A stretch of DNA of 64,000 nucleotides from Ruegeria sp. HKCCA6707 (GTDB lineage: Bacteria > Pseudomonadota > Alphaproteobacteria > Rhodobacterales > Rhodobacteraceae): assembly GCF_013033515.1 (NCBI RefSeq), contig NZ_WQEG01000001.1:682001-746000 (forward strand). Direction: 5' to 3'. Positions 1 to 64,000 of the stretch are shown one piece after another; the first letter of the stretch is position 1; each line of letters starts with the position of its first letter. A program made the position numbers and the translations under genes. A model generated the notes under the pieces. It had not been told where the DNA came from and searched no databases. It was given only the letters and a program-made list of their open reading frames with translations.

Positions 1-934
1 TATCCGCGCCCATGTCGCGCCCGAAGTCGCGCATCAGATCATGATTGGTGTTGCGCTTGCTGCCCGCGTGGATTTGCATGGTCAGCCCATCCTCGACCGA
101 CATTTGCGCCATTTCAATCAGCATATGCCCGTAAAACCGGCGCGCGTCCTGGGTCGAGGCTTTTTGCGTCTTGAGCCGCTGATAGAGTTCATCGGGTTCA
201 TCCAGCCACTCAGTATGCACGCGCTCGATACCATGATCCGTTGCGGTGCACCCCATTTCGATGAAAAACGCACGCCGCTTGCGAAGGGCTTGCAGATATC
301 CGTCGTAGCTTCCCAGATCACAATCTGTGAGCGTTTCAAGCGCCGCAAGGTTCTGCACAAAACCGGGGTCGGCGCCGTCCAGAACTCCATCTGGTCGAAA
401 GGTTGGGATCACCCGCCCGCCCCATTCACTGCGGCGGATTTCGGCGTGGTGAGACAGGTCATCCAACGCGGAATCCGTGGTCGCCAGAACCTCAAGCCCG
501 AACTGGTCAAACAATGCCCTTGGACGAAACGCAGGGCGGGCCAGTTGGTCGGAAATCTGGTCATAGATTGCGTCAGCAGACGCCTCGGACAACGCCTCGG
601 AGATCCCCAACGTTTCACGCAGGACATAGCTGATCCAGACCCGCGACGGTGTTCCCAGAAACAGATTCCAATGCCGGGCAAAGGTACGAAACACATCGCG
701 CGGATCGGTGTTACGCCCCTCTGGTCCCACCCCAAGCTCGTGCAGCGGGACACCTTGCGAATACAGCATTCGGAACACGTAGTGATCGGGCACAACCAGC
801 AGCTCGGCCGGGTTTGGAAACGGTGCGTCAGAGGCAAACCACGCCGGGTCGCAATGGCCATGAGGCGAAACAATCGGCATATCCTTGATGCCGAGGTACA
901 GGTTTTCCGCTACCTCCCCCAAATTACCTGTCAA
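1..934 (-). CDS. uxaC: Uronate (glucuronate) isomerase, partial (C-terminus outside window)
   Basis: Uronate isomerases interconvert D-glucuronate and D-fructuronate in the cytoplasm, the first step of hexuronate breakdown. Reading the minus strand from a TTG at 934 gives 311 uninterrupted codons. An AGGAGG ribosome site lies six bases upstream, so TTG is the best start. The N-terminal metal-binding HxH motif is seen as SPHGHCDP near residue 26, followed by the family segment VVPDHYVFRMLYSQGV. The C-terminal third, which carries the remaining metal ligands, is cut off by the window edge. The gene diverges from the oxidoreductase/uxuA operon across about 100 bp. The family call is firm; the exact substrate is inferred from uxuA next door. 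Confidence 0.88.
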   Translation of the reverse strand, partial: MTGNLGEVAENLYLGIKDMPIVSPHGHCDPAWFASDAPFPNPAELLVVPDHYVFRMLYSQGVPLHELGVGPEGRNTDPRDVFRTFARHWNLFLGTPSRVWISYVLRETLGISEALSEASADAIYDQISDQLARPAFRPRALFDQFGLEVLATTDSALDDLSHHAEIRRSEWGGRVIPTFRPDGVLDGADPGFVQNLAALETLTDCDLGSYDGYLQALRKRRAFFIEMGCTATDHGIERVHTEWLDEPDELYQRLKTQKASTQDARRFYGHMLIEMAQMSVEDGLTMQIHAGSKRNTNHDLMRDFGRDMGAD

Positions 935-1036
935 TTCAGCCTCCTAAACAGAAATTCTCACCTGCCAGCATAGTTTTTTTGGTTGCATCTTTCATCAACA
1001 AAACCCCACATTGAAACCAAGTTTTTGGGGGGCTCT
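935..1036. promoter_or_regulatory. Divergent promoter region between uxaC and the oxidoreductase/uxuA operon
   Basis: This 102-bp gap separates two divergent hexuronate transcription units and must hold both promoters. An imperfect inverted repeat, GGTTG with CAAC about ten bases further on (roughly 970-990), is a possible operator. No regulator gene lies beside it in the window. The site is a weak visual call. Confidence 0.35.
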
Positions 1037-2053
1037 ATGAACATCGCATTGATCGGCTTGGGAATGGTCGCCGGCACGCATGTCGCTGCGATAAAAGCGT
1101 CCGATCAAGACCTTGCTCTTGCGGGCGTTTTGGGGCGCAATCCCGAACGCACCGCAGAGTTCGCCCGCCGGAATGGCACGCGGGCATTCGGCTCAGTTGA
1201 GGATATCGCAAACGACCCTGACATCGATTTCGCCATCGTCGCAACGCCCCCCGATCAGCGCAAAGAATTGGTCGGGATACTGTCCGCTGCCGGAAAACCA
1301 ATTCTTATGGAAAAACCCGTTGAACGGACACTGAAGACTGCGACAGAAATCGTTGAAACCTGCGAAGTATCAGGCGTTCCGCTGGGCATCGTGTTTCAAC
1401 ATCGCGCCCGCGCTGCCTCGCAAGCGTTGAAGCAGGTGTTGGAGACAGGCGCTTTGGGCACGATTGCCACGGTCGATATCCGTGTCCCGTGGTGGCGGGA
1501 TCAAAGCTATTATGACGAACCGGGGCGCGGCACCTATGCCCGCGATGGTGGTGGGGTCATGATCTCGCAAGCCATACATACGCTGGATCTTGCGATGTGG
1601 CTGCTGGGGCCCATAACAAACCTCCAGGCAATGATGCGAACAACGCCCTTGCATGATCTTGAGGCCGAAGACTGGGCCGGTACCCTGTTTGAGATGGAAA
1701 ACGGAGCGGTCGGGACGTTGATGGCCACAACTGCTGACTTTCCCGGTGCCGCCGAAACCATCACCATTCAGGGCACACGCGCCAAGGCCCATCTGGGATC
1801 GGGCGTTCTCACGGTGACCTCTCTGGATGGCACCGAAACCAAAACCGGCGAAACCGCCTCAACCGGCGGGGGCGCCGACCCTATGGCGTTTACACATGCG
1901 TGGCATCAGTCGGTCATCGAGGATTTTGCCGCAGCCATACGCTCTGGCACACCGCCCATGGCCACCGGTCGCAGTGCCCTGCGCACCCATGCGGTGATCG
2001 ATGCAATGCAATCCGCCAATCAAAGCGGCCAGATAACACGAGTTACCCAATGA
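1037..2053 (+). CDS. Gfo/Idh/MocA family oxidoreductase 1
   Basis: This is a 338-residue NAD(P)-dependent sugar dehydrogenase of the Gfo/Idh/MocA family, probably cytoplasmic. The N-terminal Rossmann motif is GLGMVAGTH, and the cofactor and catalytic EKP motif appears as MEKPVERT near residue 95. The C-terminal substrate domain has the usual SQAIHTLDLAMWLLG histidine/aspartate segment. The ATG at 1037 was chosen because the Rossmann strand begins immediately after it and a G-rich stretch precedes it; the open frame extends upstream to 983. It is the first gene of a four-gene operon ending in uxuA and shares a 4-base ATGA overlap with the next gene. It is a candidate for the fructuronate reductase step, since no uxuB is present in the window. 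Confidence 0.9.
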   Translation: MNIALIGLGMVAGTHVAAIKASDQDLALAGVLGRNPERTAEFARRNGTRAFGSVEDIANDPDIDFAIVATPPDQRKELVGILSAAGKPILMEKPVERTLKTATEIVETCEVSGVPLGIVFQHRARAASQALKQVLETGALGTIATVDIRVPWWRDQSYYDEPGRGTYARDGGGVMISQAIHTLDLAMWLLGPITNLQAMMRTTPLHDLEAEDWAGTLFEMENGAVGTLMATTADFPGAAETITIQGTRAKAHLGSGVLTVTSLDGTETKTGETASTGGGADPMAFTHAWHQSVIEDFAAAIRSGTPPMATGRSALRTHAVIDAMQSANQSGQITRVTQ

Positions 2054-3051
2054 GTTTGACCTGCGTCGCCATCGGACTGGACCACCGCCACATCTATGGC
2101 ATGACCGAAAACATGCGCAAAGTGGGCGTCGATTGCGTCGGCTATTGGACAGAGGGCACGCCGGAAACGCTGCCGGGATATGTGAAACGCTTTCCCGATA
2201 TCCCTCGCCTCGACACTTTGGAGGACGCTCTGAACAGCGGCGCGGACCTTGCCTTGATCTCTGCGGTTCCGGCGGATCGGGCCAGATTGACGGTGCAGGC
2301 CATGCAACACGGCATGGATGTCATGAGCGACAAACCGGGCTGCACCACGCTTGCCCAACTCGACCAGATCAAGACAGCGGTTGCCGACACAGGCCGGATC
2401 TGGTCAGTGAATTTTTCCGAACGATTTGAAACACCTGTCAGCACGCGTGCAAGTGAATTGGTTGCTGCAGGGGCTATTGGCAAGGTCGTCCAAACTATCG
2501 GCATGGGCCCTCATCGCCTGAACCGCGCGACCCGGCCCGAGTGGTTTTTTCAGCGCGAACGATATGGGGGCATTTTGGCGGATATCGCCTCGCATCAGAT
2601 CGACCAGTTCCTGCATTACACCGGATCTGACAGCGCCCAGATCACGAATGCATTTGTCGCGAACTATGCCAATCCGGGCGATCCCGGCTTGCAGGATTTT
2701 GGTGAGGTCAGTCTGCGCAGTGATCAGGGCACCGGATACATCCGCGTGGATTGGTATACGCCGGATGCTCTGCCCAACTGGGGGGATGGGCGGCTGACGA
2801 TATTGGGCACCGAAGGCTATGTCGAGCTGCGGAAATACGTCGATGTGGGCGGCGCTGAGGGTACCGACCATCTGATCCTGGTCAATGGCGAGACATGCCA
2901 AAAGATCGACGCTTCGGATGCGGGCCTGCCCTATTTCGCGCGTCTGGCCGACGATATCCGCAACCGCACCGAAACGGCGATGACCCAAACCCATTGCTTT
3001 ACCGTCATGGAACTGGCCTTGCGGGCGCAGGAAATGGCGGAAGCTCGATGA
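2050..3051 (+). CDS. Gfo/Idh/MocA family oxidoreductase 2 (divergent)
   Basis: This is a 333-residue member of the Gfo/Idh/MocA family. The N-terminus (CVAIGLDHRHIYG) lacks the standard GxGxxG dinucleotide signature, and the usual EKP is changed to DKP (MSDKPGCTT near residue 97). The C-terminal domain keeps the family histidine and aspartate (ILADIASHQIDQFLHYTG). The start at 2050 overlaps the preceding stop in the form ATGA, showing translational coupling. With the altered cofactor-binding motif it may bind the dinucleotide differently or act as a partner of a neighbouring dehydrogenase; this is inference. Confidence 0.85.
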   Translation: MSLTCVAIGLDHRHIYGMTENMRKVGVDCVGYWTEGTPETLPGYVKRFPDIPRLDTLEDALNSGADLALISAVPADRARLTVQAMQHGMDVMSDKPGCTTLAQLDQIKTAVADTGRIWSVNFSERFETPVSTRASELVAAGAIGKVVQTIGMGPHRLNRATRPEWFFQRERYGGILADIASHQIDQFLHYTGSDSAQITNAFVANYANPGDPGLQDFGEVSLRSDQGTGYIRVDWYTPDALPNWGDGRLTILGTEGYVELRKYVDVGGAEGTDHLILVNGETCQKIDASDAGLPYFARLADDIRNRTETAMTQTHCFTVMELALRAQEMAEAR

Positions 3052-4100
3052 TCAACGTCGCAATCCTCGGCGCCGGGATCGGGGCGCAGCATCTGGACGC
3101 CTTGGAACTGCTGAGCGACACGTTTCGCGTGAGTGCGGTGGTCGACAAGGACACAGCGCGCATTGAAGAGATCCGAGGAGTTTCAGGTTTTCGGGCCGTG
3201 TCCGACATTCAGGACGTCCTTGATGATCCGACCATCGACCTTATCGATATCTGCCTGCCACCGCATCTGCACGTCCCGATCACTCTGGCGGCGCTTGCTG
3301 CTGGCAAACACGTCGTCTGCGAGAAACCTCTGGCCACCTCGATGCGCGAGGTGCAGCAGATCATCGACGCCTCGGAAAAGGCGCGCAGGCACGTTTTCCC
3401 TGTGTTTCAATACCGTTGGGGGCCGTCCCTCGCGCAGCTGAGACACCTGCAAAGCAGCGGTCTGACAGGCGCCGTTCAGACCGCCGCGCTTGAAACGCAC
3501 TGGTCCCGGGGGGCCGACTATTATGCCGTACCATGGCGTGGAACATGGGCAGGCGAACGCGGCGGCGCGGTGCTGGGGCACGCGATCCACAACCATGATT
3601 TGCTGACCCATATCGCAGGCGAAGTTGCGTCGCTTTCGGCGATGACCACCACGCGCGTGAACCCGATCGAAACCGAGGACTGCGCCACCATTTGCTTTCA
3701 GATGGCCTCTGGCGCGTTATGCACCAGCAATATCACCCTGGGGGCCGCCAAGGATGAGACCCGCTTGCGGATCGTTTTTGAGCATCTGACAGCCACATCC
3801 GGCACAGAACCTTACGCGCCGGGGCAACCGCCCTGGAGCTTTGTCGCCCGGAACCCCGAAGATCAAGCCAAGATTGATGCGGCCTTGGCCAGCTGCGCGC
3901 CAGAACCTGTTGGTTTTGAAGGTTTTTTTACCGAGCTCGGCAAAGCCCTGCAAACCGAGCCAAACGCGGCGGTCAGCCTTGCCGAAGGCGCGGCCTCAGT
4001 TGGTCTGGTCACGGCAATCTATCACGCCGCCCGAACGGGTCAGCGCGTGGACCTGCCCATCAAACCCGACCACCCACTGTATGAAGGATGGCAGCCATGA
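3048..4100 (+). CDS. Gfo/Idh/MocA family oxidoreductase 3
   Basis: This is a 350-residue dehydrogenase with a complete family signature. It has Rossmann GAGIGAQHL at the N-terminus, CEKPLATSM near residue 96, and the GHAIHNHDLLTHIAGE segment in the C-terminal alpha/beta domain. It starts at 3048 with ATGA overlap of the previous gene and overlaps uxuA the same way, so the four genes are tightly coupled. The substrate is probably a uronate, a uronic acid derivative or a related sugar acid. Having three paralogues in one hexuronate operon suggests that several sugars feed into mannonate or 2-keto-3-deoxygluconate. Confidence 0.9.
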   Translation: MINVAILGAGIGAQHLDALELLSDTFRVSAVVDKDTARIEEIRGVSGFRAVSDIQDVLDDPTIDLIDICLPPHLHVPITLAALAAGKHVVCEKPLATSMREVQQIIDASEKARRHVFPVFQYRWGPSLAQLRHLQSSGLTGAVQTAALETHWSRGADYYAVPWRGTWAGERGGAVLGHAIHNHDLLTHIAGEVASLSAMTTTRVNPIETEDCATICFQMASGALCTSNITLGAAKDETRLRIVFEHLTATSGTEPYAPGQPPWSFVARNPEDQAKIDAALASCAPEPVGFEGFFTELGKALQTEPNAAVSLAEGAASVGLVTAIYHAARTGQRVDLPIKPDHPLYEGWQP

Positions 4101-5278
4101 AACAATGCTGGCGCTGGTTCGGACCTCAGGACCCCATAGCCCTGGCCGATCTGCATCAAGTCGGGGTTGAAGGTATCGTTACGGCCCTTCATCACATCCC
4201 ACCGGGTCAGGCCTGGGACAAAGGCTCAATCGCGGAACGGCAATCGCTGCTCGCCACCGCAGGTTATGGTTGGGATGTCGTTGAAAGCTTGCCAGTGTCC
4301 GAGGCCATCAAGACGCAATCCGCTGATATGGCTGCGCATATCGACGCCTACAGGTCCAGTCTCAGGGCTCTGGCCGCCTGCGGGATCAAGGTGGTGTGTT
4401 ACAACTTCATGCCGATCTTGGATTGGACACGGACAGCCCTGCGCGCACCACAACCACATGGTGGTGCGGCCATGTTGTTTGACCTGACCGATTTCGCGGT
4501 TTTCGACATCCATATTCTACAGCGCGCGGGTGCGGTCGAAGACTATTCGGATGCGGTACAAGCCACTGCCAAAACACGACTTTCGGCCATGCCGGACACG
4601 TCGAAAGCGCAGCTCCAACATAATATCACCGCCGGGCTGCCTGGCGCCAATGATCAATGGAGCGTCGAGGACGTCCGCGCATTGCTGAGCACCTATTCCC
4701 ACATAGATGCCGACCGGTTGCGCGCCAACCTGATCGATTTCCTGTCTGAGGTCGCACCCCTTGCGCAAGAACTTGGCCTCCGCCTGTGCTGTCACCCTGA
4801 CGACCCGCCCTTCTCCCTGCTCGGTCTGCCGCGCGTCATGTCAAGCAGCGACGACTATGCCGCGGTGCTTGAGGCGGTTGACCTGTCTGCGAACGGCGCG
4901 ACGCTGTGCACCGGATCGCTTGGGGTTGCAGCCGATTTCGACGGCCCGGAGTTTGTGCGCAGGCATGGCAACCGCATCCACTTTGTGCATCTGCGCAACA
5001 CAAAACGCATCGAAGGAGCAGACAGGCAGAAACCGGATTTCTTCGAAGCAGCGCATCTTGAAGGCGATACCGATATGGTCGGTACCATCCGCGCGCTGAT
5101 GGCCGAGCAGAACCGCCGAAAGGCCCACGGACGTGACGACTGGCAAATCCCTATGCGCCCGGATCATGGGCAAGAACTGCTGGGAGATCTGGGGGGGCAT
5201 AGCACGCCGGGTTACCCGCTCATTGGCCGGATGCGCGGGCTGGCCGAGCTGCGCGGCGTGATGGCGGCTTTTGCTTGA
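4097..5278 (+). CDS. uxuA: Mannonate dehydratase
   Basis: UxuA removes water from D-mannonate to give 2-keto-3-deoxy-D-gluconate, using a divalent metal in a TIM-barrel fold. The 393-residue product matches the usual family length. Characteristic motifs are present: RWFGPQDP at the N-terminus, CCHPDDPP in the middle, FVHLRNTKR, and RPDHGQELLGD near the C-terminus, which together provide the metal ligands. The start at 4097 overlaps the preceding stop by ATGA. It closes the hexuronate operon and is the strongest functional anchor for this region. Confidence 0.96.
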   Translation: MKQCWRWFGPQDPIALADLHQVGVEGIVTALHHIPPGQAWDKGSIAERQSLLATAGYGWDVVESLPVSEAIKTQSADMAAHIDAYRSSLRALAACGIKVVCYNFMPILDWTRTALRAPQPHGGAAMLFDLTDFAVFDIHILQRAGAVEDYSDAVQATAKTRLSAMPDTSKAQLQHNITAGLPGANDQWSVEDVRALLSTYSHIDADRLRANLIDFLSEVAPLAQELGLRLCCHPDDPPFSLLGLPRVMSSSDDYAAVLEAVDLSANGATLCTGSLGVAADFDGPEFVRRHGNRIHFVHLRNTKRIEGADRQKPDFFEAAHLEGDTDMVGTIRALMAEQNRRKAHGRDDWQIPMRPDHGQELLGDLGGHSTPGYPLIGRMRGLAELRGVMAAFA

Positions 5279-5300
5279 CGACAGCAAGAGCACATCAGCA

Positions 5301-5327
5301 GCTGTCAGACGAATTCGAACCAGTCTC
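5301..5327. repeat. Two-copy intergenic repeat, copy A
   Basis: GCTGTCAG followed by ACGAATTCGAACCAGTCTC lies just after uxuA and recurs at 46513-46538 with only one base deleted. Both copies sit in untranslated DNA after a catabolic operon. The core CGAATTCGAACCAGTCTC is an 18-base exact match, which is unlikely by chance in 64 kb. Function unknown. Confidence 0.6.
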
Positions 5328-5413
5328 GACCGAGTCAGAATAGTTGCCCGTTAGGCAGCGCCAAGTTAGCGCCAATCGGTGCGAACGGCGCTGCCGAAGA
5401 ACAGATTATGGCT

Positions 5414-5893
5414 TTACGCACAGCATGTTGCAGCAGCCTTGGTCGAACCGCAACAACCCGAGGTCGCCGACGGCACCAACGCGCTACGTTGCGCTGGCTT
5501 ACATAGCGCTCGTGCGTCATGAAGTTGGATTACGACGGCGTTTCCATAAGGTTCTGGGGCATCCATCGTCTTGAGATTCAAACCTATATTGTCGGGGGAA
5601 AACTCAACGTGCAGAGAGGCGTGGGAGAGTTCAGGAATGCTCTTAAGGCTTTTCGAAACGATGGCGCTGAATTTCCCAACACTCATATGGCTGTCACCGG
5701 CCCCATCCAGAAGCTGAAGCCGAGCTTCGTCCCAAGTTTCAATGTTGCCGCCACAGTCGATCCCTTTTGACGAGGAATGGCGAAGCTCGGTTACGTGATA
5801 GCCTGCCCCTATTTCGCGACCGTCGGACATGAAAACGAGTTTTGCGTCGGGGTCGCAGGATTTCAGAGCAGACAGCAAGGTAGAGAAGTTCAT
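5414..5893 (-). CDS. DUF6428 family protein with cysteine-pair tail
   Basis: This is a 159-residue protein that I assign to the DUF6428 family from its N-terminal pattern (MNFSTLLSALKSCDPDAKLVF, then GYHVTELRHSS). Its function is unknown. The start at 5893 is preceded by an AGGCT ribosome site; an in-frame ATG at 5908 is the alternative. The C-terminus ends in CCG-x7-CC, the same cysteine-pair pattern and spacing as the tail of the divergent ArsR repressor. This suggests the protein binds the same metal or metalloid (inference). It is transcribed away from arsR across about 75 bp that carries two inverted repeats. Confidence 0.8.
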   Translation of the reverse strand: MNFSTLLSALKSCDPDAKLVFMSDGREIGAGYHVTELRHSSSKGIDCGGNIETWDEARLQLLDGAGDSHMSVGKFSAIVSKSLKSIPELSHASLHVEFSPDNIGLNLKTMDAPEPYGNAVVIQLHDARALCKPAQRSALVPSATSGCCGSTKAAATCCA

Positions 5894-5906
5894 TTCAGAG
5901 CCTTTC

Positions 5907-5926
5907 ATTTCAATGATTCTTGAAAT
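5907..5926. promoter_or_regulatory. Inverted-repeat operator 1 (ArsR-type)
   Basis: ATTTCAA, six spacer bases, TTGAAAT: a perfect 7-bp inverted repeat between the DUF6428 gene and arsR. The identical arms and spacer length recur at 5949-5968, exactly 42 bp away or about four helical turns. It is the likely binding site of the adjacent ArsR dimer. Confidence 0.75.
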
Positions 5927-5948
5927 ATATTGCACCTTGAGCGTTATC

Positions 5949-5968
5949 ATTTCAAGAGGCTTTGAAAT
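5949..5968. promoter_or_regulatory. Inverted-repeat operator 2 (ArsR-type)
   Basis: This is a second ATTTCAA-N6-TTGAAAT site ending directly against the arsR start codon at 5969. Repressor bound here would cover the arsR translation start region, which fits autoregulation. Confidence 0.75.
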
Positions 5969-6280
5969 ATGGATGAGAATACGGCGGCAACGATGTTTCA
6001 GGCGTTGTCCAACGCAGATCGGCTGAAGGTTATCAAAGCTCTGGTGATCGCGGGTCCTGGCGGGATGAGTGCCGGGGAAATCGCAGAAAATGTCGGGGCA
6101 AGCCCGTCGCGTGCATCCTTTCACCTATCGGCACTGGCCGAAGCGGGATTTGTGCAAAGCGAAAGGCAAAGCCGAAGCATCCGTTACTTTGTTGATTTCG
6201 AAGCCATCGGGTCGCTGCTGTCATTCCTGATGAACGATTGTTGTGGCGGCAATGCTCAGCTGAAATCCTGTTGTCGGTGA
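5969..6280 (+). CDS. ArsR family metalloregulator
   Basis: This is a 103-residue winged-helix repressor. The helix-turn-helix region reads GEIAENVGASPSRASFHLSALAEAG, typical of ArsR/SmtB proteins that release DNA on binding metals or metalloids. The C-terminal tail contains CCGGNAQLKSCC, two adjacent cysteine pairs separated by eight residues, a plausible soft-metal or arsenite site. Two perfect inverted repeats lie immediately upstream, the second abutting the ATG, so autoregulation and control of the divergent DUF6428 gene are likely. The inducer is not shown by the sequence. Confidence 0.92.
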   Translation: MDENTAATMFQALSNADRLKVIKALVIAGPGGMSAGEIAENVGASPSRASFHLSALAEAGFVQSERQSRSIRYFVDFEAIGSLLSFLMNDCCGGNAQLKSCCR

Positions 6281-6433
6281 CGGTATGGACCCGAATTGCA
6301 GCGGTAAAGGACGAAGCCATCATGCTTTGAGGCAAAGATTCCGCCCAATTCACTTTGACCACAAGAACCGGATATTTCCGAGCTGAAGGACCGTGTTTTT
6401 TGCTCGCACATGAACAATGTGGAGCAAAAAGAC

Positions 6434-7195
6434 ATGCAACTCAAAGACAAGACCGTAATCATCGCCGGAGCCAGCAGCGGTATCGGCGCGGCCGCCGCGC
6501 TTTTGTTTGCCAAGGAAGGGGCAAACCTTGTGCTGGGTGCGCGGCGCGAAAAAGAGCTGATGTCGATAATGGGTCAGATCAATCAAAGCGGAGGGCGCGC
6601 AATATGCCTTGCCGGTGATGTGGGCGACGAGAGCTATGCAAAAATACTGGTCGAAATGGCTGAGAATACTTATGGCGATCTCAACGCGGCTTTGAACAAT
6701 GCTGGAGCTATGGGAGACGCTGTGCCGATCCCCGATATGAGTTCGGACAATTGGGATGCGGTTGTGAAAACCAACCTCACCAGCGCCTTCTACGCCGCCA
6801 AACACCAGATCCCGGCCATGAAGCGCAGCGGTGGTGGGTCGATCATCTTTACCTCAAGCTTTGTTGGTCACACAGCGGCCTTTCCCGGCATGGGGGCCTA
6901 TGCAGCCAGCAAATCCGGGCTGATCGGTCTGGCACAGGTCTTGGCGACGGAACATGGATCCGAAGGCATTCGGGCCAATACGCTCCTGCCCGGGGGTACC
7001 AAAACCGCGATGGCGGGTGACTGGGACACGAACGAAGACCTTAAGGGCTTTTACGAGTCAATCCACGCGCTCAAACGCATGGCCGAACCCGAAGAGATTG
7101 CCAAAGCCGCGTTATTCCTGGCTTCGGACGACTCGAGCTTTGTTACCGGCAGCGCGATGATCGTGGATGGCGGCAATTCGATCAACAAAGTCTGA
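6434..7195 (+). CDS. SDR family NAD(P)-dependent oxidoreductase
   Basis: This is a classical short-chain dehydrogenase of 253 residues. It shows the cofactor motif GASSGIG near residue 12, NNAGA, the catalytic serine in FTSSF, and the YxxxK pair in YAASKSG; the C-terminus VTGSAMIVDGG is typical of glucose-dehydrogenase-like SDRs. The ATG at 6434 has a GGAG ribosome site nine bases upstream, better placed than the ATG at 6410. It lies about 150 bp after arsR and 80 bp before alkB and could belong to either neighbourhood. The substrate cannot be read from the sequence. Confidence 0.9.
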   Translation: MQLKDKTVIIAGASSGIGAAAALLFAKEGANLVLGARREKELMSIMGQINQSGGRAICLAGDVGDESYAKILVEMAENTYGDLNAALNNAGAMGDAVPIPDMSSDNWDAVVKTNLTSAFYAAKHQIPAMKRSGGGSIIFTSSFVGHTAAFPGMGAYAASKSGLIGLAQVLATEHGSEGIRANTLLPGGTKTAMAGDWDTNEDLKGFYESIHALKRMAEPEEIAKAALFLASDDSSFVTGSAMIVDGGNSINKV

Positions 7196-7201
7196 GTGAG
7201 C

Positions 7202-7214
7202 TTAATGCGCAAGA
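7202..7214 (+). promoter_or_regulatory. Ada-box-like sequence upstream of alkB
   Basis: TTAATGCGCAAGA, about 60 bp before alkB, differs at one position from the TTAAAGCGCAAGA core of the Escherichia coli ada promoter, which methylated Ada recognises. Because ada is encoded two kilobases downstream in the same operon, a methyl-Ada-activated promoter is a reasonable inference. Confidence 0.45.
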
Positions 7215-7274
7215 AACGGGCTGCTTGGCGGTCCGTTTCACCGCATTTCTGAAAGAACCAAAAGGAGATGGACA

Positions 7275-7916
7275 ATGCACGCGGATTTGTTTGCCGAATT
7301 GAATGACGCGCAGCAGCTTCCAGAGGGGGCGTCGTTTTTGCCCGGTTTTGCGCTCCCCTTTGTTGGGGAATTGGCCCGCGCCTTGGAACAAATCACCCAA
7401 CAGGCACCCTTTCGTAAAATGATCACGCCGGGCGGCAATCAAATGTCCGTTGCGATGACCAACTGCGGTGACTTTGGCTGGATCAGCAGCCGGAACGGCT
7501 ATGAATATCTTGGCCAAGATCCGGTCACGGGACATCCTTGGCCATCTATGCCGGACGTTTTCATGGCGCTGGCGCTCGATGCGGCGGCGAAAGCGGGGTA
7601 TCCGTTCTTTGCGCCAGACGCCTGTCTGATCAACCGCTACGAGCCGGGCTCGCGGCTTTCCTTGCATCAGGACAAGAACGAGCACGACTTTTCACAGCCC
7701 ATCGTATCGGTGTCGCTGGGTCTTCCTGCAACATTCGAATTTGGAGGGAAGAAACGTCGAGATCCCGTGCGATTGATCTCGGTCCAGCATGGCGACGTGC
7801 TGGTTTGGGGCGGGCCATCACGGTTGTTCTACCACGGGGTGCGGACACTTCGCGCAGGTGTGCATCCCGATCTGGGTGCACAACGCATCAACCTTACATT
7901 CCGCCGCTCACATTGA
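7275..7916 (+). CDS. alkB: DNA oxidative demethylase AlkB
   Basis: AlkB is an Fe(II)/2-oxoglutarate dioxygenase that removes methyl groups from 1-methyladenine and 3-methylcytosine in DNA and RNA. The 213-residue product has the ligand HxD in SLHQDKNEHD, the distal histidine in LFYHGVRTL, and the 2-oxoglutarate-binding arginines in RINLTFRRS near the C-terminus. The substrate loop (NQMSVAMTNCGDFGW) is also typical. The ATG at 7275 follows a good AAAGGAG site. It heads a three-gene alkylation-repair operon with ada and another 2OG oxygenase. Confidence 0.96.
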   Translation: MHADLFAELNDAQQLPEGASFLPGFALPFVGELARALEQITQQAPFRKMITPGGNQMSVAMTNCGDFGWISSRNGYEYLGQDPVTGHPWPSMPDVFMALALDAAAKAGYPFFAPDACLINRYEPGSRLSLHQDKNEHDFSQPIVSVSLGLPATFEFGGKKRRDPVRLISVQHGDVLVWGGPSRLFYHGVRTLRAGVHPDLGAQRINLTFRRSH

Positions 7917-7987
7917 TCGCAAAAATCGGAGTTTCTGAGCCGAGTGTTCCGGCGACCATTCAACGACGCTTTTTCAAGGAGGATATC

Positions 7988-9034
7988 ATGCAGAATACAG
8001 AACAAATGTGGGACGATGTCCTGAACCGGGTGTCCAATCCCATACCTCATTTCTACTACGCGGTTTCGTCGACTGGAATCTATTGCCGTACAGATTGCCC
8101 GTCCCGGCGGCCCAAACGCAAAAACGTTCAATTTTTCGAAACTGGGCAAGACGCAGAAGAACACGGGTTTCGTGCTTGCCAGCGATGCAAACCCGATCAC
8201 CATAGCCTCGAAGACAAATGGGTCGGTTTGATAGCACAAGCCTGCCGCGTGATCGAAGAGGCAGAAGAAGAGCCAAGCCTGTCGGAGCTGGCCAAACGCT
8301 TTCACGTCAGCCCGTTTTACTTTCAGCGCAAGTTCAAAGCGACCTTGGGGGTGACGCCAAAAGCCTATGCCAAGACCCATCGCATCGAAAACTTCCGCGC
8401 GAACCTGGCGCGCAACGAGGGCTCTATCACAAGTGCGATCTATGACGCGGGCTACAATTCCAGCAGCCGAGTCTATGAGACCGCAACCAAAACGCTGGGT
8501 ATGACACCAACCCGCTTTCGAAACGGTGGCAAAGATGTCCGGATCCTGTTTGCCATAGGAGAAAGCTCTCTCGGTTCGGTTCTCGTTGCCAGCACGGAAA
8601 AAGGCGTCTGTGCACTATTGTTCGGCGACACGCCAGAGCAGGTTCTGGAAGACCTGCAGTCGCGCTTCCCGAATGCCGATCTGATTGGGGACGATCAGAA
8701 CTACCAACAGGTCATCGGCCATGTGATCCGCTTTGTCGATGATCCGTCGCGCGGCTTTGATCTGCCTCTCGATATTCGAGGAACCGCATTTCAGCAAAGG
8801 GTGTGGGAGGCGCTGCGCGACATTCCCGTTGGCACCACTGCAAGCTATCGTGACATTGCAGCAAAGATCGGGGCACCCAAGTCCTTTCGTGCAGTGGCCC
8901 AAGCGTGCGGGGCGAATAACATCGCTGTCGCTGTGCCTTGTCACCGGGTTGTGCGTACAGATGGCGGCCTGTCGGGATACCGCTGGGGCATCGCGCGCAA
9001 ACGTTCTCTGTTGAAACGGGAAGCAGTGGCATGA
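7988..9034 (+). CDS. ada: Bifunctional methyltransferase/transcriptional regulator Ada
   Basis: Ada repairs methylphosphotriesters and O6-methylguanine and, once methylated, activates alkylation-response promoters. The 348-residue protein has all expected parts. The N-terminal zinc site has Cys33 and Cys37 (GIYCRTDCPSRRP) and Cys64 and Cys67 (FRACQRC). An AraC-type helix-turn-helix spans about residues 85-175. The methyltransferase domain has the acceptor motif PCHRV with Cys318. A strong AAGGAGG site precedes the ATG at 7988. It overlaps the next gene by ATGA. It probably controls its own operon through the Ada-box-like site before alkB. Confidence 0.97.
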   Translation: MQNTEQMWDDVLNRVSNPIPHFYYAVSSTGIYCRTDCPSRRPKRKNVQFFETGQDAEEHGFRACQRCKPDHHSLEDKWVGLIAQACRVIEEAEEEPSLSELAKRFHVSPFYFQRKFKATLGVTPKAYAKTHRIENFRANLARNEGSITSAIYDAGYNSSSRVYETATKTLGMTPTRFRNGGKDVRILFAIGESSLGSVLVASTEKGVCALLFGDTPEQVLEDLQSRFPNADLIGDDQNYQQVIGHVIRFVDDPSRGFDLPLDIRGTAFQQRVWEALRDIPVGTTASYRDIAAKIGAPKSFRAVAQACGANNIAVAVPCHRVVRTDGGLSGYRWGIARKRSLLKREAVA

Positions 9035-9723
9035 AGATATCTTCATCAGCCAATGAAGTGGCGGCGGATCTGAACGCATATGGCTGTGCAAAGCTAAAGG
9101 GTTTGCTCGCACCGGGCGAATGCGCTGATCTGGCCGCGCTTTATGCCTCAGAAACTCCGTTTCGCAGCCATATCCAAATGGCACGCCACGGGTTCGGTAA
9201 GGGAGAGTACAAGTATTTCACCTACCCCTTGCCGAAAATGGTCCAGGATTTGCGCGCGCAGCTATATCCCCTACTGGTTCCCGTGGCCAATGCGTGGAAC
9301 GCGCGGATGGGGTTCGAAGCCCGGTTCCCCGAAAACCATGATGAATATCTCGAACAATGCCACGAGGCTGGGCAAGTCCGCCCGACGCCATTGTTGCTGC
9401 AATACGTCCCCGGTGACTTCAATTGTCTGCATCAGGATGTCTACGGCGCGTTGGTGTTTCCGCTTCAGGTTGCTGTGTTGCTGTCGCGGCCCGGTTTGGA
9501 CTTCGATGGTGGTGAGTTTGTCTTAACCGAACAGCGCCCTCGCATGCAAAGCCGTGTCGAGGTCGTGCCCCTACAACAAGGGGATGCAGTCGTTTTTGCA
9601 GTGCGAGATCGACCGGTTTCGGGTGCCAAGAGAGATTATCGTGTAAAAATGCGCCACGGTGTTAGCCGCATCAAAAGCGGAACGCGCCACACTCTTGGGA
9701 TTATCTTTCACGACGCGCAATAG
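9031..9723 (+). CDS. 2OG-Fe(II) oxygenase of the Ada operon
   Basis: This 230-residue protein belongs to the 2-oxoglutarate/Fe(II) oxygenase superfamily. The iron ligands are visible as HxD in NCLHQDVYG and a distal histidine in KMRHGVSRI, and an arginine for 2-oxoglutarate binding is in GTRHTLGIIFHD. It is not an AlkB paralogue: the nucleotide-recognition region is absent and the core resembles prolyl-hydroxylase-like enzymes. Its start overlaps the ada stop codon (ATGA), so it is co-translated with ada. It is probably part of the alkylation response, but its substrate (DNA, RNA or protein) is unknown. Confidence 0.88.
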   Translation: MKISSSANEVAADLNAYGCAKLKGLLAPGECADLAALYASETPFRSHIQMARHGFGKGEYKYFTYPLPKMVQDLRAQLYPLLVPVANAWNARMGFEARFPENHDEYLEQCHEAGQVRPTPLLLQYVPGDFNCLHQDVYGALVFPLQVAVLLSRPGLDFDGGEFVLTEQRPRMQSRVEVVPLQQGDAVVFAVRDRPVSGAKRDYRVKMRHGVSRIKSGTRHTLGIIFHDAQ

Positions 9724-10000
9724 TCAGGAACTGGACCGCCGGTTTCAAAACCCTTGCCGGAACTCGAGTATGCTTTGGCATCCGCTAAAAACATTGCCAT
9801 CTGGGTGGTAGCACCGTTCGAAGGGGCTCAAGGCAGACCTTGCGCACGGATGCACGCCTTGCATCCCGCATTCCGGATTTTCGATATTCGAGGCAGTTGC
9901 ACGTTTCGGGTCCGATCATCAAAACTGATAAAATTCGAGAGTGCGAGGACACGCTGCCGCTTAGCTGCGTTTCGCGCCTGTCCGAAAAACAGATCGGGTT

Positions 10001-10375
10001 TCATGCCCCTCCGCGAAAAAGAGAAAACCCCCAGGGTGTAAACTTGAACGGGATGTGGAAATGCTCGGAGATTCTGTCGATCCCGAAACGAAACACCGCA
10101 TCTTCGACGAAGGCAGGCTCGGGCAACACGATACCATTCGTTCGATAATACACTCCGACACCGAATGTGATCTCGTATAGACCTCGGGTCACTCCGACCC
10201 CGTCGGAAACCGGATGCGAAAAATGGCCGCTTTCTGCACATTGTCCACGCGCAATCTCTGTCTTGTCAGGATCGCAGCGGATAAGCAGAACGGAAAGGTT
10301 GGCCGCAGGCACCCCGTGCGCGACATCCACAGCATGGATTGATATCCCACCAGGCTTGATGGCTGTTTCGGTCAT
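10001..10375 (-). CDS. hiuH: 5-Hydroxyisourate hydrolase (transthyretin-like)
   Basis: HIU hydrolase converts 5-hydroxyisourate to OHCU, the second step of urate breakdown to S-allantoin. The 124-residue product shows the N-terminal family motif VDVAHGVPAANL, a central arginine-containing strand (SVLLIRCD), and a C-terminus EHFHIPFKFTPWGFSLFRG that corresponds to the conserved HyHvPlllsPygYsTYRGS ending, with the tyrosines replaced by Trp/Phe. It lacks a signal peptide, so it is cytoplasmic. It is the last gene of an operon starting with OHCU decarboxylase and overlaps the preceding BMP gene by ATGA. Confidence 0.9.
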   Translation of the reverse strand: MTETAIKPGGISIHAVDVAHGVPAANLSVLLIRCDPDKTEIARGQCAESGHFSHPVSDGVGVTRGLYEITFGVGVYYRTNGIVLPEPAFVEDAVFRFGIDRISEHFHIPFKFTPWGFSLFRGGA

Positions 10376-11283
10376 GCGGCGAACTCGAATTCCGGGCCGT
10401 CATAGCTTGTTGCAACGGGAACGGTACCTTCGGCGATTTTCCTTGCAAGCGCCGCGATTTCCTGCCGGACGGGCTGCGGTACATCCTGTCCCATCGACAG
10501 GGAAACCGCTTCTTCACGGATCCCGAGGTGCACGATCTCGTTCGGGCGGAACCCGCTTTGCATATCGGAAATGGCGCGCATCACACCCAGGTCAATCCTG
10601 GCCATGGCCGAGGCCACGAACACTTCGGGGTCGGCTCGGCACCAATCTGCGGCGTTTCCGATCTGATGCATCCCGGTCATGCGGCACGCTCGGGTTGCAC
10701 CATCCCGCGCCGCGTTGAGCATTGTGAAGATTATGTCGGCCCCCTCGCCTGCAATGGCAGCTGTCCACGCCTCAGTCACCGCGCTGTCATCCTGTGTGCC
10801 ACAAAAACCGCTCACAAGCCGGACGTTTTTGTCGGCAAAGCGAACACCTGCCGCAAACGCAGCGCGCCCCTTCAGGCCAGGCACGACGCGGTGCCCGGAC
10901 AAATGGCCAACGGTTCCTGTCCGCGTCATGCGTGCGGCGAATACCCCGGCGAGGAAGGCGGATTGCTCCTGAAGCACGTCATAACTGGCAATGTTCGACC
11001 CTGCGACATTACCCTGCACGATAGCGAAGACGCGTTCGGGAAAGGTATCCGCGACGTTTGGTGTGACCCGATTGCCCTGCCCACCGACGAAGACAACACC
11101 GTCCGAGTGCTCGGCCGCATCGCGCAGCGCCTGAGCCATAGCGGCAGTATCATATGGGATACCGCTCACCACGTTGACGACGCCTGTGTCCTCGTTCCGT
11201 TGAAGCTTCTGCACGCCCTCAAGGGCGCATTGGTTGAACCCGTTATCATAGAGTTCCCCGACAAAGATGATCGAAACGTTCAT
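10372..11283 (-). CDS. BMP (PnrA-like) family protein without signal peptide
   Basis: This 303-residue protein resembles basic membrane protein / PnrA-type purine-nucleoside binding proteins. Recognisable segments are an N-terminal strand followed by GELYDNGFNQCALEGVQKL, GVVFVGGQGN, and AFLAGVFAARMT. The ATG at 11283 starts directly at the first beta-strand and no export signal or lipobox can be found upstream, so the protein should stay in the cytoplasm, unlike transporter-linked BMP proteins. It lies between a TctC transporter protein and hydroxyisourate hydrolase, so it may bind a purine intermediate. Whether it senses, carries or processes that ligand is not known. Confidence 0.82.
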   Translation of the reverse strand: MNVSIIFVGELYDNGFNQCALEGVQKLQRNEDTGVVNVVSGIPYDTAAMAQALRDAAEHSDGVVFVGGQGNRVTPNVADTFPERVFAIVQGNVAGSNIASYDVLQEQSAFLAGVFAARMTRTGTVGHLSGHRVVPGLKGRAAFAAGVRFADKNVRLVSGFCGTQDDSAVTEAWTAAIAGEGADIIFTMLNAARDGATRACRMTGMHQIGNAADWCRADPEVFVASAMARIDLGVMRAISDMQSGFRPNEIVHLGIREEAVSLSMGQDVPQPVRQEIAALARKIAEGTVPVATSYDGPEFEFAA

Positions 11284-11336
11284 GCTGGAGTCTTTGGTGA
11301 TTGCGGAGCGCCAAGAGCGCCCCGCGTTCCAATCTT

Positions 11337-12293
11337 TCAACCGTTCACGTTGGCCGCTTTGATAAGCGGCTCCCATGTTGTGATCGTACCCTCGACGAAT
11401 GTCGTGAAGTCTTCGGCTGACATCGGCGTATGCTCGACACCAAATTGTGCAAGGCGTTCGATCACCGGTTCTAGCTGCATGATCTCGGCCACCGTATCGT
11501 TGATCGTTTTGACCATTTCAGGATCCATACCAGCGGGGCCCGAAAGTCCTGTCCAGTTTTCGATCACGATATCATGGCCAAGTTCGCGGAACGTCGGGAT
11601 GTCGGGGAATGCCGCTGAACGTTCCGGCGCAGCAAGCGCGATGGGCTGGGTTTCGCCTTCGGTGATAAGATCGCCGTTGAGCGCGACCATGTCATAATAA
11701 GCTTCGAGAACACCTGCACGGAAATCCTGAATAGCTGGCGCGCTACCCTGATAAGGGACATGAATCTGTTCGATCCCAAGCTCGATATCGACCGCCTTTC
11801 CAAGGATATGCGTGATCGAGCCAACACCCGAAGAACCATAGGTGATACCGTCGCCTTTGGCTTGGGTGATGTATTCGTCAATCGTTGTGATGCCCGAAGA
11901 TGGCTGCACGAACAAAGCAGGCGTCGAGGCGCCAAGATACGCGATATGTGTGAAGTCACCCATCGGATCATAGGGCAGATCCTCGAACTGGGTCGGCGCA
12001 ATGGTGAAAGGGGCATTGTTGCCAAGGATCAGGGTTGTGCCATCGGGCGTCTGCTCGGCGACGAAATCGGCTGCAACCGTGCCACCTGCTCCGGGCCGAT
12101 TATCAACAACCGCTTTCTGGCCGTACTCGCTTTCGAAATACTGCGCCAGCACACGCGCGATCAGGTCGCTGGTACCACCCGGCGGGAAGGTTACGACAAT
12201 TCGGACGGGCTCGTCGGACCATTTGCCCGGGTCGGCAACGGCAGGTGCGGCGAAAACGAGGGCGGCGGCACTCATGGCGAGGAAGTGTTTCAT
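11337..12293 (-). CDS. tctC: Tripartite tricarboxylate transporter substrate-binding protein (TctC/Bug family)
   Basis: This is a periplasmic solute receptor of 318 residues with a cleavable signal peptide (MKHFLAMSAAALVFAAPAVA). The mature part has the family hallmarks PVRIVVTFPPGGTSDLIARV, VVDNRPGAGGTVAADFV and YGSSGVGSITHILG, which contribute to the carboxylate-binding pocket. It delivers ligand to the TctA/TctB membrane pair encoded just upstream. The genetic setting with OHCU decarboxylase and hydroxyisourate hydrolase suggests a purine-derived acid (urate, allantoin or similar) rather than citrate; that ligand is inferred only from context. Confidence 0.92.
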   Translation of the reverse strand: MKHFLAMSAAALVFAAPAVADPGKWSDEPVRIVVTFPPGGTSDLIARVLAQYFESEYGQKAVVDNRPGAGGTVAADFVAEQTPDGTTLILGNNAPFTIAPTQFEDLPYDPMGDFTHIAYLGASTPALFVQPSSGITTIDEYITQAKGDGITYGSSGVGSITHILGKAVDIELGIEQIHVPYQGSAPAIQDFRAGVLEAYYDMVALNGDLITEGETQPIALAAPERSAAFPDIPTFRELGHDIVIENWTGLSGPAGMDPEMVKTINDTVAEIMQLEPVIERLAQFGVEHTPMSAEDFTTFVEGTITTWEPLIKAANVNG

Positions 12294-12300
12294 GGTCTGA

Positions 12301-13848
12301 TTATCCTTTTTTGGAGGTCGAAAGGGCTTCGGTTTCGGACAGAGCGGCTGCGACATTGCGCGCGCGACGCCGTGCCCTAAGCGCCGAAGCGATGGCATAG
12401 GCAAGAAGGATGACGGTGATCGCGATCAGGATCCCGCTGATCGGACGCGTCAGGAAAACGGTGGCGTCGCCGCGTGACAAGAGCATCGCACGGCGCAGCT
12501 GTTCCTCCATCATCGGGCCGAGGACGAAACCGATCAGAAAAGGCGCTGGTTCGAACCGGAAGAGCCGCATAAGATATCCGGCCCAGCCGAAGGCCAGCGT
12601 CAGCCAGACATCAAAAACATTATTGTTAAGCGAATAGACCCCGATGCAGATCAACACGATGATCGTTGGATACATGTAACGGTATGGGATCTTCAGCAAC
12701 CGCACCCACAGCCCGATCAGTGGGATGTTCAGGATCAAAAGCAAAATATTCCCGATCAGAAAACTCGCCACCAACCCCCAGAAAAGATTGGAATGCTCGA
12801 CCAGAAGCCGCGGTCCGGGCACGATCCCATACATCATCAGCGCCCCGATCACGAGAGCCATGGATGCGCTCCCCGGCACTCCAAGGGTTAGCGTGGGAAT
12901 GAACGCGGTCTGTGTCGCCGAGTTGTTTGCAGCCTCGGGAACGGCAACGCCCTCAATCGCCCCTTTGCCAAAGCTCTCGCGATTGGGCGAAACCTTTTTT
13001 TCCACCGCATAGGCCACGGCTGAGGCAACCGTTTGTCCCGTGCCTGGCAGCGCGCCAAAGAAGCTACCAATGCCGGATCCCCGCAGGATCGGCGCAAACA
13101 TGGCTCTCCATTGCGCGCGCGAAGGATAGAATTTCTTGTAGTCGATCTCGTTTTGAAAGGCGCCCTTGGCGTTCGCACGGATCGAGACGATCAACTCGCC
13201 CACTCCGAAAAGACCCATGGCAACGATCACCAGATGCACACCGTCGCGCATCTCGGGAATGCCCATGGTGAACCGTTCAGCTCCGGTTGTGATATCGACG
13301 CCAACAGTGCCCAACATCAGGCCCGCAACAACCATTGTTATGCCCTTGATCGGGTTGCCGTTAGAAACGGCCGAGGCCGCGACGAGGCCCAGCAAAATTA
13401 CCGCAAAATATTCCGTCGGCCCGAAGTTGAGCGCAAGCTCTGCAAGCCCAGGGGCCAGTATGGCCATCACGATCATGCCGATGATGCCGCCCCCGAATGA
13501 CGCGATTGCGCTGCCGAAAAGCGCGATGCCCGCCCGCCCGTCACGGGCCATCGGATAACCGTCGATACACGTAATCGAGGAGGACGGCGTGCCGGGAATA
13601 TTCATCAAAATTGACGCAATCGACCCGCCGTATTCCGCCCCGTAGTAAACCCCTGCGATCATCACCAGTGCCGAGGTTGGTTCGAGATAGAATGTCAGTG
13701 GCAGGATCATCGAGATCGCGGCCATCGAGCCGATGCCGGGCAACACGCCGATGAAGGTGCCGAGGAAGACGCCGACAAAGCAATAGAGCAGGTTCTCGGG
13801 TTGCAGAGCGACGAGCAGTCCGTTTCCGAAACCGATGAGGTTCTCCAT
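12301..13848 (-). CDS. tctA: Tripartite tricarboxylate transporter large permease TctA
   Basis: This is a 515-residue integral membrane protein with about 12 hydrophobic helices. The TctA signatures are clear: FLGTFIGVLPGIGSMAAISM near residue 35, the conserved GGSIASILMNIPGTPSSS loop, and SFFGALPGTGQTVASAVAYA in the second half. It forms the cation-coupled channel of the transporter with TctB. The ATG at 13848 has a GGAGGG site upstream, better than the ATG at 13863. It is packed within one base of tctB. Confidence 0.95.
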   Translation of the reverse strand: MENLIGFGNGLLVALQPENLLYCFVGVFLGTFIGVLPGIGSMAAISMILPLTFYLEPTSALVMIAGVYYGAEYGGSIASILMNIPGTPSSSITCIDGYPMARDGRAGIALFGSAIASFGGGIIGMIVMAILAPGLAELALNFGPTEYFAVILLGLVAASAVSNGNPIKGITMVVAGLMLGTVGVDITTGAERFTMGIPEMRDGVHLVIVAMGLFGVGELIVSIRANAKGAFQNEIDYKKFYPSRAQWRAMFAPILRGSGIGSFFGALPGTGQTVASAVAYAVEKKVSPNRESFGKGAIEGVAVPEAANNSATQTAFIPTLTLGVPGSASMALVIGALMMYGIVPGPRLLVEHSNLFWGLVASFLIGNILLLILNIPLIGLWVRLLKIPYRYMYPTIIVLICIGVYSLNNNVFDVWLTLAFGWAGYLMRLFRFEPAPFLIGFVLGPMMEEQLRRAMLLSRGDATVFLTRPISGILIAITVILLAYAIASALRARRRARNVAAALSETEALSTSKKG

Positions 13849-13849
13849 G

Positions 13850-14338
13850 TCAGACCCCTCCAAACGGCGCGAATGGTAGGCCGATCAGCCCGATAAAAAG
13901 CGCCCAGCAGGCCAGCGACACAAATGCGCCCAGGATGAACTTGCCAAGGACCGGCAATGACGGGTCGGGCAAACTAGCGGTGATCACGGTCAGAAATGCG
14001 CCGGGGACCAATCCGATCCGCCCCACGGTAAGGGCAAAGACGGCCAGCGCCGCACCAATCGCTGCGAAGGAAATCCAGTCCGGGCGCTCGGCGTCCGAGG
14101 TATCGCGCAAATCGGCAGCGATGACGATCAAAGATAGAACCGCAAGAATGAAGCCGGTGATCACCGGAAACGCGCCGGTTCCAAGGCGGCGCAACGAGCC
14201 GACGCCAAGCTCGTATCCACCGACGATAAACACGATGCTCAGCGCCAGAAGCCCGGCTCCACCGAGCGCCCCTAGATAGGCATGAGGTGGCCGAGCCTCC
14301 TCTTCATTTCGGCGCAACCGCAGCAGGAAAGCCCTCAT
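13850..14338 (-). CDS. tctB: Tripartite tricarboxylate transporter small subunit TctB
   Basis: This is a 162-residue protein with four predicted membrane helices, the pattern of the poorly conserved small TctB subunit (PRRLGTGAFP-like segment seen as RRLGTGAFPVITGFILAVL). It starts at 14338 with an ATGA overlap of the OHCU decarboxylase stop. With TctA and TctC it makes a complete tripartite importer embedded in a purine-degradation operon. Confidence 0.88.
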   Translation of the reverse strand: MRAFLLRLRRNEEEARPPHAYLGALGGAGLLALSIVFIVGGYELGVGSLRRLGTGAFPVITGFILAVLSLIVIAADLRDTSDAERPDWISFAAIGAALAVFALTVGRIGLVPGAFLTVITASLPDPSLPVLGKFILGAFVSLACWALFIGLIGLPFAPFGGV

Positions 14339-14928
14339 CTCTTTGGACCTCCCACATTGGCGCTCGTTACCTCCACCTGAAAAGCTTCCTGCGGATTTGA
14401 CGTTTTGTCCGTCAGTCGGGACAGGCGTGCTTTCATCACGGAAACCACCTGCCCCAGTGATCGTCTGAGTTCCTCTTCCGGGGCTGCCGAAATCCTCAGA
14501 TCGAACTGGTCGAGGATCGCCCCGAATTCCGTGTGTTCGTGTAAGGCGACGATCAACGGATAGCCATGCCGTTGAGCATAGCGCTGGTTGATATCCGCCA
14601 ACGCCGCAGCTGTTTCGCGATCGAGATCCAGAAGCTCGAGCCTACCTTGTTCCATCTGCGAGGCGAGTGTCATTGACGTGGGATCTGGCGGTGACAGTTC
14701 GGGATGAGCGCAAAGCAGCTGCAGTGCCTCGTCTTTCTTGAGGTCCCGCACTTCGTTATCTAGCCATGCCGCAAGCTCGTCTACGGTGCCGAAGGGTCGG
14801 GCTTCCGCCGCACGGCGCGCAAACCAGGTCGAACGCTCGACGATCCGCTCCATCATGGCCGTCGCCTGATCGAATGTTGCCTGATTGAAAGCCTGAACTG
14901 AAAAGCTGTGCGGCGCGGTGCCTTGCAT
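14335..14928 (-). CDS. uraD: OHCU decarboxylase (urate pathway)
   Basis: The enzyme decarboxylates 2-oxo-4-hydroxy-4-carboxy-5-ureidoimidazoline to S-allantoin, directly after hydroxyisourate hydrolase. The 197-residue product contains the catalytic histidine motif LLCAHPELS near residue 80, SMTLASQMEQGRLELLD, and FPLI-type YPLIVALHEHTEFGAIL. Segment LADINQRYAQRHGYPLIV is typical of the family. The ATG at 14928 with a GGGGG site is preferred to the TTG at 14940. It is the promoter-proximal gene of the six-gene operon and diverges from a LysR regulator. Confidence 0.92.
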   Translation of the reverse strand: MQGTAPHSFSVQAFNQATFDQATAMMERIVERSTWFARRAAEARPFGTVDELAAWLDNEVRDLKKDEALQLLCAHPELSPPDPTSMTLASQMEQGRLELLDLDRETAAALADINQRYAQRHGYPLIVALHEHTEFGAILDQFDLRISAAPEEELRRSLGQVVSVMKARLSRLTDKTSNPQEAFQVEVTSANVGGPKR

Positions 14929-15033
14929 CTGAACCCCCAAGTCTAAGGCACAGCTAACACCGATCTTGCATTGCCATCTATTTCAAAAATATCCATGCTG
15001 CATTCGCAAAAAGGCAACAGTAGGAGAACCAGC

Positions 15034-15951
15034 ATGCCACTGCATTTATTGCCGAGGGCGCTGAATTATCTGGAAACTGTCGCGCGTGTGGGCTCTATCC
15101 AGGCGGCCTCCCGATCCATCGGAATTGCCGCTTCCGCCATTGACCGACAGATCATCGCGCTCGAAGAAGATTGCCAGACGCCGCTTTTCGAACGGCATGC
15201 TCGCGGCATGCGACTGACCTCCGCCGGAGAGGCCGTTGTGCTGCTGGCTCGACGCTGGCGGGCAGATGAAGAGCGCCTTGAAGAAGAGATGCGCACAATG
15301 CGCGGAGAGCAGTTCGGCACGGTCCGGCTGGGCGCGATGGACAGTCTCGTGAACTCGATCCTGCCCGAACTCGTCTCAACCTTCGCAGAGCAGTATCCGC
15401 GGATCAGGTTTGCCGTCGACGTCATGACGCCAAGAGAAGCCGCGCATGAGCTGGATATCGGCAGCATCGATCTCGCCCTGGCCTTCAACGTCCCGAATGA
15501 TCGCTCCCGCCATGTTCTTTGGTCCTCCCCATTGCCGTTCGGCTGCGTCGTCGGCAAAGACCATCCGCTTTGGGACCATACAAGCACAACGCTGAGCGAG
15601 GCGGCGGAGTACCCCCTGGCAGCGCAAAGCCGCGTGCTACCCGTTCGCGAATACCTCGACAAGCGCTTTGGATGGCTTTTCGAAACCGCCGAGCCTGTGC
15701 TTGTGACAAACTCGCTTCAGTTTCTGAAGCAGATGCTGATCAGTGGAAGATACCTGGCGATCACCTCGCGGCTGGACGCGTTGAGCGAGTTGGAAAGCGG
15801 CAAACTGCGCTTCGTACCTCTGACGGATCAGGGTCTTCGTCCGCAATCCATCAGCGTTTCGGTTGATGCGCGTCGCCCCTTGCCCCGCGCCGCTCGGCTC
15901 GTTGGAGAAGCACTCTCGCATAAGCTTCTCGAGAAACTGGGCAAGACTTGA
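15034..15951 (+). CDS. LysR family transcriptional regulator of the urate operon
   Basis: This is a 305-residue LysR-type regulator with an N-terminal winged helix (RALNYLETVARVGSIQAASRSIG, IDRQIIALEEDCQTPLFER) and a periplasmic-binding-like effector domain. The ATG at 15034 follows TAGGAGAA; the open frame extends upstream to 14971 but the DNA-binding domain begins here. It diverges from uraD across about 105 bp, the usual layout for a LysR regulator and its target, so it probably controls the purine transporter/degradation operon. The effector may be urate or an ureide (inference). Confidence 0.88.
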   Translation: MPLHLLPRALNYLETVARVGSIQAASRSIGIAASAIDRQIIALEEDCQTPLFERHARGMRLTSAGEAVVLLARRWRADEERLEEEMRTMRGEQFGTVRLGAMDSLVNSILPELVSTFAEQYPRIRFAVDVMTPREAAHELDIGSIDLALAFNVPNDRSRHVLWSSPLPFGCVVGKDHPLWDHTSTTLSEAAEYPLAAQSRVLPVREYLDKRFGWLFETAEPVLVTNSLQFLKQMLISGRYLAITSRLDALSELESGKLRFVPLTDQGLRPQSISVSVDARRPLPRAARLVGEALSHKLLEKLGKT

Positions 15952-16337
15952 GCATCATTGAAAACTGTTGATCTTCTTAGGCTTATGATCAGTTGTCACA
16001 CAAACCACGAGAGAGTTAGCCTCATCTTATTGTTCGATTCCGTGGCGCGTTGGCTGTGATGCACGCGGCGTTGCGAATGCCTTTCTCTAGTTCCTACCCA
16101 CGCCAGCAAAATGGCTTTGTCGCATCTGAAATAGACGCCGGTACGAAACGACATTCAAACCCAAAATACGCTCGTGAAATCAGAGTGCTACGTTTCGAAG
16201 TTGATGTGTGCCACTGCCCTCATGTCTGGCCAATCAAGGAACGCGCAAATGTCGCTGCCTGACAGGGCAAAAGATAAAGTCTTGTAATTGGCAAAACAAA
16301 ACCAACCCGGTTCGCCGAGCAGTTGACTTCGGAACAG
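15952..16337. other. Intergenic region without a convincing gene
   Basis: A stretch of about 390 bp between the converging LysR and adenylate cyclase genes. A 70-codon open frame at 16050-16262 has no ribosome site, codon pattern or recognisable family. The bases GGCTTTGTCGCATCTGA near 16110 look vaguely like a transposon end but no partner was seen. Confidence 0.4.
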
Positions 16338-17495
16338 TCAGTCTTGGAGCTTGAAAGCCACGATCTCATGGGACAATCCGCGAATGGAATGATAGCCGGC
16401 TGACTGCATTTTTCGTGTCATCCGCTCTGCAACGCTCTGTGTCACCAGTATCTTTTCGTCGAGTTTCTTACACAGGTCCTGAATACGACTTGCCACGTTC
16501 ACAGCTTGACCGACGACGGTGAAGTCCAAGCGATCAGGGCTGCCGATGTTGCCAAAGGTAACTCGGCCGAAATCGATGCCGATTACAAATTCTATTGCCT
16601 CGGTTTCCTTGTCTGCGGCGGTTTCATTGTAATCGCTTAGGTTGGCCAGAGCTTGTTCTGCCGCCTGCACCGCAGATATGCATGAGGCTTCCGCGTTATC
16701 ATCGACATTGAAAACAGCAAGTATGCCGTCTCCCATGAATTTGAGAACGTCACCCCCGTTATTCTGGATGGGTGTTACCACCATCTCAAAGTACTCTCCC
16801 ATCATGCTAAGCAAGTCGTCTTCGGACCAGGAAGAGGCTTTCTCAGTAAAGCCACGCAAATCTGCAAATAGGATAGCGGCAGAAACTGTTCTGTGCTCTC
16901 CGCGCCTGATATGCCCCTGGCCGACTTCTTCGGCGGGACCGTGGCCCAGATAGGTTTGAAGAAGGCTCTTTTGCGAATGACGCATCGCAATGGGTTCCAA
17001 AGCAGCCGCAAGTGCGTATCGCGTCTTTTCAATGAATTGGATGTGCTCATCCGAAAACCCTGCATCCGCATTCGAGGTGAAACTGGTGCCCTGAACCGAC
17101 CCGTTGCCGTGCTCCAGCGGGATGGCCAGAAAATCGGTAGCACCGGTTTCGACCAGCTCGGTATAGATGGGATGTTCTGTCCGAAGGTCCAGATCAATCA
17201 AACGTTTGCGCAACGGCCGCCGCTGCGTGACCACATATTCGAAGGGGCTGCCGTGCCAGGCACCGGTCGACAAAATCGTGGTCGGCACCGTGTATCGGCG
17301 GGTTTCTTCTGGGGTCCATATGATCCCCCATGCGCTAAGCAAAGGGTTGGAGTAGTTCTGTGCGATCCGTGCGCGGGCCAAGGGCACGCCCTGAGCGGTC
17401 AATCCTTCGCAATAGCCTTTGACAATCAGCCTCTCGTCGCCCAGCAGGCGGCCATCGGAAATCAACCAGTGGTTCAGGTGATCAGTCTCGGTCAC
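16338..17495 (-). CDS. Class III adenylate/guanylate cyclase with N-terminal sensor domain
   Basis: This is a 385-residue protein. The C-terminal half is a class III nucleotidyl cyclase domain with both metal-binding aspartates (ILFADLRGFTEKAS and VLKFMGDGILAVF) and the later segment FTVVGQAVNVASRIQ. The N-terminal ~190 residues resemble a GAF-like sensory module found in roseobacter cyclases (the part around FEYVVTQRRPLRKRL and TDFLAIPLEHGNG). No membrane segment is evident, so it is a soluble cyclase, probably producing cAMP. The start is GTG at 17495 with a weak ribosome site. It stands alone, diverging from an AraC regulator. Confidence 0.9.
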   Translation of the reverse strand: MTETDHLNHWLISDGRLLGDERLIVKGYCEGLTAQGVPLARARIAQNYSNPLLSAWGIIWTPEETRRYTVPTTILSTGAWHGSPFEYVVTQRRPLRKRLIDLDLRTEHPIYTELVETGATDFLAIPLEHGNGSVQGTSFTSNADAGFSDEHIQFIEKTRYALAAALEPIAMRHSQKSLLQTYLGHGPAEEVGQGHIRRGEHRTVSAAILFADLRGFTEKASSWSEDDLLSMMGEYFEMVVTPIQNNGGDVLKFMGDGILAVFNVDDNAEASCISAVQAAEQALANLSDYNETAADKETEAIEFVIGIDFGRVTFGNIGSPDRLDFTVVGQAVNVASRIQDLCKKLDEKILVTQSVAERMTRKMQSAGYHSIRGLSHEIVAFKLQD

Positions 17496-17740
17496 TGTAG
17501 TCTCACATTCTTGATCCGCGACGATACTTTAACTGTCACTGGCGTTCGACCAGCCACGTTGGATATCGACCACCTAAAACGTCAGTAAGGTGTTTGACCC
17601 GGTATCTGTTGGCACCGGTATCCAATGTTGTCTGCACAGCCAAGACCTGCAAATCTGTCTATGTCGCCAGCCGGAGCCGCTTATTGCCTCTAAGATATGC
17701 TGATATCTATCCGTCGGAACCGTTGCTGAACAGTGATGCG

Positions 17741-18571
17741 ATGCAGCGCCCTTCAGCGGCGGGCCTGATGTCGGTGCGGTATTTTCGGGCCGAACCTGAC
17801 CGGATGCCGGAAGAGGTGTTTACGGAACATCATGTCCTTCTGAACCTGCAGGAAAAGGGACATCGCGTTCAGAATTGGCGGGATGGGACACTGCGGGATT
17901 TCACCTTTTGCAAGGACGAGGTCATCGTGACCCCGGCAGGCATGCGGTCCGGTTGGCGCTGGTACGGGCGATCCGACGTGATCGTGATTACCTTGCATCC
18001 GGACAAAGTCCGACACTTCGCGCAGTCTGAACTTGGCATGCTCCTGGCTCCGGAGCAGTTTCACGATCAGCCGCAGTTTTCCGATCCCGACTTATGTGCC
18101 GCAGGCGTTATCCTTCGCGATGCGCTGGCAACGGACGATATGTCCTCGGCGGTGATGTTCGAAGCCATGAGCCGGGTGTTTTTGGTCAAACTTCTGCAGA
18201 AGTACGGCAAACGCCGAGCTGAAGAGGTTGAGCTGTCTGCGCGCTTTACGGCTCAGCACTATCAACGGGTGCTGGCCTATGTTCAGAACCATTTGGATCA
18301 AACTATCTCTGTCGATCAACTGGCCTCTGAGGCGGGCATGAGCCCCTCGCATTTTGCGCGCGTTTTCAAAGAGACGCTGGGCTCGACCCCCATGCAATAT
18401 GTTATGGCTTACCGGGTCGAACAGGCGATGAAGATGATGGAAGATCCCGCCCGCCCACTGGGCGATATCGCCCTGGCATGCGGATTTTCAGACCAGGCGC
18501 ATTTCACGCGCAGTTTCAAACAGGTGGTGGGCCAGACCCCGCGCGCATTCCGCGCTGCAAAAGCTGTGTAA
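17741..18571 (+). CDS. AraC family transcriptional regulator
   Basis: The C-terminal ~100 residues form a double helix-turn-helix AraC domain (QTISVDQLASEAGMSPSHFARVFKETLGSTP, then LGDIALACGFSDQAHFTRSFKQVVGQTPRAFR). The N-terminal half is a cupin-like sensory domain (DEVIVTPAGMRSGWRWYG). The start is uncertain: the open frame runs from 17594, but the family fold begins near MQRPSAAG, so ATG 17741 (276 residues) or 17768 is most likely. It precedes two genes for exported proteins on the same strand and may regulate them. Confidence 0.85.
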   Translation: MQRPSAAGLMSVRYFRAEPDRMPEEVFTEHHVLLNLQEKGHRVQNWRDGTLRDFTFCKDEVIVTPAGMRSGWRWYGRSDVIVITLHPDKVRHFAQSELGMLLAPEQFHDQPQFSDPDLCAAGVILRDALATDDMSSAVMFEAMSRVFLVKLLQKYGKRRAEEVELSARFTAQHYQRVLAYVQNHLDQTISVDQLASEAGMSPSHFARVFKETLGSTPMQYVMAYRVEQAMKMMEDPARPLGDIALACGFSDQAHFTRSFKQVVGQTPRAFRAAKAV

Positions 18572-18685
18572 AGCAGGATCTTTCAAAAACGCAGCAGTCC
18601 GGTGCAAGTATCCCTGCCGCCGACAGCGTATCTCAGATGTCATCGGGCTCGTGCCCATCCAGACAGATTTTTGGGAGATACCGCT

Positions 18686-19639
18686 ATGAACACCCTCGCC
18701 CTGAACACCGCCGCAGCGTTGATGGCCTCGACAGCTGCAGTTGCGCAAGTTGAAACCCGCACCGTAACCTTTGAAAACAAAGGCGCCACGTTGTCCGGCA
18801 CGTTGTACTTGCCGGAAGAGCGCGGATCAGAACCGCTGCCCACGGTTGTTGTGACAGGCGCCTGGACATCGGTTCAGGAACAGATGCCCGCCAACTATGC
18901 GCGCGAGATGGCCGAACGCGGCTTTGCTGCCTTCACCTTTGATTTCCGCGGTTGGGGTAAATCAGGCGATCTGCCAAACAAAGTGCGCTTTGTTGAAAGC
19001 CCCGAAGCAAAGACATCTGACATCAAAGCCGCAATCGCATTTATTGCGACCCTGCCCGAAGTGGACGCTGATCACATCAACGGTCTGGGGATCTGCGCCT
19101 CGGCCGGGTACATGGTCGACGCGGTTTCCGGCAACCCGTTGGTCCAGCGGTTGGGTTTGGTTGCGCCCTGGTTGCAGAATCAAGAGATCGTCGAGGCCGT
19201 CTATGGCGGCGCAGAAGGTGTCGCCGGGTTGATCGAGGTGTCCCACGCGGCCGAAGCTGCAGGGGGGCAGATCATCCCTGCCGCAGGTCCCGAAGGTGCC
19301 GAAGGTGTGCTGATGCCGATCGGTGGATATTACTATGAGGCCGACCGTGGGGCGATCCCGGAATATGATGACAAGTGGAACAATGCGGGCTGGGAGGGTT
19401 GGCTGACCTATCACCCTGCCGACAATCCGCAGCGTTTGGACAAACCGCTGGCTATCGTGCACTCGGAAAGCGCGGCGATCCCGCAAGGCGTTCAGACCTT
19501 CCTTGCTGGCTTCGCAGGCGAGGCGACAGCGCAATGGCTGGAAGACGTCACGCAGTTCGATTTCTACGACAACCCCGAGGATGTCGCTCGCGCAGCAGAT
19601 ACCATCGCCGACCACTTCCGCGTCGGCTTGAATAACTAA
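18686..19639 (+). CDS. Exported alpha/beta hydrolase
   Basis: This is a 317-residue alpha/beta hydrolase with an N-terminal signal peptide ending near AAVAQ, hence periplasmic. The fold markers are LPTVVVTGAW (oxyanion strand), FTFDFRGWGKSG, the nucleophile region GLGICASAGYMV where Cys replaces the usual Ser of GxSxG (G-I-C-A-S), and a C-terminal histidine in ADHFRVG. The Cys at the elbow makes it resemble dienelactone-hydrolase-like enzymes. The ATG at 18686 has a GGGAGA site. It is followed by a perfect hairpin and another exported protein gene. Confidence 0.82.
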   Translation: MNTLALNTAAALMASTAAVAQVETRTVTFENKGATLSGTLYLPEERGSEPLPTVVVTGAWTSVQEQMPANYAREMAERGFAAFTFDFRGWGKSGDLPNKVRFVESPEAKTSDIKAAIAFIATLPEVDADHINGLGICASAGYMVDAVSGNPLVQRLGLVAPWLQNQEIVEAVYGGAEGVAGLIEVSHAAEAAGGQIIPAAGPEGAEGVLMPIGGYYYEADRGAIPEYDDKWNNAGWEGWLTYHPADNPQRLDKPLAIVHSESAAIPQGVQTFLAGFAGEATAQWLEDVTQFDFYDNPEDVARAADTIADHFRVGLNN

Positions 19640-19648
19640 GCCCCATTT

Positions 19649-19674
19649 GGACGCCGAATGATCATTCGGCGTCC
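19649..19674. other. Perfect 26-bp intergenic palindrome
   Basis: GGACGCCGAATGA is followed immediately by its exact reverse complement, giving a 13-bp stem with essentially no loop in the DNA (a short loop in RNA). It lies between the hydrolase and the SnoaL-like gene. No T-tract follows, so it is more likely an mRNA-stabilising or attenuating hairpin, or a protein site, than a simple terminator. Confidence 0.7.
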
Positions 19675-19698
19675 CCCCTGCATATTCGGAGCAACCTC

Positions 19699-20208
19699 AT
19701 GCGCAAAGAACTCACTTCCACACTTGCTGCTGTATCCGTGATCGGAACCGCTGCTTTCGCTGAACAACCCGCCAGCATTTCGACTGCGATCACCGATATC
19801 GCAGCAGGCGCAGACCGCCACGACTGGACCCGAGTGCGCGGTGCGTTTGCCGATACTGTCACGACGGATTACACCAGCCTATGGGGCGGTGACCCGGTCA
19901 CGCAGCCCGCTGACGAGCTTGTGGCGGGATGGTCTGCTTTTCTGCCCGGGTTCGACTCGACCCATCATATGGTAACCAATCATACGGTCACATCATTGTC
20001 CGATTCATCGGCCAGAGCGCAGGCCGATTTTACGGCAACCCATCATCTTGATGATGGATTGTGGGTGCTGGGTGGCCGTTATGACTATGAGCTTGTGAAA
20101 TCAAATGACCGCTGGCGCGTCACGTCGATGACCATGACCGCACTTTGGGAGACTGGGGATCGTAGTCTGGTCGCTCTTGCTGGCCAGCGCGCTGCCGAGG
20201 CGAATTAA
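19699..20208 (+). CDS. Exported SnoaL/NTF2-like protein
   Basis: This is a 169-residue protein with a cleavable signal peptide (MRKELTSTLAAVSVIGTAAFA). The mature part has the cone-shaped NTF2-like/SnoaL-like pattern: a first helix with AAGADRHDWTRVRGAFADTV, DYTSLWGGDP, a central TATHHLDDGLWVLGGRYDYEL strand pair and a WRVTSMTMTALW ending. Such domains may be isomerases, lyases or just ligand binders; none can be assigned here. A GGAGC site precedes the ATG. It lies 60 bp after the exported hydrolase and probably shares its transcript. Confidence 0.75.
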   Translation: MRKELTSTLAAVSVIGTAAFAEQPASISTAITDIAAGADRHDWTRVRGAFADTVTTDYTSLWGGDPVTQPADELVAGWSAFLPGFDSTHHMVTNHTVTSLSDSSARAQADFTATHHLDDGLWVLGGRYDYELVKSNDRWRVTSMTMTALWETGDRSLVALAGQRAAEAN

Positions 20209-20218
20209 AGGAAGGAGC

Positions 20219-20470
20219 ATCACAGGTCAGCGCATCGCACTCGTGACCGAAGCCAACTGCGGCATTGGAAAAGAGATTTCAGACCAATTGGCCCAAGACC
20301 ACAGATCAACGGTACTGATGTGCGCGCGATCTGGCAAAGGGGCGGCTTGCAACGAATGAGATAGGATAAGCGTCCAAGCCGCGCAATTGGATGTTTCCGA
20401 ACCCGGCTCCGTTGCGGCGGCTTTCGAGAAGATTGAAACCGCCTTGGCCGCCCCGATATTCTGATGATCG
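20219..20470 (+). pseudogene. SDR oxidoreductase remnant (start lost, internal stop, truncated)
   Basis: A ribosome site (AAGGAAGGAGC) is followed by ATC ACA GGT where an SDR gene would read ATG ACA GGT. The frame then gives QRIALVTEANCGIGKEI, a degraded Rossmann motif (normally VTGANRGIG), runs to a TGA at 20357-20359, and continues in the same frame with QLDVSEPGSVAAAFEKIE, the next SDR landmark. Homology stops near 20465, where a transposase remnant on the other strand begins. So the start codon is lost, one stop is acquired, and the last two thirds are missing. Confidence 0.7.
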
Positions 20471-20770
20471 ACCGCGCCAAAGCAAGTGTCGCCAGCTATT
20501 CACCTTCACCAACTCCTCATCAACATGCCGCTTCCACTTCGAAGAGGCGCTTGCGTGTTGCAACCGCTGCGTTCTGATCTCTAAAACACACATCGGGCCG
20601 AACCTGCTCGACCGATACCAGACTGCTTCGTAGCTGGCATCGAAACCGCATTCATGGAACTGATCTTCCATGTTCCGAAATGAAAGCGGAAACCGGGTAT
20701 AGCGCATCGCCGTCAGGCAGATGATCTCAGGTCTGGTATTGATCCATTCGAACGATGCGGGTCTTGCCAT
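20462..20770 (-). pseudogene. IS6-family transposase remnant
   Basis: The minus strand encodes PEIICLTAMRYTRFPLSFRN, EDQFHECGFDASYEAV, RFGPMCVLEIR and KRHVDEELVKVNSWRHLLWR. These align by eye with the N-terminal half of IS6/IS240-type transposases, which have a pattern like RFPLSxRxVEDLLxERGxxVSxET, then the first catalytic Asp in HLDEVFVKIxGxxHYLWRAVD. The reading frame then breaks: AVDH appears in another frame, consistent with a 2-base loss, and the remaining DDE region is absent. It abuts the SDR remnant, so an old insertion probably destroyed that gene. Confidence 0.65.
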
Positions 20771-20919
20771 TGGCAAACGCCACGTCACCGCCTGCCCCGC
20801 TTGAGCGAAGACCTTCCGACAAAACCTCTTGGATCGAGCCAGGCGCAGCCTCTTGTTCTTGATCTGTATCCTAAGCTACGCTTCGACAATCACGGAACCG
20901 AGGTCGCGTCAGAATTCCG

Positions 20920-22668
20920 ATGAAACGACGATTAACGACAATATTGGCCGCGGATATCGCTGGCTATTCGCGCCTTATGGCGGATGACGAAGAGGGTGTG
21001 ATTCAACGGCTGAGGGACGCCAGAGCCAAGGTGATAGATCCCGCAATTTCTGAACACCAAGGTCGGGTCGTGAAGACAATGGGAGACGGGTTTCTGGTCG
21101 AATTTGCCTCGCCAGTGGCCGCATTACGTGCTGCCCTCAAAGTGCAGGATGGTATGCGAACACGGCAAGCCGTGGAACCAGAAGAGCACCGCCTGAGGTT
21201 TCGTGTTGGCATAAACCTTGGCGATGTGGTGATCGATGGCGACGACGTGCTGGGTGACGCCGTGAACATAGCAGCCCGGCTTGAGAGTTTGTCACCGGTT
21301 GGTGGCATTTGTATCTCGCGCCAAGTGCGGGATCAGGTCGAAGGACGCATAGATACTGCTATCACGTCGCTGGGGCTGCAATCGGTTAAGAATATTCCAA
21401 ATCCCGTAGAAGTCTGGTGCGTAAATGTAGATGGTGCCGACCCCCTGCCCGCCTCACAGACCAGCCGCGACGTCCCCAGCGTTGCCGTGCTGCCTTTCGA
21501 AATCAACACTGACGACCCGGATCAACAATTTCTTGCATCAGCATTGGTCGAGGACGTCACTGCTGCGCTGGGGCGTTTTCGACGGCTGGTCGTTATTTCT
21601 CCAAGCTCGGTTCGCGCTGTGTATTCTAAAGACCAGAACGGCTCGGAACTCGGGAAAAAACTTGGTGCAAAATACGTTGTCGAGGGGTCGGTTCGCCGCG
21701 GCGGGAACCGTTTGCGCGTGTCCGCGCGATTGATCGGCGCGAGCGACGAAGAACAGGTTTGGGCCAACCACTGGGACCGGCCTGCAGACGATCTGTTCGA
21801 CATTCTCGATCAACTCACCGGTGCCATCGTTACAGGCGTCGAACCCGAGATCGGTGCCCATGAGCGTATGCTCGCCCGGCGCGCACCGACCCACAGCCTT
21901 TCAGCGTGGGAACTCTGTCAACGCGCCTACGCGATATTTGCGCGTGCCACACCCGAGGCAATGGCGGAGTCGGACCCGATATTTGAAGCGGCCATCAAAG
22001 CAGATCCGGGCTTCGCCCTGCCAAAGGCACTTTTGGCGCGACAAAGGTATTTCTTGCTTCGGCTTGGTGTCGCAAAAGACCCTGCCGCTACGATGGCCGA
22101 GGGGCTGGAATTGGCCCAGTCAGCACTCGACATTGATCGACGCGAGGAAGAGGCTTACTGCGCAATCGCTCTCTTATATGGCGCGACAGGGCGCATGAAA
22201 GAAGCCGTGATCGCGGCGGATAACGGCCTTGCGCTAAACGACAATCATGCGGTGTTGCATCACGCCCGGGGCATCGCATCGCTGGGTTTGGCAGATTGGG
22301 ATGCAACGATTGCGCATGAGGAAAAAGCCCGACGCTTGAGCCCGCACGATCCGGTGATTTGGGCCTTTCTGACAACTGAAGCAGCCGGGCTGGTTTGCCG
22401 TGGTGGTGAAGGCGACCTCGAGGCCGCAGAAGAAAGATCACGTGAAGCGATGCTCGCAAACGACAAGGTATGGCATCCTCCCGCAGTAGCTGCGCTTTCG
22501 GCGGCGCGGCGCGGAGACCATGCCACTGCGCAAAAACTGATTGAACGCGCGAAAGAGACGTTGCCGATGTTCAGCGCATCAATGATAAGGCAGTCCCTGG
22601 GAAAAGGCGCGCAGACAGAGCCCTGGTCAAGCATTTCGGAAATGGTCGAGGACATGGGTTATCCTTGA
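20920..22668 (+). CDS. Adenylate cyclase with TolB-like and TPR domains
   Basis: This is a 582-residue protein. Residues 1-170 form a class III cyclase domain (ILAADIAGYSRLM with the first metal Asp, KTMGDGFLVEF with the second, DVLGDAVNIAARLES). Residues ~185-310 match a TolB-like N-terminal segment (PSVAVLPFEINTDDPDQQFLASALVEDV, AKYVVEGSVRRGGNRLRVSARL). From ~330 to the end there are tetratricopeptide-like helical repeats. This architecture is common in rhizobia and roseobacters, and the protein is soluble. Role: cAMP signalling with protein-protein contacts; the stimulus is unknown. Confidence 0.93.
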   Translation: MKRRLTTILAADIAGYSRLMADDEEGVIQRLRDARAKVIDPAISEHQGRVVKTMGDGFLVEFASPVAALRAALKVQDGMRTRQAVEPEEHRLRFRVGINLGDVVIDGDDVLGDAVNIAARLESLSPVGGICISRQVRDQVEGRIDTAITSLGLQSVKNIPNPVEVWCVNVDGADPLPASQTSRDVPSVAVLPFEINTDDPDQQFLASALVEDVTAALGRFRRLVVISPSSVRAVYSKDQNGSELGKKLGAKYVVEGSVRRGGNRLRVSARLIGASDEEQVWANHWDRPADDLFDILDQLTGAIVTGVEPEIGAHERMLARRAPTHSLSAWELCQRAYAIFARATPEAMAESDPIFEAAIKADPGFALPKALLARQRYFLLRLGVAKDPAATMAEGLELAQSALDIDRREEEAYCAIALLYGATGRMKEAVIAADNGLALNDNHAVLHHARGIASLGLADWDATIAHEEKARRLSPHDPVIWAFLTTEAAGLVCRGGEGDLEAAEERSREAMLANDKVWHPPAVAALSAARRGDHATAQKLIERAKETLPMFSASMIRQSLGKGAQTEPWSSISEMVEDMGYP

Positions 22669-23022
22669 TTTCCGATTTGTCATTTCAGCGTTCGCTTATC
22701 GAACCTGGAAGCTGGTAGACCCACAAAGCTCAGCAGTAGTCGCATTGTTGTGGTCTTCGGCACTGGACTGCCCAATGCCGAGATCCAATGTGGTTCGACT
22801 AAGCTGCACTCAAAAGCACCGGAGCTGTCATTCGCCGGTTTTCATTCCCCTGAACCCAACACCGTCGATAGGCCACAACCGGGTCGGCGCGCCAATGAGC
22901 GGGCAAAACCATCATTCGGCCTGTGAGTTTCTCTGGCGCAGAATTTGTCCGCCCGGAAAACGTACTCGCGCTTCATACTTCTTTGGATTTCCAGCCACCT
23001 CGAAAACCTGAGTTGGGTGCTC
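22669..23022. other. Intergenic region between convergent genes, nothing recognised
   Basis: About 350 bp between the cyclase and P450 genes, which converge. Open frames here lack ribosome sites and family features. No clear terminator hairpin with a T-tract was seen. Confidence 0.4.
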
Positions 23023-24195
23023 TTAGCGTCCGCCCCGCAATCGGACCGGCATTGACAAGGCCCCGCGAAACGCCCAGCCACCGAAGGGGACAGGGCCATC
23101 CAGGGATAGGTTCGGGAAGCGGGCAAAGAGTTTGGGCAGCGCAATATCCGCAATCAGCGTCCTTGAGGCCGCCGCTCCTGCACAAAAATGAGGTCCTGCC
23201 CCGAAGGCGATGGCTTTGCCAGTGTCGCGTGTCAGGTCGAAGCAGTCGGGATCTTCAAAGACGCGCGGGTCGCGATTGGCGGCGCCGAACATCAAAAAAA
23301 CGCGTTGTTCCGGAGCAAAGTCGTATCCAAGCACCCGCTCGGGCCGACCAACTTGACGCGGTGACATTCCGATGGGGGAGATCCAGCGCACATATTCTTC
23401 GAACGCATGTGCATAGTTTGCTGCACCGGATTGGATCATCGCGAATTGGTCGGGATGGGTGAGCAGTGCCCAAACAACGCCCGAGATCGCATCGCGAGGC
23501 TCGTTCTGGCCACCGGAAATCGTGAGTTTGATGTTGGCGCGCGCTGATTCCATGTTGAGGCCGGCGGCAAGCTGCACGGACAGAAGCGAGGTGTCGGGGG
23601 CAGCCTCCAGCTTGGACACCATCCGGTCGATATGCGCATCGATAAAGGACGTTGCGGCATGGCAGCGCTGTTCCACTTCGGGGTCGCCACCGTAATTGGC
23701 GCAGCCGTCTATCATGTGCTGGCTGACGCGATCCATCTCTTGCGCCGTCATTTCGGTTAAGCCTGTGATGACCTTCAGCGCCTCACCACAGACGGGCATC
23801 GCGTAGTCGCGCACCAGATCGCAGGTTTCGCGGTCCGCGAGGCTGTCGAGAACGCGGTCCGTTGCTTCGGCAAACTTATCGGCCCAGACCTGACGGACAG
23901 TTTTGGGGCTGAGCGCAGGAAAGATGATCTTGCGCTCAGCCATATGGTCATCGCCGTCTTTGCGCATCAGGTTTTCGCCCATCAGAACGGTCATCAGACC
24001 GCCCGGCTGCTTTGACGAAAAGACGTCGATGCGCTTTTCCTGCTCAAAAATATCGTCACGCCGCGTGATCAGCACCGCCCCCAGTTCAGGCACTTCGACC
24101 GCAGGCGCGATCTGTTGAATATGCTTCAGGTCCGGATAAGGGTCATTCCAGAACGCTTTCGGATCAATGGAATAGCTTGGGGCTTTGTCCAGCAT
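23023..24195 (-). CDS. Cytochrome P450 with atypical I-helix
   Basis: This is a 390-residue bacterial soluble P450. The heme-thiolate motif is FGAGPHFCAG with Cys338, and the ExxR pair is E267-R270 (EEYVR). The I-helix, normally AGxD/ETT, reads ISGGQNEPRDA (residues 227-236): the acid is E232 but the next residue is Pro instead of the conserved Thr used in O2 activation. Such a change is seen in P450s that do dehydration, peroxide or unusual chemistry. It is the last gene of a nitrilase/PPOX-flavoprotein/P450 operon, so aldoxime or nitrile metabolism is a candidate role (inference). ATG at 24195. Confidence 0.92.
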   Translation of the reverse strand: MLDKAPSYSIDPKAFWNDPYPDLKHIQQIAPAVEVPELGAVLITRRDDIFEQEKRIDVFSSKQPGGLMTVLMGENLMRKDGDDHMAERKIIFPALSPKTVRQVWADKFAEATDRVLDSLADRETCDLVRDYAMPVCGEALKVITGLTEMTAQEMDRVSQHMIDGCANYGGDPEVEQRCHAATSFIDAHIDRMVSKLEAAPDTSLLSVQLAAGLNMESARANIKLTISGGQNEPRDAISGVVWALLTHPDQFAMIQSGAANYAHAFEEYVRWISPIGMSPRQVGRPERVLGYDFAPEQRVFLMFGAANRDPRVFEDPDCFDLTRDTGKAIAFGAGPHFCAGAAASRTLIADIALPKLFARFPNLSLDGPVPFGGWAFRGALSMPVRLRGGR

Positions 24196-24235
24196 GGTGC
24201 GTTCCTCCCTCTGCGGCATGCTATTGTAGTGCCGA

Positions 24236-24925
24236 TCAGGACGTGCCGTCCATGATCTTGCCCATGTATTCTTCTTCGGTGATTGTGCCGCCGTTTTCGG
24301 CGGCTTTGCCTTGGTCGTCTTCGTGCAGAAAGTCCTGGATCGGTTCGATCCGTTTCCAGGCCGGGAAAGGTTGGTTGCCTTCGGCGTCGGGCACGTAGAT
24401 CGAGTGCGGCTCGGTTCGTTTGTGTTTGTGGATGTAACGCGCACAGTTCTGGAAGACGCGTGTGACCTCGACCACGGCAACCATGTTGCAGCCCGGGAAA
24501 TGGGCCATCAGTTCGGGGTCTTTCAAAAGCTTCGCCTCGCCCTGAACGCGGATGCGCCAAGGTGTCTCGAAGTCCATGAACAGCATGCCGATCTTGGATG
24601 CGGCGTCGATATTGCCCATCGAAAGCCACATGCCATTGCCATCATAGTTCGGAAACACAAGCCGGTTGTCGCCCAGTGATTTCACAAAGCCCACGGGCCC
24701 GCCCTTGTAGGACACCGTCGGCTCGCCCTGTGCTGTGACCGTAGACAGAAAGAAATAGTCGCGACTTTCGATATAGTCGATGTGATACTCTTCCAACTCA
24801 TCGCGGACGATGGCCTGAATGACGGCATGAGACAGTTTGGTGTGGCCATGCGAGTCCTGCAGCTTGCGCTGCTGGTCGGTGTAGAACTCTTCATGCGTTG
24901 GAATTGCGGGTGTTGGGTCTGTCAT
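24236..24925 (-). CDS. Pyridoxamine-phosphate-oxidase-like FMN-binding protein
   Basis: This is a 229-residue split-barrel flavoprotein of the PPOX-like family. Visible segments are ESRDYFFLSTVTAQGEPTVSYKGGPVGF, NRLVFPNYDGNGMWLSMGNI, and TPWRIRVQGEAKLLKDPELM, typical of FMN-binding PPOX proteins. The ATG at 24925 follows an AAGGAGGG site. It sits 40 bp upstream of the P450 and 110 bp downstream of the nitrilase, all on the same strand. It may supply reduced flavin or handle a reactive intermediate for this pathway; the reaction is unknown. Confidence 0.87.
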   Translation of the reverse strand: MTDPTPAIPTHEEFYTDQQRKLQDSHGHTKLSHAVIQAIVRDELEEYHIDYIESRDYFFLSTVTAQGEPTVSYKGGPVGFVKSLGDNRLVFPNYDGNGMWLSMGNIDAASKIGMLFMDFETPWRIRVQGEAKLLKDPELMAHFPGCNMVAVVEVTRVFQNCARYIHKHKRTEPHSIYVPDAEGNQPFPAWKRIEPIQDFLHEDDQGKAAENGGTITEEEYMGKIMDGTS

Positions 24926-25034
24926 CGGCCCCTCCTTGATAGACTGCGTTCTGAGATGATCAGCGACGTGGCCCCAAGAGCGGCCGTCAGCGATTTCTCG
25001 ACGACGGCCGCGTAACCACGAGGTCAACGATGCA

Positions 25035-26015
25035 TCACGCCTCTTCCGAAGCCGGTTCCACGGCGGTTTCAGGGGTCGGCTCCGCTCCGCTCGATGCGCG
25101 TTCAAGCACCGTTCGTGCCACATCGGGGCGATTATAGTGGCCTGCGGGATCGATAAAGATTTTGGAGGCTTCGATCATTGCCAGATCAATGTCGGCGATG
25201 GCCAAACCGTCCTCATGCTCGTCAATTGGATCGGTCAGGCGCGAGCCGTCGGGCCCAAAGATCACCGCCTCGCCCCCGCCGGGCTGCACAAGCTGCTTGG
25301 CACGCTCATCCCCCAGCGTGATTTCGTCGATCAGATCCTCGGTGATGATGCTGCTGGGGCAAAGCACAAAGCAACTGCCCTCAAGCGCATAGCTGCGGCT
25401 TTCATTCATGTTCATTTCCGCTGAAAGTGCAAAGGCTTGCGGGACGTTCTTGAACATACCGAATGACGGCCAGGCCGCGACGTGGATTTGTTCGCCCAAG
25501 CTGAACATGCCGTGACGGTTGATCGGCTGCAGGTTTTCCCAACAACACAGACCACCGACGCGTCCGATCGAGGTTTCATTGACCTTAAGATCCGTTGCTG
25601 GACCTTCGCCCCAAACCGTGCGTTCCATGTGCGTTGGCTTTAGTTTGCGGCGCGACATGATCAATTCACCCCGGTCGTCAATCAGCGCCTGACCGCAATA
25701 GATCGATCCATGCGCGCGCTCGGCATACCCGGTCATCACATGCGTGCCTGCCGCCTTTGCCGCCTCGCCGATGGCTTTCATTTCAGGGCCGTCGACCTCG
25801 ATGGCATTCATCCGGTGACGCATCACCACGTCCATCCCGGCCATGGGGGGCACAAACCAGATGGAATATGGATATCCTGGCAGCCACACCTCGCCAAAGG
25901 CAATAAGTTTGACGTCTTGCTTTCCCGCCTCTTCGATCAGGACGATGGTCTTGTCCAATGTGCCCTTGGCATCCAGCCAAACCGGAGCGGCTTGAACGGC
26001 AGCAACTTTAACCAT
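25035..26015 (-). CDS. Nitrilase (carbon-nitrogen hydrolase family)
   Basis: This is a 326-residue enzyme with the full catalytic triad of nitrilases: Glu42 (FGEVWLPGYP), Lys124 (SRRKLKPTHMER) and Cys158 (GLCCWENLQP). The WENLQP segment and the length are those of true nitrilases that hydrolyse nitriles to carboxylic acids and ammonia, rather than amidases. The C-terminal tail beyond about 300 is Ala/Glu-rich and probably disordered. It heads the operon nitrilase-PPOX-P450, with a LuxR regulator 75 bp upstream in the same direction. Confidence 0.93.
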   Translation of the reverse strand: MVKVAAVQAAPVWLDAKGTLDKTIVLIEEAGKQDVKLIAFGEVWLPGYPYSIWFVPPMAGMDVVMRHRMNAIEVDGPEMKAIGEAAKAAGTHVMTGYAERAHGSIYCGQALIDDRGELIMSRRKLKPTHMERTVWGEGPATDLKVNETSIGRVGGLCCWENLQPINRHGMFSLGEQIHVAAWPSFGMFKNVPQAFALSAEMNMNESRSYALEGSCFVLCPSSIITEDLIDEITLGDERAKQLVQPGGGEAVIFGPDGSRLTDPIDEHEDGLAIADIDLAMIEASKIFIDPAGHYNRPDVARTVLERASSGAEPTPETAVEPASEEA

Positions 26016-26090
26016 TTGTCTTCTCCTGTCCTGTTGTCGCAGAACAGTTTGAAGAATACGAACTCGTTGAACAGTCCCCGAACGGGTACC

Positions 26091-26753
26091 CTAAAGCGAG
26101 GACCGATAGGCCGCGCTCATGGCGGTTCGGTTGTCGGTGCCGAATACCCGGTTGAGCGCCTTAAGGTGCTTGCGGACCGCAGACTCACCGGTAGAAAGCT
26201 CGTTGGCGATTTCCGCATTTGACAACCCCGCTGACGCAAGCTCGGCCACATCCCTTTGGCGTGGGGTCAGATGGGGCAACTGCCGTGGCAATTGCGCAAT
26301 CTCGGTCGACACTTGCGTTGCAAACACAGACAGGTCCAGCAACCCGTCCGTGTTGAGCTGCGCGGTTGTTTCGACCCGCTCTGTGCCGAAATACAAAATC
26401 CCGTGCATATCCTGACCATCATAGATCGGCAGCGCGGCAAACCCGTCGAGCCCGAATTTGCGCGACACTTTGTTATAAAGCTGACTTGTCGTCCAACGTG
26501 AACCCAGATGTGTCTGGGTTGAGGCCGGACGCCCCGTGCGCCGCACATACGCCAGAACCGGGTCAATCGGCTGACCGATACTCCGGTAAAGATGTTCGAA
26601 ATCTTCCGGCAAACCAATGATCATGCCTTGGCTGAACCGGCCATCAGCGTTGTTCAGAAACAACCCCACGCTGTCCATGCAGGACGCGTTTTTGATCCGA
26701 TGCAAAATGCTCGGCAACTTCTGTGGGTTCACTTCGGAATACCGCGTCGCCAT
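26091..26753 (-). CDS. LuxR family transcriptional regulator (GAF-like plus HTH)
   Basis: The C-terminal 60 residues are a LuxR-type helix-turn-helix (LTPRQRDVAELASAGLSNAEIANELSTGESAVRKHLKALN). The preceding ~130 residues look like a GAF-type sensor (LPIYDGQDMHGILYFGTE). The start is uncertain: the frame is open back to 27026, but ATG 26753 (MATRYSEVNPQKL) begins a compact 220-residue regulator; longer forms would add a basic unstructured leader. It lies directly upstream of the nitrilase operon and probably regulates it. Confidence 0.8.
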   Translation of the reverse strand: MATRYSEVNPQKLPSILHRIKNASCMDSVGLFLNNADGRFSQGMIIGLPEDFEHLYRSIGQPIDPVLAYVRRTGRPASTQTHLGSRWTTSQLYNKVSRKFGLDGFAALPIYDGQDMHGILYFGTERVETTAQLNTDGLLDLSVFATQVSTEIAQLPRQLPHLTPRQRDVAELASAGLSNAEIANELSTGESAVRKHLKALNRVFGTDNRTAMSAAYRSSL

Positions 26754-27026
26754 ACCGCCTGGTCCCAAACGAGATAGCGCACTATGCAGCACCAAATATG
26801 CAATCGCAAGGTTTCGGGCCGTGCAGTCTAAAGCCGCCGGGTTTCGGGCCTTTTGTCGAAGACCAAGCGATGCCACCTGCCCCGCAGACGTGACGCCCAG
26901 AAAACCCTTGAACAGCTTAACGGTGAGCCGCTTCCACCTATTCGGATTGTTAAGCTCGGAGCATTTGACATTGACCCATACAGGGTCACTGCACTGAACC
27001 ATCGTATATCCGGCGCGCCAGGCCAT

Positions 27027-27309
27027 GAGCTTTGGAGGCCGTCCTAAGATAGCGATGCTGTGCGCAGCCTGATTGCAGAAACCGGTTGCGAGCTTGGTCT
27101 CCTACCGATTGGCGGATGAATCTATCCTGTCACAGCGGATTGTGTCCGGATGGATCAGTTTTGTTCTGCCAGCCGCCTAAACCGGTGAAAAATGCAAGAC
27201 TACCGGAATAGGCTGCGCGCGGTGACAATGGAGGAATGCATTCGGTCGGCGGCAGCGTGGGGCGCTACGCTGGCACAGGTTCCGCAAAGGTGCGCTGTGG
27301 ATGTTCGTG
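27027..27309. other. Intergenic region upstream of the LuxR gene
   Basis: This 283-bp gap holds no open frame with a ribosome site or a family match. If the LuxR gene starts at 26753, the empty stretch extends to about 550 bp and includes its promoter. Confidence 0.35.
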
Positions 27310-27534
27310 TCACTCATCCACAACCCGAAACTCGCCGGACGGTGCGTCAGTGGGTGGTTCTTCGAACTCGTTCGAAATCAAGCCGCGACGGATGAGCTCT
27401 CGAATGGCGGCCGCTCTGGAAGGCAACCTGTTCTCGAAGCGCCAATCATCAATGGCCTTGAGCTCTTCTAGGTCGAGCATCAGTTGCAGTTTTTCCGTGC
27501 GCTTTGGTGGTCGATTTTGATCAGACACTGGCAT
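27310..27534 (-). CDS. Small ribbon-helix-helix (CopG-like) protein
   Basis: This is a 74-residue protein with a short basic lead, a predicted strand (KLQLMLDLEEL), then two helices (KAIDDWRFENRLPSRAAAIRELIRRGL). That is the pattern of ribbon-helix-helix DNA-binding proteins, which serve as antitoxins or plasmid/phage repressors. The C-terminal ~20 residues are acidic. No toxin gene is visible next to it. It is transcribed away from dps. Confidence is in the fold, not in a specific target. Confidence 0.7.
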   Translation of the reverse strand: MPVSDQNRPPKRTEKLQLMLDLEELKAIDDWRFENRLPSRAAAIRELIRRGLISNEFEEPPTDAPSGEFRVVDE

Positions 27535-27654
27535 GACCTCAGTAGCTTACGTCAGTTACTCCAAGCATGTATGGCAATGAGCCTGCGTGTCTACAGCAAT
27601 GTTGGCATGTTGGGCCGGATACCCAGCATCATGAAGCCCCCTATGATGCGCTGG

Positions 27655-27715
27655 ATACATATGTTAAGTATATATTTTTAATTGATAATTTTTATTTCGC
27701 CCTTAGGTATTACTC
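27655..27715 (+). promoter_or_regulatory. AT-rich promoter region of dps
   Basis: A run of A/T-rich sequence (around ATATATTTTTAATTGATAATTTTTATTT) stands out in otherwise GC-rich DNA directly before dps. It may hold the promoter and an iron- or stress-responsive site. No exact operator could be assigned by eye. Confidence 0.4.
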
Positions 27716-27739
27716 CGCAAGCAACGAAACGGAGTGAAA

Positions 27740-28240
27740 ATGATACAGCAAGTTTTGAAGTCTGAAGTTCAGGAAGAAACGAACGACACAGGCATCAATA
27801 AAAACGCCTGGATCGCCAACGCGGTGACGGAAGTATTGGCCGACACCATGGTTCTGATGGTGAAAACGCAAGGGACGCACTGGAACGTTGTAGGCCCGCT
27901 TTTCCTGCCGATCCATGAGTTGACAGAGCGTCAGTATCGCGACCTGTTCGAAGCTGCGGATGAATTGGCAGAGCGGGTGCGCGCATTGGGTCAGGTGGCC
28001 CCGATCTCGTTCACGGACATGGTTAGCCAAGCCAAGCTGACCGAAGAGGAGACAGTTAAAGACGCAGAGGGCATGATCAAACAACTGGTCGCAGACCACG
28101 AAGCGATTGCCCGGAACTTGCGTGAGACTGCCGCAACCGCTGCCCGTTATGGCGATGGAGCGACCGAGGATCTGATGAATGCCAGAATGGCGAAGCATGA
28201 AGAAGCGGTCTGGATGCTCAAGGCAATTGTCGCGGCCTGA
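27740..28240 (+). CDS. dps: Dps ferritin-like DNA-binding protein
   Basis: Dps forms a 12-subunit shell that oxidises and stores iron and protects DNA in starvation and oxidative stress. The 166-residue product carries the ferroxidase-centre residues: KTQGTHWNVVGPLFLPIHELTERQYRDLFEAADELAER contains the conserved His, the Asp/Glu pair and the WN motif. Starts at ATG 27740 behind a GGAG site; a GTG lies at 27734. It is first in a likely stress cluster with a coiled-coil protein and DUF2254. Confidence 0.95.
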   Translation: MIQQVLKSEVQEETNDTGINKNAWIANAVTEVLADTMVLMVKTQGTHWNVVGPLFLPIHELTERQYRDLFEAADELAERVRALGQVAPISFTDMVSQAKLTEEETVKDAEGMIKQLVADHEAIARNLRETAATAARYGDGATEDLMNARMAKHEEAVWMLKAIVAA

Positions 28241-28290
28241 TTGGCGGCTCGCATCGACCTGAACCAAAGTTTGAGAAGAAAGGAATAGAC

Positions 28291-28575
28291 ATGACACGTG
28301 TTGGTTATGAGAAAAAGGCACAGCTGCAACTGGATAGTTGGAATGCCCAAATTGATGCTCTTGAAGCCAAGCTGAAAGTGGCTGAGGCAGAAGCGGCGAT
28401 TGAGCTCGAGGAACAGCTCAGCAAGCTCTACAAACTAAGGTCTGACGCAGAGGCTCAGCTAAAAGATTTGAAGTCGACCAGTGACGAAGCCTGGGAAGAT
28501 GTCAAAGAGGGTTACGAGTCTGCGTGGGGCGATATGCAAAGCGCTCTGAAACAGGCAGCCAACCGGTTTGCGTAA
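28291..28575 (+). CDS. Small coiled-coil protein
   Basis: This is a 94-residue acidic, almost wholly helical protein with heptad patterns (NAQIDALEAKLKVAEAEAAIELEEQLSKLYKLR, then DAEAQLKDLKSTSDEAWEDVKEGYESAWGDMQSALKQA). It has no signal peptide and no membrane segment. An AAAGGAA ribosome site precedes the ATG. It follows dps by 50 bp and probably shares its transcript. Similar short proteins sit beside stress genes in roseobacters; the function is unknown. Confidence 0.82.
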   Translation: MTRVGYEKKAQLQLDSWNAQIDALEAKLKVAEAEAAIELEEQLSKLYKLRSDAEAQLKDLKSTSDEAWEDVKEGYESAWGDMQSALKQAANRFA

Positions 28576-28626
28576 ATCTTAACGCTGGCGTGGCGAACGA
28601 AGCCCGCATTGTGAATGGGGACCGGA

Positions 28627-29889
28627 ATGCAAACACCCAAAAAAATAATGAGGTACTTTCGCGGGTTCCTAACCATCCCTGCCGCCATCAGCCTTTCAGG
28701 TCTTTTGGTGGCGGGGATTGTCTTTAAGACCGAACAAGCGCTCATGAGCTGGGGATGGTCCACATCCGATTGGCTCAGCGTTTCAAATCAAACCGCGAGC
28801 GATGTACTAAGCGCAATCTCGGCAGCGTCCATGTCCGCATTGGTCATGGTCTATTCTATTGTTCTACTGGTCTATACTTTGGCAGCAGGATCCATAGGTC
28901 CCAGGCTTTTGCAGCGCTTTGGCGAAGACCGGGTAAACCAGATCGCCGTTGGCTCACTCGGAGCTACGTTTTTATACAGCTTGCTGATCTTGTGGCTGGT
29001 ACGGGATGGCACTTCCGTGAACCTGGCCGTCGCGATTGGCATAATCTATTCAATCATTTCAGTTCTTTTGCTTTTGCTTTTCGTTCATACCGTATCGACG
29101 CGCGTAACCATTGATCAGGAAGCGGCGCGGATTTCGGAAGCTTTGGATCGCCAAGTGAGCACGGCGATCGAAAACAGCGCAGATATTCCGTCTTCAGAGG
29201 CAATTCCTAGAGAGGGAGACAAGCGCCAAGTCTCGGCTTCGGGCACTGGGTATGTGAACGCGATCAATACCGAAGGTCTGGTGAGTGCGGCCAAGGAAGC
29301 AGGAGCAGTCGTCGTTTTTGATGTGCAACCAGGCGGCTTTATGGTCCCAACGGACACATTGGCCAATGTATATGGTGATAGTGACGAGAGCCTCAATGAT
29401 CGGGTGCAAGCGGCAGCTCCGTTGATCCCTGCGCGAGATCCTAACGGCGATATTCGCTTTTCTGTCCATCTTCTCGTGGAAATCGCACTTCGGGCCTTAT
29501 CGCCGGGCGTCAACGACACGTTCACCGCGATTGTGTGCATCGACCGCCTATCGGCATCCCTGGCCCGCGCGTGGTCGTCCAAGCTCTGCACGGGTGTGTA
29601 TCGCGATGAAGACGGGACCGTGCGGGTGGTTTACCCGTCCATCACCGCTGCATCGCTGTTTCAAGACTCGATGCCAGCCCTAAGACGCGCTGCCCGGGGC
29701 AATGGCCTCGTAACCGCTGCCCTCATTCGAGCGTTGGTGCGCATCGCCGAGGCAGCGCCACGTGAAGATGTACGGGCTGTCATAGATGAACTGGCCGCAG
29801 TCAGAGATGAGACGCGACAAAGCGATATGTTAGAGCGCGATATTGATGAGTTTTGTGGCCAAGTCGAAACCGCAATTGAAGGGTTTTAG
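28627..29889 (+). CDS. DUF2254 family membrane protein
   Basis: This is a 420-residue protein with four N-terminal membrane helices (roughly residues 15-35, 60-85, 105-130, 135-155) and a soluble C-terminal domain of about 260 residues. The conserved DUF2254 features are VQPGGFMVPTDTLANVYG and ALRALSPGVNDTFTAIVCIDRL. The start at 28627 is set by a GGGGACCGGA stretch upstream; 28615 is an alternative ATG. It is the last gene in the dps cluster. It may be an ion channel or membrane sensor; no function is established. Confidence 0.9.
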   Translation: MQTPKKIMRYFRGFLTIPAAISLSGLLVAGIVFKTEQALMSWGWSTSDWLSVSNQTASDVLSAISAASMSALVMVYSIVLLVYTLAAGSIGPRLLQRFGEDRVNQIAVGSLGATFLYSLLILWLVRDGTSVNLAVAIGIIYSIISVLLLLLFVHTVSTRVTIDQEAARISEALDRQVSTAIENSADIPSSEAIPREGDKRQVSASGTGYVNAINTEGLVSAAKEAGAVVVFDVQPGGFMVPTDTLANVYGDSDESLNDRVQAAAPLIPARDPNGDIRFSVHLLVEIALRALSPGVNDTFTAIVCIDRLSASLARAWSSKLCTGVYRDEDGTVRVVYPSITAASLFQDSMPALRRAARGNGLVTAALIRALVRIAEAAPREDVRAVIDELAAVRDETRQSDMLERDIDEFCGQVETAIEGF

Positions 29890-30236
29890 TCGACCGTCCT
29901 CGACATTCCAGCCGAACTTGGCTTGTCGTTCATTTCGGTTGTGGGCCTTGATCTCTTGGCCCGGGACTTGGAACTTATTGCAAACTTAACCGACAAAACT
30001 CATTGCATTCGCTAGAGTGTGTTGATCGCGCCCCGTATTCTACGAGAGTGCCAAATTAGCTGTGCGGCACTTTTGACAGATGCTGCGGTAATAGGTGCGA
30101 ACCCGTTGGTTCTGCATCGGATTTTATACCGACAACACCACAAAGCAAGGACTACACCACACGGCACAAATGTGTGGCCGCTCTTGCTTGGACAACCTGC
30201 TTGTGCATTTGACCAGCAATACTTCGAAATCGGATA
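29890..30236. other. Intergenic region, nothing recognised
   Basis: About 350 bp after the DUF2254 gene without a supported gene. One open frame at 30019-30276 has no ribosome site. The promoter of the phosphorylase-like gene probably lies here. Confidence 0.35.
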
Positions 30237-31073
30237 TTGGTTGTGTCGTTACCATTTCGCGGTAAAGCTCTTTTGAAATACCGAACAAGTTTGACAGCGA
30301 GGTTCCGAAATTTGGCGATTTTGGATTTTGACAGGTCAGTTTGGGAAAATGCTTTGGGTCTCTCCGCCGGGGATGTTCCACATGTTTTGATCCTTGAGGG
30401 GACCTGGTGGCGCGCTCAGGCATGCGAGACTCGACTGGCACGGCTTAACGACGTTCAGGAGCTACCGTTTCCTGATATTTTAACCGGCAGTTTCGGAGAG
30501 GCGCGCGTGGCGTATTGCTGTGCATATGGTGCAGCTCGGGCCGTCGAGCCCAGCCAGATTTTTGCGCAACTTGGCACAGCCCTGATCATTCAGATTGGAA
30601 CCTGCGGAGTAATGACCCCCGGAATTCCAGCGGGCGCTGTGACGGTTCCTCGCAGCGCGGCGGCACGCGATGGTGTCTCTCAGTACTACGGCGCCGGGAA
30701 CGAAGTCGATTTCGATGCCAAGTGGTGCGCGCGGGCGGAAACGCTGCTGCGCGCGGCCGGTTGCACAGCGCTGAACACCTCACACGTCACCTGGCCCAGC
30801 CTGTTTGCGCAAAGCGACGAGATCTGTTCCGCTTGGGCAAAAGAAGGTTTGCAAACGGTGGATATGGAAGCCAGCGCGGTGGCCGCCGTTGCCACGCGAT
30901 ATGGGTGCGCCAGCCTTGCCTTGCTTTGCACGTGGGATTTGCTGGCAGACGGGCGCACCTTCCTGGACCCGCTGCCCGATCACAGTCAGGCAGAGCTTGC
31001 CCGCGCAAACACTGCTACTTTTGAGGTAGCGCTGCAGCTTGCCTTAGAGGTCGCGCAGGAAGCACCGCAATAG
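30237..31073 (+). CDS. Nucleoside phosphorylase-like protein
   Basis: This is a protein of up to 278 residues whose C-terminal two thirds match the nucleoside phosphorylase / uridine phosphorylase superfamily. Markers are IIQIGTCGVMTPGIPAGAVTVP (phosphate-site strand) and TVDMEASAVAAVATRYGCASLALLC, with the ribose-contacting MEAS motif. The start is uncertain: no ATG or good ribosome site is present in the first 60 codons, and TTG codons at 30237, 30273 or 30291 are candidates; the fold seems to begin near residue 22. It is a lone gene that converges with the acyl-CoA synthetase operon. The base or nucleoside substrate is not clear. Confidence 0.78.
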   Translation: MVVSLPFRGKALLKYRTSLTARFRNLAILDFDRSVWENALGLSAGDVPHVLILEGTWWRAQACETRLARLNDVQELPFPDILTGSFGEARVAYCCAYGAARAVEPSQIFAQLGTALIIQIGTCGVMTPGIPAGAVTVPRSAAARDGVSQYYGAGNEVDFDAKWCARAETLLRAAGCTALNTSHVTWPSLFAQSDEICSAWAKEGLQTVDMEASAVAAVATRYGCASLALLCTWDLLADGRTFLDPLPDHSQAELARANTATFEVALQLALEVAQEAPQ

Positions 31074-31089
31074 AGAAACACCGCTGGTG

Positions 31090-32769
31090 CTATTCCGTAT
31101 CAAGGCGGTTGGTTTTTGCTGACGCCTGTTCAGCCTCGCGCAAAGCGCGACGGCTAATTTTACCAGAAGATGTCATCTTGAATTCGTCGACAAACTCAAC
31201 CTCGCGAGGCGCTTTGTAACCCGCAAGGCGGGTTTTCACATGTTCTTTCAACGCCTCTGCCAGCGCCTCATCGGCCGTGACATTCGCACGGGGCTTGACC
31301 ACTGCTTTGACAATGGACCCGCGGTCGGGGTCAGGTTTGGCGATCACAGCAACTTCGGCCACGCCGGGATGAGAAAGAAGGCATTCTTCGATTTCGGCAG
31401 GTCCGATTCGAAAGCCCGAAGACTTAATCAAATCGTCTGAACGCCCTTTGTACCAGAAATAGCCCTCGGCATCGCGCACGGCGAGGTCATGGGTACGCCA
31501 GTATGCCCCAAGCTTCATCTCCTGGGTCTTTTCCATGTTGTTGAAATAGCCAAGGAACTGGGTCGGCGAACCAAGCGGGGTTACAACTTCGCCGGGCTCG
31601 CCATCCGCCACTTCTTGCCCGTCGCCGTCCACAAGCAGGACATGATGGCCGGGATAGGCCTGGCCCATCGACCCCGGCTTGCGCTCATAAAGCGCAGCGC
31701 AATTTCCGATCAGATGATTGACCTCGGTCATGCCATAGAACTCGTTACAGACCACTCCCAGCCGGGTTTCCGCCCAGGTGAGGGTCTCTGACGCCAGCGC
31801 TTCCCCACCGGTGCAGATCACGCGCAGGGCCAGTTCATATTCTTCTCTGGGCATTGGATGCTGCGCCAGCCGTTTGATCGCTGTCGGGGCCAGAAATGTA
31901 TGCGTGACTTTATGGCGTGCCATGAATTCATAAGCGTATTTGGCCGTAAACCGTTCTAGTGACGTGGCCACAGGACGCCCGGCCATCCAGGCAGGAAACA
32001 GCATATCCAGAAGACCGCCAACCCAGGCCCAATCAGACGGCGACCAGAAAACGGCATCAGGGTCGTCCAGAGAGAGGTTGAAGAAAAGGTTGATCGACGG
32101 GGTATAGGCCGCAAGAACCCGGTGACCGTGCATGATCCCCTTGGGTTTGCCGGTCGAACCGGAGGTGTACATCAGCAACGCAGGATCATCCGCGCCGCTG
32201 AAATCCGGTTCAAACGTATCGGGCACATCGCGCATTGCTTCATCCAGATCAATGTCGTTAGCGCCCGGATCTCGCATGAACACATGGGTCAGATGCGGAA
32301 AGGATTCATCGCGCAAAGGCTCCCACGCGGATCGGCTGGTCAGGATCACACCGGCCCGGCAATCATTCAGCGCATGGGCCAATGTATCCGGCCCGTAAAG
32401 CTGAGATAACGTCACCGCGATCGCGCCGATTTTGGCTATTGCCATATGTCCAATCGCTGTGTCTGGGTGCTGACCCGTGTGCAACGCTACCGGGTCGCCC
32501 TTGCCATACCCCAGGTCGCGTAGCGCGGCAGCGAGGCCCGTAGCGGCCGCGTCGACCTCGGCAAAGCTCATTCTTGAGGTCGTGCCATCGGGGGCTTCGT
32601 AGATGATTGCAGTCCGGTCCCGGTCTTTGGGCCCCAGAAAACGGCCAACTGTCGCGCGATAAATGTTGTAATCCGCCGGCCAGGTGATCTTGTATTCGCC
32701 GTCTTTGGCGGGTGCCAGATGAAGGGCCGCCAACTGCTCCGGATCAAGGGATTCAAGATAGTCGCTCAT
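31090..32769 (-). CDS. AMP-dependent acyl-CoA synthetase
   Basis: This 559-residue enzyme activates a carboxylic acid to its CoA thioester via an acyl-adenylate. The A3 nucleotide loop is LLMYTSGSTGKPKGIMHGH, the A5 motif is NEFYGMTEVNHLIGN, the hinge is KGRSDDLIKSSGFRIGP, and the C-terminal catalytic lysine is in TSSGKISRRALR. The overall pattern is that of medium-chain or aromatic acyl-CoA ligases. It is the last of three genes (thiolase-like, DUF35, ligase) linked by ATGA overlaps, implying side-chain or fatty-acid-like degradation of an imported acid. Confidence 0.94.
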   Translation of the reverse strand: MSDYLESLDPEQLAALHLAPAKDGEYKITWPADYNIYRATVGRFLGPKDRDRTAIIYEAPDGTTSRMSFAEVDAAATGLAAALRDLGYGKGDPVALHTGQHPDTAIGHMAIAKIGAIAVTLSQLYGPDTLAHALNDCRAGVILTSRSAWEPLRDESFPHLTHVFMRDPGANDIDLDEAMRDVPDTFEPDFSGADDPALLMYTSGSTGKPKGIMHGHRVLAAYTPSINLFFNLSLDDPDAVFWSPSDWAWVGGLLDMLFPAWMAGRPVATSLERFTAKYAYEFMARHKVTHTFLAPTAIKRLAQHPMPREEYELALRVICTGGEALASETLTWAETRLGVVCNEFYGMTEVNHLIGNCAALYERKPGSMGQAYPGHHVLLVDGDGQEVADGEPGEVVTPLGSPTQFLGYFNNMEKTQEMKLGAYWRTHDLAVRDAEGYFWYKGRSDDLIKSSGFRIGPAEIEECLLSHPGVAEVAVIAKPDPDRGSIVKAVVKPRANVTADEALAEALKEHVKTRLAGYKAPREVEFVDEFKMTSSGKISRRALREAEQASAKTNRLDTE

Positions 32770-33137
32770 AGGTCCGGCTCCGGTTCAAGCTGCAGGATGG
32801 GCGGGCCTTCCGCGCACGCGCGCAGACGCCCGTGCGCGGCATGGGGCGGTAGGTGCGCACTGCGTAGCACCGTTGCTCCATGTGCGCCCTCAAATTTGGC
32901 CACAGCAAAGTCGCCATCCGCGCCCGTGGTCCGCCATTGGATCGCAGCCCGGCCGGACAGTGTGACCCAGCCGTCCGAAGGTGTTCGGCAATCGGGGCAA
33001 ACACGAAGAGGCGGGAATTGTGCGCCGCCGCATGTTTTGCAATGCGATGCGATGGCTTTGCCCTGCCGCAACCCTTCGATCCACGGTGCAAGCCATCCTT
33101 CGGCCAGGGAATAATCAAGTGAAACCTGATGCTTCAT
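32766..33137 (-). CDS. DUF35 OB-fold zinc-ribbon protein (acyl-CoA-binding partner of thiolase-like protein)
   Basis: This is a 123-residue protein with a rubredoxin-like zinc ribbon (HCKTCGGAQFPPLRVCPDC, two CxxC pairs) followed by an OB-fold. DUF35 proteins bind acyl-CoA and form complexes with thiolase-like or hydratase/aldolase partners, as in steroid side-chain degradation (Ltp2-ChsH2) and acetone/acetyl-CoA systems. It starts at 33137, overlapping the thiolase-like stop, and overlaps the ligase start, so the three proteins are probably made in proportion and act together. Confidence 0.92.
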   Translation of the reverse strand: MKHQVSLDYSLAEGWLAPWIEGLRQGKAIASHCKTCGGAQFPPLRVCPDCRTPSDGWVTLSGRAAIQWRTTGADGDFAVAKFEGAHGATVLRSAHLPPHAAHGRLRACAEGPPILQLEPEPDL

Positions 33138-34303
33138 GCCTGCCCCCCTGCCCGTAGCACAGTCACCGCGCAGCTTGTGCCGACGCCGCCATGTGTATCG
33201 GCCAAAGCGTGGCCGAGCGGACGTTCTGGCTGCAGACCCTTGTGGTATCGGCCTTCCAGCAGCAACGCACAGGTGGCGGCTTGTCCGACCCCCGTTGCCC
33301 CAACCGGCGCACCTTGCCCGATCAGACCACCGGACAGATTGATAGGGCAAGCGCCATCCGCATCAAACCGACCATCCCGCAAAGCGGCAACCGGATCAGC
33401 GGACAGGCCGAGCGCCGCAATCGCTTGTAACTCAGCACCTACATAGGCGTCATAAACCTCTGCAAGGTCAATCGCCGAGGCGCTGATACCCGCCATTTCA
33501 TAGGCACGCTTCGCCGCGAGTGATTTGGCTTCGAAACGACCCAGAGATTTGCGATGACCCAAGCCGGGCAGATCGGATGCCGCCCCAATGCCGGTGATCG
33601 CGGGTGCACGGGTTTGTCGCAAGGCAGGTGCTGCTTCGCGCGCGGACAGGATCAGCGCAGCCGCCCCGTCGCTAAGGGGCGAGCAATGCAGGCGTTTGTA
33701 CGGGGATGCAATCACTGGAGAGGCTTCAAATTCCTCCGCCGTATGTATCCTAGGAAGATGCGCGCCGGGATTCTCACAAGCGTTGCAACGGTTTTTGGTG
33801 GCGACGCGGTCCAGATCGGTCCCTGCTGCACCATATTCGGCCGCAAAGGCCTGCCAGGACAGGGCATAAAGGCCAGTTGCGGTGATACCCGAAAGGCCAT
33901 CGGTCCAGAAATCGAAAGAATAGCCATAGAGCTCGCGAATGCTGTCACCGTCCAGCGCACTGGCTGACGGATCTACGCCCAAGACAGCAACCCTCTGCGC
34001 CCGTCCAGACAGGATGCGTTCGACACCTACATGAACCGCGTATTGACCTGAACCGCCCCCACCCTCAACCCGCAACGTCTCTGCACCGCAAAGACCAATA
34101 TCCTGGGCAATCACAGAAGCCGGGTTAAGTTGAAGCGTGAAAAAATCGCTTTCCGAAGAAACAATCAGCGCGTCAATATCGCCGGGTTCCAACCCGGCCA
34201 TCCTAAGTGCATCGCTGAACGCCTGCGCAGCCCAATCCCGAAAGCCAGACCCGTCGCGCCGCCGGTTGAAAGGCGTCAATGCTGCACCGATGACCAGTAC
34301 CAA
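33134..34303 (-). CDS. Thiolase-like protein lacking the nucleophilic cysteine
   Basis: This is a 389-residue SCP-x/thiolase-superfamily protein (MVLVIGAALTPFNRRRDGSGFRDWAAQAF, C-terminal ADTHGGVGTSC). In true thiolases the nucleophile lies in a CASG motif near residue 85, but here the aligned stretch is VEGGGGSGQYA (residues 79-89), so the Cys is replaced by Gly. This pattern, with an adjacent DUF35 protein, is that of retro-aldolases such as Ltp2 rather than acyl-transferring thiolases. The DLAEVYDAYV segment may supply the catalytic tyrosine. It leads the operon with DUF35 and acyl-CoA synthetase. Confidence 0.9.
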   Translation of the reverse strand: MVLVIGAALTPFNRRRDGSGFRDWAAQAFSDALRMAGLEPGDIDALIVSSESDFFTLQLNPASVIAQDIGLCGAETLRVEGGGGSGQYAVHVGVERILSGRAQRVAVLGVDPSASALDGDSIRELYGYSFDFWTDGLSGITATGLYALSWQAFAAEYGAAGTDLDRVATKNRCNACENPGAHLPRIHTAEEFEASPVIASPYKRLHCSPLSDGAAALILSAREAAPALRQTRAPAITGIGAASDLPGLGHRKSLGRFEAKSLAAKRAYEMAGISASAIDLAEVYDAYVGAELQAIAALGLSADPVAALRDGRFDADGACPINLSGGLIGQGAPVGATGVGQAATCALLLEGRYHKGLQPERPLGHALADTHGGVGTSCAVTVLRAGGQA

Positions 34304-34387
34304 TAGGCGATCCTCCCCGGAGGGAGATTGACTCAGTAAATTTGTTCATACAAGTCTGTAATAGCAAATTGTTGAAAGGGCCGAGCG
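34304..34387. promoter_or_regulatory. Divergent promoter region with TTGT-N4-ACAA repeat
   Basis: This 84-bp gap separates the thiolase-like operon and the MFS gene. It holds the inverted repeat TTGT TCAT ACAA at 34342-34353, a possible binding site for a GntR-type or similar dimeric regulator. The site is short, so chance is possible. Confidence 0.4.
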
Positions 34388-35533
34388 TTGACGACTCGGA
34401 ATGTCCATTGGCTTAGCCAGGCCCTGCCGGTATTGGGATGTTTTGGCGGTGGCAGTCTTTACGGCTGGTCCGGCCTTTTGCCCGCTGTTCAAAACGCGTT
34501 TGACGTCGGCAACGCCTCCGCATCCATGGTGTTCTCGTTTGCGCTGGTCAGCTTTACGTTTGGTGTTCTGATTGGCCCTGCTCTGTTAGCCAAACTGCCA
34601 GCACGTGCATGCCTGCCTGCTATTTCGGGCCTGGCAGCTGCAAGTCTGCTGCTGTCTGCGCGGGCGCAGGCTTTTGAGGTGTTTGTGCTGGGTTATGGCA
34701 TCGGCTTTGGGTTTGCTGCGGGGGCGCTTTACAATCACGCACTGGGCGTTGCTGCAGCTTCGCGTCTGCCAACGCTCCTTGTTCCCGTCAGCGTCGCCGC
34801 GTTCGGATTGGGCGGAGTTGTCTTTGGCCCGATGAGTGTATGGCTGATCGAGCTTGGCTGGTCGCTCAGCGCGCTATTGCCTGTATTGGGGTGCATGGTT
34901 CTAATCGCTGCGGTTTCGTCAGTGACGAAACCCGCATTGGACACCAACGCGATCCGCACAACCGTGCGGTCAGAGGTCATCAAACCAAACCGCGTGATCC
35001 TTTTGCTTTGGGCTATCTTCGCCACCGGTTCCTGCGCTGGCCTAATTGTTCTGGGCCTTGCCCCGAAACTGCTGCCTTCCGGCACACATACTGCGGGAAT
35101 GGCAGTTTTCGGTGTTGCCGCAGGCAATACGCTGGGGCGTCTTTCGGCTGCCGGTGTGGCAACCCGTCGTGGACCGTTGCGCGGCTTTGTCGGTGCCGTG
35201 CTGCTTTCGGTGGCGGCATTGTCCGCATTACTGGTGCCTGGCGTGTCAGAGATGATGATGACGGTGCTGATTTTTCTGGTGGCGCTGTCATATGGCCAGA
35301 TCGCCGCACAAACACCGTTGTTGGTATCCGCACGCGTTCCAGCCCCGGCGTTTTCGAGCGCGTTTGGCTGGGTTTTTACCGGATGGGGCGTTGCCGGCTT
35401 GCTGGGGCCGTGGGGCGCGGGATGGCTGTACGACCAGACCGGTGATATGCGGCTGACCCTTCTGGCCTGCATCGGGTTTTTGTTTCTCAGCCTTCTGCTG
35501 ATCACACGGCTGCCCACAACAGACCCAGGCTAG
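34388..35533 (+). CDS. MFS transporter
   Basis: This is a 381-residue integral membrane protein with about 12 hydrophobic segments in two six-helix halves. The first half has GGGSLYGWSGLLPAVQNAF, typical of the OFA/oxalate-formate antiporter-like branch of the major facilitator superfamily, which carries small carboxylates. The start is a TTG at 34388 behind GAAAGGGCC. It diverges from the acyl-CoA ligase operon and precedes the sugar operon by 61 bp, so it could feed either one. Confidence 0.86.
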   Translation: MTTRNVHWLSQALPVLGCFGGGSLYGWSGLLPAVQNAFDVGNASASMVFSFALVSFTFGVLIGPALLAKLPARACLPAISGLAAASLLLSARAQAFEVFVLGYGIGFGFAAGALYNHALGVAAASRLPTLLVPVSVAAFGLGGVVFGPMSVWLIELGWSLSALLPVLGCMVLIAAVSSVTKPALDTNAIRTTVRSEVIKPNRVILLLWAIFATGSCAGLIVLGLAPKLLPSGTHTAGMAVFGVAAGNTLGRLSAAGVATRRGPLRGFVGAVLLSVAALSALLVPGVSEMMMTVLIFLVALSYGQIAAQTPLLVSARVPAPAFSSAFGWVFTGWGVAGLLGPWGAGWLYDQTGDMRLTLLACIGFLFLSLLLITRLPTTDPG

Positions 35534-35594
35534 CGATCTGTTGACATAATCAATTTGTTACTACTAATGTGATTGCAACAGGGGGGGAGTTGGC

Positions 35595-36440
35595 GTGAAG
35601 TTCGGTATCCATTCGGGATTGTGGATGAAGGCCTGGACCGACGATCCGGACCCGATCCTCGAAACTGTTGCTCAAATCGGCTATGACATTGTCGAACTCT
35701 CGCTGCTTGGCGTCGGGCTTGATCGGGCTGACAAGATCCGGTCAAAGGCCAGCGAGTGTGGGTTAACCGTAACATGTTCAACCGGCCTCGGGCCCGATGC
35801 GGACCCGACCTCAGAAGATCCGGCCATCCGTGACAACGCGGTAGTTGTACTTAGCGATGCGATCCGGACAACCGCGCGATTGGGATCCAAAAGCCTCGCC
35901 GGTGTGGTCGCCGCACCTTGGGGTGTTTTCGACCCAGCCAACAAACCCGCCCGCGCGTCTCGGTCAGCGGAGACTTTGGCGCGTGTCGCTCCGGTTCTGG
36001 AGGCCGAGGGCGTTTACCTTGGGATCGAAGCGCTCAACCGGTTCGAAAGCGACCTGACCTCGACAGCGGCAGAGACCTGCGCAATTGCTCGCGCGACAGG
36101 ATCGGATCACATCGGTGTGCTGCTCGACAGCTTCCACATGAATATCGAAGAGAAAGACCCACCTGCAGCAATCCGCGCGGCCGGTGATACGCTGGTGCAC
36201 TATCATGTGTCGGACAATGACCGGGGGCAGCCGGGCTTGGGCCGCTATGATTTCCCCGCTGATGCCAAGGCATTGAAAGATATCGGTTACAAAGGCTGTA
36301 TCGTGGCCGAGATGTTCGTGATGGCCGGACATGCGTCAAGCCGCGATCTCAACATCTGGCGCGATATCGAGCCCGACCCAACACGCGCTGCCGTGGAAAC
36401 GCTGGCCTATTTGAAGAAGGTCTTTGGCGATGTCAGCTGA
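35595..36440 (+). CDS. TIM-barrel sugar isomerase/epimerase (tagatose-3-epimerase-like)
   Basis: This is a 281-residue AP-endonuclease-2-fold protein resembling ketose 3-epimerases. Metal ligands are likely the Glu in YLGIEALNRF, the Asp in GVLLDSFHMN, the His in VHYHVSDNDRG, and the Glu in IVAEMFV. These four residues and the DTE-family landmarks (MKFGIHSGLW, IGYDIVELSLLG) fit epimerase or isomerase function on a ketose or ketose phosphate. The start is GTG at 35595 behind GGGGGG. It opens the sugar operon and overlaps dhaL by 11 bases. Confidence 0.9.
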   Translation: MKFGIHSGLWMKAWTDDPDPILETVAQIGYDIVELSLLGVGLDRADKIRSKASECGLTVTCSTGLGPDADPTSEDPAIRDNAVVVLSDAIRTTARLGSKSLAGVVAAPWGVFDPANKPARASRSAETLARVAPVLEAEGVYLGIEALNRFESDLTSTAAETCAIARATGSDHIGVLLDSFHMNIEEKDPPAAIRAAGDTLVHYHVSDNDRGQPGLGRYDFPADAKALKDIGYKGCIVAEMFVMAGHASSRDLNIWRDIEPDPTRAAVETLAYLKKVFGDVS

Positions 36441-36960
36441 CCGTTTCTTTCAACTGCTGCAGGCCCGCTATGCCCGTGAAGCCGACCATCTCAACACGCT
36501 GGACGCTGCCATAGGGGATGGCGATCACGGGACAACCATGCAGCGTGGCCTGACAAAGGCAACGACGGCAGAAGATGGCAAACGCGCAAAAGCCTTCATG
36601 CGCGCCTCGGGCGGGGCATCGGGCACTTTGTTCGGTCTGATCTTGCTTGAAATAGAAACGCACCTGGACACAGGTGCACCCCTGAACCTGACACGAGCAT
36701 GCGACCGTATCTGCGATTTGGGGGACGTGGCACCGGGCGACAAAAGCATGGTCGACGCCCTGTACCCGGCGCTTGCCGCGCAGCACAGCGGAGTGGCGGC
36801 AATGATCTCTGCCGCGACGAAGGGGCGCGACGCAACCGTGGACATGTCCGCCCGTAGGGGCCGCGCGCAATATGTCGAAAATGCAGGGCGCGGGCATATG
36901 GATCCCGGCGCTGCCTCGGTGGTGATTTTTCTGGAGACCCTTGCGGAGGTGTCGCCATGA
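36430..36960 (+). CDS. DhaL-type kinase subunit
   Basis: This is a 176-residue ADP/ATP-binding subunit of the dihydroxyacetone kinase family. The nucleotide-binding signature is complete: AAIGDGDHGTTMQRGL, RASGGASGTLFGL, VAPGDKSMVDALYP and RGRAQYVENAGRGHMDPGA. No DhaM (PTS-linked) gene is present, so phosphoryl transfer should use ATP directly, with DhaK and DhaL on separate chains as in DhaK-type tetrulose and pentulose kinases. The gene overlaps the epimerase and dhaK genes, making it translationally coupled. Confidence 0.93.
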   Translation: MSADRFFQLLQARYAREADHLNTLDAAIGDGDHGTTMQRGLTKATTAEDGKRAKAFMRASGGASGTLFGLILLEIETHLDTGAPLNLTRACDRICDLGDVAPGDKSMVDALYPALAAQHSGVAAMISAATKGRDATVDMSARRGRAQYVENAGRGHMDPGAASVVIFLETLAEVSP

Positions 36961-37979
36961 AAAAGCTGTTCAACACCCCAGAGACGATGGTCGATGATAT
37001 GCTGGACGGCTTTGTCAGCGCATTTCCCCAAGTGCAACGCGGCCAGAGCGATCCCCGCGTGATCATTCGCGGATCTGCGAACCGCAAGAACGCCGATGAG
37101 AAAGTCACGTTGTTGATCGGCAACGGCTCGGGACATGAGCCGATTGCCATGGGCTTTGTCGGCGCCGGGCTGCTGGACGCCAATATCGTTGGAGATGTTT
37201 TTGCAGCGCCTTCGGCAGATCTGATCCTTGACGGGATTTCCGAAGTGACCGGCGCGGCGGGCTCGATCCTGCTGATATCGCAGCATTCCGGTGACATGAT
37301 CAACGGGCGCGCAGCCACGATGATGGCACAGGATTTGGGCGTCCAGACCCTTCCCCTACCAATGTATGACGACATTTCCGCCGCACCGCCAGAGCGCAAA
37401 CAGGACCGGCGCGGTGCGCCGGGGACGATGTTCATCTACAAGATCCTTGGGGCAGCGGCCGAGGAAGGCCAGTCGCTTGAGGCATTGATGGCCCTGGGCA
37501 AAGCCGTGCGCGAGCGGCTTGTGACTCTTGCAGCGGCGATCACGCCGCCGGTGTCACCCTTGACGGGGAAATCCATGTTCGAACTGCCTGACGACGAAGT
37601 TTTCCTCGGTATGGGTGTTCACGGTGAACCGGGGGTTGGGCGTGTCAAAACAGGCCCCGTGCGCGATCTGGTCCGGCGGATGGTTGACGCTCTGCTGGCC
37701 GACCGCCCCATGCAAAGGGGCGCACAGGTTTGCGTGATCGTCAACGGAATGGGCGGCACCACAATGATGGAGCAGCTGACCGTTTGGGAGGAAACCCGCA
37801 CCGCGCTGGCCGAACACGGCATTCGCGCGATTGCTCCGATGATCGGCAGCTATGTCACAACCCAGGAAATGGGCGGGTTCTCGATTTCCTTCTTGGAACC
37901 CACTGAGGAGATGTTGCGGCACTGGCTGGCACCCTCCGACACGCCGTTTTTCCCGCAGATCAGGATGGAGGCCACATGA
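36957..37979 (+). CDS. DhaK-type ketose kinase substrate subunit
   Basis: This is a 340-residue DhaK subunit. The substrate is bound covalently through a histidine in DhaK proteins, and the conserved GMGVHGEPGV motif is present near residue 220. The N-terminal GNGSGHEPIAMGFVG and ISQHSGDMING segments are also typical. It overlaps dhaL and the aldolase gene by ATGA. Because an isomerase and a class I aldolase are encoded alongside, the natural substrate is likely a ketopentose or ketotetrose phosphorylated at a primary hydroxyl, rather than dihydroxyacetone itself (inference). Confidence 0.93.
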   Translation: MKKLFNTPETMVDDMLDGFVSAFPQVQRGQSDPRVIIRGSANRKNADEKVTLLIGNGSGHEPIAMGFVGAGLLDANIVGDVFAAPSADLILDGISEVTGAAGSILLISQHSGDMINGRAATMMAQDLGVQTLPLPMYDDISAAPPERKQDRRGAPGTMFIYKILGAAAEEGQSLEALMALGKAVRERLVTLAAAITPPVSPLTGKSMFELPDDEVFLGMGVHGEPGVGRVKTGPVRDLVRRMVDALLADRPMQRGAQVCVIVNGMGGTTMMEQLTVWEETRTALAEHGIRAIAPMIGSYVTTQEMGGFSISFLEPTEEMLRHWLAPSDTPFFPQIRMEAT

Positions 37980-38872
37980 GCATCTTTGATGATCCTGTTT
38001 ATGGTGTCGCCGTTGATCAAGGCAGCGGGCTCGAGGCCGCCCTGCGCAAGGTGCGCGGTTCACAAGCGCGCCCAGGTGATTTGCTGGATTTCAAACGTAT
38101 TACAGTTGAAACGCTCAGCCCGTTTGCCACCACCATGCTGGTTGATGCCTCGCTGGGCCGAGAGCTGTTGCCGTCCTTTGACACAAACTGCGTCAAAATG
38201 CTGGCCTATGAGGCGGACGTGTACCACATCTCAGACGACGACCGGATGACCAAACTGCCGGACAATCTGAGCGTTGCCGACTATCCGGTTCTGGGTGCCG
38301 AGATATTGAAGTTTTTTCTCTACTACGGGCCGAACGATCCGGCAGAGCTGAATCAGCGCAAGCAGGAGCTGGTGGCGCAGATCGGGGCCGCATGTCGCGA
38401 ACACGGGGTGACATTTCTGTTCGAACCGCTCGTCTATGATCGCGCCATTCCCGACAGCAGCTCTGCCGAATATGCGATCGCCAAACCGGGGCTCGTCGGA
38501 TCGGCCACCCGCACTTTTGCCGCTCCAGAATTCAATATTGATGTCCTGAAGGTCGAAATTCCCATCAACATCGCCAAAGTCGGCTCCGCCATGTCCGAAG
38601 CCGAAGCCATGGCGGCCTTCCGCGAAGCCGCTGCGGCGGCGGGCGACATCCCGCTCCTTTACCTCAGCGCCGGGGTCACGTTCGAACAATTCCGCGATGC
38701 ATTGGCCCTGTCACGCAAAGCGGGAGTCAATGCAAACGGGTTTATGTGCGGGCGCGCTATCTGGAGCGATGCAATCGACATTTTTGGTGCTGAAGGCCCT
38801 GCTGCGATGGCCCGATGGATGCAGTCGACCGGCCGCGAACGGTTGGATGCCTTGAAGGATGCGCTGACATGA
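37976..38872 (+). CDS. LacD-type class I aldolase (tagatose-bisphosphate / ketose-1-phosphate aldolase-like)
   Basis: This is a 298-residue aldolase of the DeoC/LacD superfamily. Recognisable segments are GVAVDQGSGLEAAL, TTMLVDASLG, TFLFEPLVYD and the Schiff-base lysine strand NIDVLKVEIPI; the C-terminal LLYLSAGVTFEQF is the phosphate-site strand. The expected reaction is reversible cleavage of a ketose phosphate to dihydroxyacetone phosphate or a related triose phosphate plus an aldehyde. It overlaps dhaK and the GntR gene (ATGA at 38869) and so is coupled to the kinase. Confidence 0.9.
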   Translation: MSIFDDPVYGVAVDQGSGLEAALRKVRGSQARPGDLLDFKRITVETLSPFATTMLVDASLGRELLPSFDTNCVKMLAYEADVYHISDDDRMTKLPDNLSVADYPVLGAEILKFFLYYGPNDPAELNQRKQELVAQIGAACREHGVTFLFEPLVYDRAIPDSSSAEYAIAKPGLVGSATRTFAAPEFNIDVLKVEIPINIAKVGSAMSEAEAMAAFREAAAAAGDIPLLYLSAGVTFEQFRDALALSRKAGVNANGFMCGRAIWSDAIDIFGAEGPAAMARWMQSTGRERLDALKDALT

Positions 38873-39597
38873 TGGAGGTGGCCAAATACAAGCAGGTTCA
38901 TCATGAAATTCTGAACCGGCTTCAAACCGGGCAATATGCAATTGGAATGCGTCTGCCTACCGAAAGCGAACTGTCAAATGCCTTTGGCGTCAGCCGGGTC
39001 ACCATCCGCAAGGCTTTGGAAATTCTGGTGCGCGACGGCTATCTCACCTCACGCCAGGGCAGCGGATACAACGTCGCGACTTTGTCGCCACCGACCTCGA
39101 CCTGCCTTGTGTCTTTCACCGACAAGGTTCTGCGCGAAGGCCGCGTGCCCGGGGCACGGCTGCTGCGCCTTGAGGTCCAGGCTAAGACAGTGCCAGCCGC
39201 CGTCAACGAGTTCTTCAATGAACCGCTGGTTCTGGTTGAACGGCTACGCACCATCGATGATGTGCCGGGTATGCTGACCCAGACATGGATCCCCAGCCGG
39301 TTGGTGCCGCATATCTCAGCCGATCATTTTCCGGAAACCGGGCAGAGCCAATCCATTCTCAGAATTTTGCAGCAAGTGTTCGCACTGGCCTGGACCAGCG
39401 CGTGCGAGACGTTGGACAGCCTGCTTGCCGAACCGGAAATTGCCGAACTGCTGAACATACCCGCCGGCACCCCAATTCTGTCGCAGGCCTGCACTGCCTT
39501 TGACGCCGACGGGGCGCCGGTTTTCTTTGATCAGGTGTTCCGTCAGGGACCCATCAGTTTTGATCTGGCCGGGGCCGCCCCGCGCCAGACCGCTTAG
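38869..39597 (+). CDS. GntR family transcriptional regulator (UTRA type)
   Basis: This is a 242-residue HutC-type GntR regulator. The N-terminal winged helix is clear (LQTGQYAIGMRLPTESELSNAFGVSRVTIRKALEILVRDGYLTSRQGSG), followed by a UTRA ligand-binding domain (residues ~85-235) that usually binds a sugar or phosphorylated pathway intermediate. Lying inside the operon, it is probably autoregulated. Its start overlaps the aldolase stop codon. Confidence 0.94.
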   Translation: MMEVAKYKQVHHEILNRLQTGQYAIGMRLPTESELSNAFGVSRVTIRKALEILVRDGYLTSRQGSGYNVATLSPPTSTCLVSFTDKVLREGRVPGARLLRLEVQAKTVPAAVNEFFNEPLVLVERLRTIDDVPGMLTQTWIPSRLVPHISADHFPETGQSQSILRILQQVFALAWTSACETLDSLLAEPEIAELLNIPAGTPILSQACTAFDADGAPVFFDQVFRQGPISFDLAGAAPRQTA

Positions 39598-39611
39598 GAA
39601 GGGCGATACTC

Positions 39612-41036
39612 ATGTCGCTGACGATTGGATTAATCAACGCTTCTCTTCCAAGCTACTTCCCCGTCAAGCACGGTGTGTTCGAGGCATGCTCTGATTGGCT
39701 ACGTAAACTTGCCGCCTCCTACGACGTCTCAGTCGTGGTTGCCGAAACAGTTCCGATGAATGGGGTCGAAGCCCGCGGTGCGGTGGATGAGTTGCGTGCA
39801 GAAGGCGCGGATTTTCTGCTGCTTTTGCACGGTGGTTTCACCATGGGTGACGTAGTGCGGGAAGTGGCGCGGGAAAACCTGCCCATGGGTGTCTGGGCCA
39901 CGCCCGAACCAACGCTGACCGAGGATATACAGCTTAACAATTTTGTATCGCTGAACATGTCGATGTCGATCCTGCGCGGTGTGCGGGACACCCGCCAATT
40001 CCCGGTGCAGTGGTATCTGGGCGCGCCCGACGAAGAACACCTGGAACAGCGGATGAGCCAAACCATCCGCGCGCTTACTGCGCGCAAGGCGCTGGACGGT
40101 GTGCGGATCGGGGTCGTCGGTGGACTGGCCATGACCTTCTACAATATGGAGGTGTCATCCGACACATTGCTCCGCCAGCTTGGCGTCTGGACCGAGCATG
40201 TGGATATCCACCGCATGACCGACCTGATGACCGCTCAATCCGATGCGGATGTGGCGGCCGAGCTGTCAGCCATGACCAGAGCCGCCGAAGTGCGCGGCGT
40301 TTCTGATGACCAGATGGTCCTGACCGCCCGTGCGGTTCTGGCCTTGCGGCAAATCGCGGCAGAGGGTGGCTATGATGCGTTGACGGTGTCCGACTGGCCC
40401 GCCTTGCAGGATCATCCCGGAATGCATCCCGGTGCGGCGTTCAGCTGGCTTGAAGAAAACGATGCGCTGCCAATCGCATCAGAGGGCGATGTTCTGGGCG
40501 CTGTCACGCAGCTGGTGGCCAAGTCTCTGACTGGTCGCGTGGGCTGTTTGCTGGACATGACCTCACCCGATTTCGACCGCGACCAGATCCTGATGTGGCA
40601 TGGCGGCGGTGGGCCGCTGTATATGGCGGACAAAGGGATTGCGTGGATCAACCACCCGATGATCGGACGCGGCACCGAGGCCGGGCCGATTCACGGTGCT
40701 ATCGCGGATTACGAGTTTGCCCATGGCGATTGTACGATCCTGCGCGTCTCGCGCCATGGCACGGCGCGTTTTGTGCTGGAAGGCGCAGTTTCCGAAGGCC
40801 CGGCCCCGGGCTTTACCGGGTGCCGCGGTTGGATCGGAGACTTTTCTGACGCAAAGGGCGCCTGGTCAGCGCGTGACGTCGTGACAACGGTTTTGGAACA
40901 CGGACTGGAACATCACTTTATCCTTGTTCCCGGTCGCCACCGCGCCGTTTTCGAGGAGTTTGCCCAATGGTGCAGTATGTCTGCGTTGCCGATCATACCG
41001 TCCCATGACGGCCTGCCACAAGGAGCTGGCCTGTGA
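39612..41036 (+). CDS. L-fucose/L-arabinose isomerase-like protein
   Basis: This is a 474-residue member of the FucI/AraA-type ketol isomerase superfamily. Markers: an N-terminal Rossmann-like domain (LTIGLINASLPSYFPVKHGVF), DFLLLLHGGFTMGDVV, VRIGVVGGLAMTFYNMEV, and the C-terminal WHGGGGPLYMADKGIAWINHPMIGRG, where the motif WHGGGGP with its histidine corresponds to the metal-binding region of FucI-like enzymes. It probably converts an aldose to the ketose that DhaK-DhaL phosphorylates. The aldose is unknown. The start at 39612 is 15 bp after the GntR gene. Confidence 0.88.
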   Translation: MSLTIGLINASLPSYFPVKHGVFEACSDWLRKLAASYDVSVVVAETVPMNGVEARGAVDELRAEGADFLLLLHGGFTMGDVVREVARENLPMGVWATPEPTLTEDIQLNNFVSLNMSMSILRGVRDTRQFPVQWYLGAPDEEHLEQRMSQTIRALTARKALDGVRIGVVGGLAMTFYNMEVSSDTLLRQLGVWTEHVDIHRMTDLMTAQSDADVAAELSAMTRAAEVRGVSDDQMVLTARAVLALRQIAAEGGYDALTVSDWPALQDHPGMHPGAAFSWLEENDALPIASEGDVLGAVTQLVAKSLTGRVGCLLDMTSPDFDRDQILMWHGGGGPLYMADKGIAWINHPMIGRGTEAGPIHGAIADYEFAHGDCTILRVSRHGTARFVLEGAVSEGPAPGFTGCRGWIGDFSDAKGAWSARDVVTTVLEHGLEHHFILVPGRHRAVFEEFAQWCSMSALPIIPSHDGLPQGAGL

Positions 41037-42076
41037 CGGCTGTTCACCTCAAAGGGGTCCGCAAGGACTATGGCAATTTCACCGCGATCTCCCATATCGA
41101 TCTCGACATCGCGTCCGGAGAGCTTGTCGCCCTGTTAGGTCCGTCAGGCTGCGGCAAGACCACAACGCTGCGGATGATTGCCGGGCTGGAAATTCCGACG
41201 AGCGGCCAGATTTGCTTTGACGGCAAGGATGTCTCAGAAGTGCCGGTGCAAAACCGCAATGTCGGCATGGTTTTCCAGCGCTATGCGCTGTTCCCTCATA
41301 TGTCCGTGGAAAAGAACATTCTGTTCGGGCTCAAGGTACGCGGAACCGACAAGGCCGAGGCCGAAGACCGGCTGGAGCAAATTCTCGATGTCGTGCAACT
41401 TCAACAATTTCGTCACCGATTTCCCGCGCAGCTATCGGGCGGGCAGATGCAGCGCGTGGCCATCGCGCGTACGTTGATCACCAACCCTTCTGTCCTGATG
41501 ATGGACGAACCTCTGGCAAATCTCGACACCAAGCTGCGCGGCGAGATGCGACGCTTTATTCGAAACCTGCAGCAGAGGCTGGGAATCACCACGATCTTTG
41601 TAACCCACGATCAGATCGAAGCTATGGAACTTGCTGACCGGGTGGCCGTGATCTTCAACGGCAATCTCGCCCAGTTTGACGAGCCCGATACCTTGTACAA
41701 ACACCCCAAAAGCGTTGAGGTCGCCGATTTCATGGGGGCTACAAACGTCTTTGCGGCGCAGATCAACGACAAGACCGCAACGCTGGATTTTGGCGCGTTG
41801 ACCTTTGACGCGCCGTCGCAGAATGGCACGCGCTCGGTGATGCTACGAAGCGAAGCGATCGACCTGCATCTGGACGAACCAACGGATGTGCAAAACGTTT
41901 TTCGGGGCACCATCGCGACCCGAGATTTCTTTGGCGCCAACATCACCTACGGGGTCACCTGCGGCCACGAGACGGTTCAGGTCACAGAACAATCCCGCCG
42001 CGTTATCGACGTCGGGCAAGACGTCTGGCTGACCATCCCGCCCGAGCGGATCTGGGTCATTCAGAAAAACGACTAG
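41033..42076 (+). CDS. ABC transporter ATP-binding protein (PotA/YnjD-like)
   Basis: This is a 347-residue ATPase with Walker A GPSGCGKTT, the Q-loop region, signature LSGGQMQRVAIA, Walker B VLMMDEPLANLD and the switch histidine in FVTHDQ. The C-terminal ~110 residues form a TOBE-type domain, as in PotA/MalK and iron/polyamine-type importers. It starts with GTG at 41033, overlapping the isomerase stop. It energises the importer made with the two permeases and binding protein that follow. Confidence 0.95.
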   Translation: MTAVHLKGVRKDYGNFTAISHIDLDIASGELVALLGPSGCGKTTTLRMIAGLEIPTSGQICFDGKDVSEVPVQNRNVGMVFQRYALFPHMSVEKNILFGLKVRGTDKAEAEDRLEQILDVVQLQQFRHRFPAQLSGGQMQRVAIARTLITNPSVLMMDEPLANLDTKLRGEMRRFIRNLQQRLGITTIFVTHDQIEAMELADRVAVIFNGNLAQFDEPDTLYKHPKSVEVADFMGATNVFAAQINDKTATLDFGALTFDAPSQNGTRSVMLRSEAIDLHLDEPTDVQNVFRGTIATRDFFGANITYGVTCGHETVQVTEQSRRVIDVGQDVWLTIPPERIWVIQKND

Positions 42077-42101
42077 TGGAAAGAAATCAGAGGAGGAGAC
42101 C

Positions 42102-43442
42102 ATGAAGAAAACACTTCTTACGTTATCCCTGCTTGGAGGGTTGGTGACGAGTGCGTCTTATGCGCAGGATGTCGAGGCTTTCCGTGATGCCGTGACATCC
42201 GGCTCAGCGACCTGGGAGGAAATTCAGGCCCGCGCCAAGGAAGAGGGCGAAATCAACCTCTACTATTGGGGTGGCAGCGATCAGATCAACATCTGGATGG
42301 ATCGCTTTGCCGCGCCGGGGCTTGAGGCAGAGGGTGTCAAGCTCAACCCTGTTCGCATAACCGGCACCAAGGACGCTGTTGATTTGGTTCTGGCCGAGCT
42401 CGGCTCTGGCAAAGGTCTGGGTGAAGGCAGCGTTGACGCGATCTGGGTGAACGGTGAAAACTTTGCCACGCTCAAACGCCAGAACGCTCTGTTTGGCGCT
42501 TTTGCCGACAAGCTTCCCAACAGCGCGAACATCGAATGGAATGCCGATGATCCACGTGCATTGCTGAACCTGCGCGACTTTGGTGTCGAAACCAACGCAT
42601 CCGAGATGCCCTGGTCAGGCCAGCAATATGTGTGCTCGGTCAATACTGCGCGGGTCGCGAAAGAAGACATACCGAGCACGTTTGCGGATCTGAAAGGCTA
42701 TCTTGAAGCCAATCCCGGCAAGTTCGCCTATGTCAAACCACCCCATTTCATCGGCAACACCTTCGTTCAGGCCGCGATCTATGCGCATAACCCGGACGGC
42801 AATGGTGCGGTTCCGTTCCAGAACTCGATTGACGATCTCGGCGCTGCAGAATTGGCGCGGTTGATCACACCGGGCATGGAATACCTGAAAGAGCTGGACG
42901 GATTGCTACTGGGCGCGTCAGGAAGCGGTGCAAGATATCCCGAAGACCCGTCGGCCCTGAATGGCTTGTTCCTGAACGGTGAGATTGATTTCTCGTGCCA
43001 ATTCGGCCTTTACGGTGTCGCAATCGGTTTGCGGGATGGTACTTACCCTGAAGGGGCGGAGCAGTTCATCTTCCCCGAGGGCAATATGATCAAGAACAAG
43101 AACTATCTTGTCATTCCCGCGAACGCGCCGAACCCCGCCGCCGCGCTGGTCATGGCCAACTACATGGCCTCGGTCGAAGCTCAGGCCTCCAAGCTTGAAG
43201 TTGCCGGTATGCCACCTGGTATCGATCCGTGGCGTCTGTCCGAAGAGGACGTTGCCAAACTGACCGCGGCCTCACCGGGTTTTGTCGGCATCACTCAGCA
43301 AGAGTTGGACGCAAACACCGCGCCCGACACCAACGCAACGCTGGTCGATGTTATCGAAGCCACTTGGCTGGAATACATCGAACGCAAAAGCACTGACCCG
43401 ATCGACGTGATCGTGGAACGCGCGGTTGCAAACCTGAACTAA
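42102..43442 (+). CDS. ABC transporter substrate-binding protein (YnjB-like)
   Basis: This is a 446-residue periplasmic receptor with a signal peptide (MKKTLLTLSLLGGLVTSASYA). The mature region resembles YnjB-type and other cluster binding proteins that pair with PotA-like ATPases: INLYYWGGSDQINIWMDRF at the N-terminal strand, ALGSG-type GSGKGLGEGSVDAIWVNGENF, FKYVKPP-type FAYVKPPHFIGNTF. A GGAGGAG ribosome site precedes the ATG. Its ligand is presumably the nucleoside or glycoside that the operon consumes. A hairpin follows the gene. Confidence 0.9.
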   Translation: MKKTLLTLSLLGGLVTSASYAQDVEAFRDAVTSGSATWEEIQARAKEEGEINLYYWGGSDQINIWMDRFAAPGLEAEGVKLNPVRITGTKDAVDLVLAELGSGKGLGEGSVDAIWVNGENFATLKRQNALFGAFADKLPNSANIEWNADDPRALLNLRDFGVETNASEMPWSGQQYVCSVNTARVAKEDIPSTFADLKGYLEANPGKFAYVKPPHFIGNTFVQAAIYAHNPDGNGAVPFQNSIDDLGAAELARLITPGMEYLKELDGLLLGASGSGARYPEDPSALNGLFLNGEIDFSCQFGLYGVAIGLRDGTYPEGAEQFIFPEGNMIKNKNYLVIPANAPNPAAALVMANYMASVEAQASKLEVAGMPPGIDPWRLSEEDVAKLTAASPGFVGITQQELDANTAPDTNATLVDVIEATWLEYIERKSTDPIDVIVERAVANLN

Positions 43443-43455
43443 GAACACCCAAACA

Positions 43456-43481
43456 GAGCCCCCTTCGCAAGCGGGGGGCTC
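43456..43481 (+). other. Stem-loop between binding-protein and permease genes
   Basis: GAGCCCCC and GGGGGCTC form an 8-bp GC-only-rich stem with a 10-base loop, directly after the substrate-binding-protein stop. No T-tract follows and the permease genes start 17 bp on. This is the classical place for an mRNA-protecting hairpin that raises the binding-protein to permease ratio. Confidence 0.75.
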
Positions 43482-43497
43482 GAACAAGGATTTGAGA

Positions 43498-44406
43498 ATG
43501 GGTGATTCCGCACCAAATGAGTTGGCACGGCTTCGTCGGGAACGGCGGCTGATGCTGTTGCAATTGCTGCCGGTTGTGCTTGTCCTGACGGTGCTGTTTG
43601 GCGGCGCCCTTGTGCTTGGCGTGATGCAATCGCTGGGCTTTGCGCCCTGGTTTGGTGTGAACACCTTTCCGGATTTTTCCTATTTCGGCGTACTTTGGAG
43701 TCAGGCCTCGTTTTGGCAATCTCTCTGGCTGACGCTTTACTATGCCGTTGCGGCGACCATTCTTTCGCTGATCCTGGGCATTCTGCTGGCGCTTGCGTTG
43801 GTGCGAACCTTTCCCTCCAAAACGCTGTATAAATACCTCTATAAACTCCCGCTGATGATCCCCTACACTGTCGGCATTGCTCTAGCTGTGATCATGTTGG
43901 GCAACGGCGGGATGCTGTCGCGGTTGATGGCTTTTGCAGGTCTGATCGACGACCCGGCGCAGTTTCCGCAGATCCTCAAGACGCATATGGGGTGGGGTAT
44001 TATCGCCGTCTATGTCTGGAAACAGACACCGTTCGTTGCCCTGACCATCTACGCCGTTCTGTTGGGCGTCGGACGCGAGACGGAAGAGGCCGCAGCGATC
44101 CTGGGTGCCAACAAGCGGCAGATCTTCTTCTTGGTGACGCTGCCGCAAATCCTGCCAGGGATCATTTCGTCAACGCTCATCATCTTTGCCTTCAACATCG
44201 GGGCCTTTGAAGCGCCGTTCATTCTTGGCGGCGGCTTTCCTGACACGTTGCCGGTGGTCGCCTGGCGATACTTCAACGACGCGGATTACACACTGCAGTT
44301 GCAGGGGATGGCTACAGTTGTGTCCATCGCCCTGATCGCAGGTGGCATCCTTTATAGCTATCTTGCGATCTACCGGCGCTATGAACGCCGCATCGGGAGG
44401 CAGTGA
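43498..44406 (+). CDS. ABC transporter permease 1
   Basis: This is a 302-residue inner-membrane permease with six helices and the EAA loop (EEAAAILGANKRQIFFLVTLPQILPGI). It starts at ATG 43498 with AAGGA upstream; the TTG at 43492 is less likely. It pairs with the second permease to form the importer channel. The two genes overlap by a stop/start region at 44403-44409. Confidence 0.93.
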   Translation: MGDSAPNELARLRRERRLMLLQLLPVVLVLTVLFGGALVLGVMQSLGFAPWFGVNTFPDFSYFGVLWSQASFWQSLWLTLYYAVAATILSLILGILLALALVRTFPSKTLYKYLYKLPLMIPYTVGIALAVIMLGNGGMLSRLMAFAGLIDDPAQFPQILKTHMGWGIIAVYVWKQTPFVALTIYAVLLGVGRETEEAAAILGANKRQIFFLVTLPQILPGIISSTLIIFAFNIGAFEAPFILGGGFPDTLPVVAWRYFNDADYTLQLQGMATVVSIALIAGGILYSYLAIYRRYERRIGRQ

Positions 44407-44408
44407 CG

Positions 44409-45275
44409 ATGGCGCGTCGGAACGCAAATGCCACTGCGCTTAGCGAACGGCTTTCACCGTTTCAGAAGGTCTATTTATGGTTGGTAGCGGGGTTCATACT
44501 GGGCCCGTTCATCCCGCTGATCATCCAAAGCTTTGCGTTCCGCTGGGCCTGGCCTGATCTGCTGCCAAGCACATGGTGGCTGGAGCAACGTGAGAAATCC
44601 GTGCTGCCCCTGTCCTGGGATTACGTGATCTCGCCCTATAGCCAGGTGTGGGAAGCTACGCTGAACACCGTCTTCATCGGATGCGCGGTAACTGTGATCT
44701 GTCTGATCATCTGCCTGCCCGCAGCGCGCGTTTTGGCACGTGAAAGTTTCCGCGGCAAACCAGCTTTTGAGTTCTTCCTCTCCATGCCTCTCATCGTGCC
44801 CGAGGCGGCCATTGGCATCGCGCTGCTGATGATCTTTATCCAGATCGGACTGGCCGGGACCTATACGGGGATCATCATTGTCCACCTTATTCCGACCATA
44901 CCTTACATGATCCGAATGCTCACCGCTGTTTATCAGGGGCTGGGCCGTGACTTCGAGGAACAGGCAATGATCTTGGGCGCATCGCGCTGGCAAATCCTGC
45001 GCATGGTGACACTGCCCATGCTGTTGCCAGGCGTTGTTGCCGGGGCTCTGTTCACGTTTCTGGTATCTACAAACATCTTCCTTCTGACCTTTTTCATGGG
45101 TCAGGGCAAAATCATTACCTTGCCCACACTGCTTTTCTCAAAGATCGCGGGCGGGACGTTGGATGCGTCCGCAGCTGGCATCACATTGGTTGTGACCGTC
45201 CCCGGCATCATTCTTTTGGTCGTGACCGAGCGGTTCATCAAAGAAGAGGCATTTGGCAAAGGCTTCGGCAACTAG
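44409..45275 (+). CDS. ABC transporter permease 2
   Basis: This is a 288-residue six-helix permease with an EAA loop (EEQAMILGASRWQILRMVTLPMLLPGV). The ATG at 44409 lies eight bases after GGGAGG; a GTG at 44403 is an alternative. Two distinct permeases with a PotA-like ATPase define a PotABC/YnjBCD-type heterodimeric importer. Confidence 0.92.
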   Translation: MARRNANATALSERLSPFQKVYLWLVAGFILGPFIPLIIQSFAFRWAWPDLLPSTWWLEQREKSVLPLSWDYVISPYSQVWEATLNTVFIGCAVTVICLIICLPAARVLARESFRGKPAFEFFLSMPLIVPEAAIGIALLMIFIQIGLAGTYTGIIIVHLIPTIPYMIRMLTAVYQGLGRDFEEQAMILGASRWQILRMVTLPMLLPGVVAGALFTFLVSTNIFLLTFFMGQGKIITLPTLLFSKIAGGTLDASAAGITLVVTVPGIILLVVTERFIKEEAFGKGFGN

Positions 45276-45287
45276 AAAGGCAAAGAC

Positions 45288-46400
45288 ATGATGACTTTGA
45301 ATGAGGCCGTAGAACGGTTCACCCCTCTGGACCCCGAGTTAATGAAAACCCGGCTGGACCGACCGGGAGCGATGCCACGCGTTATCATCGACACCGACAC
45401 CGCCAACGAGATCGACGATCAATACGCCGTGGCCTGGGCGCTGTTGTCGCAAGATCGTCTGAACCTCGAAGGTGTCACAGCCGCGCCCTATTCATTCCTG
45501 CACCATCGCGATGGTCTTTATGATGCTGTCGCTGCCTTGCAACAGGGAAGTGGGACAGACCATGACAGCAAATTTGTAGGCCCCTTCGCAGGATGGGCGC
45601 AGCGATTGCTGGCTGATGGACGCACGGCGGATGACATTGAATTTGTAACGCCGGATGTAGGCGAAGCGCGTTCTTATGATGAAATCCTACGCGTTTTTGA
45701 CGCCTGTGGTGTCGCTTCCGAAGGCCGAGTGTTCCATGGCTCGACACAGCATTTGCCGTCCTATGACGCGCCGGTGGATTCGGATGCGGCCCAATTCATC
45801 ATCAAACAGGCACGTAACCGCGAAGACGGGCCGGTCTATGTCCTCGCCATGGGAGCATTGCCAAACATCGGCTCCGCCCTGCTGATGGCGCCGGACATCA
45901 TCGACAATATCGTTGTGGTCTGGACCTCAGGCTTTCCCAGCTATGCGCCGTTTTGCAATGAACCGTCACTGAATCTCGTGCAAGATCAGCTATCGTCGCG
46001 ATTGCTGTTCGAGTGTGGCGTGCCGCATGTGTATTTACCAGGCTACCATGTCGGCGCACAGCTGACGATTTCCAAGCCGGAAATGGAGGCTTTTGTCAAA
46101 GGTCGCGGAGCAATCGGCGATTACTTATGGCATCTTTACACCAACAACCCCTTGCATGTGAAATACGCGATATCCGAGCCGGACACGAAAACATGGGTGA
46201 TCTGGGACATCATCAATGTGGCCTGGATGCTCGATGCTGCTTATGTGCCGACCCATCTGACAAACTCGCCACATCTGAACGCCGAACTCTATTGGCAGAA
46301 TGACCCGTCGCGCCACCTGATGCTCGAGGCCTATGACGTGGCGCGGGATGCGATTTTTGAAGATTTCTACCGCTCCCTCGCGAAAGGCAGATCCGCTTGA
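45288..46400 (+). CDS. Nucleoside-hydrolase-like (IUNH family) enzyme
   Basis: This 370-residue protein belongs to the inosine-uridine nucleoside hydrolase family, which cleaves N-glycosidic bonds using a calcium ion. The metal cluster is recognisable as IDTDTANEIDDQYA with Asp35, Asp37, Asp43 and Asp44, a variant of the usual DTDPGxDD, plus LAMGALPNI in the middle. An N-terminal extension of about 30 residues precedes the core. The variant loop may mean a substrate other than common ribonucleosides. It closes the sugar operon and would release the sugar that the isomerase, kinase and aldolase consume. Confidence 0.88.
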   Translation: MMTLNEAVERFTPLDPELMKTRLDRPGAMPRVIIDTDTANEIDDQYAVAWALLSQDRLNLEGVTAAPYSFLHHRDGLYDAVAALQQGSGTDHDSKFVGPFAGWAQRLLADGRTADDIEFVTPDVGEARSYDEILRVFDACGVASEGRVFHGSTQHLPSYDAPVDSDAAQFIIKQARNREDGPVYVLAMGALPNIGSALLMAPDIIDNIVVVWTSGFPSYAPFCNEPSLNLVQDQLSSRLLFECGVPHVYLPGYHVGAQLTISKPEMEAFVKGRGAIGDYLWHLYTNNPLHVKYAISEPDTKTWVIWDIINVAWMLDAAYVPTHLTNSPHLNAELYWQNDPSRHLMLEAYDVARDAIFEDFYRSLAKGRSA

Positions 46401-46692
46401 CATCAGAGAAACGCTTTGGGTGCCTTCTACCCCTAGGGCTCGAAGCGCGGACCAAACCAACTGTCTGACGTCAGCGCCCGACCAACAGATCGGGGTTTGT
46501 GCAATAAAGCTTGCTGTCAGCGAATTCGAACCAGTCTCAGTTTGCCTCGGAAACCGTGACGCTAAACGTAGTCGCGCATCTAAACAAATAGCAGCTTCTC
46601 GTCAGCGTTGCATTAAGTGATCCTGACTTCGGTTGCGGCTTTATTTCGTGCTAAGGTGAGGCGTTAATCGTTTCAAAGTTGAGTCAATAATT
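46401..46692. other. Intergenic region between the sugar operon and caspase-like gene
   Basis: This 292-bp gap contains copy B of the intergenic repeat (46513-46538) and then becomes AT-richer. It holds the promoter of the caspase-like gene. No terminator with a clear T-tract was seen. Confidence 0.45.
46513..46538. repeat. Two-copy intergenic repeat, copy B
   Basis: GCTGTCAG followed by CGAATTCGAACCAGTCTC, identical to copy A at 5301-5327 apart from one missing base. It lies about 110 bp after the nucleoside-hydrolase stop. Its reverse complement contains GGTTCGAATTC, which looks like a tRNA T-loop, but no acceptor stem or anticodon arm can be built around it. Confidence 0.6.
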
Positions 46693-48513
46693 ATGATCTC
46701 TATGTGCAAATGGCGCCGTCACATCTGGTACCTGTTGGCGATTGGTTTGATCTTGATCGCGCCACTTGCGGCAGAAGCCAACGGGAAGCGCGTAGCGCTT
46801 GTAGTCGGCAATTCTGCCTATCAACACGTCCCAAATCTGCGCAACCCAGCCAACGATGCCCAAGATATCTCCAATGCATTGAAGCGAATTGGATTTACGG
46901 TCACGCTGCAAAAAGACTTGAACTACACAGATATGAGAATTGCATTGCGCGACTTCACAAAAGCCGCAGCAGATGCAGAAGTCGCATTGGTGTATTTCGC
47001 GGGTCACGGCATTGAAATCGAAAACACAAACTATTTGATTCCAGTGAATGCAGCATTGCGTAGCGACCGCGACGTGGAATTCGAAGCCATTCGTCTGGAC
47101 GCTATTGTTAAATCTATTGCTGGTTCATCCGCTCTGAATATCGTGATTGTTGACGCTTGCCGCAACAACCCCTTTCTCGCAAATATGAAACAGGGCTCGA
47201 TTACCCGGTCGATCGGGAGCGGATTGGCTGCTGTCGAGTCGGGCGGTGTCGTAGTCGGTTATGCAGCCCGTGGCGGAACACTGGCGCAGGATGGCGACGG
47301 CCGAAATAGCCCCTATGCACAAGCTCTTTTGGAATACATTGAACAACCTGGTCTGGAACTTGGAAAATTGTTTCGCAAGGTTCGCGACCGCGTAATTACT
47401 CTCACTGACGGGTACCAGGAACCCTTTGTCTACGGTTCATTGCCAGGCAAAGACATTTTTTTGGTTCCAAAGATCGAAAAAGTTGCCTTGCCTGCGCCGG
47501 ACTTACAGGGGTCTGTTGCTCCGGCTTCACAGCCGCTGGCAAAACAGGAAAGCGCGCTGGCAGCCGCAATGAAAGTAAACACAATCAGGGGCTGGGACTT
47601 GGTTTCAAGATCCCAGCCCATCGCGGCCACGACGGCTTATGAAACGCTTCAAAGAATGGATGAAATCACACCTGCCTGGATCAAAAACAGCGGGCGTTTG
47701 GGTGCGATAGAGGCTGCGCTTTTGCCGGATCTCGCGCAGAAAAAGAAGTTGCAACAAAGCCTAAATGACAATGGCTTTGAAGTAGGTGTTCCTGATGGTG
47801 TATTCGGGCCGCGGACCCGAGCTGGCATCAGGGCGTTTCAGGCAAACTATGGGTTGGAACAAGCTGGATATGCGGATGTAGCAGTTCTTTTCGGCCTAGG
47901 GCTCAGGCCCCATGTCGAAACAGATGAAAGCTTCATAAGCAACTCCTTTGCGGTCCGGCACAGTATACCCGAGCTTGAACAGCTGGGTGAGTCCGAAGAA
48001 ATTACTCAGATCCTCAAGTGCCTTGGGCTTCGAAAAAGCGTCTATGGAACCTTTGGTGGGAGCCTTTACGTTGTGCTGATGTATTCCGGTACGGTCCAGA
48101 ATGCGCGTAGAGAAGCGCAGCAATGCGGCTTGGATCTGGCCGCAATCACATCTTCCGCAGAGAACGCGTTCGTCGTTCGAATGATCGCAAGTGACCCGGC
48201 CTTCTTCGAGGTCGGTTACGACAGTAAAACAAGAACCAGCTACAAGGCAGGACCATATTTTGGGTTCAGAAAAGACCCAAAAGAAGACAGCGCGATTACC
48301 GGTTGGCGTTGGTTTAGCGGTGAACCGGTAGGTTACACCAATTGGTTGCCGTCCAAGCCAAACAGAAATCACGGCAAAGGCAGCAAAACATACGCCCAAT
48401 TTCAGTATGAAGCCCGGGGGCGGCGGGACATCGACAATGTTGTCCCGACCATGTGGTTTGATGGCTCGGGCAGGAACGCACGCTCTGTTGTGTTGGAAGG
48501 TACATTAGAATGA
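46693..48513 (+). CDS. Secreted caspase-like protease with peptidoglycan-binding and C-type-lectin-like domains
   Basis: This is a 606-residue protein. An N-terminal hydrophobic export signal (~residues 10-28) leads to a caspase/peptidase C14 fold (~33-260) with the catalytic dyad His105 (VYFAGHGIE) and Cys156 (VIVDACRNNP). A peptidoglycan-binding repeat follows at ~350-400 (GFEVGVPDGVFGPRTRAGIRAFQ). The C-terminal ~150 residues look like a C-type-lectin fold (LDLAAITSSAENAFVV, ITGWRWFSGEPVGYTNWLPSKPN). I know no characterised protein with this trio, though similar roseobacter proteins may exist. It is probably periplasmic or wall-associated. ATG 46693 is chosen; ATG 46702 is possible. Confidence 0.85.
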   Translation: MISMCKWRRHIWYLLAIGLILIAPLAAEANGKRVALVVGNSAYQHVPNLRNPANDAQDISNALKRIGFTVTLQKDLNYTDMRIALRDFTKAAADAEVALVYFAGHGIEIENTNYLIPVNAALRSDRDVEFEAIRLDAIVKSIAGSSALNIVIVDACRNNPFLANMKQGSITRSIGSGLAAVESGGVVVGYAARGGTLAQDGDGRNSPYAQALLEYIEQPGLELGKLFRKVRDRVITLTDGYQEPFVYGSLPGKDIFLVPKIEKVALPAPDLQGSVAPASQPLAKQESALAAAMKVNTIRGWDLVSRSQPIAATTAYETLQRMDEITPAWIKNSGRLGAIEAALLPDLAQKKKLQQSLNDNGFEVGVPDGVFGPRTRAGIRAFQANYGLEQAGYADVAVLFGLGLRPHVETDESFISNSFAVRHSIPELEQLGESEEITQILKCLGLRKSVYGTFGGSLYVVLMYSGTVQNARREAQQCGLDLAAITSSAENAFVVRMIASDPAFFEVGYDSKTRTSYKAGPYFGFRKDPKEDSAITGWRWFSGEPVGYTNWLPSKPNRNHGKGSKTYAQFQYEARGRRDIDNVVPTMWFDGSGRNARSVVLEGTLE

Positions 48514-48993
48514 CCGGTTCTACCCGAATGGCCTTTGCAAAACTACGCGTGTCTGTGAGGCCGCTAAAACAATCGGATCGGCCTGTTCGTTCCAATTGAT
48601 TTTTGCGATACTGTTTAGTCCTTTCAAATCACGCGTTTCCGGGGCGTTTCATTTAGCGGTTCATATCAGTACCTATTCAGAATTTTTCTGACCTCACCGA
48701 TCTGAGCGCATTCGCCTGATGGTACTGTCCCTGTAACGGCAACGAATGCGAACGCCATAAGCTCTGCCCAATTCAGCAAAAACCCGCGTTACGATGCGTT
48801 CTCAAGAGTGAAACGACGAAGCAAACATCGCTCGTAACGGGTAGAGGTTCCTGAGGATTTATCGATTCAATTGGTTTCTGTTATGAATGTGAAATAGCAC
48901 ACAGCGGAAGTTTGAAAGCCGCGTATTATGTGTGCCCAACATCGAGAAGGAAATCGAATACTGGCTTGAAGAGTTTGTGGGGGGGTCACCAAG
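48514..48993. other. Intergenic region between the two caspase-like genes
   Basis: A 480-bp AT-richer gap without a supported gene. No RNA gene or repeat was recognised. It is presumably the promoter of the second caspase-like gene, which starts at TTG 48994 after GGGGGGG. Confidence 0.4.
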
Positions 48994-50739
48994 TTGCTCA
49001 GGTTTTTTCTATTTTTCTTTGTCGTTTTCCTCGGCTTTGCAGCGCCGTCACTTGCCTCGCGAGTGGCGCTTGTTGTTGGCAATAGTGACTATGAAAACAC
49101 CGAACGCTTAACAAATCCTGTAAATGATGCCTTCGAAATCTCCAAAGTTTTGAAACAACTTGGATTCGAAGTCATCGAAGTCAAAAATGCGTCTCAAAGA
49201 GACTTTGGCGAAGCCCTTCTGCGTTTTGAACAAAGGCTTGATGGCGCAACTCATGCGCTTTTTTTCTATGCCGGACATGGAATGCAATTGCGGGGGGAAA
49301 ACTACCTGCTTTCAGTTGACGCAAAAGTTCAGAACCAACATCTTATCGACTCCGAAGCTGTAAGGCTGTCCAAGGTATTGAACCTGATGGAAAGCCGAGC
49401 CGCGACCTCAATTGCTTTTATCGATGCCTGCCGAGACAACCCGCTTGCAAATGCATTGAGGGATCGGGTGCCGGACCAGGCGCGCTCACTTGGGCTGGGT
49501 CGAGGGCTTGCTGTGGTGGGAGGTGCATATAGTGACAGCCTCGTCGCTTTTGCCACGACCCCTGGAAAAATAGCTTATGATGGAACTGGACCGAATTCTC
49601 CGTTTACCAAAGCGCTTCTCAGTCACATCAAAACTCCAGGTATTGAAGTTTCTACAATGCTCAAGCGCGTGTCTGCAGATGTTCTGGAAGAAACTGACGG
49701 CAGACAACGCCCCGAGGTTGTTAGCCAGATGTCGCGCGAATTCTATTTCAGGATCTCGGTTGGGACGGTTGAAACTCCAAAAGAAAAATTGAGCGACGAA
49801 AACCTGGCCACACAACAATTGAACCTGGCGGTTGGCATCCCCGACCAAAAAGCGCGTCTCGAAGCCATGCAAAAGATCGTGGATACGTTTCCGGAAACGT
49901 CAGCGGCCAACATTGCCAGGCAATTGTCGGAACAGGTGACGGCGAGCGCCGCCAACAAGCCTCGACAGAATTCAGACCCCGCGCCCCAAAGCACTCAAGA
50001 ACAAGGCGAAACCGATCTAGCTGCTCTCCAACCATCCAGAGAGGTCCCTGAAACGAATACGGCCCCTGATCCATTGGTTGTCGCAGAAAACGCATTGGGA
50101 ATCGGACGCGCGGAATACCGCAGCATCCAAAGAGCACTCGACAGTTCAGGATTTTCCCCGGGCGCTGCGGATGGATTGTTCGGACCTCGCTCGAGAACAG
50201 CTCTCCGTCGTTTCGAGGCCGCAAACGGTTTGTCTCAGACAGGATATCTCAATGAAAATACATATGAGATGCTGCTCGCCCGAGTGCCAAAAATAGACAA
50301 CCGAAGCGTTGAGCCCAATTCATCTGCGACGACTACAAATCTCGCCGCTTTGGATGGGAGCTATGAGGTTGTTGTTCGCCGCCGTTGGGACGATGAATAT
50401 GCCAAATACCACTACGATCCGTATTACAAACCCGGACGTCAGGAAGTGCTTTCGGTGTACCGTTTCAGTCAAAACGGAAGCGACGAATTATCTTTGACCT
50501 ACCATCGCGACTTTACCGGCAATTCAGCTGGGTTGCCCAAAGCCAAAGCAACCCTGGACGAGAATGGTAACTTCAAGTTTCGAGCATCTCTAAGCTCTCA
50601 TTTTGGTAATGCCACAATTCGACAAGTTACTTTTTCAAGAAAACTGGTGTCGCTTCAAAAAGGACAGTCCGCGAGGTTCGAGCCTGGTCGGTTTGATCAG
50701 CAATTTATCAAGAACGTAGAGCTCAAGCGCTTGAAATAG
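48994..50739 (+). CDS. Secreted caspase-like protease with peptidoglycan-binding domain
   Basis: This is a 581-residue protein with a signal peptide (RFFLFFFVVFLGFAAPSLAS), a caspase-like domain (~22-255) with His95 (FFYAGHGMQ) and Cys146 (AFIDACRDNP), then a helical TPR-like linker (~268-312), a disordered Gln/Pro-rich stretch, and a peptidoglycan-binding domain (~375-428, GFSPGAADGLFGPRSRTALRRFE). The last 130 residues (YEVVVRRRWDDEYAKYHYDP to the end) match nothing I recognise. The start is TTG at 48994 with a G-rich site. It is a paralogue of the gene 480 bp upstream, with a different C-terminal module. Confidence 0.85.
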   Translation: MLRFFLFFFVVFLGFAAPSLASRVALVVGNSDYENTERLTNPVNDAFEISKVLKQLGFEVIEVKNASQRDFGEALLRFEQRLDGATHALFFYAGHGMQLRGENYLLSVDAKVQNQHLIDSEAVRLSKVLNLMESRAATSIAFIDACRDNPLANALRDRVPDQARSLGLGRGLAVVGGAYSDSLVAFATTPGKIAYDGTGPNSPFTKALLSHIKTPGIEVSTMLKRVSADVLEETDGRQRPEVVSQMSREFYFRISVGTVETPKEKLSDENLATQQLNLAVGIPDQKARLEAMQKIVDTFPETSAANIARQLSEQVTASAANKPRQNSDPAPQSTQEQGETDLAALQPSREVPETNTAPDPLVVAENALGIGRAEYRSIQRALDSSGFSPGAADGLFGPRSRTALRRFEAANGLSQTGYLNENTYEMLLARVPKIDNRSVEPNSSATTTNLAALDGSYEVVVRRRWDDEYAKYHYDPYYKPGRQEVLSVYRFSQNGSDELSLTYHRDFTGNSAGLPKAKATLDENGNFKFRASLSSHFGNATIRQVTFSRKLVSLQKGQSARFEPGRFDQQFIKNVELKRLK

Positions 50740-50852
50740 GCAGGAGGTCTTCAGAATGAACTTGACCACTAAACCAGCTCGACTATCGCGGAAACCTGCG
50801 TGCCGTACGAAGTAAGTATCCTGATTAACAAGTAAAAATAGGAATGGGTAAA

Positions 50853-51461
50853 ATGTCAGACAAAAAGAAAACTCTCACGCGTTACAAGCAAGTTCTGGGC
50901 AAACTCAAGAAGCTTCGCGCGGAGATGAACAGTGACTTTGAAAGACTTCGCAAAGAAAACGCGCGCGACTTGCAAAAGTGCAAGAAAGCTACGGATCAGA
51001 AGGATTTGATTGCGATGCTGGCCACCATGGCTGTGGGCCTTAGCAATCTGGCTGTTGCCGCAAAAAAATCTACTAAAGTAACCGGCGCCGAACTCGCAAA
51101 GCTGAACAAAGAAACGCTAAAGGGTTTTGTCGGTAGTAAAGCGGACCAATACGCCCAATTGGTCGGTGGCGCAGTGTCCGACGACGTAAAGGCGGACGGG
51201 AACCTTGTCCTCTTCGCGAAAGCCACACTGAAGGCATGGTCTGATATGAACAAACCTTCGTTTTGGGCGGCGGCTTATGTCGACATCGTGGAAAACAGAA
51301 AATTCAAATGGGATCCGGTTTCTTGGGCGGCCTACGCCAAGAAGATTCAAAAGGAGAGCGACTCCCGTATCACAAGAATACAACTGAAAACTCAGAAAGA
51401 CCTCGATTCTAGGATCAGAAAGTACGAAAAACTAGTTAAGCAGCTCGAGAGAGCCGCGTAA
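50853..51461 (+). CDS. Lysine-rich helical protein, unknown function
   Basis: This is a 202-residue cytoplasmic protein with no signal peptide. It is very lysine-rich and mostly helical, with charged coiled-coil ends (KKTLTRYKQVLGKLKKLRAEM at the start, QKDLDSRIRKYEKLVKQLERAA at the end) and a hydrophobic middle (LIAMLATMAVGLSNLAVAA). The middle could be a buried or membrane-associated hairpin, as in some pore-forming effectors, but this is only a pattern. ATG 50853 is preferred because AGGA lies nine bases upstream; the ATG at 50844 is too close to it. It lies 110 bp after the second caspase-like gene on the same strand. I do not recognise the family. Confidence 0.72.
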   Translation: MSDKKKTLTRYKQVLGKLKKLRAEMNSDFERLRKENARDLQKCKKATDQKDLIAMLATMAVGLSNLAVAAKKSTKVTGAELAKLNKETLKGFVGSKADQYAQLVGGAVSDDVKADGNLVLFAKATLKAWSDMNKPSFWAAAYVDIVENRKFKWDPVSWAAYAKKIQKESDSRITRIQLKTQKDLDSRIRKYEKLVKQLERAA

Positions 51462-51719
51462 AAAACCAGATACCGAACTCGTCAGAGGCGGTATCACTAC
51501 CGTCGGCAAATGGCCCGAAAACTGACTTGGTCAAAGTGGGCTCAGCACCGAACAACGCTGTGTCGTGAACTGGAAGCCACTTTGGAGTGGCGAACGGCGC
51601 GACTGCTCGCCAAGATGGCTTGGATACCGCATCATGTGGCCTGAGGCGACAGCTCAAACTGGCAATCGGATTCGCTAGTTCAGTTTAAACCCGCACCCGC
51701 GTCTGCTGACTATTTCTCG
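51462..51719. other. Intergenic region between converging genes
   Basis: About 260 bp between the lysine-rich protein gene and the transporter permease gene, which converge. No gene or clear terminator was recognised. The 3' ends of both transcripts fall here. Confidence 0.35.
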
Positions 51720-53237
51720 TTATCTCTTACCCGCAACAATCCGGTCCAGGATGAGTGCGCAGAACAGGATCGCAAGACCGGCAAGTATCCCCTGCCCCGC
51801 CGCTGCATATTGCAGAGCTTCCAGCACGTCCTCACCCAATCCTTTTGCGCCGATCAGCGAGGCGACAACCACCATGGCCAGCGACATCAGTATGGTTTGG
51901 TTTACACCGGCCATGATTGTTTTATGCGCCAAGGGCAAGTCAACACGCCAGAGCAAGTAGCGCGGTGTTGCGCCAAAGGCCAAGGCGGCTTCGCGCACGG
52001 TTTCAGGGACCTGCTGCAAGCCAAGCACTGTGAAACGGATCACTGGTGGGCTACCAAATATCATGGTCGCGACCACGCCAGCAGGCTTGCCAGAGCCGAT
52101 AAAGGCCACAACCGGAATCAGGTAGACGAAGGAAGGCATCGACTGCATGAAATCCAAAATGGGCCTCACAATGGCAAACGCACGCGGACGACGCGCGCAG
52201 TAGATACCCAGGGGAATGCCCAAGGTAATCGAGATCAGCGCGGCTGCGCCAAGCAGCGCGATGGTTGTCATCGCTTTTTCCCAGAAATCCAGAAGCCCGA
52301 GATAGGCCAGCGCTGCGCCGGTAAAAATCGCCACGCGGGCGCCAGCCGAAAGGTAGGCCAGCATGATGATCACCATAGCCACTACCGGCCAGGGGGTATC
52401 AACCAGCACAACTTCGATCCAGTCCAGCAGAGTACGCATCCCTAAGGTCAGCCCGTCAAAGAAGCCTCGTCCGGCGGTTTTGGTCCATTCAAACACGGCC
52501 TGCACACCGTCTCCGACATTCAACCGCCAGTCGCGGTTGGTGGGGAAGGTTTTGAGCACAGCCAAAGCATCAGGCTGCGCGAATTTGATCATCGACAAGA
52601 TCACCACCACGAAGGTCAGCGCTGTAGCCACGGCTAGTCGGGTGACCGACCACCCGTGCGCCACGCTCGGGTCAGAGCGCCACCGCGCAAATTGCCCTTC
52701 AAGCGTCCAATTGGCCAGAGATGCGGTAAGAAACTTGACGGCCAACAACAAAACAATGCCGACGGTCAGATAGGTCAAGCCAGTTGAGTCGGCTGTGCGC
52801 GCGGCCTCTTGCGCGCCGGCCAAGGCCCCTTCCAAGGATTCTGCTGCACGTTTCAGCGAATCCAGCGACGCAGCTCCAGATTGCTCTGCTGCGGTGATCT
52901 GTTGGCGTCGAAGCTCCAACGTTTGCTCGATTTGTTCCGCGCGCTCGCGAAACTCGCGCCCGAGATCTCCGAACAAGCCCAGCCCGATCTGGATATAGGC
53001 TAGTGTTTCCAACACCAGAAATCCCAAGAACCATGACCATAGCCCCCGTGCGCCGAACCAGATCGGTCCGAGGATCGCCGCTGCCTTGTTCAGCGTAAAG
53101 CGATAGCCTGGCGCCTGCATCATGTAGGAGAAGGTCTTTTGGTAATATGACTGTTCCTGCCCCACGAAATCTCCGATCAGCCCATTTAGGCGGTCGGCGG
53201 TTTCCGGCTGGATCTGTTGGACATCAACATGTTTCAT
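51720..53237 (-). CDS. Glycine-betaine/choline ABC transporter permease with N-terminal extension (ProW-like)
   Basis: This is a 505-residue permease. The C-terminal ~230 residues are a standard ProW/OpuAB-type permease with the EAA loop (ALAFGATPRYLLWRVDLPLAHKTI). In front of it is an extension of more than 200 residues: a membrane segment (LILGPIWFGARGLWSWFLGFL), a predicted coiled coil of about 55 residues (REFRERAEQIEQTLELRRQQITAAEQ...EGALAGAQEAART), and further membrane helices. The extension is unusual for this family; it may aid dimer assembly or sensing. ATG at 53237; the ORF could start at 53273. Confidence 0.9.
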   Translation of the reverse strand: MKHVDVQQIQPETADRLNGLIGDFVGQEQSYYQKTFSYMMQAPGYRFTLNKAAAILGPIWFGARGLWSWFLGFLVLETLAYIQIGLGLFGDLGREFRERAEQIEQTLELRRQQITAAEQSGAASLDSLKRAAESLEGALAGAQEAARTADSTGLTYLTVGIVLLLAVKFLTASLANWTLEGQFARWRSDPSVAHGWSVTRLAVATALTFVVVILSMIKFAQPDALAVLKTFPTNRDWRLNVGDGVQAVFEWTKTAGRGFFDGLTLGMRTLLDWIEVVLVDTPWPVVAMVIIMLAYLSAGARVAIFTGAALAYLGLLDFWEKAMTTIALLGAAALISITLGIPLGIYCARRPRAFAIVRPILDFMQSMPSFVYLIPVVAFIGSGKPAGVVATMIFGSPPVIRFTVLGLQQVPETVREAALAFGATPRYLLWRVDLPLAHKTIMAGVNQTILMSLAMVVVASLIGAKGLGEDVLEALQYAAAGQGILAGLAILFCALILDRIVAGKR

Positions 53238-53247
53238 AACGGTCCCC

Positions 53248-54297
53248 TTATGCCTGGCTGTCCTGGATCGCACGGATTAAGCCCGCACGATTGATCACGC
53301 CTACGGTCTTGCCGTCCTGTGTCACCGCCACTACGCCGTGGCCATCCACGCAGAGGTTCATTAGATCAGACAAATCCATATCCGGATGGGCTTCTTTTGC
53401 GTCCTGGGGCACCTCTCCATGATGTGCTTCGAACTCGTCGACGGGTTTCATAACGGCATGGGCGAAGATCATATTGAGCTTGGAAATCCCGGCTACGAAG
53501 TCGGCAACATAGTCATCGGCAGGATTGAGGATGATCTCTTCGGGTGTTCCGATTTGAACAATGCGCCCATCCTTCATTATCGCGATCCGGTGGCCAATGC
53601 GGATCGCTTCGTCCAGGTCATGAGTGATGAACATCGTGGTCTTGTTCAACTTGTGGCTCAGATCCATGAACTGATCCTGCAACTGTTTGCGGATCAGAGG
53701 GTCAAGAGCCGAAAACGGTTCGTCCATCAGCAAAACCTCTGGATCGGCGGCGATCGCGCGAGCGAGGCCGACACGCTGCTGCATCCCGCCCGACAGCTCA
53801 TGTGCGTATTTGTCTTCCCAGCCGTTCAGCTCAACCAGTTCCAGCACGCGATCCGCCTCTTCCCAACGGCGGGCCTTGCCGGTGCCGCGGATTTCTAGCG
53901 GCATCGCTACATTGTCGCGCACTGTCCGGTGCGGCATCAGGCCAAAGTTCTGAAACACCATGGCGACGCGACGGTTGCGCAGATCTCGCAGGCCTTCATC
54001 ATTCAGGCCCATCACATCCTCACCATCCAGATAGATATGGCCGTCTGTAGGCTCCAGCAGACGGTTTACATGGCGCACAAGGGTTGATTTTCCCGACCCC
54101 GACAGGCCCATGACGCAAAACAGCTCACCTCGTTCGATCTCGAAACTGGCATCAGCCACACCTACAACGCAGTTGAAGCGTTCCAAGACCTCGGCCTTAC
54201 TCAGCCCCTCACTATGGATGGCGTTCAAAGCTTCTTGCGAGCGCTCGCCGAACACTTTCCACACGCCTTTTGCGTCGATTGCGATTTGCGCTGTCAT
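53248..54297 (-). CDS. Glycine-betaine/choline ABC transporter ATP-binding protein (ProV-like)
   Basis: This is a 349-residue ATPase with Walker A GLSGSGKST, signature LSGGMQQRVGLARA, Walker B VLLMDEPFSALDP, and the switch histidine in FITHDLDEA. The N-terminal extension GVWKVFGERSQEALNAIHSEGLSKAEVLERF is typical of ProV/OpuAA. The C-terminal region has a single partial CBS-like segment (MNLCVDGHGVVAVTQDGKTVGVINRAGLIRAI) rather than two full ones. It lies 10 bp before the permease and 58 bp after the binding-protein gene. Confidence 0.96.
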   Translation of the reverse strand: MTAQIAIDAKGVWKVFGERSQEALNAIHSEGLSKAEVLERFNCVVGVADASFEIERGELFCVMGLSGSGKSTLVRHVNRLLEPTDGHIYLDGEDVMGLNDEGLRDLRNRRVAMVFQNFGLMPHRTVRDNVAMPLEIRGTGKARRWEEADRVLELVELNGWEDKYAHELSGGMQQRVGLARAIAADPEVLLMDEPFSALDPLIRKQLQDQFMDLSHKLNKTTMFITHDLDEAIRIGHRIAIMKDGRIVQIGTPEEIILNPADDYVADFVAGISKLNMIFAHAVMKPVDEFEAHHGEVPQDAKEAHPDMDLSDLMNLCVDGHGVVAVTQDGKTVGVINRAGLIRAIQDSQA

Positions 54298-54324
54298 TTT
54301 GGCCCCATCGGAATTGAGTTGGAT

Positions 54325-54349
54325 CGCGCCCCCGGCACCCAGGGGCGCG
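54325..54349 (-). other. Stem-loop between binding-protein and ATPase genes
   Basis: CGCGCCCC and GGGGCGCG form an 8-bp stem around a nine-base loop, right after the binding-protein stop in the minus-strand transcript. It has the same position and form as the hairpin at 43456-43481 and probably protects the upstream binding-protein message. Confidence 0.7.
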
Positions 54350-54355
54350 CAGGTT

Positions 54356-55324
54356 TTAGTTGGTGGTCAGACCCAACCAGCTGTCGACGGTATCGCCATT
54401 GGCGGCTATCCATTCAGCTACGACCTCATCCGTGTCGCGGCCTTTGACCACGACCTCATAGGTCAAGCCGCTGAGTTCACCCGCATCCATGTCGATATTG
54501 GCCAGGAACGACGCTGCTGCCGGGTTGCGCTGATCCAGCGATTTGGAATGTGCAACGGTCACGGTCTTGACCGGCTCACCCGTGCTGACATGAGACTTGT
54601 TGTACCAATCCGCATCCTGATCGGGCTGCACCATCTTGTAAGTGGCCGCATCATGCTCGGGTTCTTCCAGAATGGTCACGTCATACAAGGCGTGTACGTA
54701 GTGTGGCGCATAACAATAGAAGGCCGCACCTTTCTTCTGGTCGATCTGATCTTTCAGACGCGAATAGAACACAGTTTCGTCCTCGGTGGTCGGTGTTAGA
54801 AAGGTCTCAATACCGTAGTCCCGCACACGCACCTTGAAGGTGTTGGTCGAAGCCCAGCCCGAGGCACCAACCCAGACTTCGCCCATGCCGTCACCATCCG
54901 AGTCGAATAGCTCTTGTGCGACCGGTGTCGCCAGATCGTAGATCGAGCGGATGTTGTGATCCTCGACCATGTAGTTCGGCACGCAGATCCCGGCACGGCC
55001 TTCGTAGCTGCCAGCAGACAGACCCACGGTACCTTTTTGGTCGACATATTCATCGGTAAAGGACGACTGGTTCGGCAACCAGACATCCGGATGCACGTCG
55101 ATGTCACCACGCCCGCCATCCATGGCAGCAAAGATCACTGCGTTCGCGCCGGGAGCATAGCCGACTTCACCACCAAGACGAGTTTCGATGACCTGCCCGA
55201 TCACGCGGCTCATGATCTTGGCGCCGGGCCAGCTGGGTTCGCCCACCATGACCTTGTCCTGTGCCATTGCCGTCGTCGCACCCATGGCCAGAGCCAAGAT
55301 TGCTGTAAGCTTTAGTGTTTTCAT
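54356..55324 (-). CDS. Quaternary-amine ABC transporter substrate-binding protein (OpuAC-like)
   Basis: This is a 322-residue periplasmic binding protein with a signal peptide (MKTLKLTAILALAMGATTAMA). The body matches OpuAC/ProX-type receptors: KVMVGEPSWPGAKIMSRVIGQVIETRLGG, RGDIDVHPDVWLPNQ, and WVGASGWASTNTFKVRVRDY, where Trp residues would build the aromatic cage for a trimethylammonium group. Betaine, choline, carnitine or a dimethylsulfonio compound are all possible ligands. The ATG is 55324; an in-frame ATG 12 residues upstream is not preferred. It follows the GcvT fusion gene by 36 bp. Confidence 0.92.
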   Translation of the reverse strand: MKTLKLTAILALAMGATTAMAQDKVMVGEPSWPGAKIMSRVIGQVIETRLGGEVGYAPGANAVIFAAMDGGRGDIDVHPDVWLPNQSSFTDEYVDQKGTVGLSAGSYEGRAGICVPNYMVEDHNIRSIYDLATPVAQELFDSDGDGMGEVWVGASGWASTNTFKVRVRDYGIETFLTPTTEDETVFYSRLKDQIDQKKGAAFYCYAPHYVHALYDVTILEEPEHDAATYKMVQPDQDADWYNKSHVSTGEPVKTVTVAHSKSLDQRNPAAASFLANIDMDAGELSGLTYEVVVKGRDTDEVVAEWIAANGDTVDSWLGLTTN

Positions 55325-55359
55325 ATCGTTTCTCCCGTTGCGTAGAGTTATTTGCGCCA

Positions 55360-57681
55360 TCAGGCGCGCGCCCGCTTGCGTTGCGGGTCGATGAATGGAA
55401 TGTCCGTGACGGTGGCCCGCAGGCGTTTCATCCGCCCGTCGAGTTGACCGACCTCCAGTTGAGTGCTGTTCTCCGCTTGTTCGACCGAAAGCCGCGCCAT
55501 GGCGATCGCGTGTTCCAGCATCGGCGAGCGCGTAGCCGAAGTGACCAGGCCCACTTGCCGTTCACCTGCATAGACTGGGGCCCCATGGGCGGGCACGTCG
55601 TCACATCCAATCAGCAGTCCTTTGAGCACCCGGCGCGCATCGCGCGCATTGCGTTCCAGTGCCGCTTTCCCGGTGAATTCGGACTTGGTCAGATCGACCG
55701 CAAAACCCAAACCGGCCTCAAACGCATCGACGCCCGGCGCGAATTCCGCGTTGGCCGCGGCCAGCCCTGCTTCGATCCGAATGATGTCGAGGGCGGCCGA
55801 ACCCATTGGGGTGATCCCGAACTCCTCCCCGGCGGCCACAACTGCGTCCCAGATGGCAACGGCGTCGGATTTGGAACAGAAAATTTCGTACCCCAATTCA
55901 CCGGTATACCCCGAGCGCGACAGCATAAAAGGCTCGCCCTCACGGTCGTTCAAACGAGCGACAGTGACACCGAACCATTTCAGATGATCCAAACTGGGGA
56001 CATGTGGCTGAGTAAAGGCAATCTTGCGCAGAAGGTCGCGCGACTTCGGTCCTTGGATCGAGAGGTTCGGCATCGCCCCACACAGCGCATGCACCCTCAC
56101 TTGCAGATCGCGCGCATCGGCCAGTTCTTGCAAAGCCCGGCCACTTTCCTCGGACCCGCAGCACCAGCGGAATATCTCGGGCGCAAGGCGGAACAGTGTG
56201 CCATCGTCGATGACCGAACCGCTTTCGTCGCACATCAGCGTGTAAGACCCGCGCCAAACCGGCAGTTTTGCTACATTGCGCGTTGTCGCCAACTGCATCA
56301 AAGCCTCGGCATCGGGGCCGACAACGTCAAATTTGCGTAAGCCACTCATGTCCTGAATAGTCACCGCCTGACGGCAAGCCCAATATTCACCCAATGTGCC
56401 ATAGGCCGGATAGCTGACCGGTGCCCACAGATCGCGCGCCGGGGCAAAATGCTGGGTGAGAGGTGACAAACGGTCGTGAAAGGCAGACTCCTGACTGATC
56501 GACATGGGCGCGTCTTCCTTTTCGCGATAGGCAACCGCTCTGCGGATGGGCGTTTCGGGTCGGTAGATGCGCACATGCACATCGGTCGGATTCCAGCCGT
56601 TAATGGGATCGATATCGTCAGGACAGGCGGTCGAAACGCAAACCAGGTCCTCCAGAGCGCGCAAAGCGACGTAGTCTCCGGCGCGCGAATGGGATTCTTC
56701 GGTCAAAATGTGATGGGTCTTGGGATCGATCCAAGTGCTCCAGAAGAAATTGATTGCGGGCCACGCGGTTCGGCGCGCCACACCGTAAGGGGCCAGAGCG
56801 TTCGACATGTTATCGGAGCAATTCAGATGCCCGGGAAACCCGCGTTCTTCATAACCGCGCGCGGTGCAGGCCAAACCAAATGTGTCATGCCGCCCACATG
56901 TGTCTTGTACCACGTTCAGCAACGGGCGCATCTCGCGATCAAAGAACTTGTCTAATAAGCCGGGGATGGGATAAGAGCGCCGAACCATCGACCGGGTCGC
57001 GGTCGAGTCGATCATCCACTCTTGTCCCTGATCCAACCCAATGGCTCGCAGAGCCATAAAGTCGGAACATTGCTGACCCTCAACATCGATGATTTGAACA
57101 AATTCGCCGGCCTTCAACTCATAGGCCTGCGCGCTGCCGCGCTGTACCGTAAATTCGTCGCGCGTATCACCGAGCAAGGGTGGCAGATGCGGCTCTTTGG
57201 TCATCGCCGACTTGTGCAGGACCGTGATGTTCCCAGTCGCACTGCCGTCAACAAACCCGGCAACCCCGGTGGGACGGATCACCCAGACCGTAACCGCGTC
57301 GCCAGTTCGGAGAATCAACGGCTCGGTCCCACGGTCGAGCCGGTGACAAGGAACCTGCCGATCTCCACCCTGCGCCTCAATCCAAGCCAGAAACCGTGTA
57401 CCGTCAAAATCGCCCCATTTGACCACCCCGGTTTTCGACAAATTCAACGCAGTCAATCCCGGTCGCCCATCTTGGGTAAGGGCCACAACTTCCAGTGCCT
57501 GCTCTGGGCCAAACCCTTCTATCGACAGCAAATCTCCTGACTGCAAAACCAGTCGGACAGCCTCTCGCGGGGCAAGGATGTAGGTGCGGGAATCAGACGC
57601 TTTTTGGAATCCGGGGAAATGGCGGCCAGGGCCATCAAACCCGGTGTTTGTGAACTTATGTAAGACAGATGACCCCAGCAT
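55360..57681 (-). CDS. DUF1989 - GcvT (aminomethyltransferase) fusion protein
   Basis: This 773-residue protein has two parts. The N-terminal ~370 residues carry DUF1989-type urea-carboxylase-associated segments (a first half-like block ~30-160, then FVQIIDVEGQQCSDFMALRAIG and LACTARGYEERGFPGHLNCSDNMSNAL). The C-terminal ~400 residues are a GcvT-like tetrahydrofolate aminomethyltransferase (VRGSYTLM-type WRGSYTLMCDESGSVIDDGTLFRLA, SRSGYTGELGYEIF, MGSAALDIIRIEAGL, LVDLTKSEFTGKAALE). Fusions of this type occur near betaine transporters in marine bacteria, suggesting demethylation of an N-methyl compound (inference). The start is 57681; it diverges from a LacI gene. Confidence 0.86.
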   Translation of the reverse strand: MLGSSVLHKFTNTGFDGPGRHFPGFQKASDSRTYILAPREAVRLVLQSGDLLSIEGFGPEQALEVVALTQDGRPGLTALNLSKTGVVKWGDFDGTRFLAWIEAQGGDRQVPCHRLDRGTEPLILRTGDAVTVWVIRPTGVAGFVDGSATGNITVLHKSAMTKEPHLPPLLGDTRDEFTVQRGSAQAYELKAGEFVQIIDVEGQQCSDFMALRAIGLDQGQEWMIDSTATRSMVRRSYPIPGLLDKFFDREMRPLLNVVQDTCGRHDTFGLACTARGYEERGFPGHLNCSDNMSNALAPYGVARRTAWPAINFFWSTWIDPKTHHILTEESHSRAGDYVALRALEDLVCVSTACPDDIDPINGWNPTDVHVRIYRPETPIRRAVAYREKEDAPMSISQESAFHDRLSPLTQHFAPARDLWAPVSYPAYGTLGEYWACRQAVTIQDMSGLRKFDVVGPDAEALMQLATTRNVAKLPVWRGSYTLMCDESGSVIDDGTLFRLAPEIFRWCCGSEESGRALQELADARDLQVRVHALCGAMPNLSIQGPKSRDLLRKIAFTQPHVPSLDHLKWFGVTVARLNDREGEPFMLSRSGYTGELGYEIFCSKSDAVAIWDAVVAAGEEFGITPMGSAALDIIRIEAGLAAANAEFAPGVDAFEAGLGFAVDLTKSEFTGKAALERNARDARRVLKGLLIGCDDVPAHGAPVYAGERQVGLVTSATRSPMLEHAIAMARLSVEQAENSTQLEVGQLDGRMKRLRATVTDIPFIDPQRKRARA

Positions 57682-57702
57682 ATCCGTATCGGATTCCCAA
57701 AA

Positions 57703-57716
57703 TGTAACTAGTTACA
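57703..57716. promoter_or_regulatory. Palindromic operator 1 (LacI-type)
   Basis: TGTAACTAGTTACA is a perfect 14-bp palindrome between the DUF1989-GcvT gene and lacI-type gene. A near-identical site lies 22 bp away, about two helical turns. It is very likely the binding site of the adjacent LacI protein. Confidence 0.78.
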
Positions 57717-57724
57717 GAGGTTGC

Positions 57725-57738
57725 TGAAACTAGTTACA
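57725..57738. promoter_or_regulatory. Palindromic operator 2 (LacI-type)
   Basis: TGAAACTAGTTACA is the same palindrome as at 57703 with one changed base (A for T). Two phased sites in a 107-bp divergent region fit cooperative repression of both flanking genes. Confidence 0.72.
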
Positions 57739-57788
57739 TATGTCAACTCTTTCCTCAGAAGCCCGCCAAACGGACATGAATCCTCTCG

Positions 57789-58814
57789 ATGAAAAAAACC
57801 CCAGAGCCCAAAAAACGCGCAAATCTCAGAGATGTGGCTAAAGCTGCTGGCGTATCTGTCGCCACAGTCTCGCGGGTTTTGAACGAACCGGCTGTCGTAA
57901 AGAAAGACACTTTGGAAAAAGTTCAGACCGCCATTGCGGATCTGAAATTTGTACCAAGTGCCGCCGCTCGTGCGATCAATTCAGGCCGTACCCGGTTTGT
58001 CGGAGCATTGGTTCCCACTCTGGACAATGCAATCTTTGCCCGGTTTCTTGCCGCGTTAGAGCGCAAACTGTCAGACCACCAATTATCTCTGATCGTGGCG
58101 ACCACCGAGGCAGATCTGGACATCGAAGCCGAAAAAGCCAAAAGCCTAGTGGATATCGGCGCAGAAGGCTTGATCGTCACAGGAGTCACGCACAGCCCTG
58201 CATTTCACGATCTGATCGAACGCACAATGATGCCAACGATCATTACGTCATTCTTTGATCCTGAAAACCCGCTGCCGACGATCGGATACGACAACGCGGC
58301 GGCGGCACAACTTGCATTACAGCATCTTAACGATCTCGGTCATCGTAACATAGCGGTCGTACATGGCCCCGTTCATAACAATGACCGCACGCGTGCCCGT
58401 CTTGCCGGTCTCAAAGACTTTCCATTCACCGGAGAGCTTACAACCTTCGAAACCGAGATCAGTCACCAAGGCGGTGCTGACGTAGCACATAAGTTGAGCA
58501 ATCTTGACACGAAGCCGGACGCTATTTTGTGCCTGTCCGACGTTGTTGCGCTGGGTATTTTGCTTGGCTTTCAAGCCCAAGAAATCGCTGTACCGGATCA
58601 GATTTCCATGGTGGGTGTTGACGATCTTCCGACGTCGTCTGTGTCAGTTCCACCCCTTACCAGCGTACATTTACCGGTTTCTCAAATGGGAGAACGCGTC
58701 GCAGACGCGCTGGCACATTGGATCACGGCACAACAGCCGCCAGAACCAGAAAGACTCGATGCATATATTGTCGTCAGGAATTCCACAAAAAGTGCTGACA
58801 AAAGCTCAACTTAA
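57789..58814 (+). CDS. LacI family transcriptional repressor
   Basis: This is a 341-residue LacI/PurR-type regulator. The N-terminal helix-turn-helix is textbook (NLRDVAKAAGVSVATVSRVLNEPAVVKKDTLEKV) with the hinge near AARAINSGRTRFVG, followed by a periplasmic-binding-like effector domain. It diverges from the DUF1989-GcvT/transporter operon and probably represses it through the two palindromes in between. The inducer may be the transported quaternary amine or a breakdown product (inference). Confidence 0.95.
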   Translation: MKKTPEPKKRANLRDVAKAAGVSVATVSRVLNEPAVVKKDTLEKVQTAIADLKFVPSAAARAINSGRTRFVGALVPTLDNAIFARFLAALERKLSDHQLSLIVATTEADLDIEAEKAKSLVDIGAEGLIVTGVTHSPAFHDLIERTMMPTIITSFFDPENPLPTIGYDNAAAAQLALQHLNDLGHRNIAVVHGPVHNNDRTRARLAGLKDFPFTGELTTFETEISHQGGADVAHKLSNLDTKPDAILCLSDVVALGILLGFQAQEIAVPDQISMVGVDDLPTSSVSVPPLTSVHLPVSQMGERVADALAHWITAQQPPEPERLDAYIVVRNSTKSADKSST

Positions 58815-58962
58815 GCGAGATCATCTCATGATCCCTGGCGGAAACGCGCGGTCTCGGCAATCGCGATGAACACCACGCAACGGTTGCATTGCAAGGTTTG
58901 CGGTTACCGGAAAACCAATAGCTCGTGCCAATAGCTGCTTAGAAAACCAGATCGGCAAAGCT

Positions 58963-59939
58963 CTATACTTCGCGACGTACGGCGGTAAGCAGCATTCTCA
59001 CCAATGCGGACTGCGATCGGACACCAATTTTGTCATATATTCTTTGCAGGTGCGTTTTCGCGGTATTTGGACTTATTCCCAGCATTTCCGCAGCCGTTGA
59101 GATATCAGCACCTGCTATAAGCTCTAGGGCCAGTTTTTCCTGTGTATCCGATAAGCCATAGGCTTCAGCAGCAGCCGCAACTTGGCTATTCAGCCGCTCT
59201 TCGTCGTCAAATGCAATGAAAAATCTGCCGTCGCACAGCAGAGCCCAGCAGACATGTGCAACACCAGCATCGTCTTGTCCGAGTGGAACAATGCGGCTTA
59301 CAGCTTCCTCGCGCAAACCGGGTGTGAGATGACTTCTGATCTCATAAAGCCAATTCAGCGCCCCCAGCAGCAATATTCGCGCCTCGTCGTCGATTGCACA
59401 GAGTTTCCGCCCTTTCTTCATGAGCATCGGATGGAGCGGCAGTCGTTTTTTGCACTTTCGTTCATCCAGATCATTTCGCCAGACCTATCGACCTCAATCA
59501 GGGGCGCATTTTCACAATTCGCTCTTATTTGGGTGCTTACCAAGCAACTGATTTTCCAAACCCCATCGACCTTTTGCAGAATCTTGAGCTCATGATATCG
59601 GCGCAAGGTTCCATCAGCGATGCTGGACATATCGCTGTTCTGGTCATAGCTGACCCAGGCCATCTCGGGGCTGATCACCATATTCAGGTTTTCGCGTTCG
59701 AACGCTTTCGGGGGACTCCATTTAACAGGTTACAAAAAAATGCGTCTCATTTGCTCTTTGATCTCGTCCCCTTTCACCAAAGTTACGCCTGTAGCGACAT
59801 GGGTTTGGACGCGACGTGTCTGTGGACCATCAAGCCAATAGGATTGCCAGGCGTCATAGTCACGTTGGAGATAAGCTTCGGTCTCGGCTTCTATGACAGC
59901 GAGGACGGCGTCACGATCTTCATTCGTTCCTTGCGTCAT
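58963..59939 (-). pseudogene. Broken LuxR-type regulator (NTF2-like + PAS-like + HTH), stop and frameshift
   Basis: Three adjoining minus-strand pieces read as one gene. From the ATG at 59939 (MTQGTNEDRDAVLAVIEAETEAY) an NTF2-like domain runs to a TAA at 59730-59732. The same frame resumes with KWSPPKAFERENLNMVISPEMAWVSYDQ through APLIEVDRSGEMIWMNESAK. A run of six A residues then shifts the frame: inserting one A would give AKKRLPLHPMLMKKGRKL and join the last piece, which carries a LuxR helix-turn-helix (YGLSDTQEKLALELIAGADISTAAEMLGISPNTAKTHLQRIY). The intact C-terminal frame could still make a 155-residue protein from 59427. A sequencing error in homopolymers cannot be excluded. Confidence 0.7.
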
Positions 59940-60157
59940 GATCTGGTGGTAAACTTTGCTCGTTGTGGATGTTGGGCAATGCTGATGGAGCGGTGACGTT
60001 TGAAAACCCATTTACTCATCAATCGTGCTTTCTCTTGCAGCCTACTGATAAATTCCAATCTGGCCATTTTGGTATAGTAAGCGTCTTCATCCCCAGAGTC
60101 ATAACTCGTCAGATGTTTTTGACTGAGCGCGACTATTCCAATTGATTGCAAATCCAT
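59936..60157 (-). CDS. Small hypothetical protein upstream of broken LuxR gene
   Basis: This is a 73-residue protein (MDLQSIGIVALSQKHLTSYDSGDEDAYYTKMARLEF...) that overlaps the start of the LuxR gene by ATGA, suggesting an operon. No membrane segment or known domain was recognised. The basic C-terminus (KRHRSISIAQHPQRAKF) is cut short by the overlap. It may be decayed like its neighbour. Confidence 0.4.
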   Translation of the reverse strand: MDLQSIGIVALSQKHLTSYDSGDEDAYYTKMARLEFISRLQEKARLMSKWVFKRHRSISIAQHPQRAKFTTRS

Positions 60158-60294
60158 GCTGGGCTCCGAACTCTCTTTAGTGGCTGAGCAGAAGTGTATG
60201 AGGGTTGAGCGCAATCACCTGTCATACACGCGGATGACAGGTATAGATTTTGCAAGAAAATAAGAACAAAGCCGCCTCAGCCGCTCGCTGAGGA

Positions 60295-60595
60295 TCAGGG
60301 CCTTTGTCGTTGCGCAATTGTCGAGCGCCGGATTACCGGCGCTCTCTGAAAGTAGTAATCCCGACGACTGCCGTCGAACCTGCCGCTCTTCAGACAGCAG
60401 CGTTTGTAGCGCCTCCCCGAGCCGCAAGGGCAAGGATCGTTACGTCCGAGTTTCTCTTGGAGTTCTACATCGCCCGCGCACCGTTTGAACGCCAGTTTTG
60501 ACGCGTGTCTCCGATGGGAAGGACTTGCGACGCTTAGAAATGACCTCGAAAGGAGGCGCGGTCTTCGGGTTTGATGCGATTGGCCATGATACCCT
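60295..60595 (-). pseudogene. SEC-C zinc-motif protein, probably frameshifted
   Basis: A clear SEC-C motif ([25 protein letters not shown]) is present. SEC-C motifs bind zinc and occur at the end of SecA and in many small proteins. However, the best start (ATG at 60588, [17 protein letters not shown], behind GGAGG) is in a different frame and ends after 17 codons. The motif frame lacks a start with a ribosome site. The simplest reading is a small gene broken by a frameshift between about 60470 and 60535. Confidence 0.45.
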
Positions 60596-60599
60596 CCAT

Positions 60600-61060
60600 C
60601 ATTTGATTTTGCCGTGAAGGCCACTTACAGCCTCAATCCTGAACCTCAAAGAGTTTTTCGCTATGATCGACCGTTTTGGACGGGTCGCTTTTTCGAAAAG
60701 TTCGGCTTCACCCTCATCAGACCGGCCCTTCGCGCAGCCGCAGCCAGGGCCCGCGCGGATCGCGATCTGTGAGCTCAATGACAAAATGTTCAATGCGTTG
60801 CGCTAATGGCCCTCGGGGAGCGCTGCATAGGTTCAAAGCCATCCCTCATGACGCTGTACAGACAGCCCACAACCGCCGTTCACCAGCCCACCCGGATGCT
60901 GCAAAAGCGGCCCACAAAACGGACAATCCTTCGGCGCTCAGATTTGATAAAGTGATAAAAAGACACTCAAGGACCAAGCCAACCCACGCATGCCTTTGGA
61001 ACATGTAGGCGAGACCTGTTCGCATCCCGCCAACTCTGTTCCAACGTTTAGGTTTTGGCG
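60600..61060. other. Intergenic region, nothing recognised
   Basis: About 460 bp between the SEC-C remnant and the cupin gene. Open frames on both strands lack ribosome sites and look like random composition. Together with the remnants at 58963-60600 it forms a degenerate zone. Confidence 0.4.
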
Positions 61061-61528
61061 CTATGCCGGTTCTCCAGCCGGTGCCACGAACGTCATGCCC
61101 ACCTCGCTTGCGATGGACAGAACCGAGGTCAGGTCCGGCTCGCCAGGTTCGGGCAGCTCGGTCTGGCCTTCCGGCAGCGGCTGACCCACACCGGTGAAGA
61201 ACCGGTCGTGCATGTGACCCGGCGCGTTGATTATCAACAGGCGGGCCGGTTTGTCGCCGACGGCCTGGAATGCGTGCACAGCTCCATCGGGGATTGCGAT
61301 GTGGTCGCCTGGGCCCGCGAGGATGTCCTTGCCATCGACTGAGAAGCCAATCTGACCGTCAAGGACGAAGAAAGACTCGGTCTCACCGGCGTGGTGGTTC
61401 GGCGGCGCCCCTGCGCCGACCGGAACAAGGCATTCAACGAGGCAAAACTTGTCCATCGTTTCCGACGGGAACGCATGAAATTTCATAAGTATGTTCAGAA
61501 CGTTGTAAGTGCGTGGACGATCCAGCAT
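61061..61528 (-). CDS. Cupin domain protein
   Basis: This is a 155-residue single-domain cupin. The two metal-binding motifs are NHHAGETESFFVLDG (with His, His and Glu) and the later GDHIAIPDGAVHAFQAVG (with His). The fold suits a metal-dependent dioxygenase, isomerase or sugar-binding enzyme; no substrate can be named. It diverges from a LysR regulator across about 95 bp and is probably its target. Confidence 0.88.
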   Translation of the reverse strand: MLDRPRTYNVLNILMKFHAFPSETMDKFCLVECLVPVGAGAPPNHHAGETESFFVLDGQIGFSVDGKDILAGPGDHIAIPDGAVHAFQAVGDKPARLLIINAPGHMHDRFFTGVGQPLPEGQTELPEPGEPDLTSVLSIASEVGMTFVAPAGEPA

Positions 61529-61624
61529 TTAATGCTCCTCCTGTGGCAGATCGTGAGAACTGATCAAAGGGTAGGCGCAGCTTATCAATCTGTGAAATCG
61601 ATTAATTATATGATATAAATTCAC

Positions 61625-62560
61625 ATGGCCAATTTATCTCGTTTTGACCTGAACCTTCTGCGCGTGCTGAATGCGCTGCTAATCGAGATGTCGACCGTCA
61701 AGGCAGGTGAGCGTTTGGGCCTCTCACAACCGGCGGTATCCGGCGCGCTGAAACGGCTGCGGCTGTCTCTTGGCGATGAGCTGTTTTTTCGGAACGGGCA
61801 GAAACTTGAACCAACCGCGCACGCCCTATCGTTAAGAGAGCCTCTGCAAGAGATCCTGAGCCGCGTTGAAACACTCATATCCGCGAAAGACGCCTTTGAT
61901 CCTGCAACTGCGGTGCACAGGTTCCGGATATCAGGAAGCGATTTCTTCGCAGAGATGCTCATGCCGGCGCTCGCCGAATATTTGACGGTGCATGCACCTA
62001 GGATCAGCGTTCATCTTGTCGATCTTGTGCCAGATAATCGTGTCAACGCCTTTGCAGACATTGAGGTGGATTTCGCGTTGCTCCCCGAAACGCCGTTGCC
62101 TGACTGGGCGGAAGCGCAAGAGATGTTCGCTTCTTCGTTCTCCGTCATTGCGCGTAAGGATCACCCAAAGGCAGTTGAAAGAGGGCTTGTACATGGCGAT
62201 ACCCTGCCGCTCGATCTTTTTTGCGAGCTAGGGCACGTTCTGTTTTCGACAACGGGCACTCCGAATGGTCTTGGGGATGAGGCGCTTGCGCGCGTCGGAC
62301 GTCGGCGCAATGTGGTGATGACACTTCCCGTATTTTCCGGTGTTTACCGCGCGGTCGCCGGGTCCGACCTCATCGCCTTGCTTCCATCGGCTTTGGCGCA
62401 TCGTGTTGCCGAATCCGCCGGTCTGAACGTGTTTGTCCCGCCGATCTCGGTTGACCCCGCCCGTTTGATTCTGGTCTGGCACCGGCGGGTTTCAGACAGC
62501 GCGCCTCATCAATGGTTGAGAGAAAGGACCGCTGAGATATTGCACCCCCTCAATGCATGA
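61625..62560 (+). CDS. LysR family transcriptional regulator
   Basis: This is a 311-residue LysR regulator with a clear N-terminal winged helix (FDLNLLRVLNALLIEMSTVKAGERLGLSQPAVSGALKRLRLSLGDELFFRNGQKLEPT) close to the NodD/PcpR-type LysR branch, and an effector-binding C-terminal domain. It diverges from the cupin gene and converges with the tcuBA genes. The 96-bp shared region is AT-rich (ATCGATTAATTATATGATATAAATT), suited to a LysR-controlled promoter. Confidence 0.93.
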   Translation: MANLSRFDLNLLRVLNALLIEMSTVKAGERLGLSQPAVSGALKRLRLSLGDELFFRNGQKLEPTAHALSLREPLQEILSRVETLISAKDAFDPATAVHRFRISGSDFFAEMLMPALAEYLTVHAPRISVHLVDLVPDNRVNAFADIEVDFALLPETPLPDWAEAQEMFASSFSVIARKDHPKAVERGLVHGDTLPLDLFCELGHVLFSTTGTPNGLGDEALARVGRRRNVVMTLPVFSGVYRAVAGSDLIALLPSALAHRVAESAGLNVFVPPISVDPARLILVWHRRVSDSAPHQWLRERTAEILHPLNA

Positions 62561-62684
62561 AGAGCGCGCACAACGGCCCGCTCCGGACATTGACGGCCAC
62601 TCGAGGTGCTTTAACGCAGAGTTCTTCAAAACCATCGTTCGTCCCATTGCATCTTCTTTCTGCTCGCACAGGCGCAACGGGCTG

Positions 62685-63764
62685 TTAAAGGACTGCGGAC
62701 GCATATCTTTTTCGCTGAGCATCCCTAACAAGTGCAGCTAGCCGATAGAACCCATGAGCCATTTTTGTGTAAGGCATCAGCAGGAAAAAGGTCAGAACCG
62801 ATCCGAGGTGAATGGCCAAAAGCGCAGGCATCAGCGGCGTTGCTCCGAGGGCATAAAGAACCAGCCCGCTGAACCCGACAAACCCGAGCAACAGGATAAA
62901 GCCGATATCCCCACCCCATGCCGACGGATCGCCGAGGTCTCGGTCTGACTTTAGCTTGAGCAGCGCCATCGCACCGCACCCTACCGTCAGCAAAATACCT
63001 CCGGAGATTCCGAACAGTTTCGGCAGCGACCAGAACCCATACGGCGCGTGCAATCCGAAGACATAGTGCAGGACGGTCGCCACCGAGGTCGACGCAAAGC
63101 ACAACAGGAACCCATACATGATGGCGTGGTGGATGTGGCGTCGGCCCTGACTGAACCGGTCTTCGTCCTCAAAGTTGCAGCCTTCGCCATGGCCTGCGGC
63201 CAAATCCTGCATCTTGCCTGCGCGTTTGAGCGCAGCCGTCAGATCAGACATCTGGATGGGCTTGCCCTCCACCTCGGCCCAGTAGCGCCGAAGACTGATG
63301 GCAATGCTGAACAGAGGCAGCAAGAAGGCGGGTGCGAAGATCGCAACCATCGCGTTGTGCGACAGGACAGCGTAGAACCCCTCGCCTCCACTGGAGCCGA
63401 TGGCGCGGATGGCCCAGAACAACAGGGCAAATCCGATCACAAGTGCCAACGCGATCGCGCCGCCATGGGTGTGGAACCGGCGCGCTATCGGCTGCGGCCA
63501 CGCAAAGCTTTCCCAGCTATCGCGCCGCACTTCGGCCAGCGCCTTGGGCAGATTCAGATCGAACTCATGTGGGGCGGTGTACTGACAGGCGTAATAACAT
63601 CCCCGGCAGTTGTGGCATAGGTTGGCCAATTGCGTGATGTCTCCGTCCGAGAACGCCCGTTTCGTATGAAGCGACGGAAACACCGAACAATATCCCTCGC
63701 AATAACGGCAAGCGTTGCAGATCTCGGCCTGACGGCGGGCTTCCTGAATTAGATCAGTTTGCAT
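62685..63764 (-). CDS. tcuB: Tricarballylate utilization protein TcuB
   Basis: TcuB passes electrons from the FADH2 of TcuA to the quinone pool. The 359-residue product starts with two [4Fe-4S] cysteine motifs (CNACRYCEGYCSVFP and CHNCRGCYYACQY) and then has about six membrane helices with heme/quinone-type histidines, as in CobZ/TcuB. The ATG at 63764 was chosen (MQTDLIQEARRQAEICNAC); it overlaps the tcuA stop at 63754 by 11 bases. A start at 63797 would add a poorly conserved leader. Confidence 0.93.
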   Translation of the reverse strand: MQTDLIQEARRQAEICNACRYCEGYCSVFPSLHTKRAFSDGDITQLANLCHNCRGCYYACQYTAPHEFDLNLPKALAEVRRDSWESFAWPQPIARRFHTHGGAIALALVIGFALLFWAIRAIGSSGGEGFYAVLSHNAMVAIFAPAFLLPLFSIAISLRRYWAEVEGKPIQMSDLTAALKRAGKMQDLAAGHGEGCNFEDEDRFSQGRRHIHHAIMYGFLLCFASTSVATVLHYVFGLHAPYGFWSLPKLFGISGGILLTVGCGAMALLKLKSDRDLGDPSAWGGDIGFILLLGFVGFSGLVLYALGATPLMPALLAIHLGSVLTFFLLMPYTKMAHGFYRLAALVRDAQRKRYASAVL

Positions 63765-64000
63765 AAGCGGCTGCCTCACGTCCTGCGATGCGTCCAAACA
63801 CGGTTCCGATGGTCATTCCGAAACCGGCCAGATAACCCTGCCCAAGGATCGAACCGGCCATGGTCTCGCCTGCGGCCCACAGGTTTTTGATCTTTCCATT
63901 TTGGGTCGAGCACTGGGCCTGCGCGTCGACCTTCAACCCAAGATAGGTAAAGGTCACACCGGTGCGCAGTGAATAGCCATAGAACGGTGGTTCGGTAATT
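63754..64000 (-). CDS. tcuA: Tricarballylate dehydrogenase TcuA, partial (C-terminal end)
   Basis: This is the last ~80 codons of a flavoprotein that oxidises tricarballylate to cis-aconitate. The frame is open at the window edge and ends at 63754. The visible tail (ITEPPFYGYSLRTGVTFTYLG, KVDAQAQCSTQNGKIKNLWAAGETMAGSILGQGYLAGFGMTIGTVFGRIAG) matches the FAD-binding C-terminus of TcuA/fumarate-reductase-like proteins. It overlaps tcuB and is co-transcribed with it. The N-terminal FAD domain lies outside the window. Confidence 0.9.
   Translation of the reverse strand, partial: ITEPPFYGYSLRTGVTFTYLGLKVDAQAQCSTQNGKIKNLWAAGETMAGSILGQGYLAGFGMTIGTVFGRIAGREAAAYAN

Follow-up and report, generated by a model that had tools for sequence, protein, structure and literature searches.

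The window, a stretch of 64,000 nucleotides of Ruegeria sp. HKCCA6707, carries a conserved catabolic unit in which eleven co-directional genes (35595-46400, plus strand) are accompanied by a divergent trio (31090-34303, minus strand) encoding an AMP-forming CoA ligase, a ChsH2-like zinc protein and a thiolase-like protein. In our judgement there is about an even chance that this unit is an accessory system that catabolises a ribofuranoside with a substituent X in place of the C5 hydroxyl, a proposal built on gene content, conservation, co-occurrence, folds and residue changes. Among the marine compounds known to us, an algal arsenosugar would fit best as the substrate, an identification that we put forward only tentatively.

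All eleven ORFs are present with intact frames, neighbouring genes overlap or almost abut, and their order is that given in the preliminary description. The conserved unit reaches to the left to at least 31090, so that the boundaries originally assigned to it (35595-46400) were incomplete. The genes were assigned to families with HMM profiles (Pfam, and NCBIfam with curated cut-offs) as follows:

30237..31073, plus strand: nucleosidase or phosphorylase of the PNP_UDP_1 family, probable accessory gene (PF01048, 67 bits; homolog in 16 of 66 other loci)
31090..32769, minus strand: AMP-forming acyl-CoA ligase (PF00501/PF13193; best NCBIfam match acetate-CoA ligase PRK04319, 352 bits, under the cut-off of 729; MbcS, 306 bits, under 850; homolog in 52 of 66 loci)
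32766..33137, minus strand: ChsH2-like zinc-ribbon partner protein (PF12172; 4-base overlaps with its neighbours)
33134..34303, minus strand: thiolase-like protein that lacks the nucleophilic Cys and is probably an acyl-CoA retro-aldolase (thiolase domains; Cys to Gly, His to Ala and Tyr284 motif in 54 of 54 sequences)
34388..35533, plus strand: MFS transporter, monocarboxylate-transporter-like (SfMCT, 103 bits, cut-off 320; an MFS gene lies next to the thiolase-like gene in many relatives)
35595..36440, plus strand: ketose 3-epimerase-like TIM barrel (PF01261, 130 bits; D-psicose 3-epimerase NF051856, 204 bits, under the curated cut-off of 300; psicose and tagatose epimerases in the PDB)
36424..36960, plus strand: DhaL-like kinase subunit (PF02734; GDGDHG motif kept in 30 aligned sequences)
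36957..37979, plus strand: DhaK-like kinase subunit (PF02733, 302 bits; GVHGEPG motif kept in 58 aligned sequences)
37976..38872, plus strand: LacD-type class I aldolase, DeoC/LacD (PF01791; broader subfamily PRK12858, 248 bits, over the cut-off of 184; LacD tagatose 1,6-bisphosphate aldolase TIGR01232, 180 bits, under the curated cut-off of 432; Lys of DVLKVE retained)
38869..39597, plus strand: GntR-UTRA regulator (PF00392 and PF07702; ATG at 38869)
39612..41036, plus strand: FucI/SftI-like aldose-ketose isomerase (SftI NF048012, 85 bits, E 3e-24, below the curated cut-off of 700; model compared with AraA and FucI)
41033..42076, plus strand: ABC importer ATPase (motifs recognised by eye rather than by HMM scan; co-conserved; same annotation in plasmid orthologs)
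42102..43442, plus strand: periplasmic binding protein, YnjB-like (PRK11622, 274 bits, over the cut-off of 203)
43492..44406, plus strand: ABC permease 1 (PF00528)
44403..45275, plus strand: ABC permease 2 (PF00528)
45288..46400, plus strand: nucleoside-hydrolase-like glycosidase, apparently without O5' contacts by residue analysis (IU_nuc_hydro, PF01156, 53.7 bits, over the cut-off of 34.2; model matches nucleoside hydrolases)

The same gene order is found in loci titled with the names of Rhodobacteraceae genera, Rhizobiaceae/Nitratireductor/Hoeflea, Devosia and Granulosicoccus and on three plasmids, which hold contiguous runs of the unit; on the Paracoccus seriniphilus plasmid all genes, together with an MFS and an aldehyde dehydrogenase gene, form one 16-gene run. 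Since the order recurs across those genera and on the three plasmids, the eleven-gene cluster is not a product of chance, and its earlier description as one conserved catabolic unit is borne out. Scattered and uncorrelated genes in related genomes had been named as the outcome that would speak against such a unit; the comparison favours it, orthologs of the isomerase and the hydrolase being present in the same 10 of 248 genomes of the family. The thiolase-like gene, searched at a threshold of E 1e-60, occurs in 8 of the 248 genomes, all of them within these ten. The other two, G158 and G227, have no match genome-wide at this threshold: in G158, isomerase, hydrolase and transporter genes share a contig which runs on past the hydrolase, and the neighbours of the latter are leucine-degradation-looking genes instead of the CoA arm, and in G227 the contig ends at that point.

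Among 47 relatives with full flanks, the ligase and thiolase-like genes are present in 42 and dhaK as well in 40, and of 66 loci, 51 by ORF and 52 by tblastn contain a homolog of the zinc protein. The eleven genes of the preliminary description stand, but its gene set was not complete: it had left out the CoA ligase, the zinc protein and the Cys-less thiolase-like protein, all of them co-conserved, as well as the aldehyde dehydrogenase and MFS genes of relatives. The aldolase was detected in 39 of the 47 full-flank loci by ORF and in 40 by tblastn, which is independent of ORF calling and gave no match in L086, L092, L096, L097, L103, L106 and L110. An aldehyde dehydrogenase gene, where present often located directly after the aldolase gene, is limited to 24 of 66 loci, and the cluster of the window has none. 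Several loci are reduced. The CoA arm is present without dhaK at the site in L086, L088 and L096, with a DhaK at 63-65% elsewhere in these three genomes; in L086 and L088 the hydrolase, too, is missing from the site and the isomerase is retained. L103, L106 and L108 hold little besides the isomerase, the ligase and thiolase homologs of L103 and L108 reaching only 22-30%, and within the fetched flanks no CoA arm was found in L078 and L092 and no ligase in L090.

The thiolase-like protein, aligned to 7yvy and 6esq, has Gly83 in place of the nucleophilic Cys and Ala332 in place of the GHP His (both 54/54), and the missing Cys rules out a true thiolase. Tyr284 of a YDxF/Y motif is likewise invariant (54/54) and matches the Tyr-Asp motif of the retro-aldolases Ltp2 and Sal, whose Tyr is reported to be the catalytic base in Ltp2 and essential in Sal (PMC12329534). 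With the steroid side-chain aldolases Ltp2-ChsH2 and Sal-Shy, the window system shares the Cys-less thiolase fold, the Tyr-Asp motif, a zinc-ribbon DUF35 partner (zf-ChsH2 match of the window protein) and, as predicted here, a CoA-thioester substrate, features which make an acyl-CoA retro-aldolase the probable function. It differs in its setting within a sugar operon and in the third motif residue: in place of the His or Cys of Ltp2 and Sal there is Ala in 30, Ser in 23 and Pro in 1 of 54 sequences, so that the proposed second cleavage has no evident acid.

The hydrolase is about 10-18% identical to nucleoside hydrolases among the Foldseek matches listed and shares with the IU nucleoside hydrolases RihA and YeiK the fold, the Asp cluster, the Asn and the C-terminal Asp for Ca2+ and water: all 37 sequences retain Asp37, Asp43, Asp44, Asn229 and Asp307, and 36 of them Asp35. 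RihA binds the ribose O5' through Asn158 and Glu164 (PMC2898832). The positions aligned to these two residues, in a weak ungapped alignment with an E of about 1e-3, are Pro221 (36/37) and Ser227 (37/37), which suggests that both contacts to the ribose 5'-hydroxyl have been replaced while the catalytic residues are retained.

The isomerase has no Pfam match, and its AlphaFold model (pLDDT 92) matches arabinose and fucose isomerases, with the fold of the L-fucose/L-arabinose isomerase superfamily (Foldseek TM about 0.8 to AraA; for FucI and D-arabinose isomerase, 0.72-0.76 when normalised to the query). Glu291, Asp315 and His434 are invariant in 48 sequences and are candidates for the Glu, Asp, His metal site of the superfamily, as judged by numbering, in which the Glu-Asp spacing of 24 equals that of FucI. 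Catalytic motifs are retained in kinase and aldolase and, it appears, in the isomerase, in support of the scheme proposed earlier (import, glycosidic cleavage, conversion of aldose to ketose, phosphorylation by DhaKL and LacD-type cleavage). As there is no DhaM in the genome, a DhaKLM PTS system is ruled out and the DhaK-DhaL kinase is probably ATP-driven; an operon for a dihydroxyacetone-only kinase was set aside because isomerase, aldolase and hydrolase are conserved with it. The DhaK-family tetrulose and apulose kinases are examples of DhaK/DhaL-type kinases acting on a ketose other than dihydroxyacetone. To our knowledge, their pathways, compared here by description, have neither a LacD-type aldolase nor a nucleoside hydrolase, and no CoA arm.

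Sulfoglycolysis shares with the window the logic of an isomerase (FucI/SftI-type), a kinase and a class I aldolase (YihT/LacD-type) acting on a sugar whose end group is unusual. Distant relatives of the isomerase (about 22-34% identical) and the aldolase lie side by side in the sulfoglycolysis-like loci L044, L045, L046 and L048, and L044-L048 may use sulfoquinovose. The window differs from sulfoglycolysis in that DhaKL replaces the PfkB kinase, the first step is nucleoside-hydrolase-like, and a CoA ligase and a Cys-less thiolase-like arm are present. In the DHAP shunt for 5-deoxyribose and methylthioribose, a ketose 1-phosphate of a 5-modified ribose is cleaved into DHAP and a two-carbon aldehyde, as is proposed for the window; in the shunt, however, the sugar is phosphorylated before isomerisation and by other enzyme families, whereas the window has an isomerase and a DhaKL kinase and the CoA arm follows.

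From these data we infer the individual reactions, the sequence in which they take place and what X is. The YnjB-type ABC importer would take up the 5-substituted ribofuranoside, and the hydrolase, assisted in some strains by the PF01048 nucleosidase, would strip the aglycone to give 5-X-ribose, which the isomerase would convert to the ketose and the 3-epimerase would set at C3. After phosphorylation of C1 by DhaK-DhaL, the aldolase would cleave C3-C4 to DHAP and X-CH2-CHO; the aldehyde dehydrogenase, in-cluster in some relatives, would oxidise the aldehyde to X-CH2-COOH and the ligase would form X-CH2-CO-SCoA. The thiolase-like protein and its zinc partner may then break the X-CH2 bond by enolate chemistry of the Ltp2/Sal kind to release acetyl-CoA, the MFS transporter may export the residual X, and the GntR regulator presumably controls the system. 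This reading is favoured by the co-inheritance of the genes, the residue changes in the thiolase-like protein and the hydrolase, the sulfoglycolysis-like loci and the presence of MtnA in the genome; the limited spread of the aldehyde dehydrogenase, the loci with a reduced gene set or no aldolase match, the two family genomes with no thiolase-like match, the weak alignment behind the O5' argument and the third residue of the Tyr-Asp motif speak against it.

If the substrate were unmodified ribose or a related pentose, as in a nucleoside or pentose pathway, the hydrolase, the PF01048 nucleosidase, the isomerase, the epimerase, DhaKL and LacD would suffice to yield DHAP and glycolaldehyde, the CoA genes would serve something else, and G158, with isomerase, hydrolase and transporter genes in a genome without a thiolase-like match, would be in keeping with this. 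Such a route leaves unexplained why a CoA ligase and a Cys-less thiolase-like protein are co-inherited and why the 5'-hydroxyl contacts are lost, and we regard it as rather unlikely. Apiose was rejected, since no gene of the transketolase type turned up in the conserved families; its chemistry is not known to give DHAP by aldol cleavage. Because the ligase, the zinc protein and the Cys-less thiolase-like protein are co-conserved, relatives carry an aldehyde dehydrogenase and an MFS gene, and the hydrolase seems to be devoid of residues for the 5'-hydroxyl, it is more likely that the sugar bears a modification at C5 and that the aldolase step is followed by a second cleavage. Of the candidates named in the preliminary description, ribose, arabinose or apiose cleaved to a simple two-carbon aldehyde are not supported.

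A carbon-extended sugar, with a hydroxyalkyl group as X, would give a true 3-hydroxy acid after the aldolase, from which the thiolase-like protein would release acetyl-CoA and an aldehyde by ordinary retro-aldol chemistry, the case nearest to Ltp2 and Sal. Beyond the dehydrogenase that forms the acid and, in some loci, an SDR, no further aldehyde enzyme was seen to recur, and no 5-deoxy, chain-extended ribofuranoside is known to us to be abundant in the sea, so that this substrate appears unlikely. Salvage of 5'-deoxyadenosine or methylthioadenosine, in which the aldolase would produce acetaldehyde or methylthioacetaldehyde and the ligase would activate the acid, suits the lost O5' contacts, the PF01048 nucleosidase and the sub-cut-off acetate-CoA ligase match, but MtnA is already present elsewhere in the genome, for which reason methylthioadenosine salvage was rejected. 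An ABC importer and an own regulator would also be odd for an internal by-product, and the thiolase-like protein would have no task for acetyl-CoA; salvage is thus very unlikely. The CoA arm might instead break down the aglycone released by the hydrolase, separately from the sugar arm, as the reduced loci with a CoA arm and no dhaK at the site (L086, L088, L096) could suggest. This is highly improbable, as L086 and L088 lack the hydrolase at the site yet have the sugar-acting isomerase, and the aldehyde dehydrogenase often directly follows the aldolase.

For a ribofuranoside modified at C5, algal 5-deoxy-5-dimethylarsinoyl-ribosides, arsenosugars being the main form of arsenic in seaweed (PMC5478658), could be imported and freed of the aglycone, and DhaKL and LacD chemistry would yield DHAP and dimethylarsinoylacetaldehyde, to be oxidised to dimethylarsinoylacetate and transferred onto CoA. 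The Cys-less thiolase-like enzyme would then cut the carbon-arsenic bond, As-OH replacing the C-OH of the retro-aldol step, to give acetyl-CoA and dimethylarsinate, the latter exported by the MFS transporter. A bacterial arsenosugar catabolic operon with carbon-arsenic cleavage of this kind is a possible, if doubtful, interpretation. Clustering of the unassigned flank ORFs yielded no recurrent arsenic family beside the cluster, which counts against arsenic; only a sulfatase (5 loci) and, named by eye, a GMC-type oxidoreductase (4) and a HAD-type protein (4) recurred in at least four loci. ArsK, the arsenical efflux MFS model NF033733, was the top NCBIfam model for 11 MFS members of type I relatives, read singly out of 14 in A2, with 53-108 bits against a curated cut-off of 400. 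Because the background of the same model reaches 42 bits in same-genus genomes and 276 bits in other genomes of the class, this likeness is suggestive only. In an artificial gut with enteric bacteria, the deoxyribofuranose of the arsenosugar reportedly stayed intact (PMC6656958). Passages of two arsenic papers (PMC7177459, PMC6700110) name neither the gene set of the window nor genes of an arsenosugar-degrading cluster.

Titles and abstract beginnings of the open-licence literature revealed neither this gene set nor an arsenosugar-degrading gene cluster, and the substrate of the unit is not tied to any gene set described in that literature. That a 15-16 gene unit, present on plasmids as well, recurs in Alphaproteobacteria and in Granulosicoccus, many with names that point to the sea, implies that its substrate is a common one. 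If X were arsenic, the unit would provide genes for arsenosugar breakdown, allow a still open part of the marine arsenic cycle to be tested in strains that can be cultured, supply genes and a mechanism for the observed breakdown products DMAE, DMAA and DMA, and represent a new class of carbon-arsenic bond cleavage. Even if X were not arsenic, a sugar operon in which aldol cleavage of the sugar type is combined with a second, CoA-dependent cleavage carried out by a thiolase fold without Cys would be unusual. A promoter scan gave no excess (3 found, 4.6 expected), and 23 terminator-like sites were found in a scan, compared with 13.3 expected.

The eleven co-directional open reading frames were found precisely as listed in the preliminary description; the unit proved larger than described there, by a co-conserved CoA ligase, zinc protein and thiolase-like gene on its left. 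The features of the window concerned are as follows:

30237-31073 (+): nucleosidase or phosphorylase (PF01048) with conserved WWR and ME motifs; 16 of the 66 related clusters have a homolog within the flanks fetched
31090-34303 (-): AMP-forming CoA ligase, ChsH2-like zinc protein and thiolase-like protein (CoA arm)
34388-35533 (+): MFS transporter
35595-46400 (+): eleven-gene operon (sugar arm)
39612-41036 (+): FucI/SftI-like isomerase, within the operon
45288-46400 (+): nucleoside-hydrolase-like protein (hydrolase), within the operon
46693-48513 and 48994-50739 (+): two tandem proteins directly downstream of the operon, by eye resembling caspase-type peptidases

According to Pfam and NCBIfam, the operon encodes a ketose 3-epimerase-like barrel protein, DhaL, DhaK, a DeoC/LacD aldolase, a GntR-UTRA regulator, a YnjB-like binding protein, two permeases and an IU_nuc_hydro protein, the latter with a structural model (pLDDT 92) that matched nucleoside hydrolases; the ABC ATPase was identified from its motifs and from annotated orthologs on plasmids. 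The isomerase had no Pfam match and no PDB sequence match at E 0.001, its sole NCBIfam match being the sulfoquinovose isomerase SftI (85 bits versus a cut-off of 700), and its AlphaFold model (pLDDT 92) was matched by L-arabinose isomerases at a TM of about 0.8, followed by L-fucose isomerases. Since the motifs GVHGEPG of DhaK and GDGDHG of DhaL and the aldolase lysine in DVLKVE are conserved, kinase and aldolase look functional by sequence. The genome of the window contains MtnA, so ordinary methylthioribose salvage is probably located outside the cluster; DhaM was not found in this genome. The best NCBIfam matches of the CoA ligase, acetate-CoA ligase (352 bits, cut-off 729) and MbcS (306 bits, cut-off 850), lie below their cut-offs and thus do not name its acid.

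Of 248 genomes drawn evenly from the family, 33 contained some protein related to the isomerase; ten of the 33, among them the window's own genome, possess an ortholog (at least 56% identity). The hydrolase ortholog occurred in the same ten genomes, with partial matches of 36-37% in two further ones, and the thiolase-like gene (E 1e-60) in eight, all within the ten. The neighbourhoods fetched for the other nine show, in seven cases, genes for a thiolase-like protein and an AMP-forming CoA ligase beside the cluster, both homologous to those immediately left of the window's operon; homologs of the small zinc protein are also present there. The thiolase-like gene was not found at E 1e-60 in the remaining two genomes, G227, where the contig starts inside the cluster, and G158, where the contig (6.4 kb) stops at the transporter side and, beyond the hydrolase, carries genes resembling leucine degradation (by eye). 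Within the genus of the window only 2 of 54 genomes contain the isomerase, and the unit is therefore accessory.

A contig scan gave 66 related loci, part of them on the same contigs as the clusters of the ten family genomes, and most are titled Alphaproteobacteria or Granulosicoccaceae, many of the genera being marine by name. Among the 47 loci with full flanks, dhaK and the hydrolase were each present in 43, ligase and thiolase-like gene together in 42, both arms in 40, the aldolase in 40 (39 by open reading frame), an aldehyde dehydrogenase in 23, a PF01048 nucleosidase in 15 and an SDR in 13; the corresponding numbers for all 66 loci are 57 (dhaK), 54 (hydrolase), 52 (ligase and thiolase-like genes), 51 (aldolase, 50 by open reading frame) and 24 (aldehyde dehydrogenase). 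Two layouts occur, that of the window and another with a different ABC set in which hydrolase, regulator and CoA arm are divergent. Loci L086 and L088 are reduced to CoA arm and isomerase, L096 has in addition regulator and hydrolase, L103, L106 and L108 show few genes besides the isomerase, and in L097 and L110 an SDR occupies the expected place of the aldolase. The CoA arm was not found in the fetched flanks of L078 and L092, nor the ligase in those of L090. When the genomes of seven reduced or atypical loci were searched for DhaK, five gave matches of 63-65% identity, one gave 53% and one gave none. In L103 and L108 the isomerase lies near ligase and thiolase homologs of 22-30% identity, which may represent a variant CoA arm. 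Locus L100, on a contig titled as a Flavobacteriales MAG, is probably misbinned, because it shares its gene set, at nearly equal identities, with the SAR116 locus L102.

With the isomerase as query, 7 of 72,556 plasmid records were matched, three by orthologs (62-69%) and four by distant relatives (23-27%). On the ortholog plasmids, from Parasedimentitalea marina, Paracoccus seriniphilus and Marinovum algicola, the entire set runs in one direction in the order MFS, thiolase-like protein, zinc protein (on two of the three annotated merely as hypothetical), CoA ligase, epimerase, DhaL, DhaK, aldolase, aldehyde dehydrogenase (missing in P. marina), GntR, isomerase, four ABC genes and hydrolase, and several adjacent gene pairs, MFS/thiolase-like included, share a few bases. 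One plasmid was typed as mobilizable and two as non-mobilizable; we infer horizontal spread of the unit. Immediately upstream of the Marinovum cluster is a gene annotated as arylsulfatase, and the Parasedimentitalea cluster is followed by a sugar ABC importer, an aldo/keto reductase and a glycerol-3-phosphate dehydrogenase (L127, 21451-29407).

The thiolase-like protein can be aligned to the thiolases 7yvy and 6esq. The position of the nucleophilic cysteine is occupied by Gly83 and that of the GHP histidine by Ala332 (both 54 of 54), and His-Asp is replaced by Tyr284 (54 of 54) and Asp285 (53 of 54, one unreadable). The motif's tyrosine serves as catalytic base in Ltp2 and is essential in Sal, both of which cleave 3-hydroxyacyl-CoAs together with a zinc-ribbon DUF35 partner (PMC12329534). 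The protein is therefore no thiolase; most likely it is an acyl-CoA lyase that forms an enolate. In the hydrolase, the aspartate cluster (Asp37, Asp43, Asp44), Asn229 and Asp307 are kept in all 37 aligned orthologs of 54 found. In RihA, Asn158 and Glu164 hold the ribose O5', Asp10 and Asn166 hold the water, and Asp10, Asp15 and Asp241 bind Ca2+ (PMC2898832). The equivalent of Glu164 is serine in 37 of 37 and that of Asn158 proline in 36 of 37 orthologs, by a weak alignment (E about 1e-3, ungapped in this region) to YeiK, with RihA numbering carried over via the common Glu-x-Asn spacing. This change at both O5' contacts suggests that the substrate is a riboside lacking a normal 5'-OH.

We infer all chemical steps of the pathway from family chemistry. 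A riboside with a substituent X replacing the C5 hydroxyl would be imported and freed of its aglycone, and the resulting 5-X-ribose would be isomerised, epimerised at C3, phosphorylated at C1 and cleaved between C3 and C4 to DHAP and X-CH2-CHO. The aldehyde would then be oxidised and activated to X-CH2-CO-SCoA, whose cleavage would yield acetyl-CoA and oxidised X, exported through the MFS transporter. Sulfoglycolysis takes a sugar with a modified terminus through isomerisation and phosphorylation to a cleavage that gives DHAP and a modified aldehyde; the present unit keeps this plan, but differs by its DhaKL kinase, the riboside hydrolase and the extra CoA arm. Four loci (L044, L045, L046, L048) with distant isomerase-aldolase pairs resemble sulfoglycolysis clusters and probably serve sulfoquinovose use: by eye, each also carries genes for a PfkB-like kinase and a TRAP-like transporter, accompanied in L045 and L046 by an aldehyde dehydrogenase and in these two and L048 by a Gfo/Idh-like oxidoreductase. 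Pfam confirmed PfkB and aldehyde dehydrogenase for L046 and Fucose_iso_C for L044. All of these gene families are known, as are sugar operons with an aldolase route; the searches of open-licence literature turned up neither this combination nor the likely substrate class.

Three demands are made on X: a position on C5 of a ribofuranoside, a common occurrence in the sea, and an acid product that requires CoA activation for a second cut. Because dimethylarsinoyl-ribosides (arsenosugars) fit these demands, we propose them tentatively as substrate, an identification that we consider possible but less likely than not. The MFS transporters beside the thiolase-like gene in all 14 type I relatives match ArsK, an arsenical efflux protein, at E 1e-5 or better, and ArsK was the best NCBIfam model in the 11 read out singly, the scores seen being far below the cut-off; those of the window and the type II loci are monocarboxylate-transporter-like (15 of 15 aligned). 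Against arsenic count the lack of any recurrent arsenic gene in the flanks of the related loci and the fact that we know of no precedent for carbon-arsenic cleavage by a thiolase fold. PMC5478658 reports dimethylarsinoylethanol and dimethylarsinoylacetate (thio forms) and dimethylarsinate as the arsenosugar breakdown products in people who have eaten seaweed; by our reading of the structures, two-carbon arsenicals are the expected remainder of ribose C3-C4 cleavage. One arsenosugar form is a sulfate (PMC5478658), and a sulfatase (PF00884) is encoded in five loci, namely L118 (14198-15763, +) and, as homologs, L100, L102, L109 and L114, three of the five being titled SAR116.
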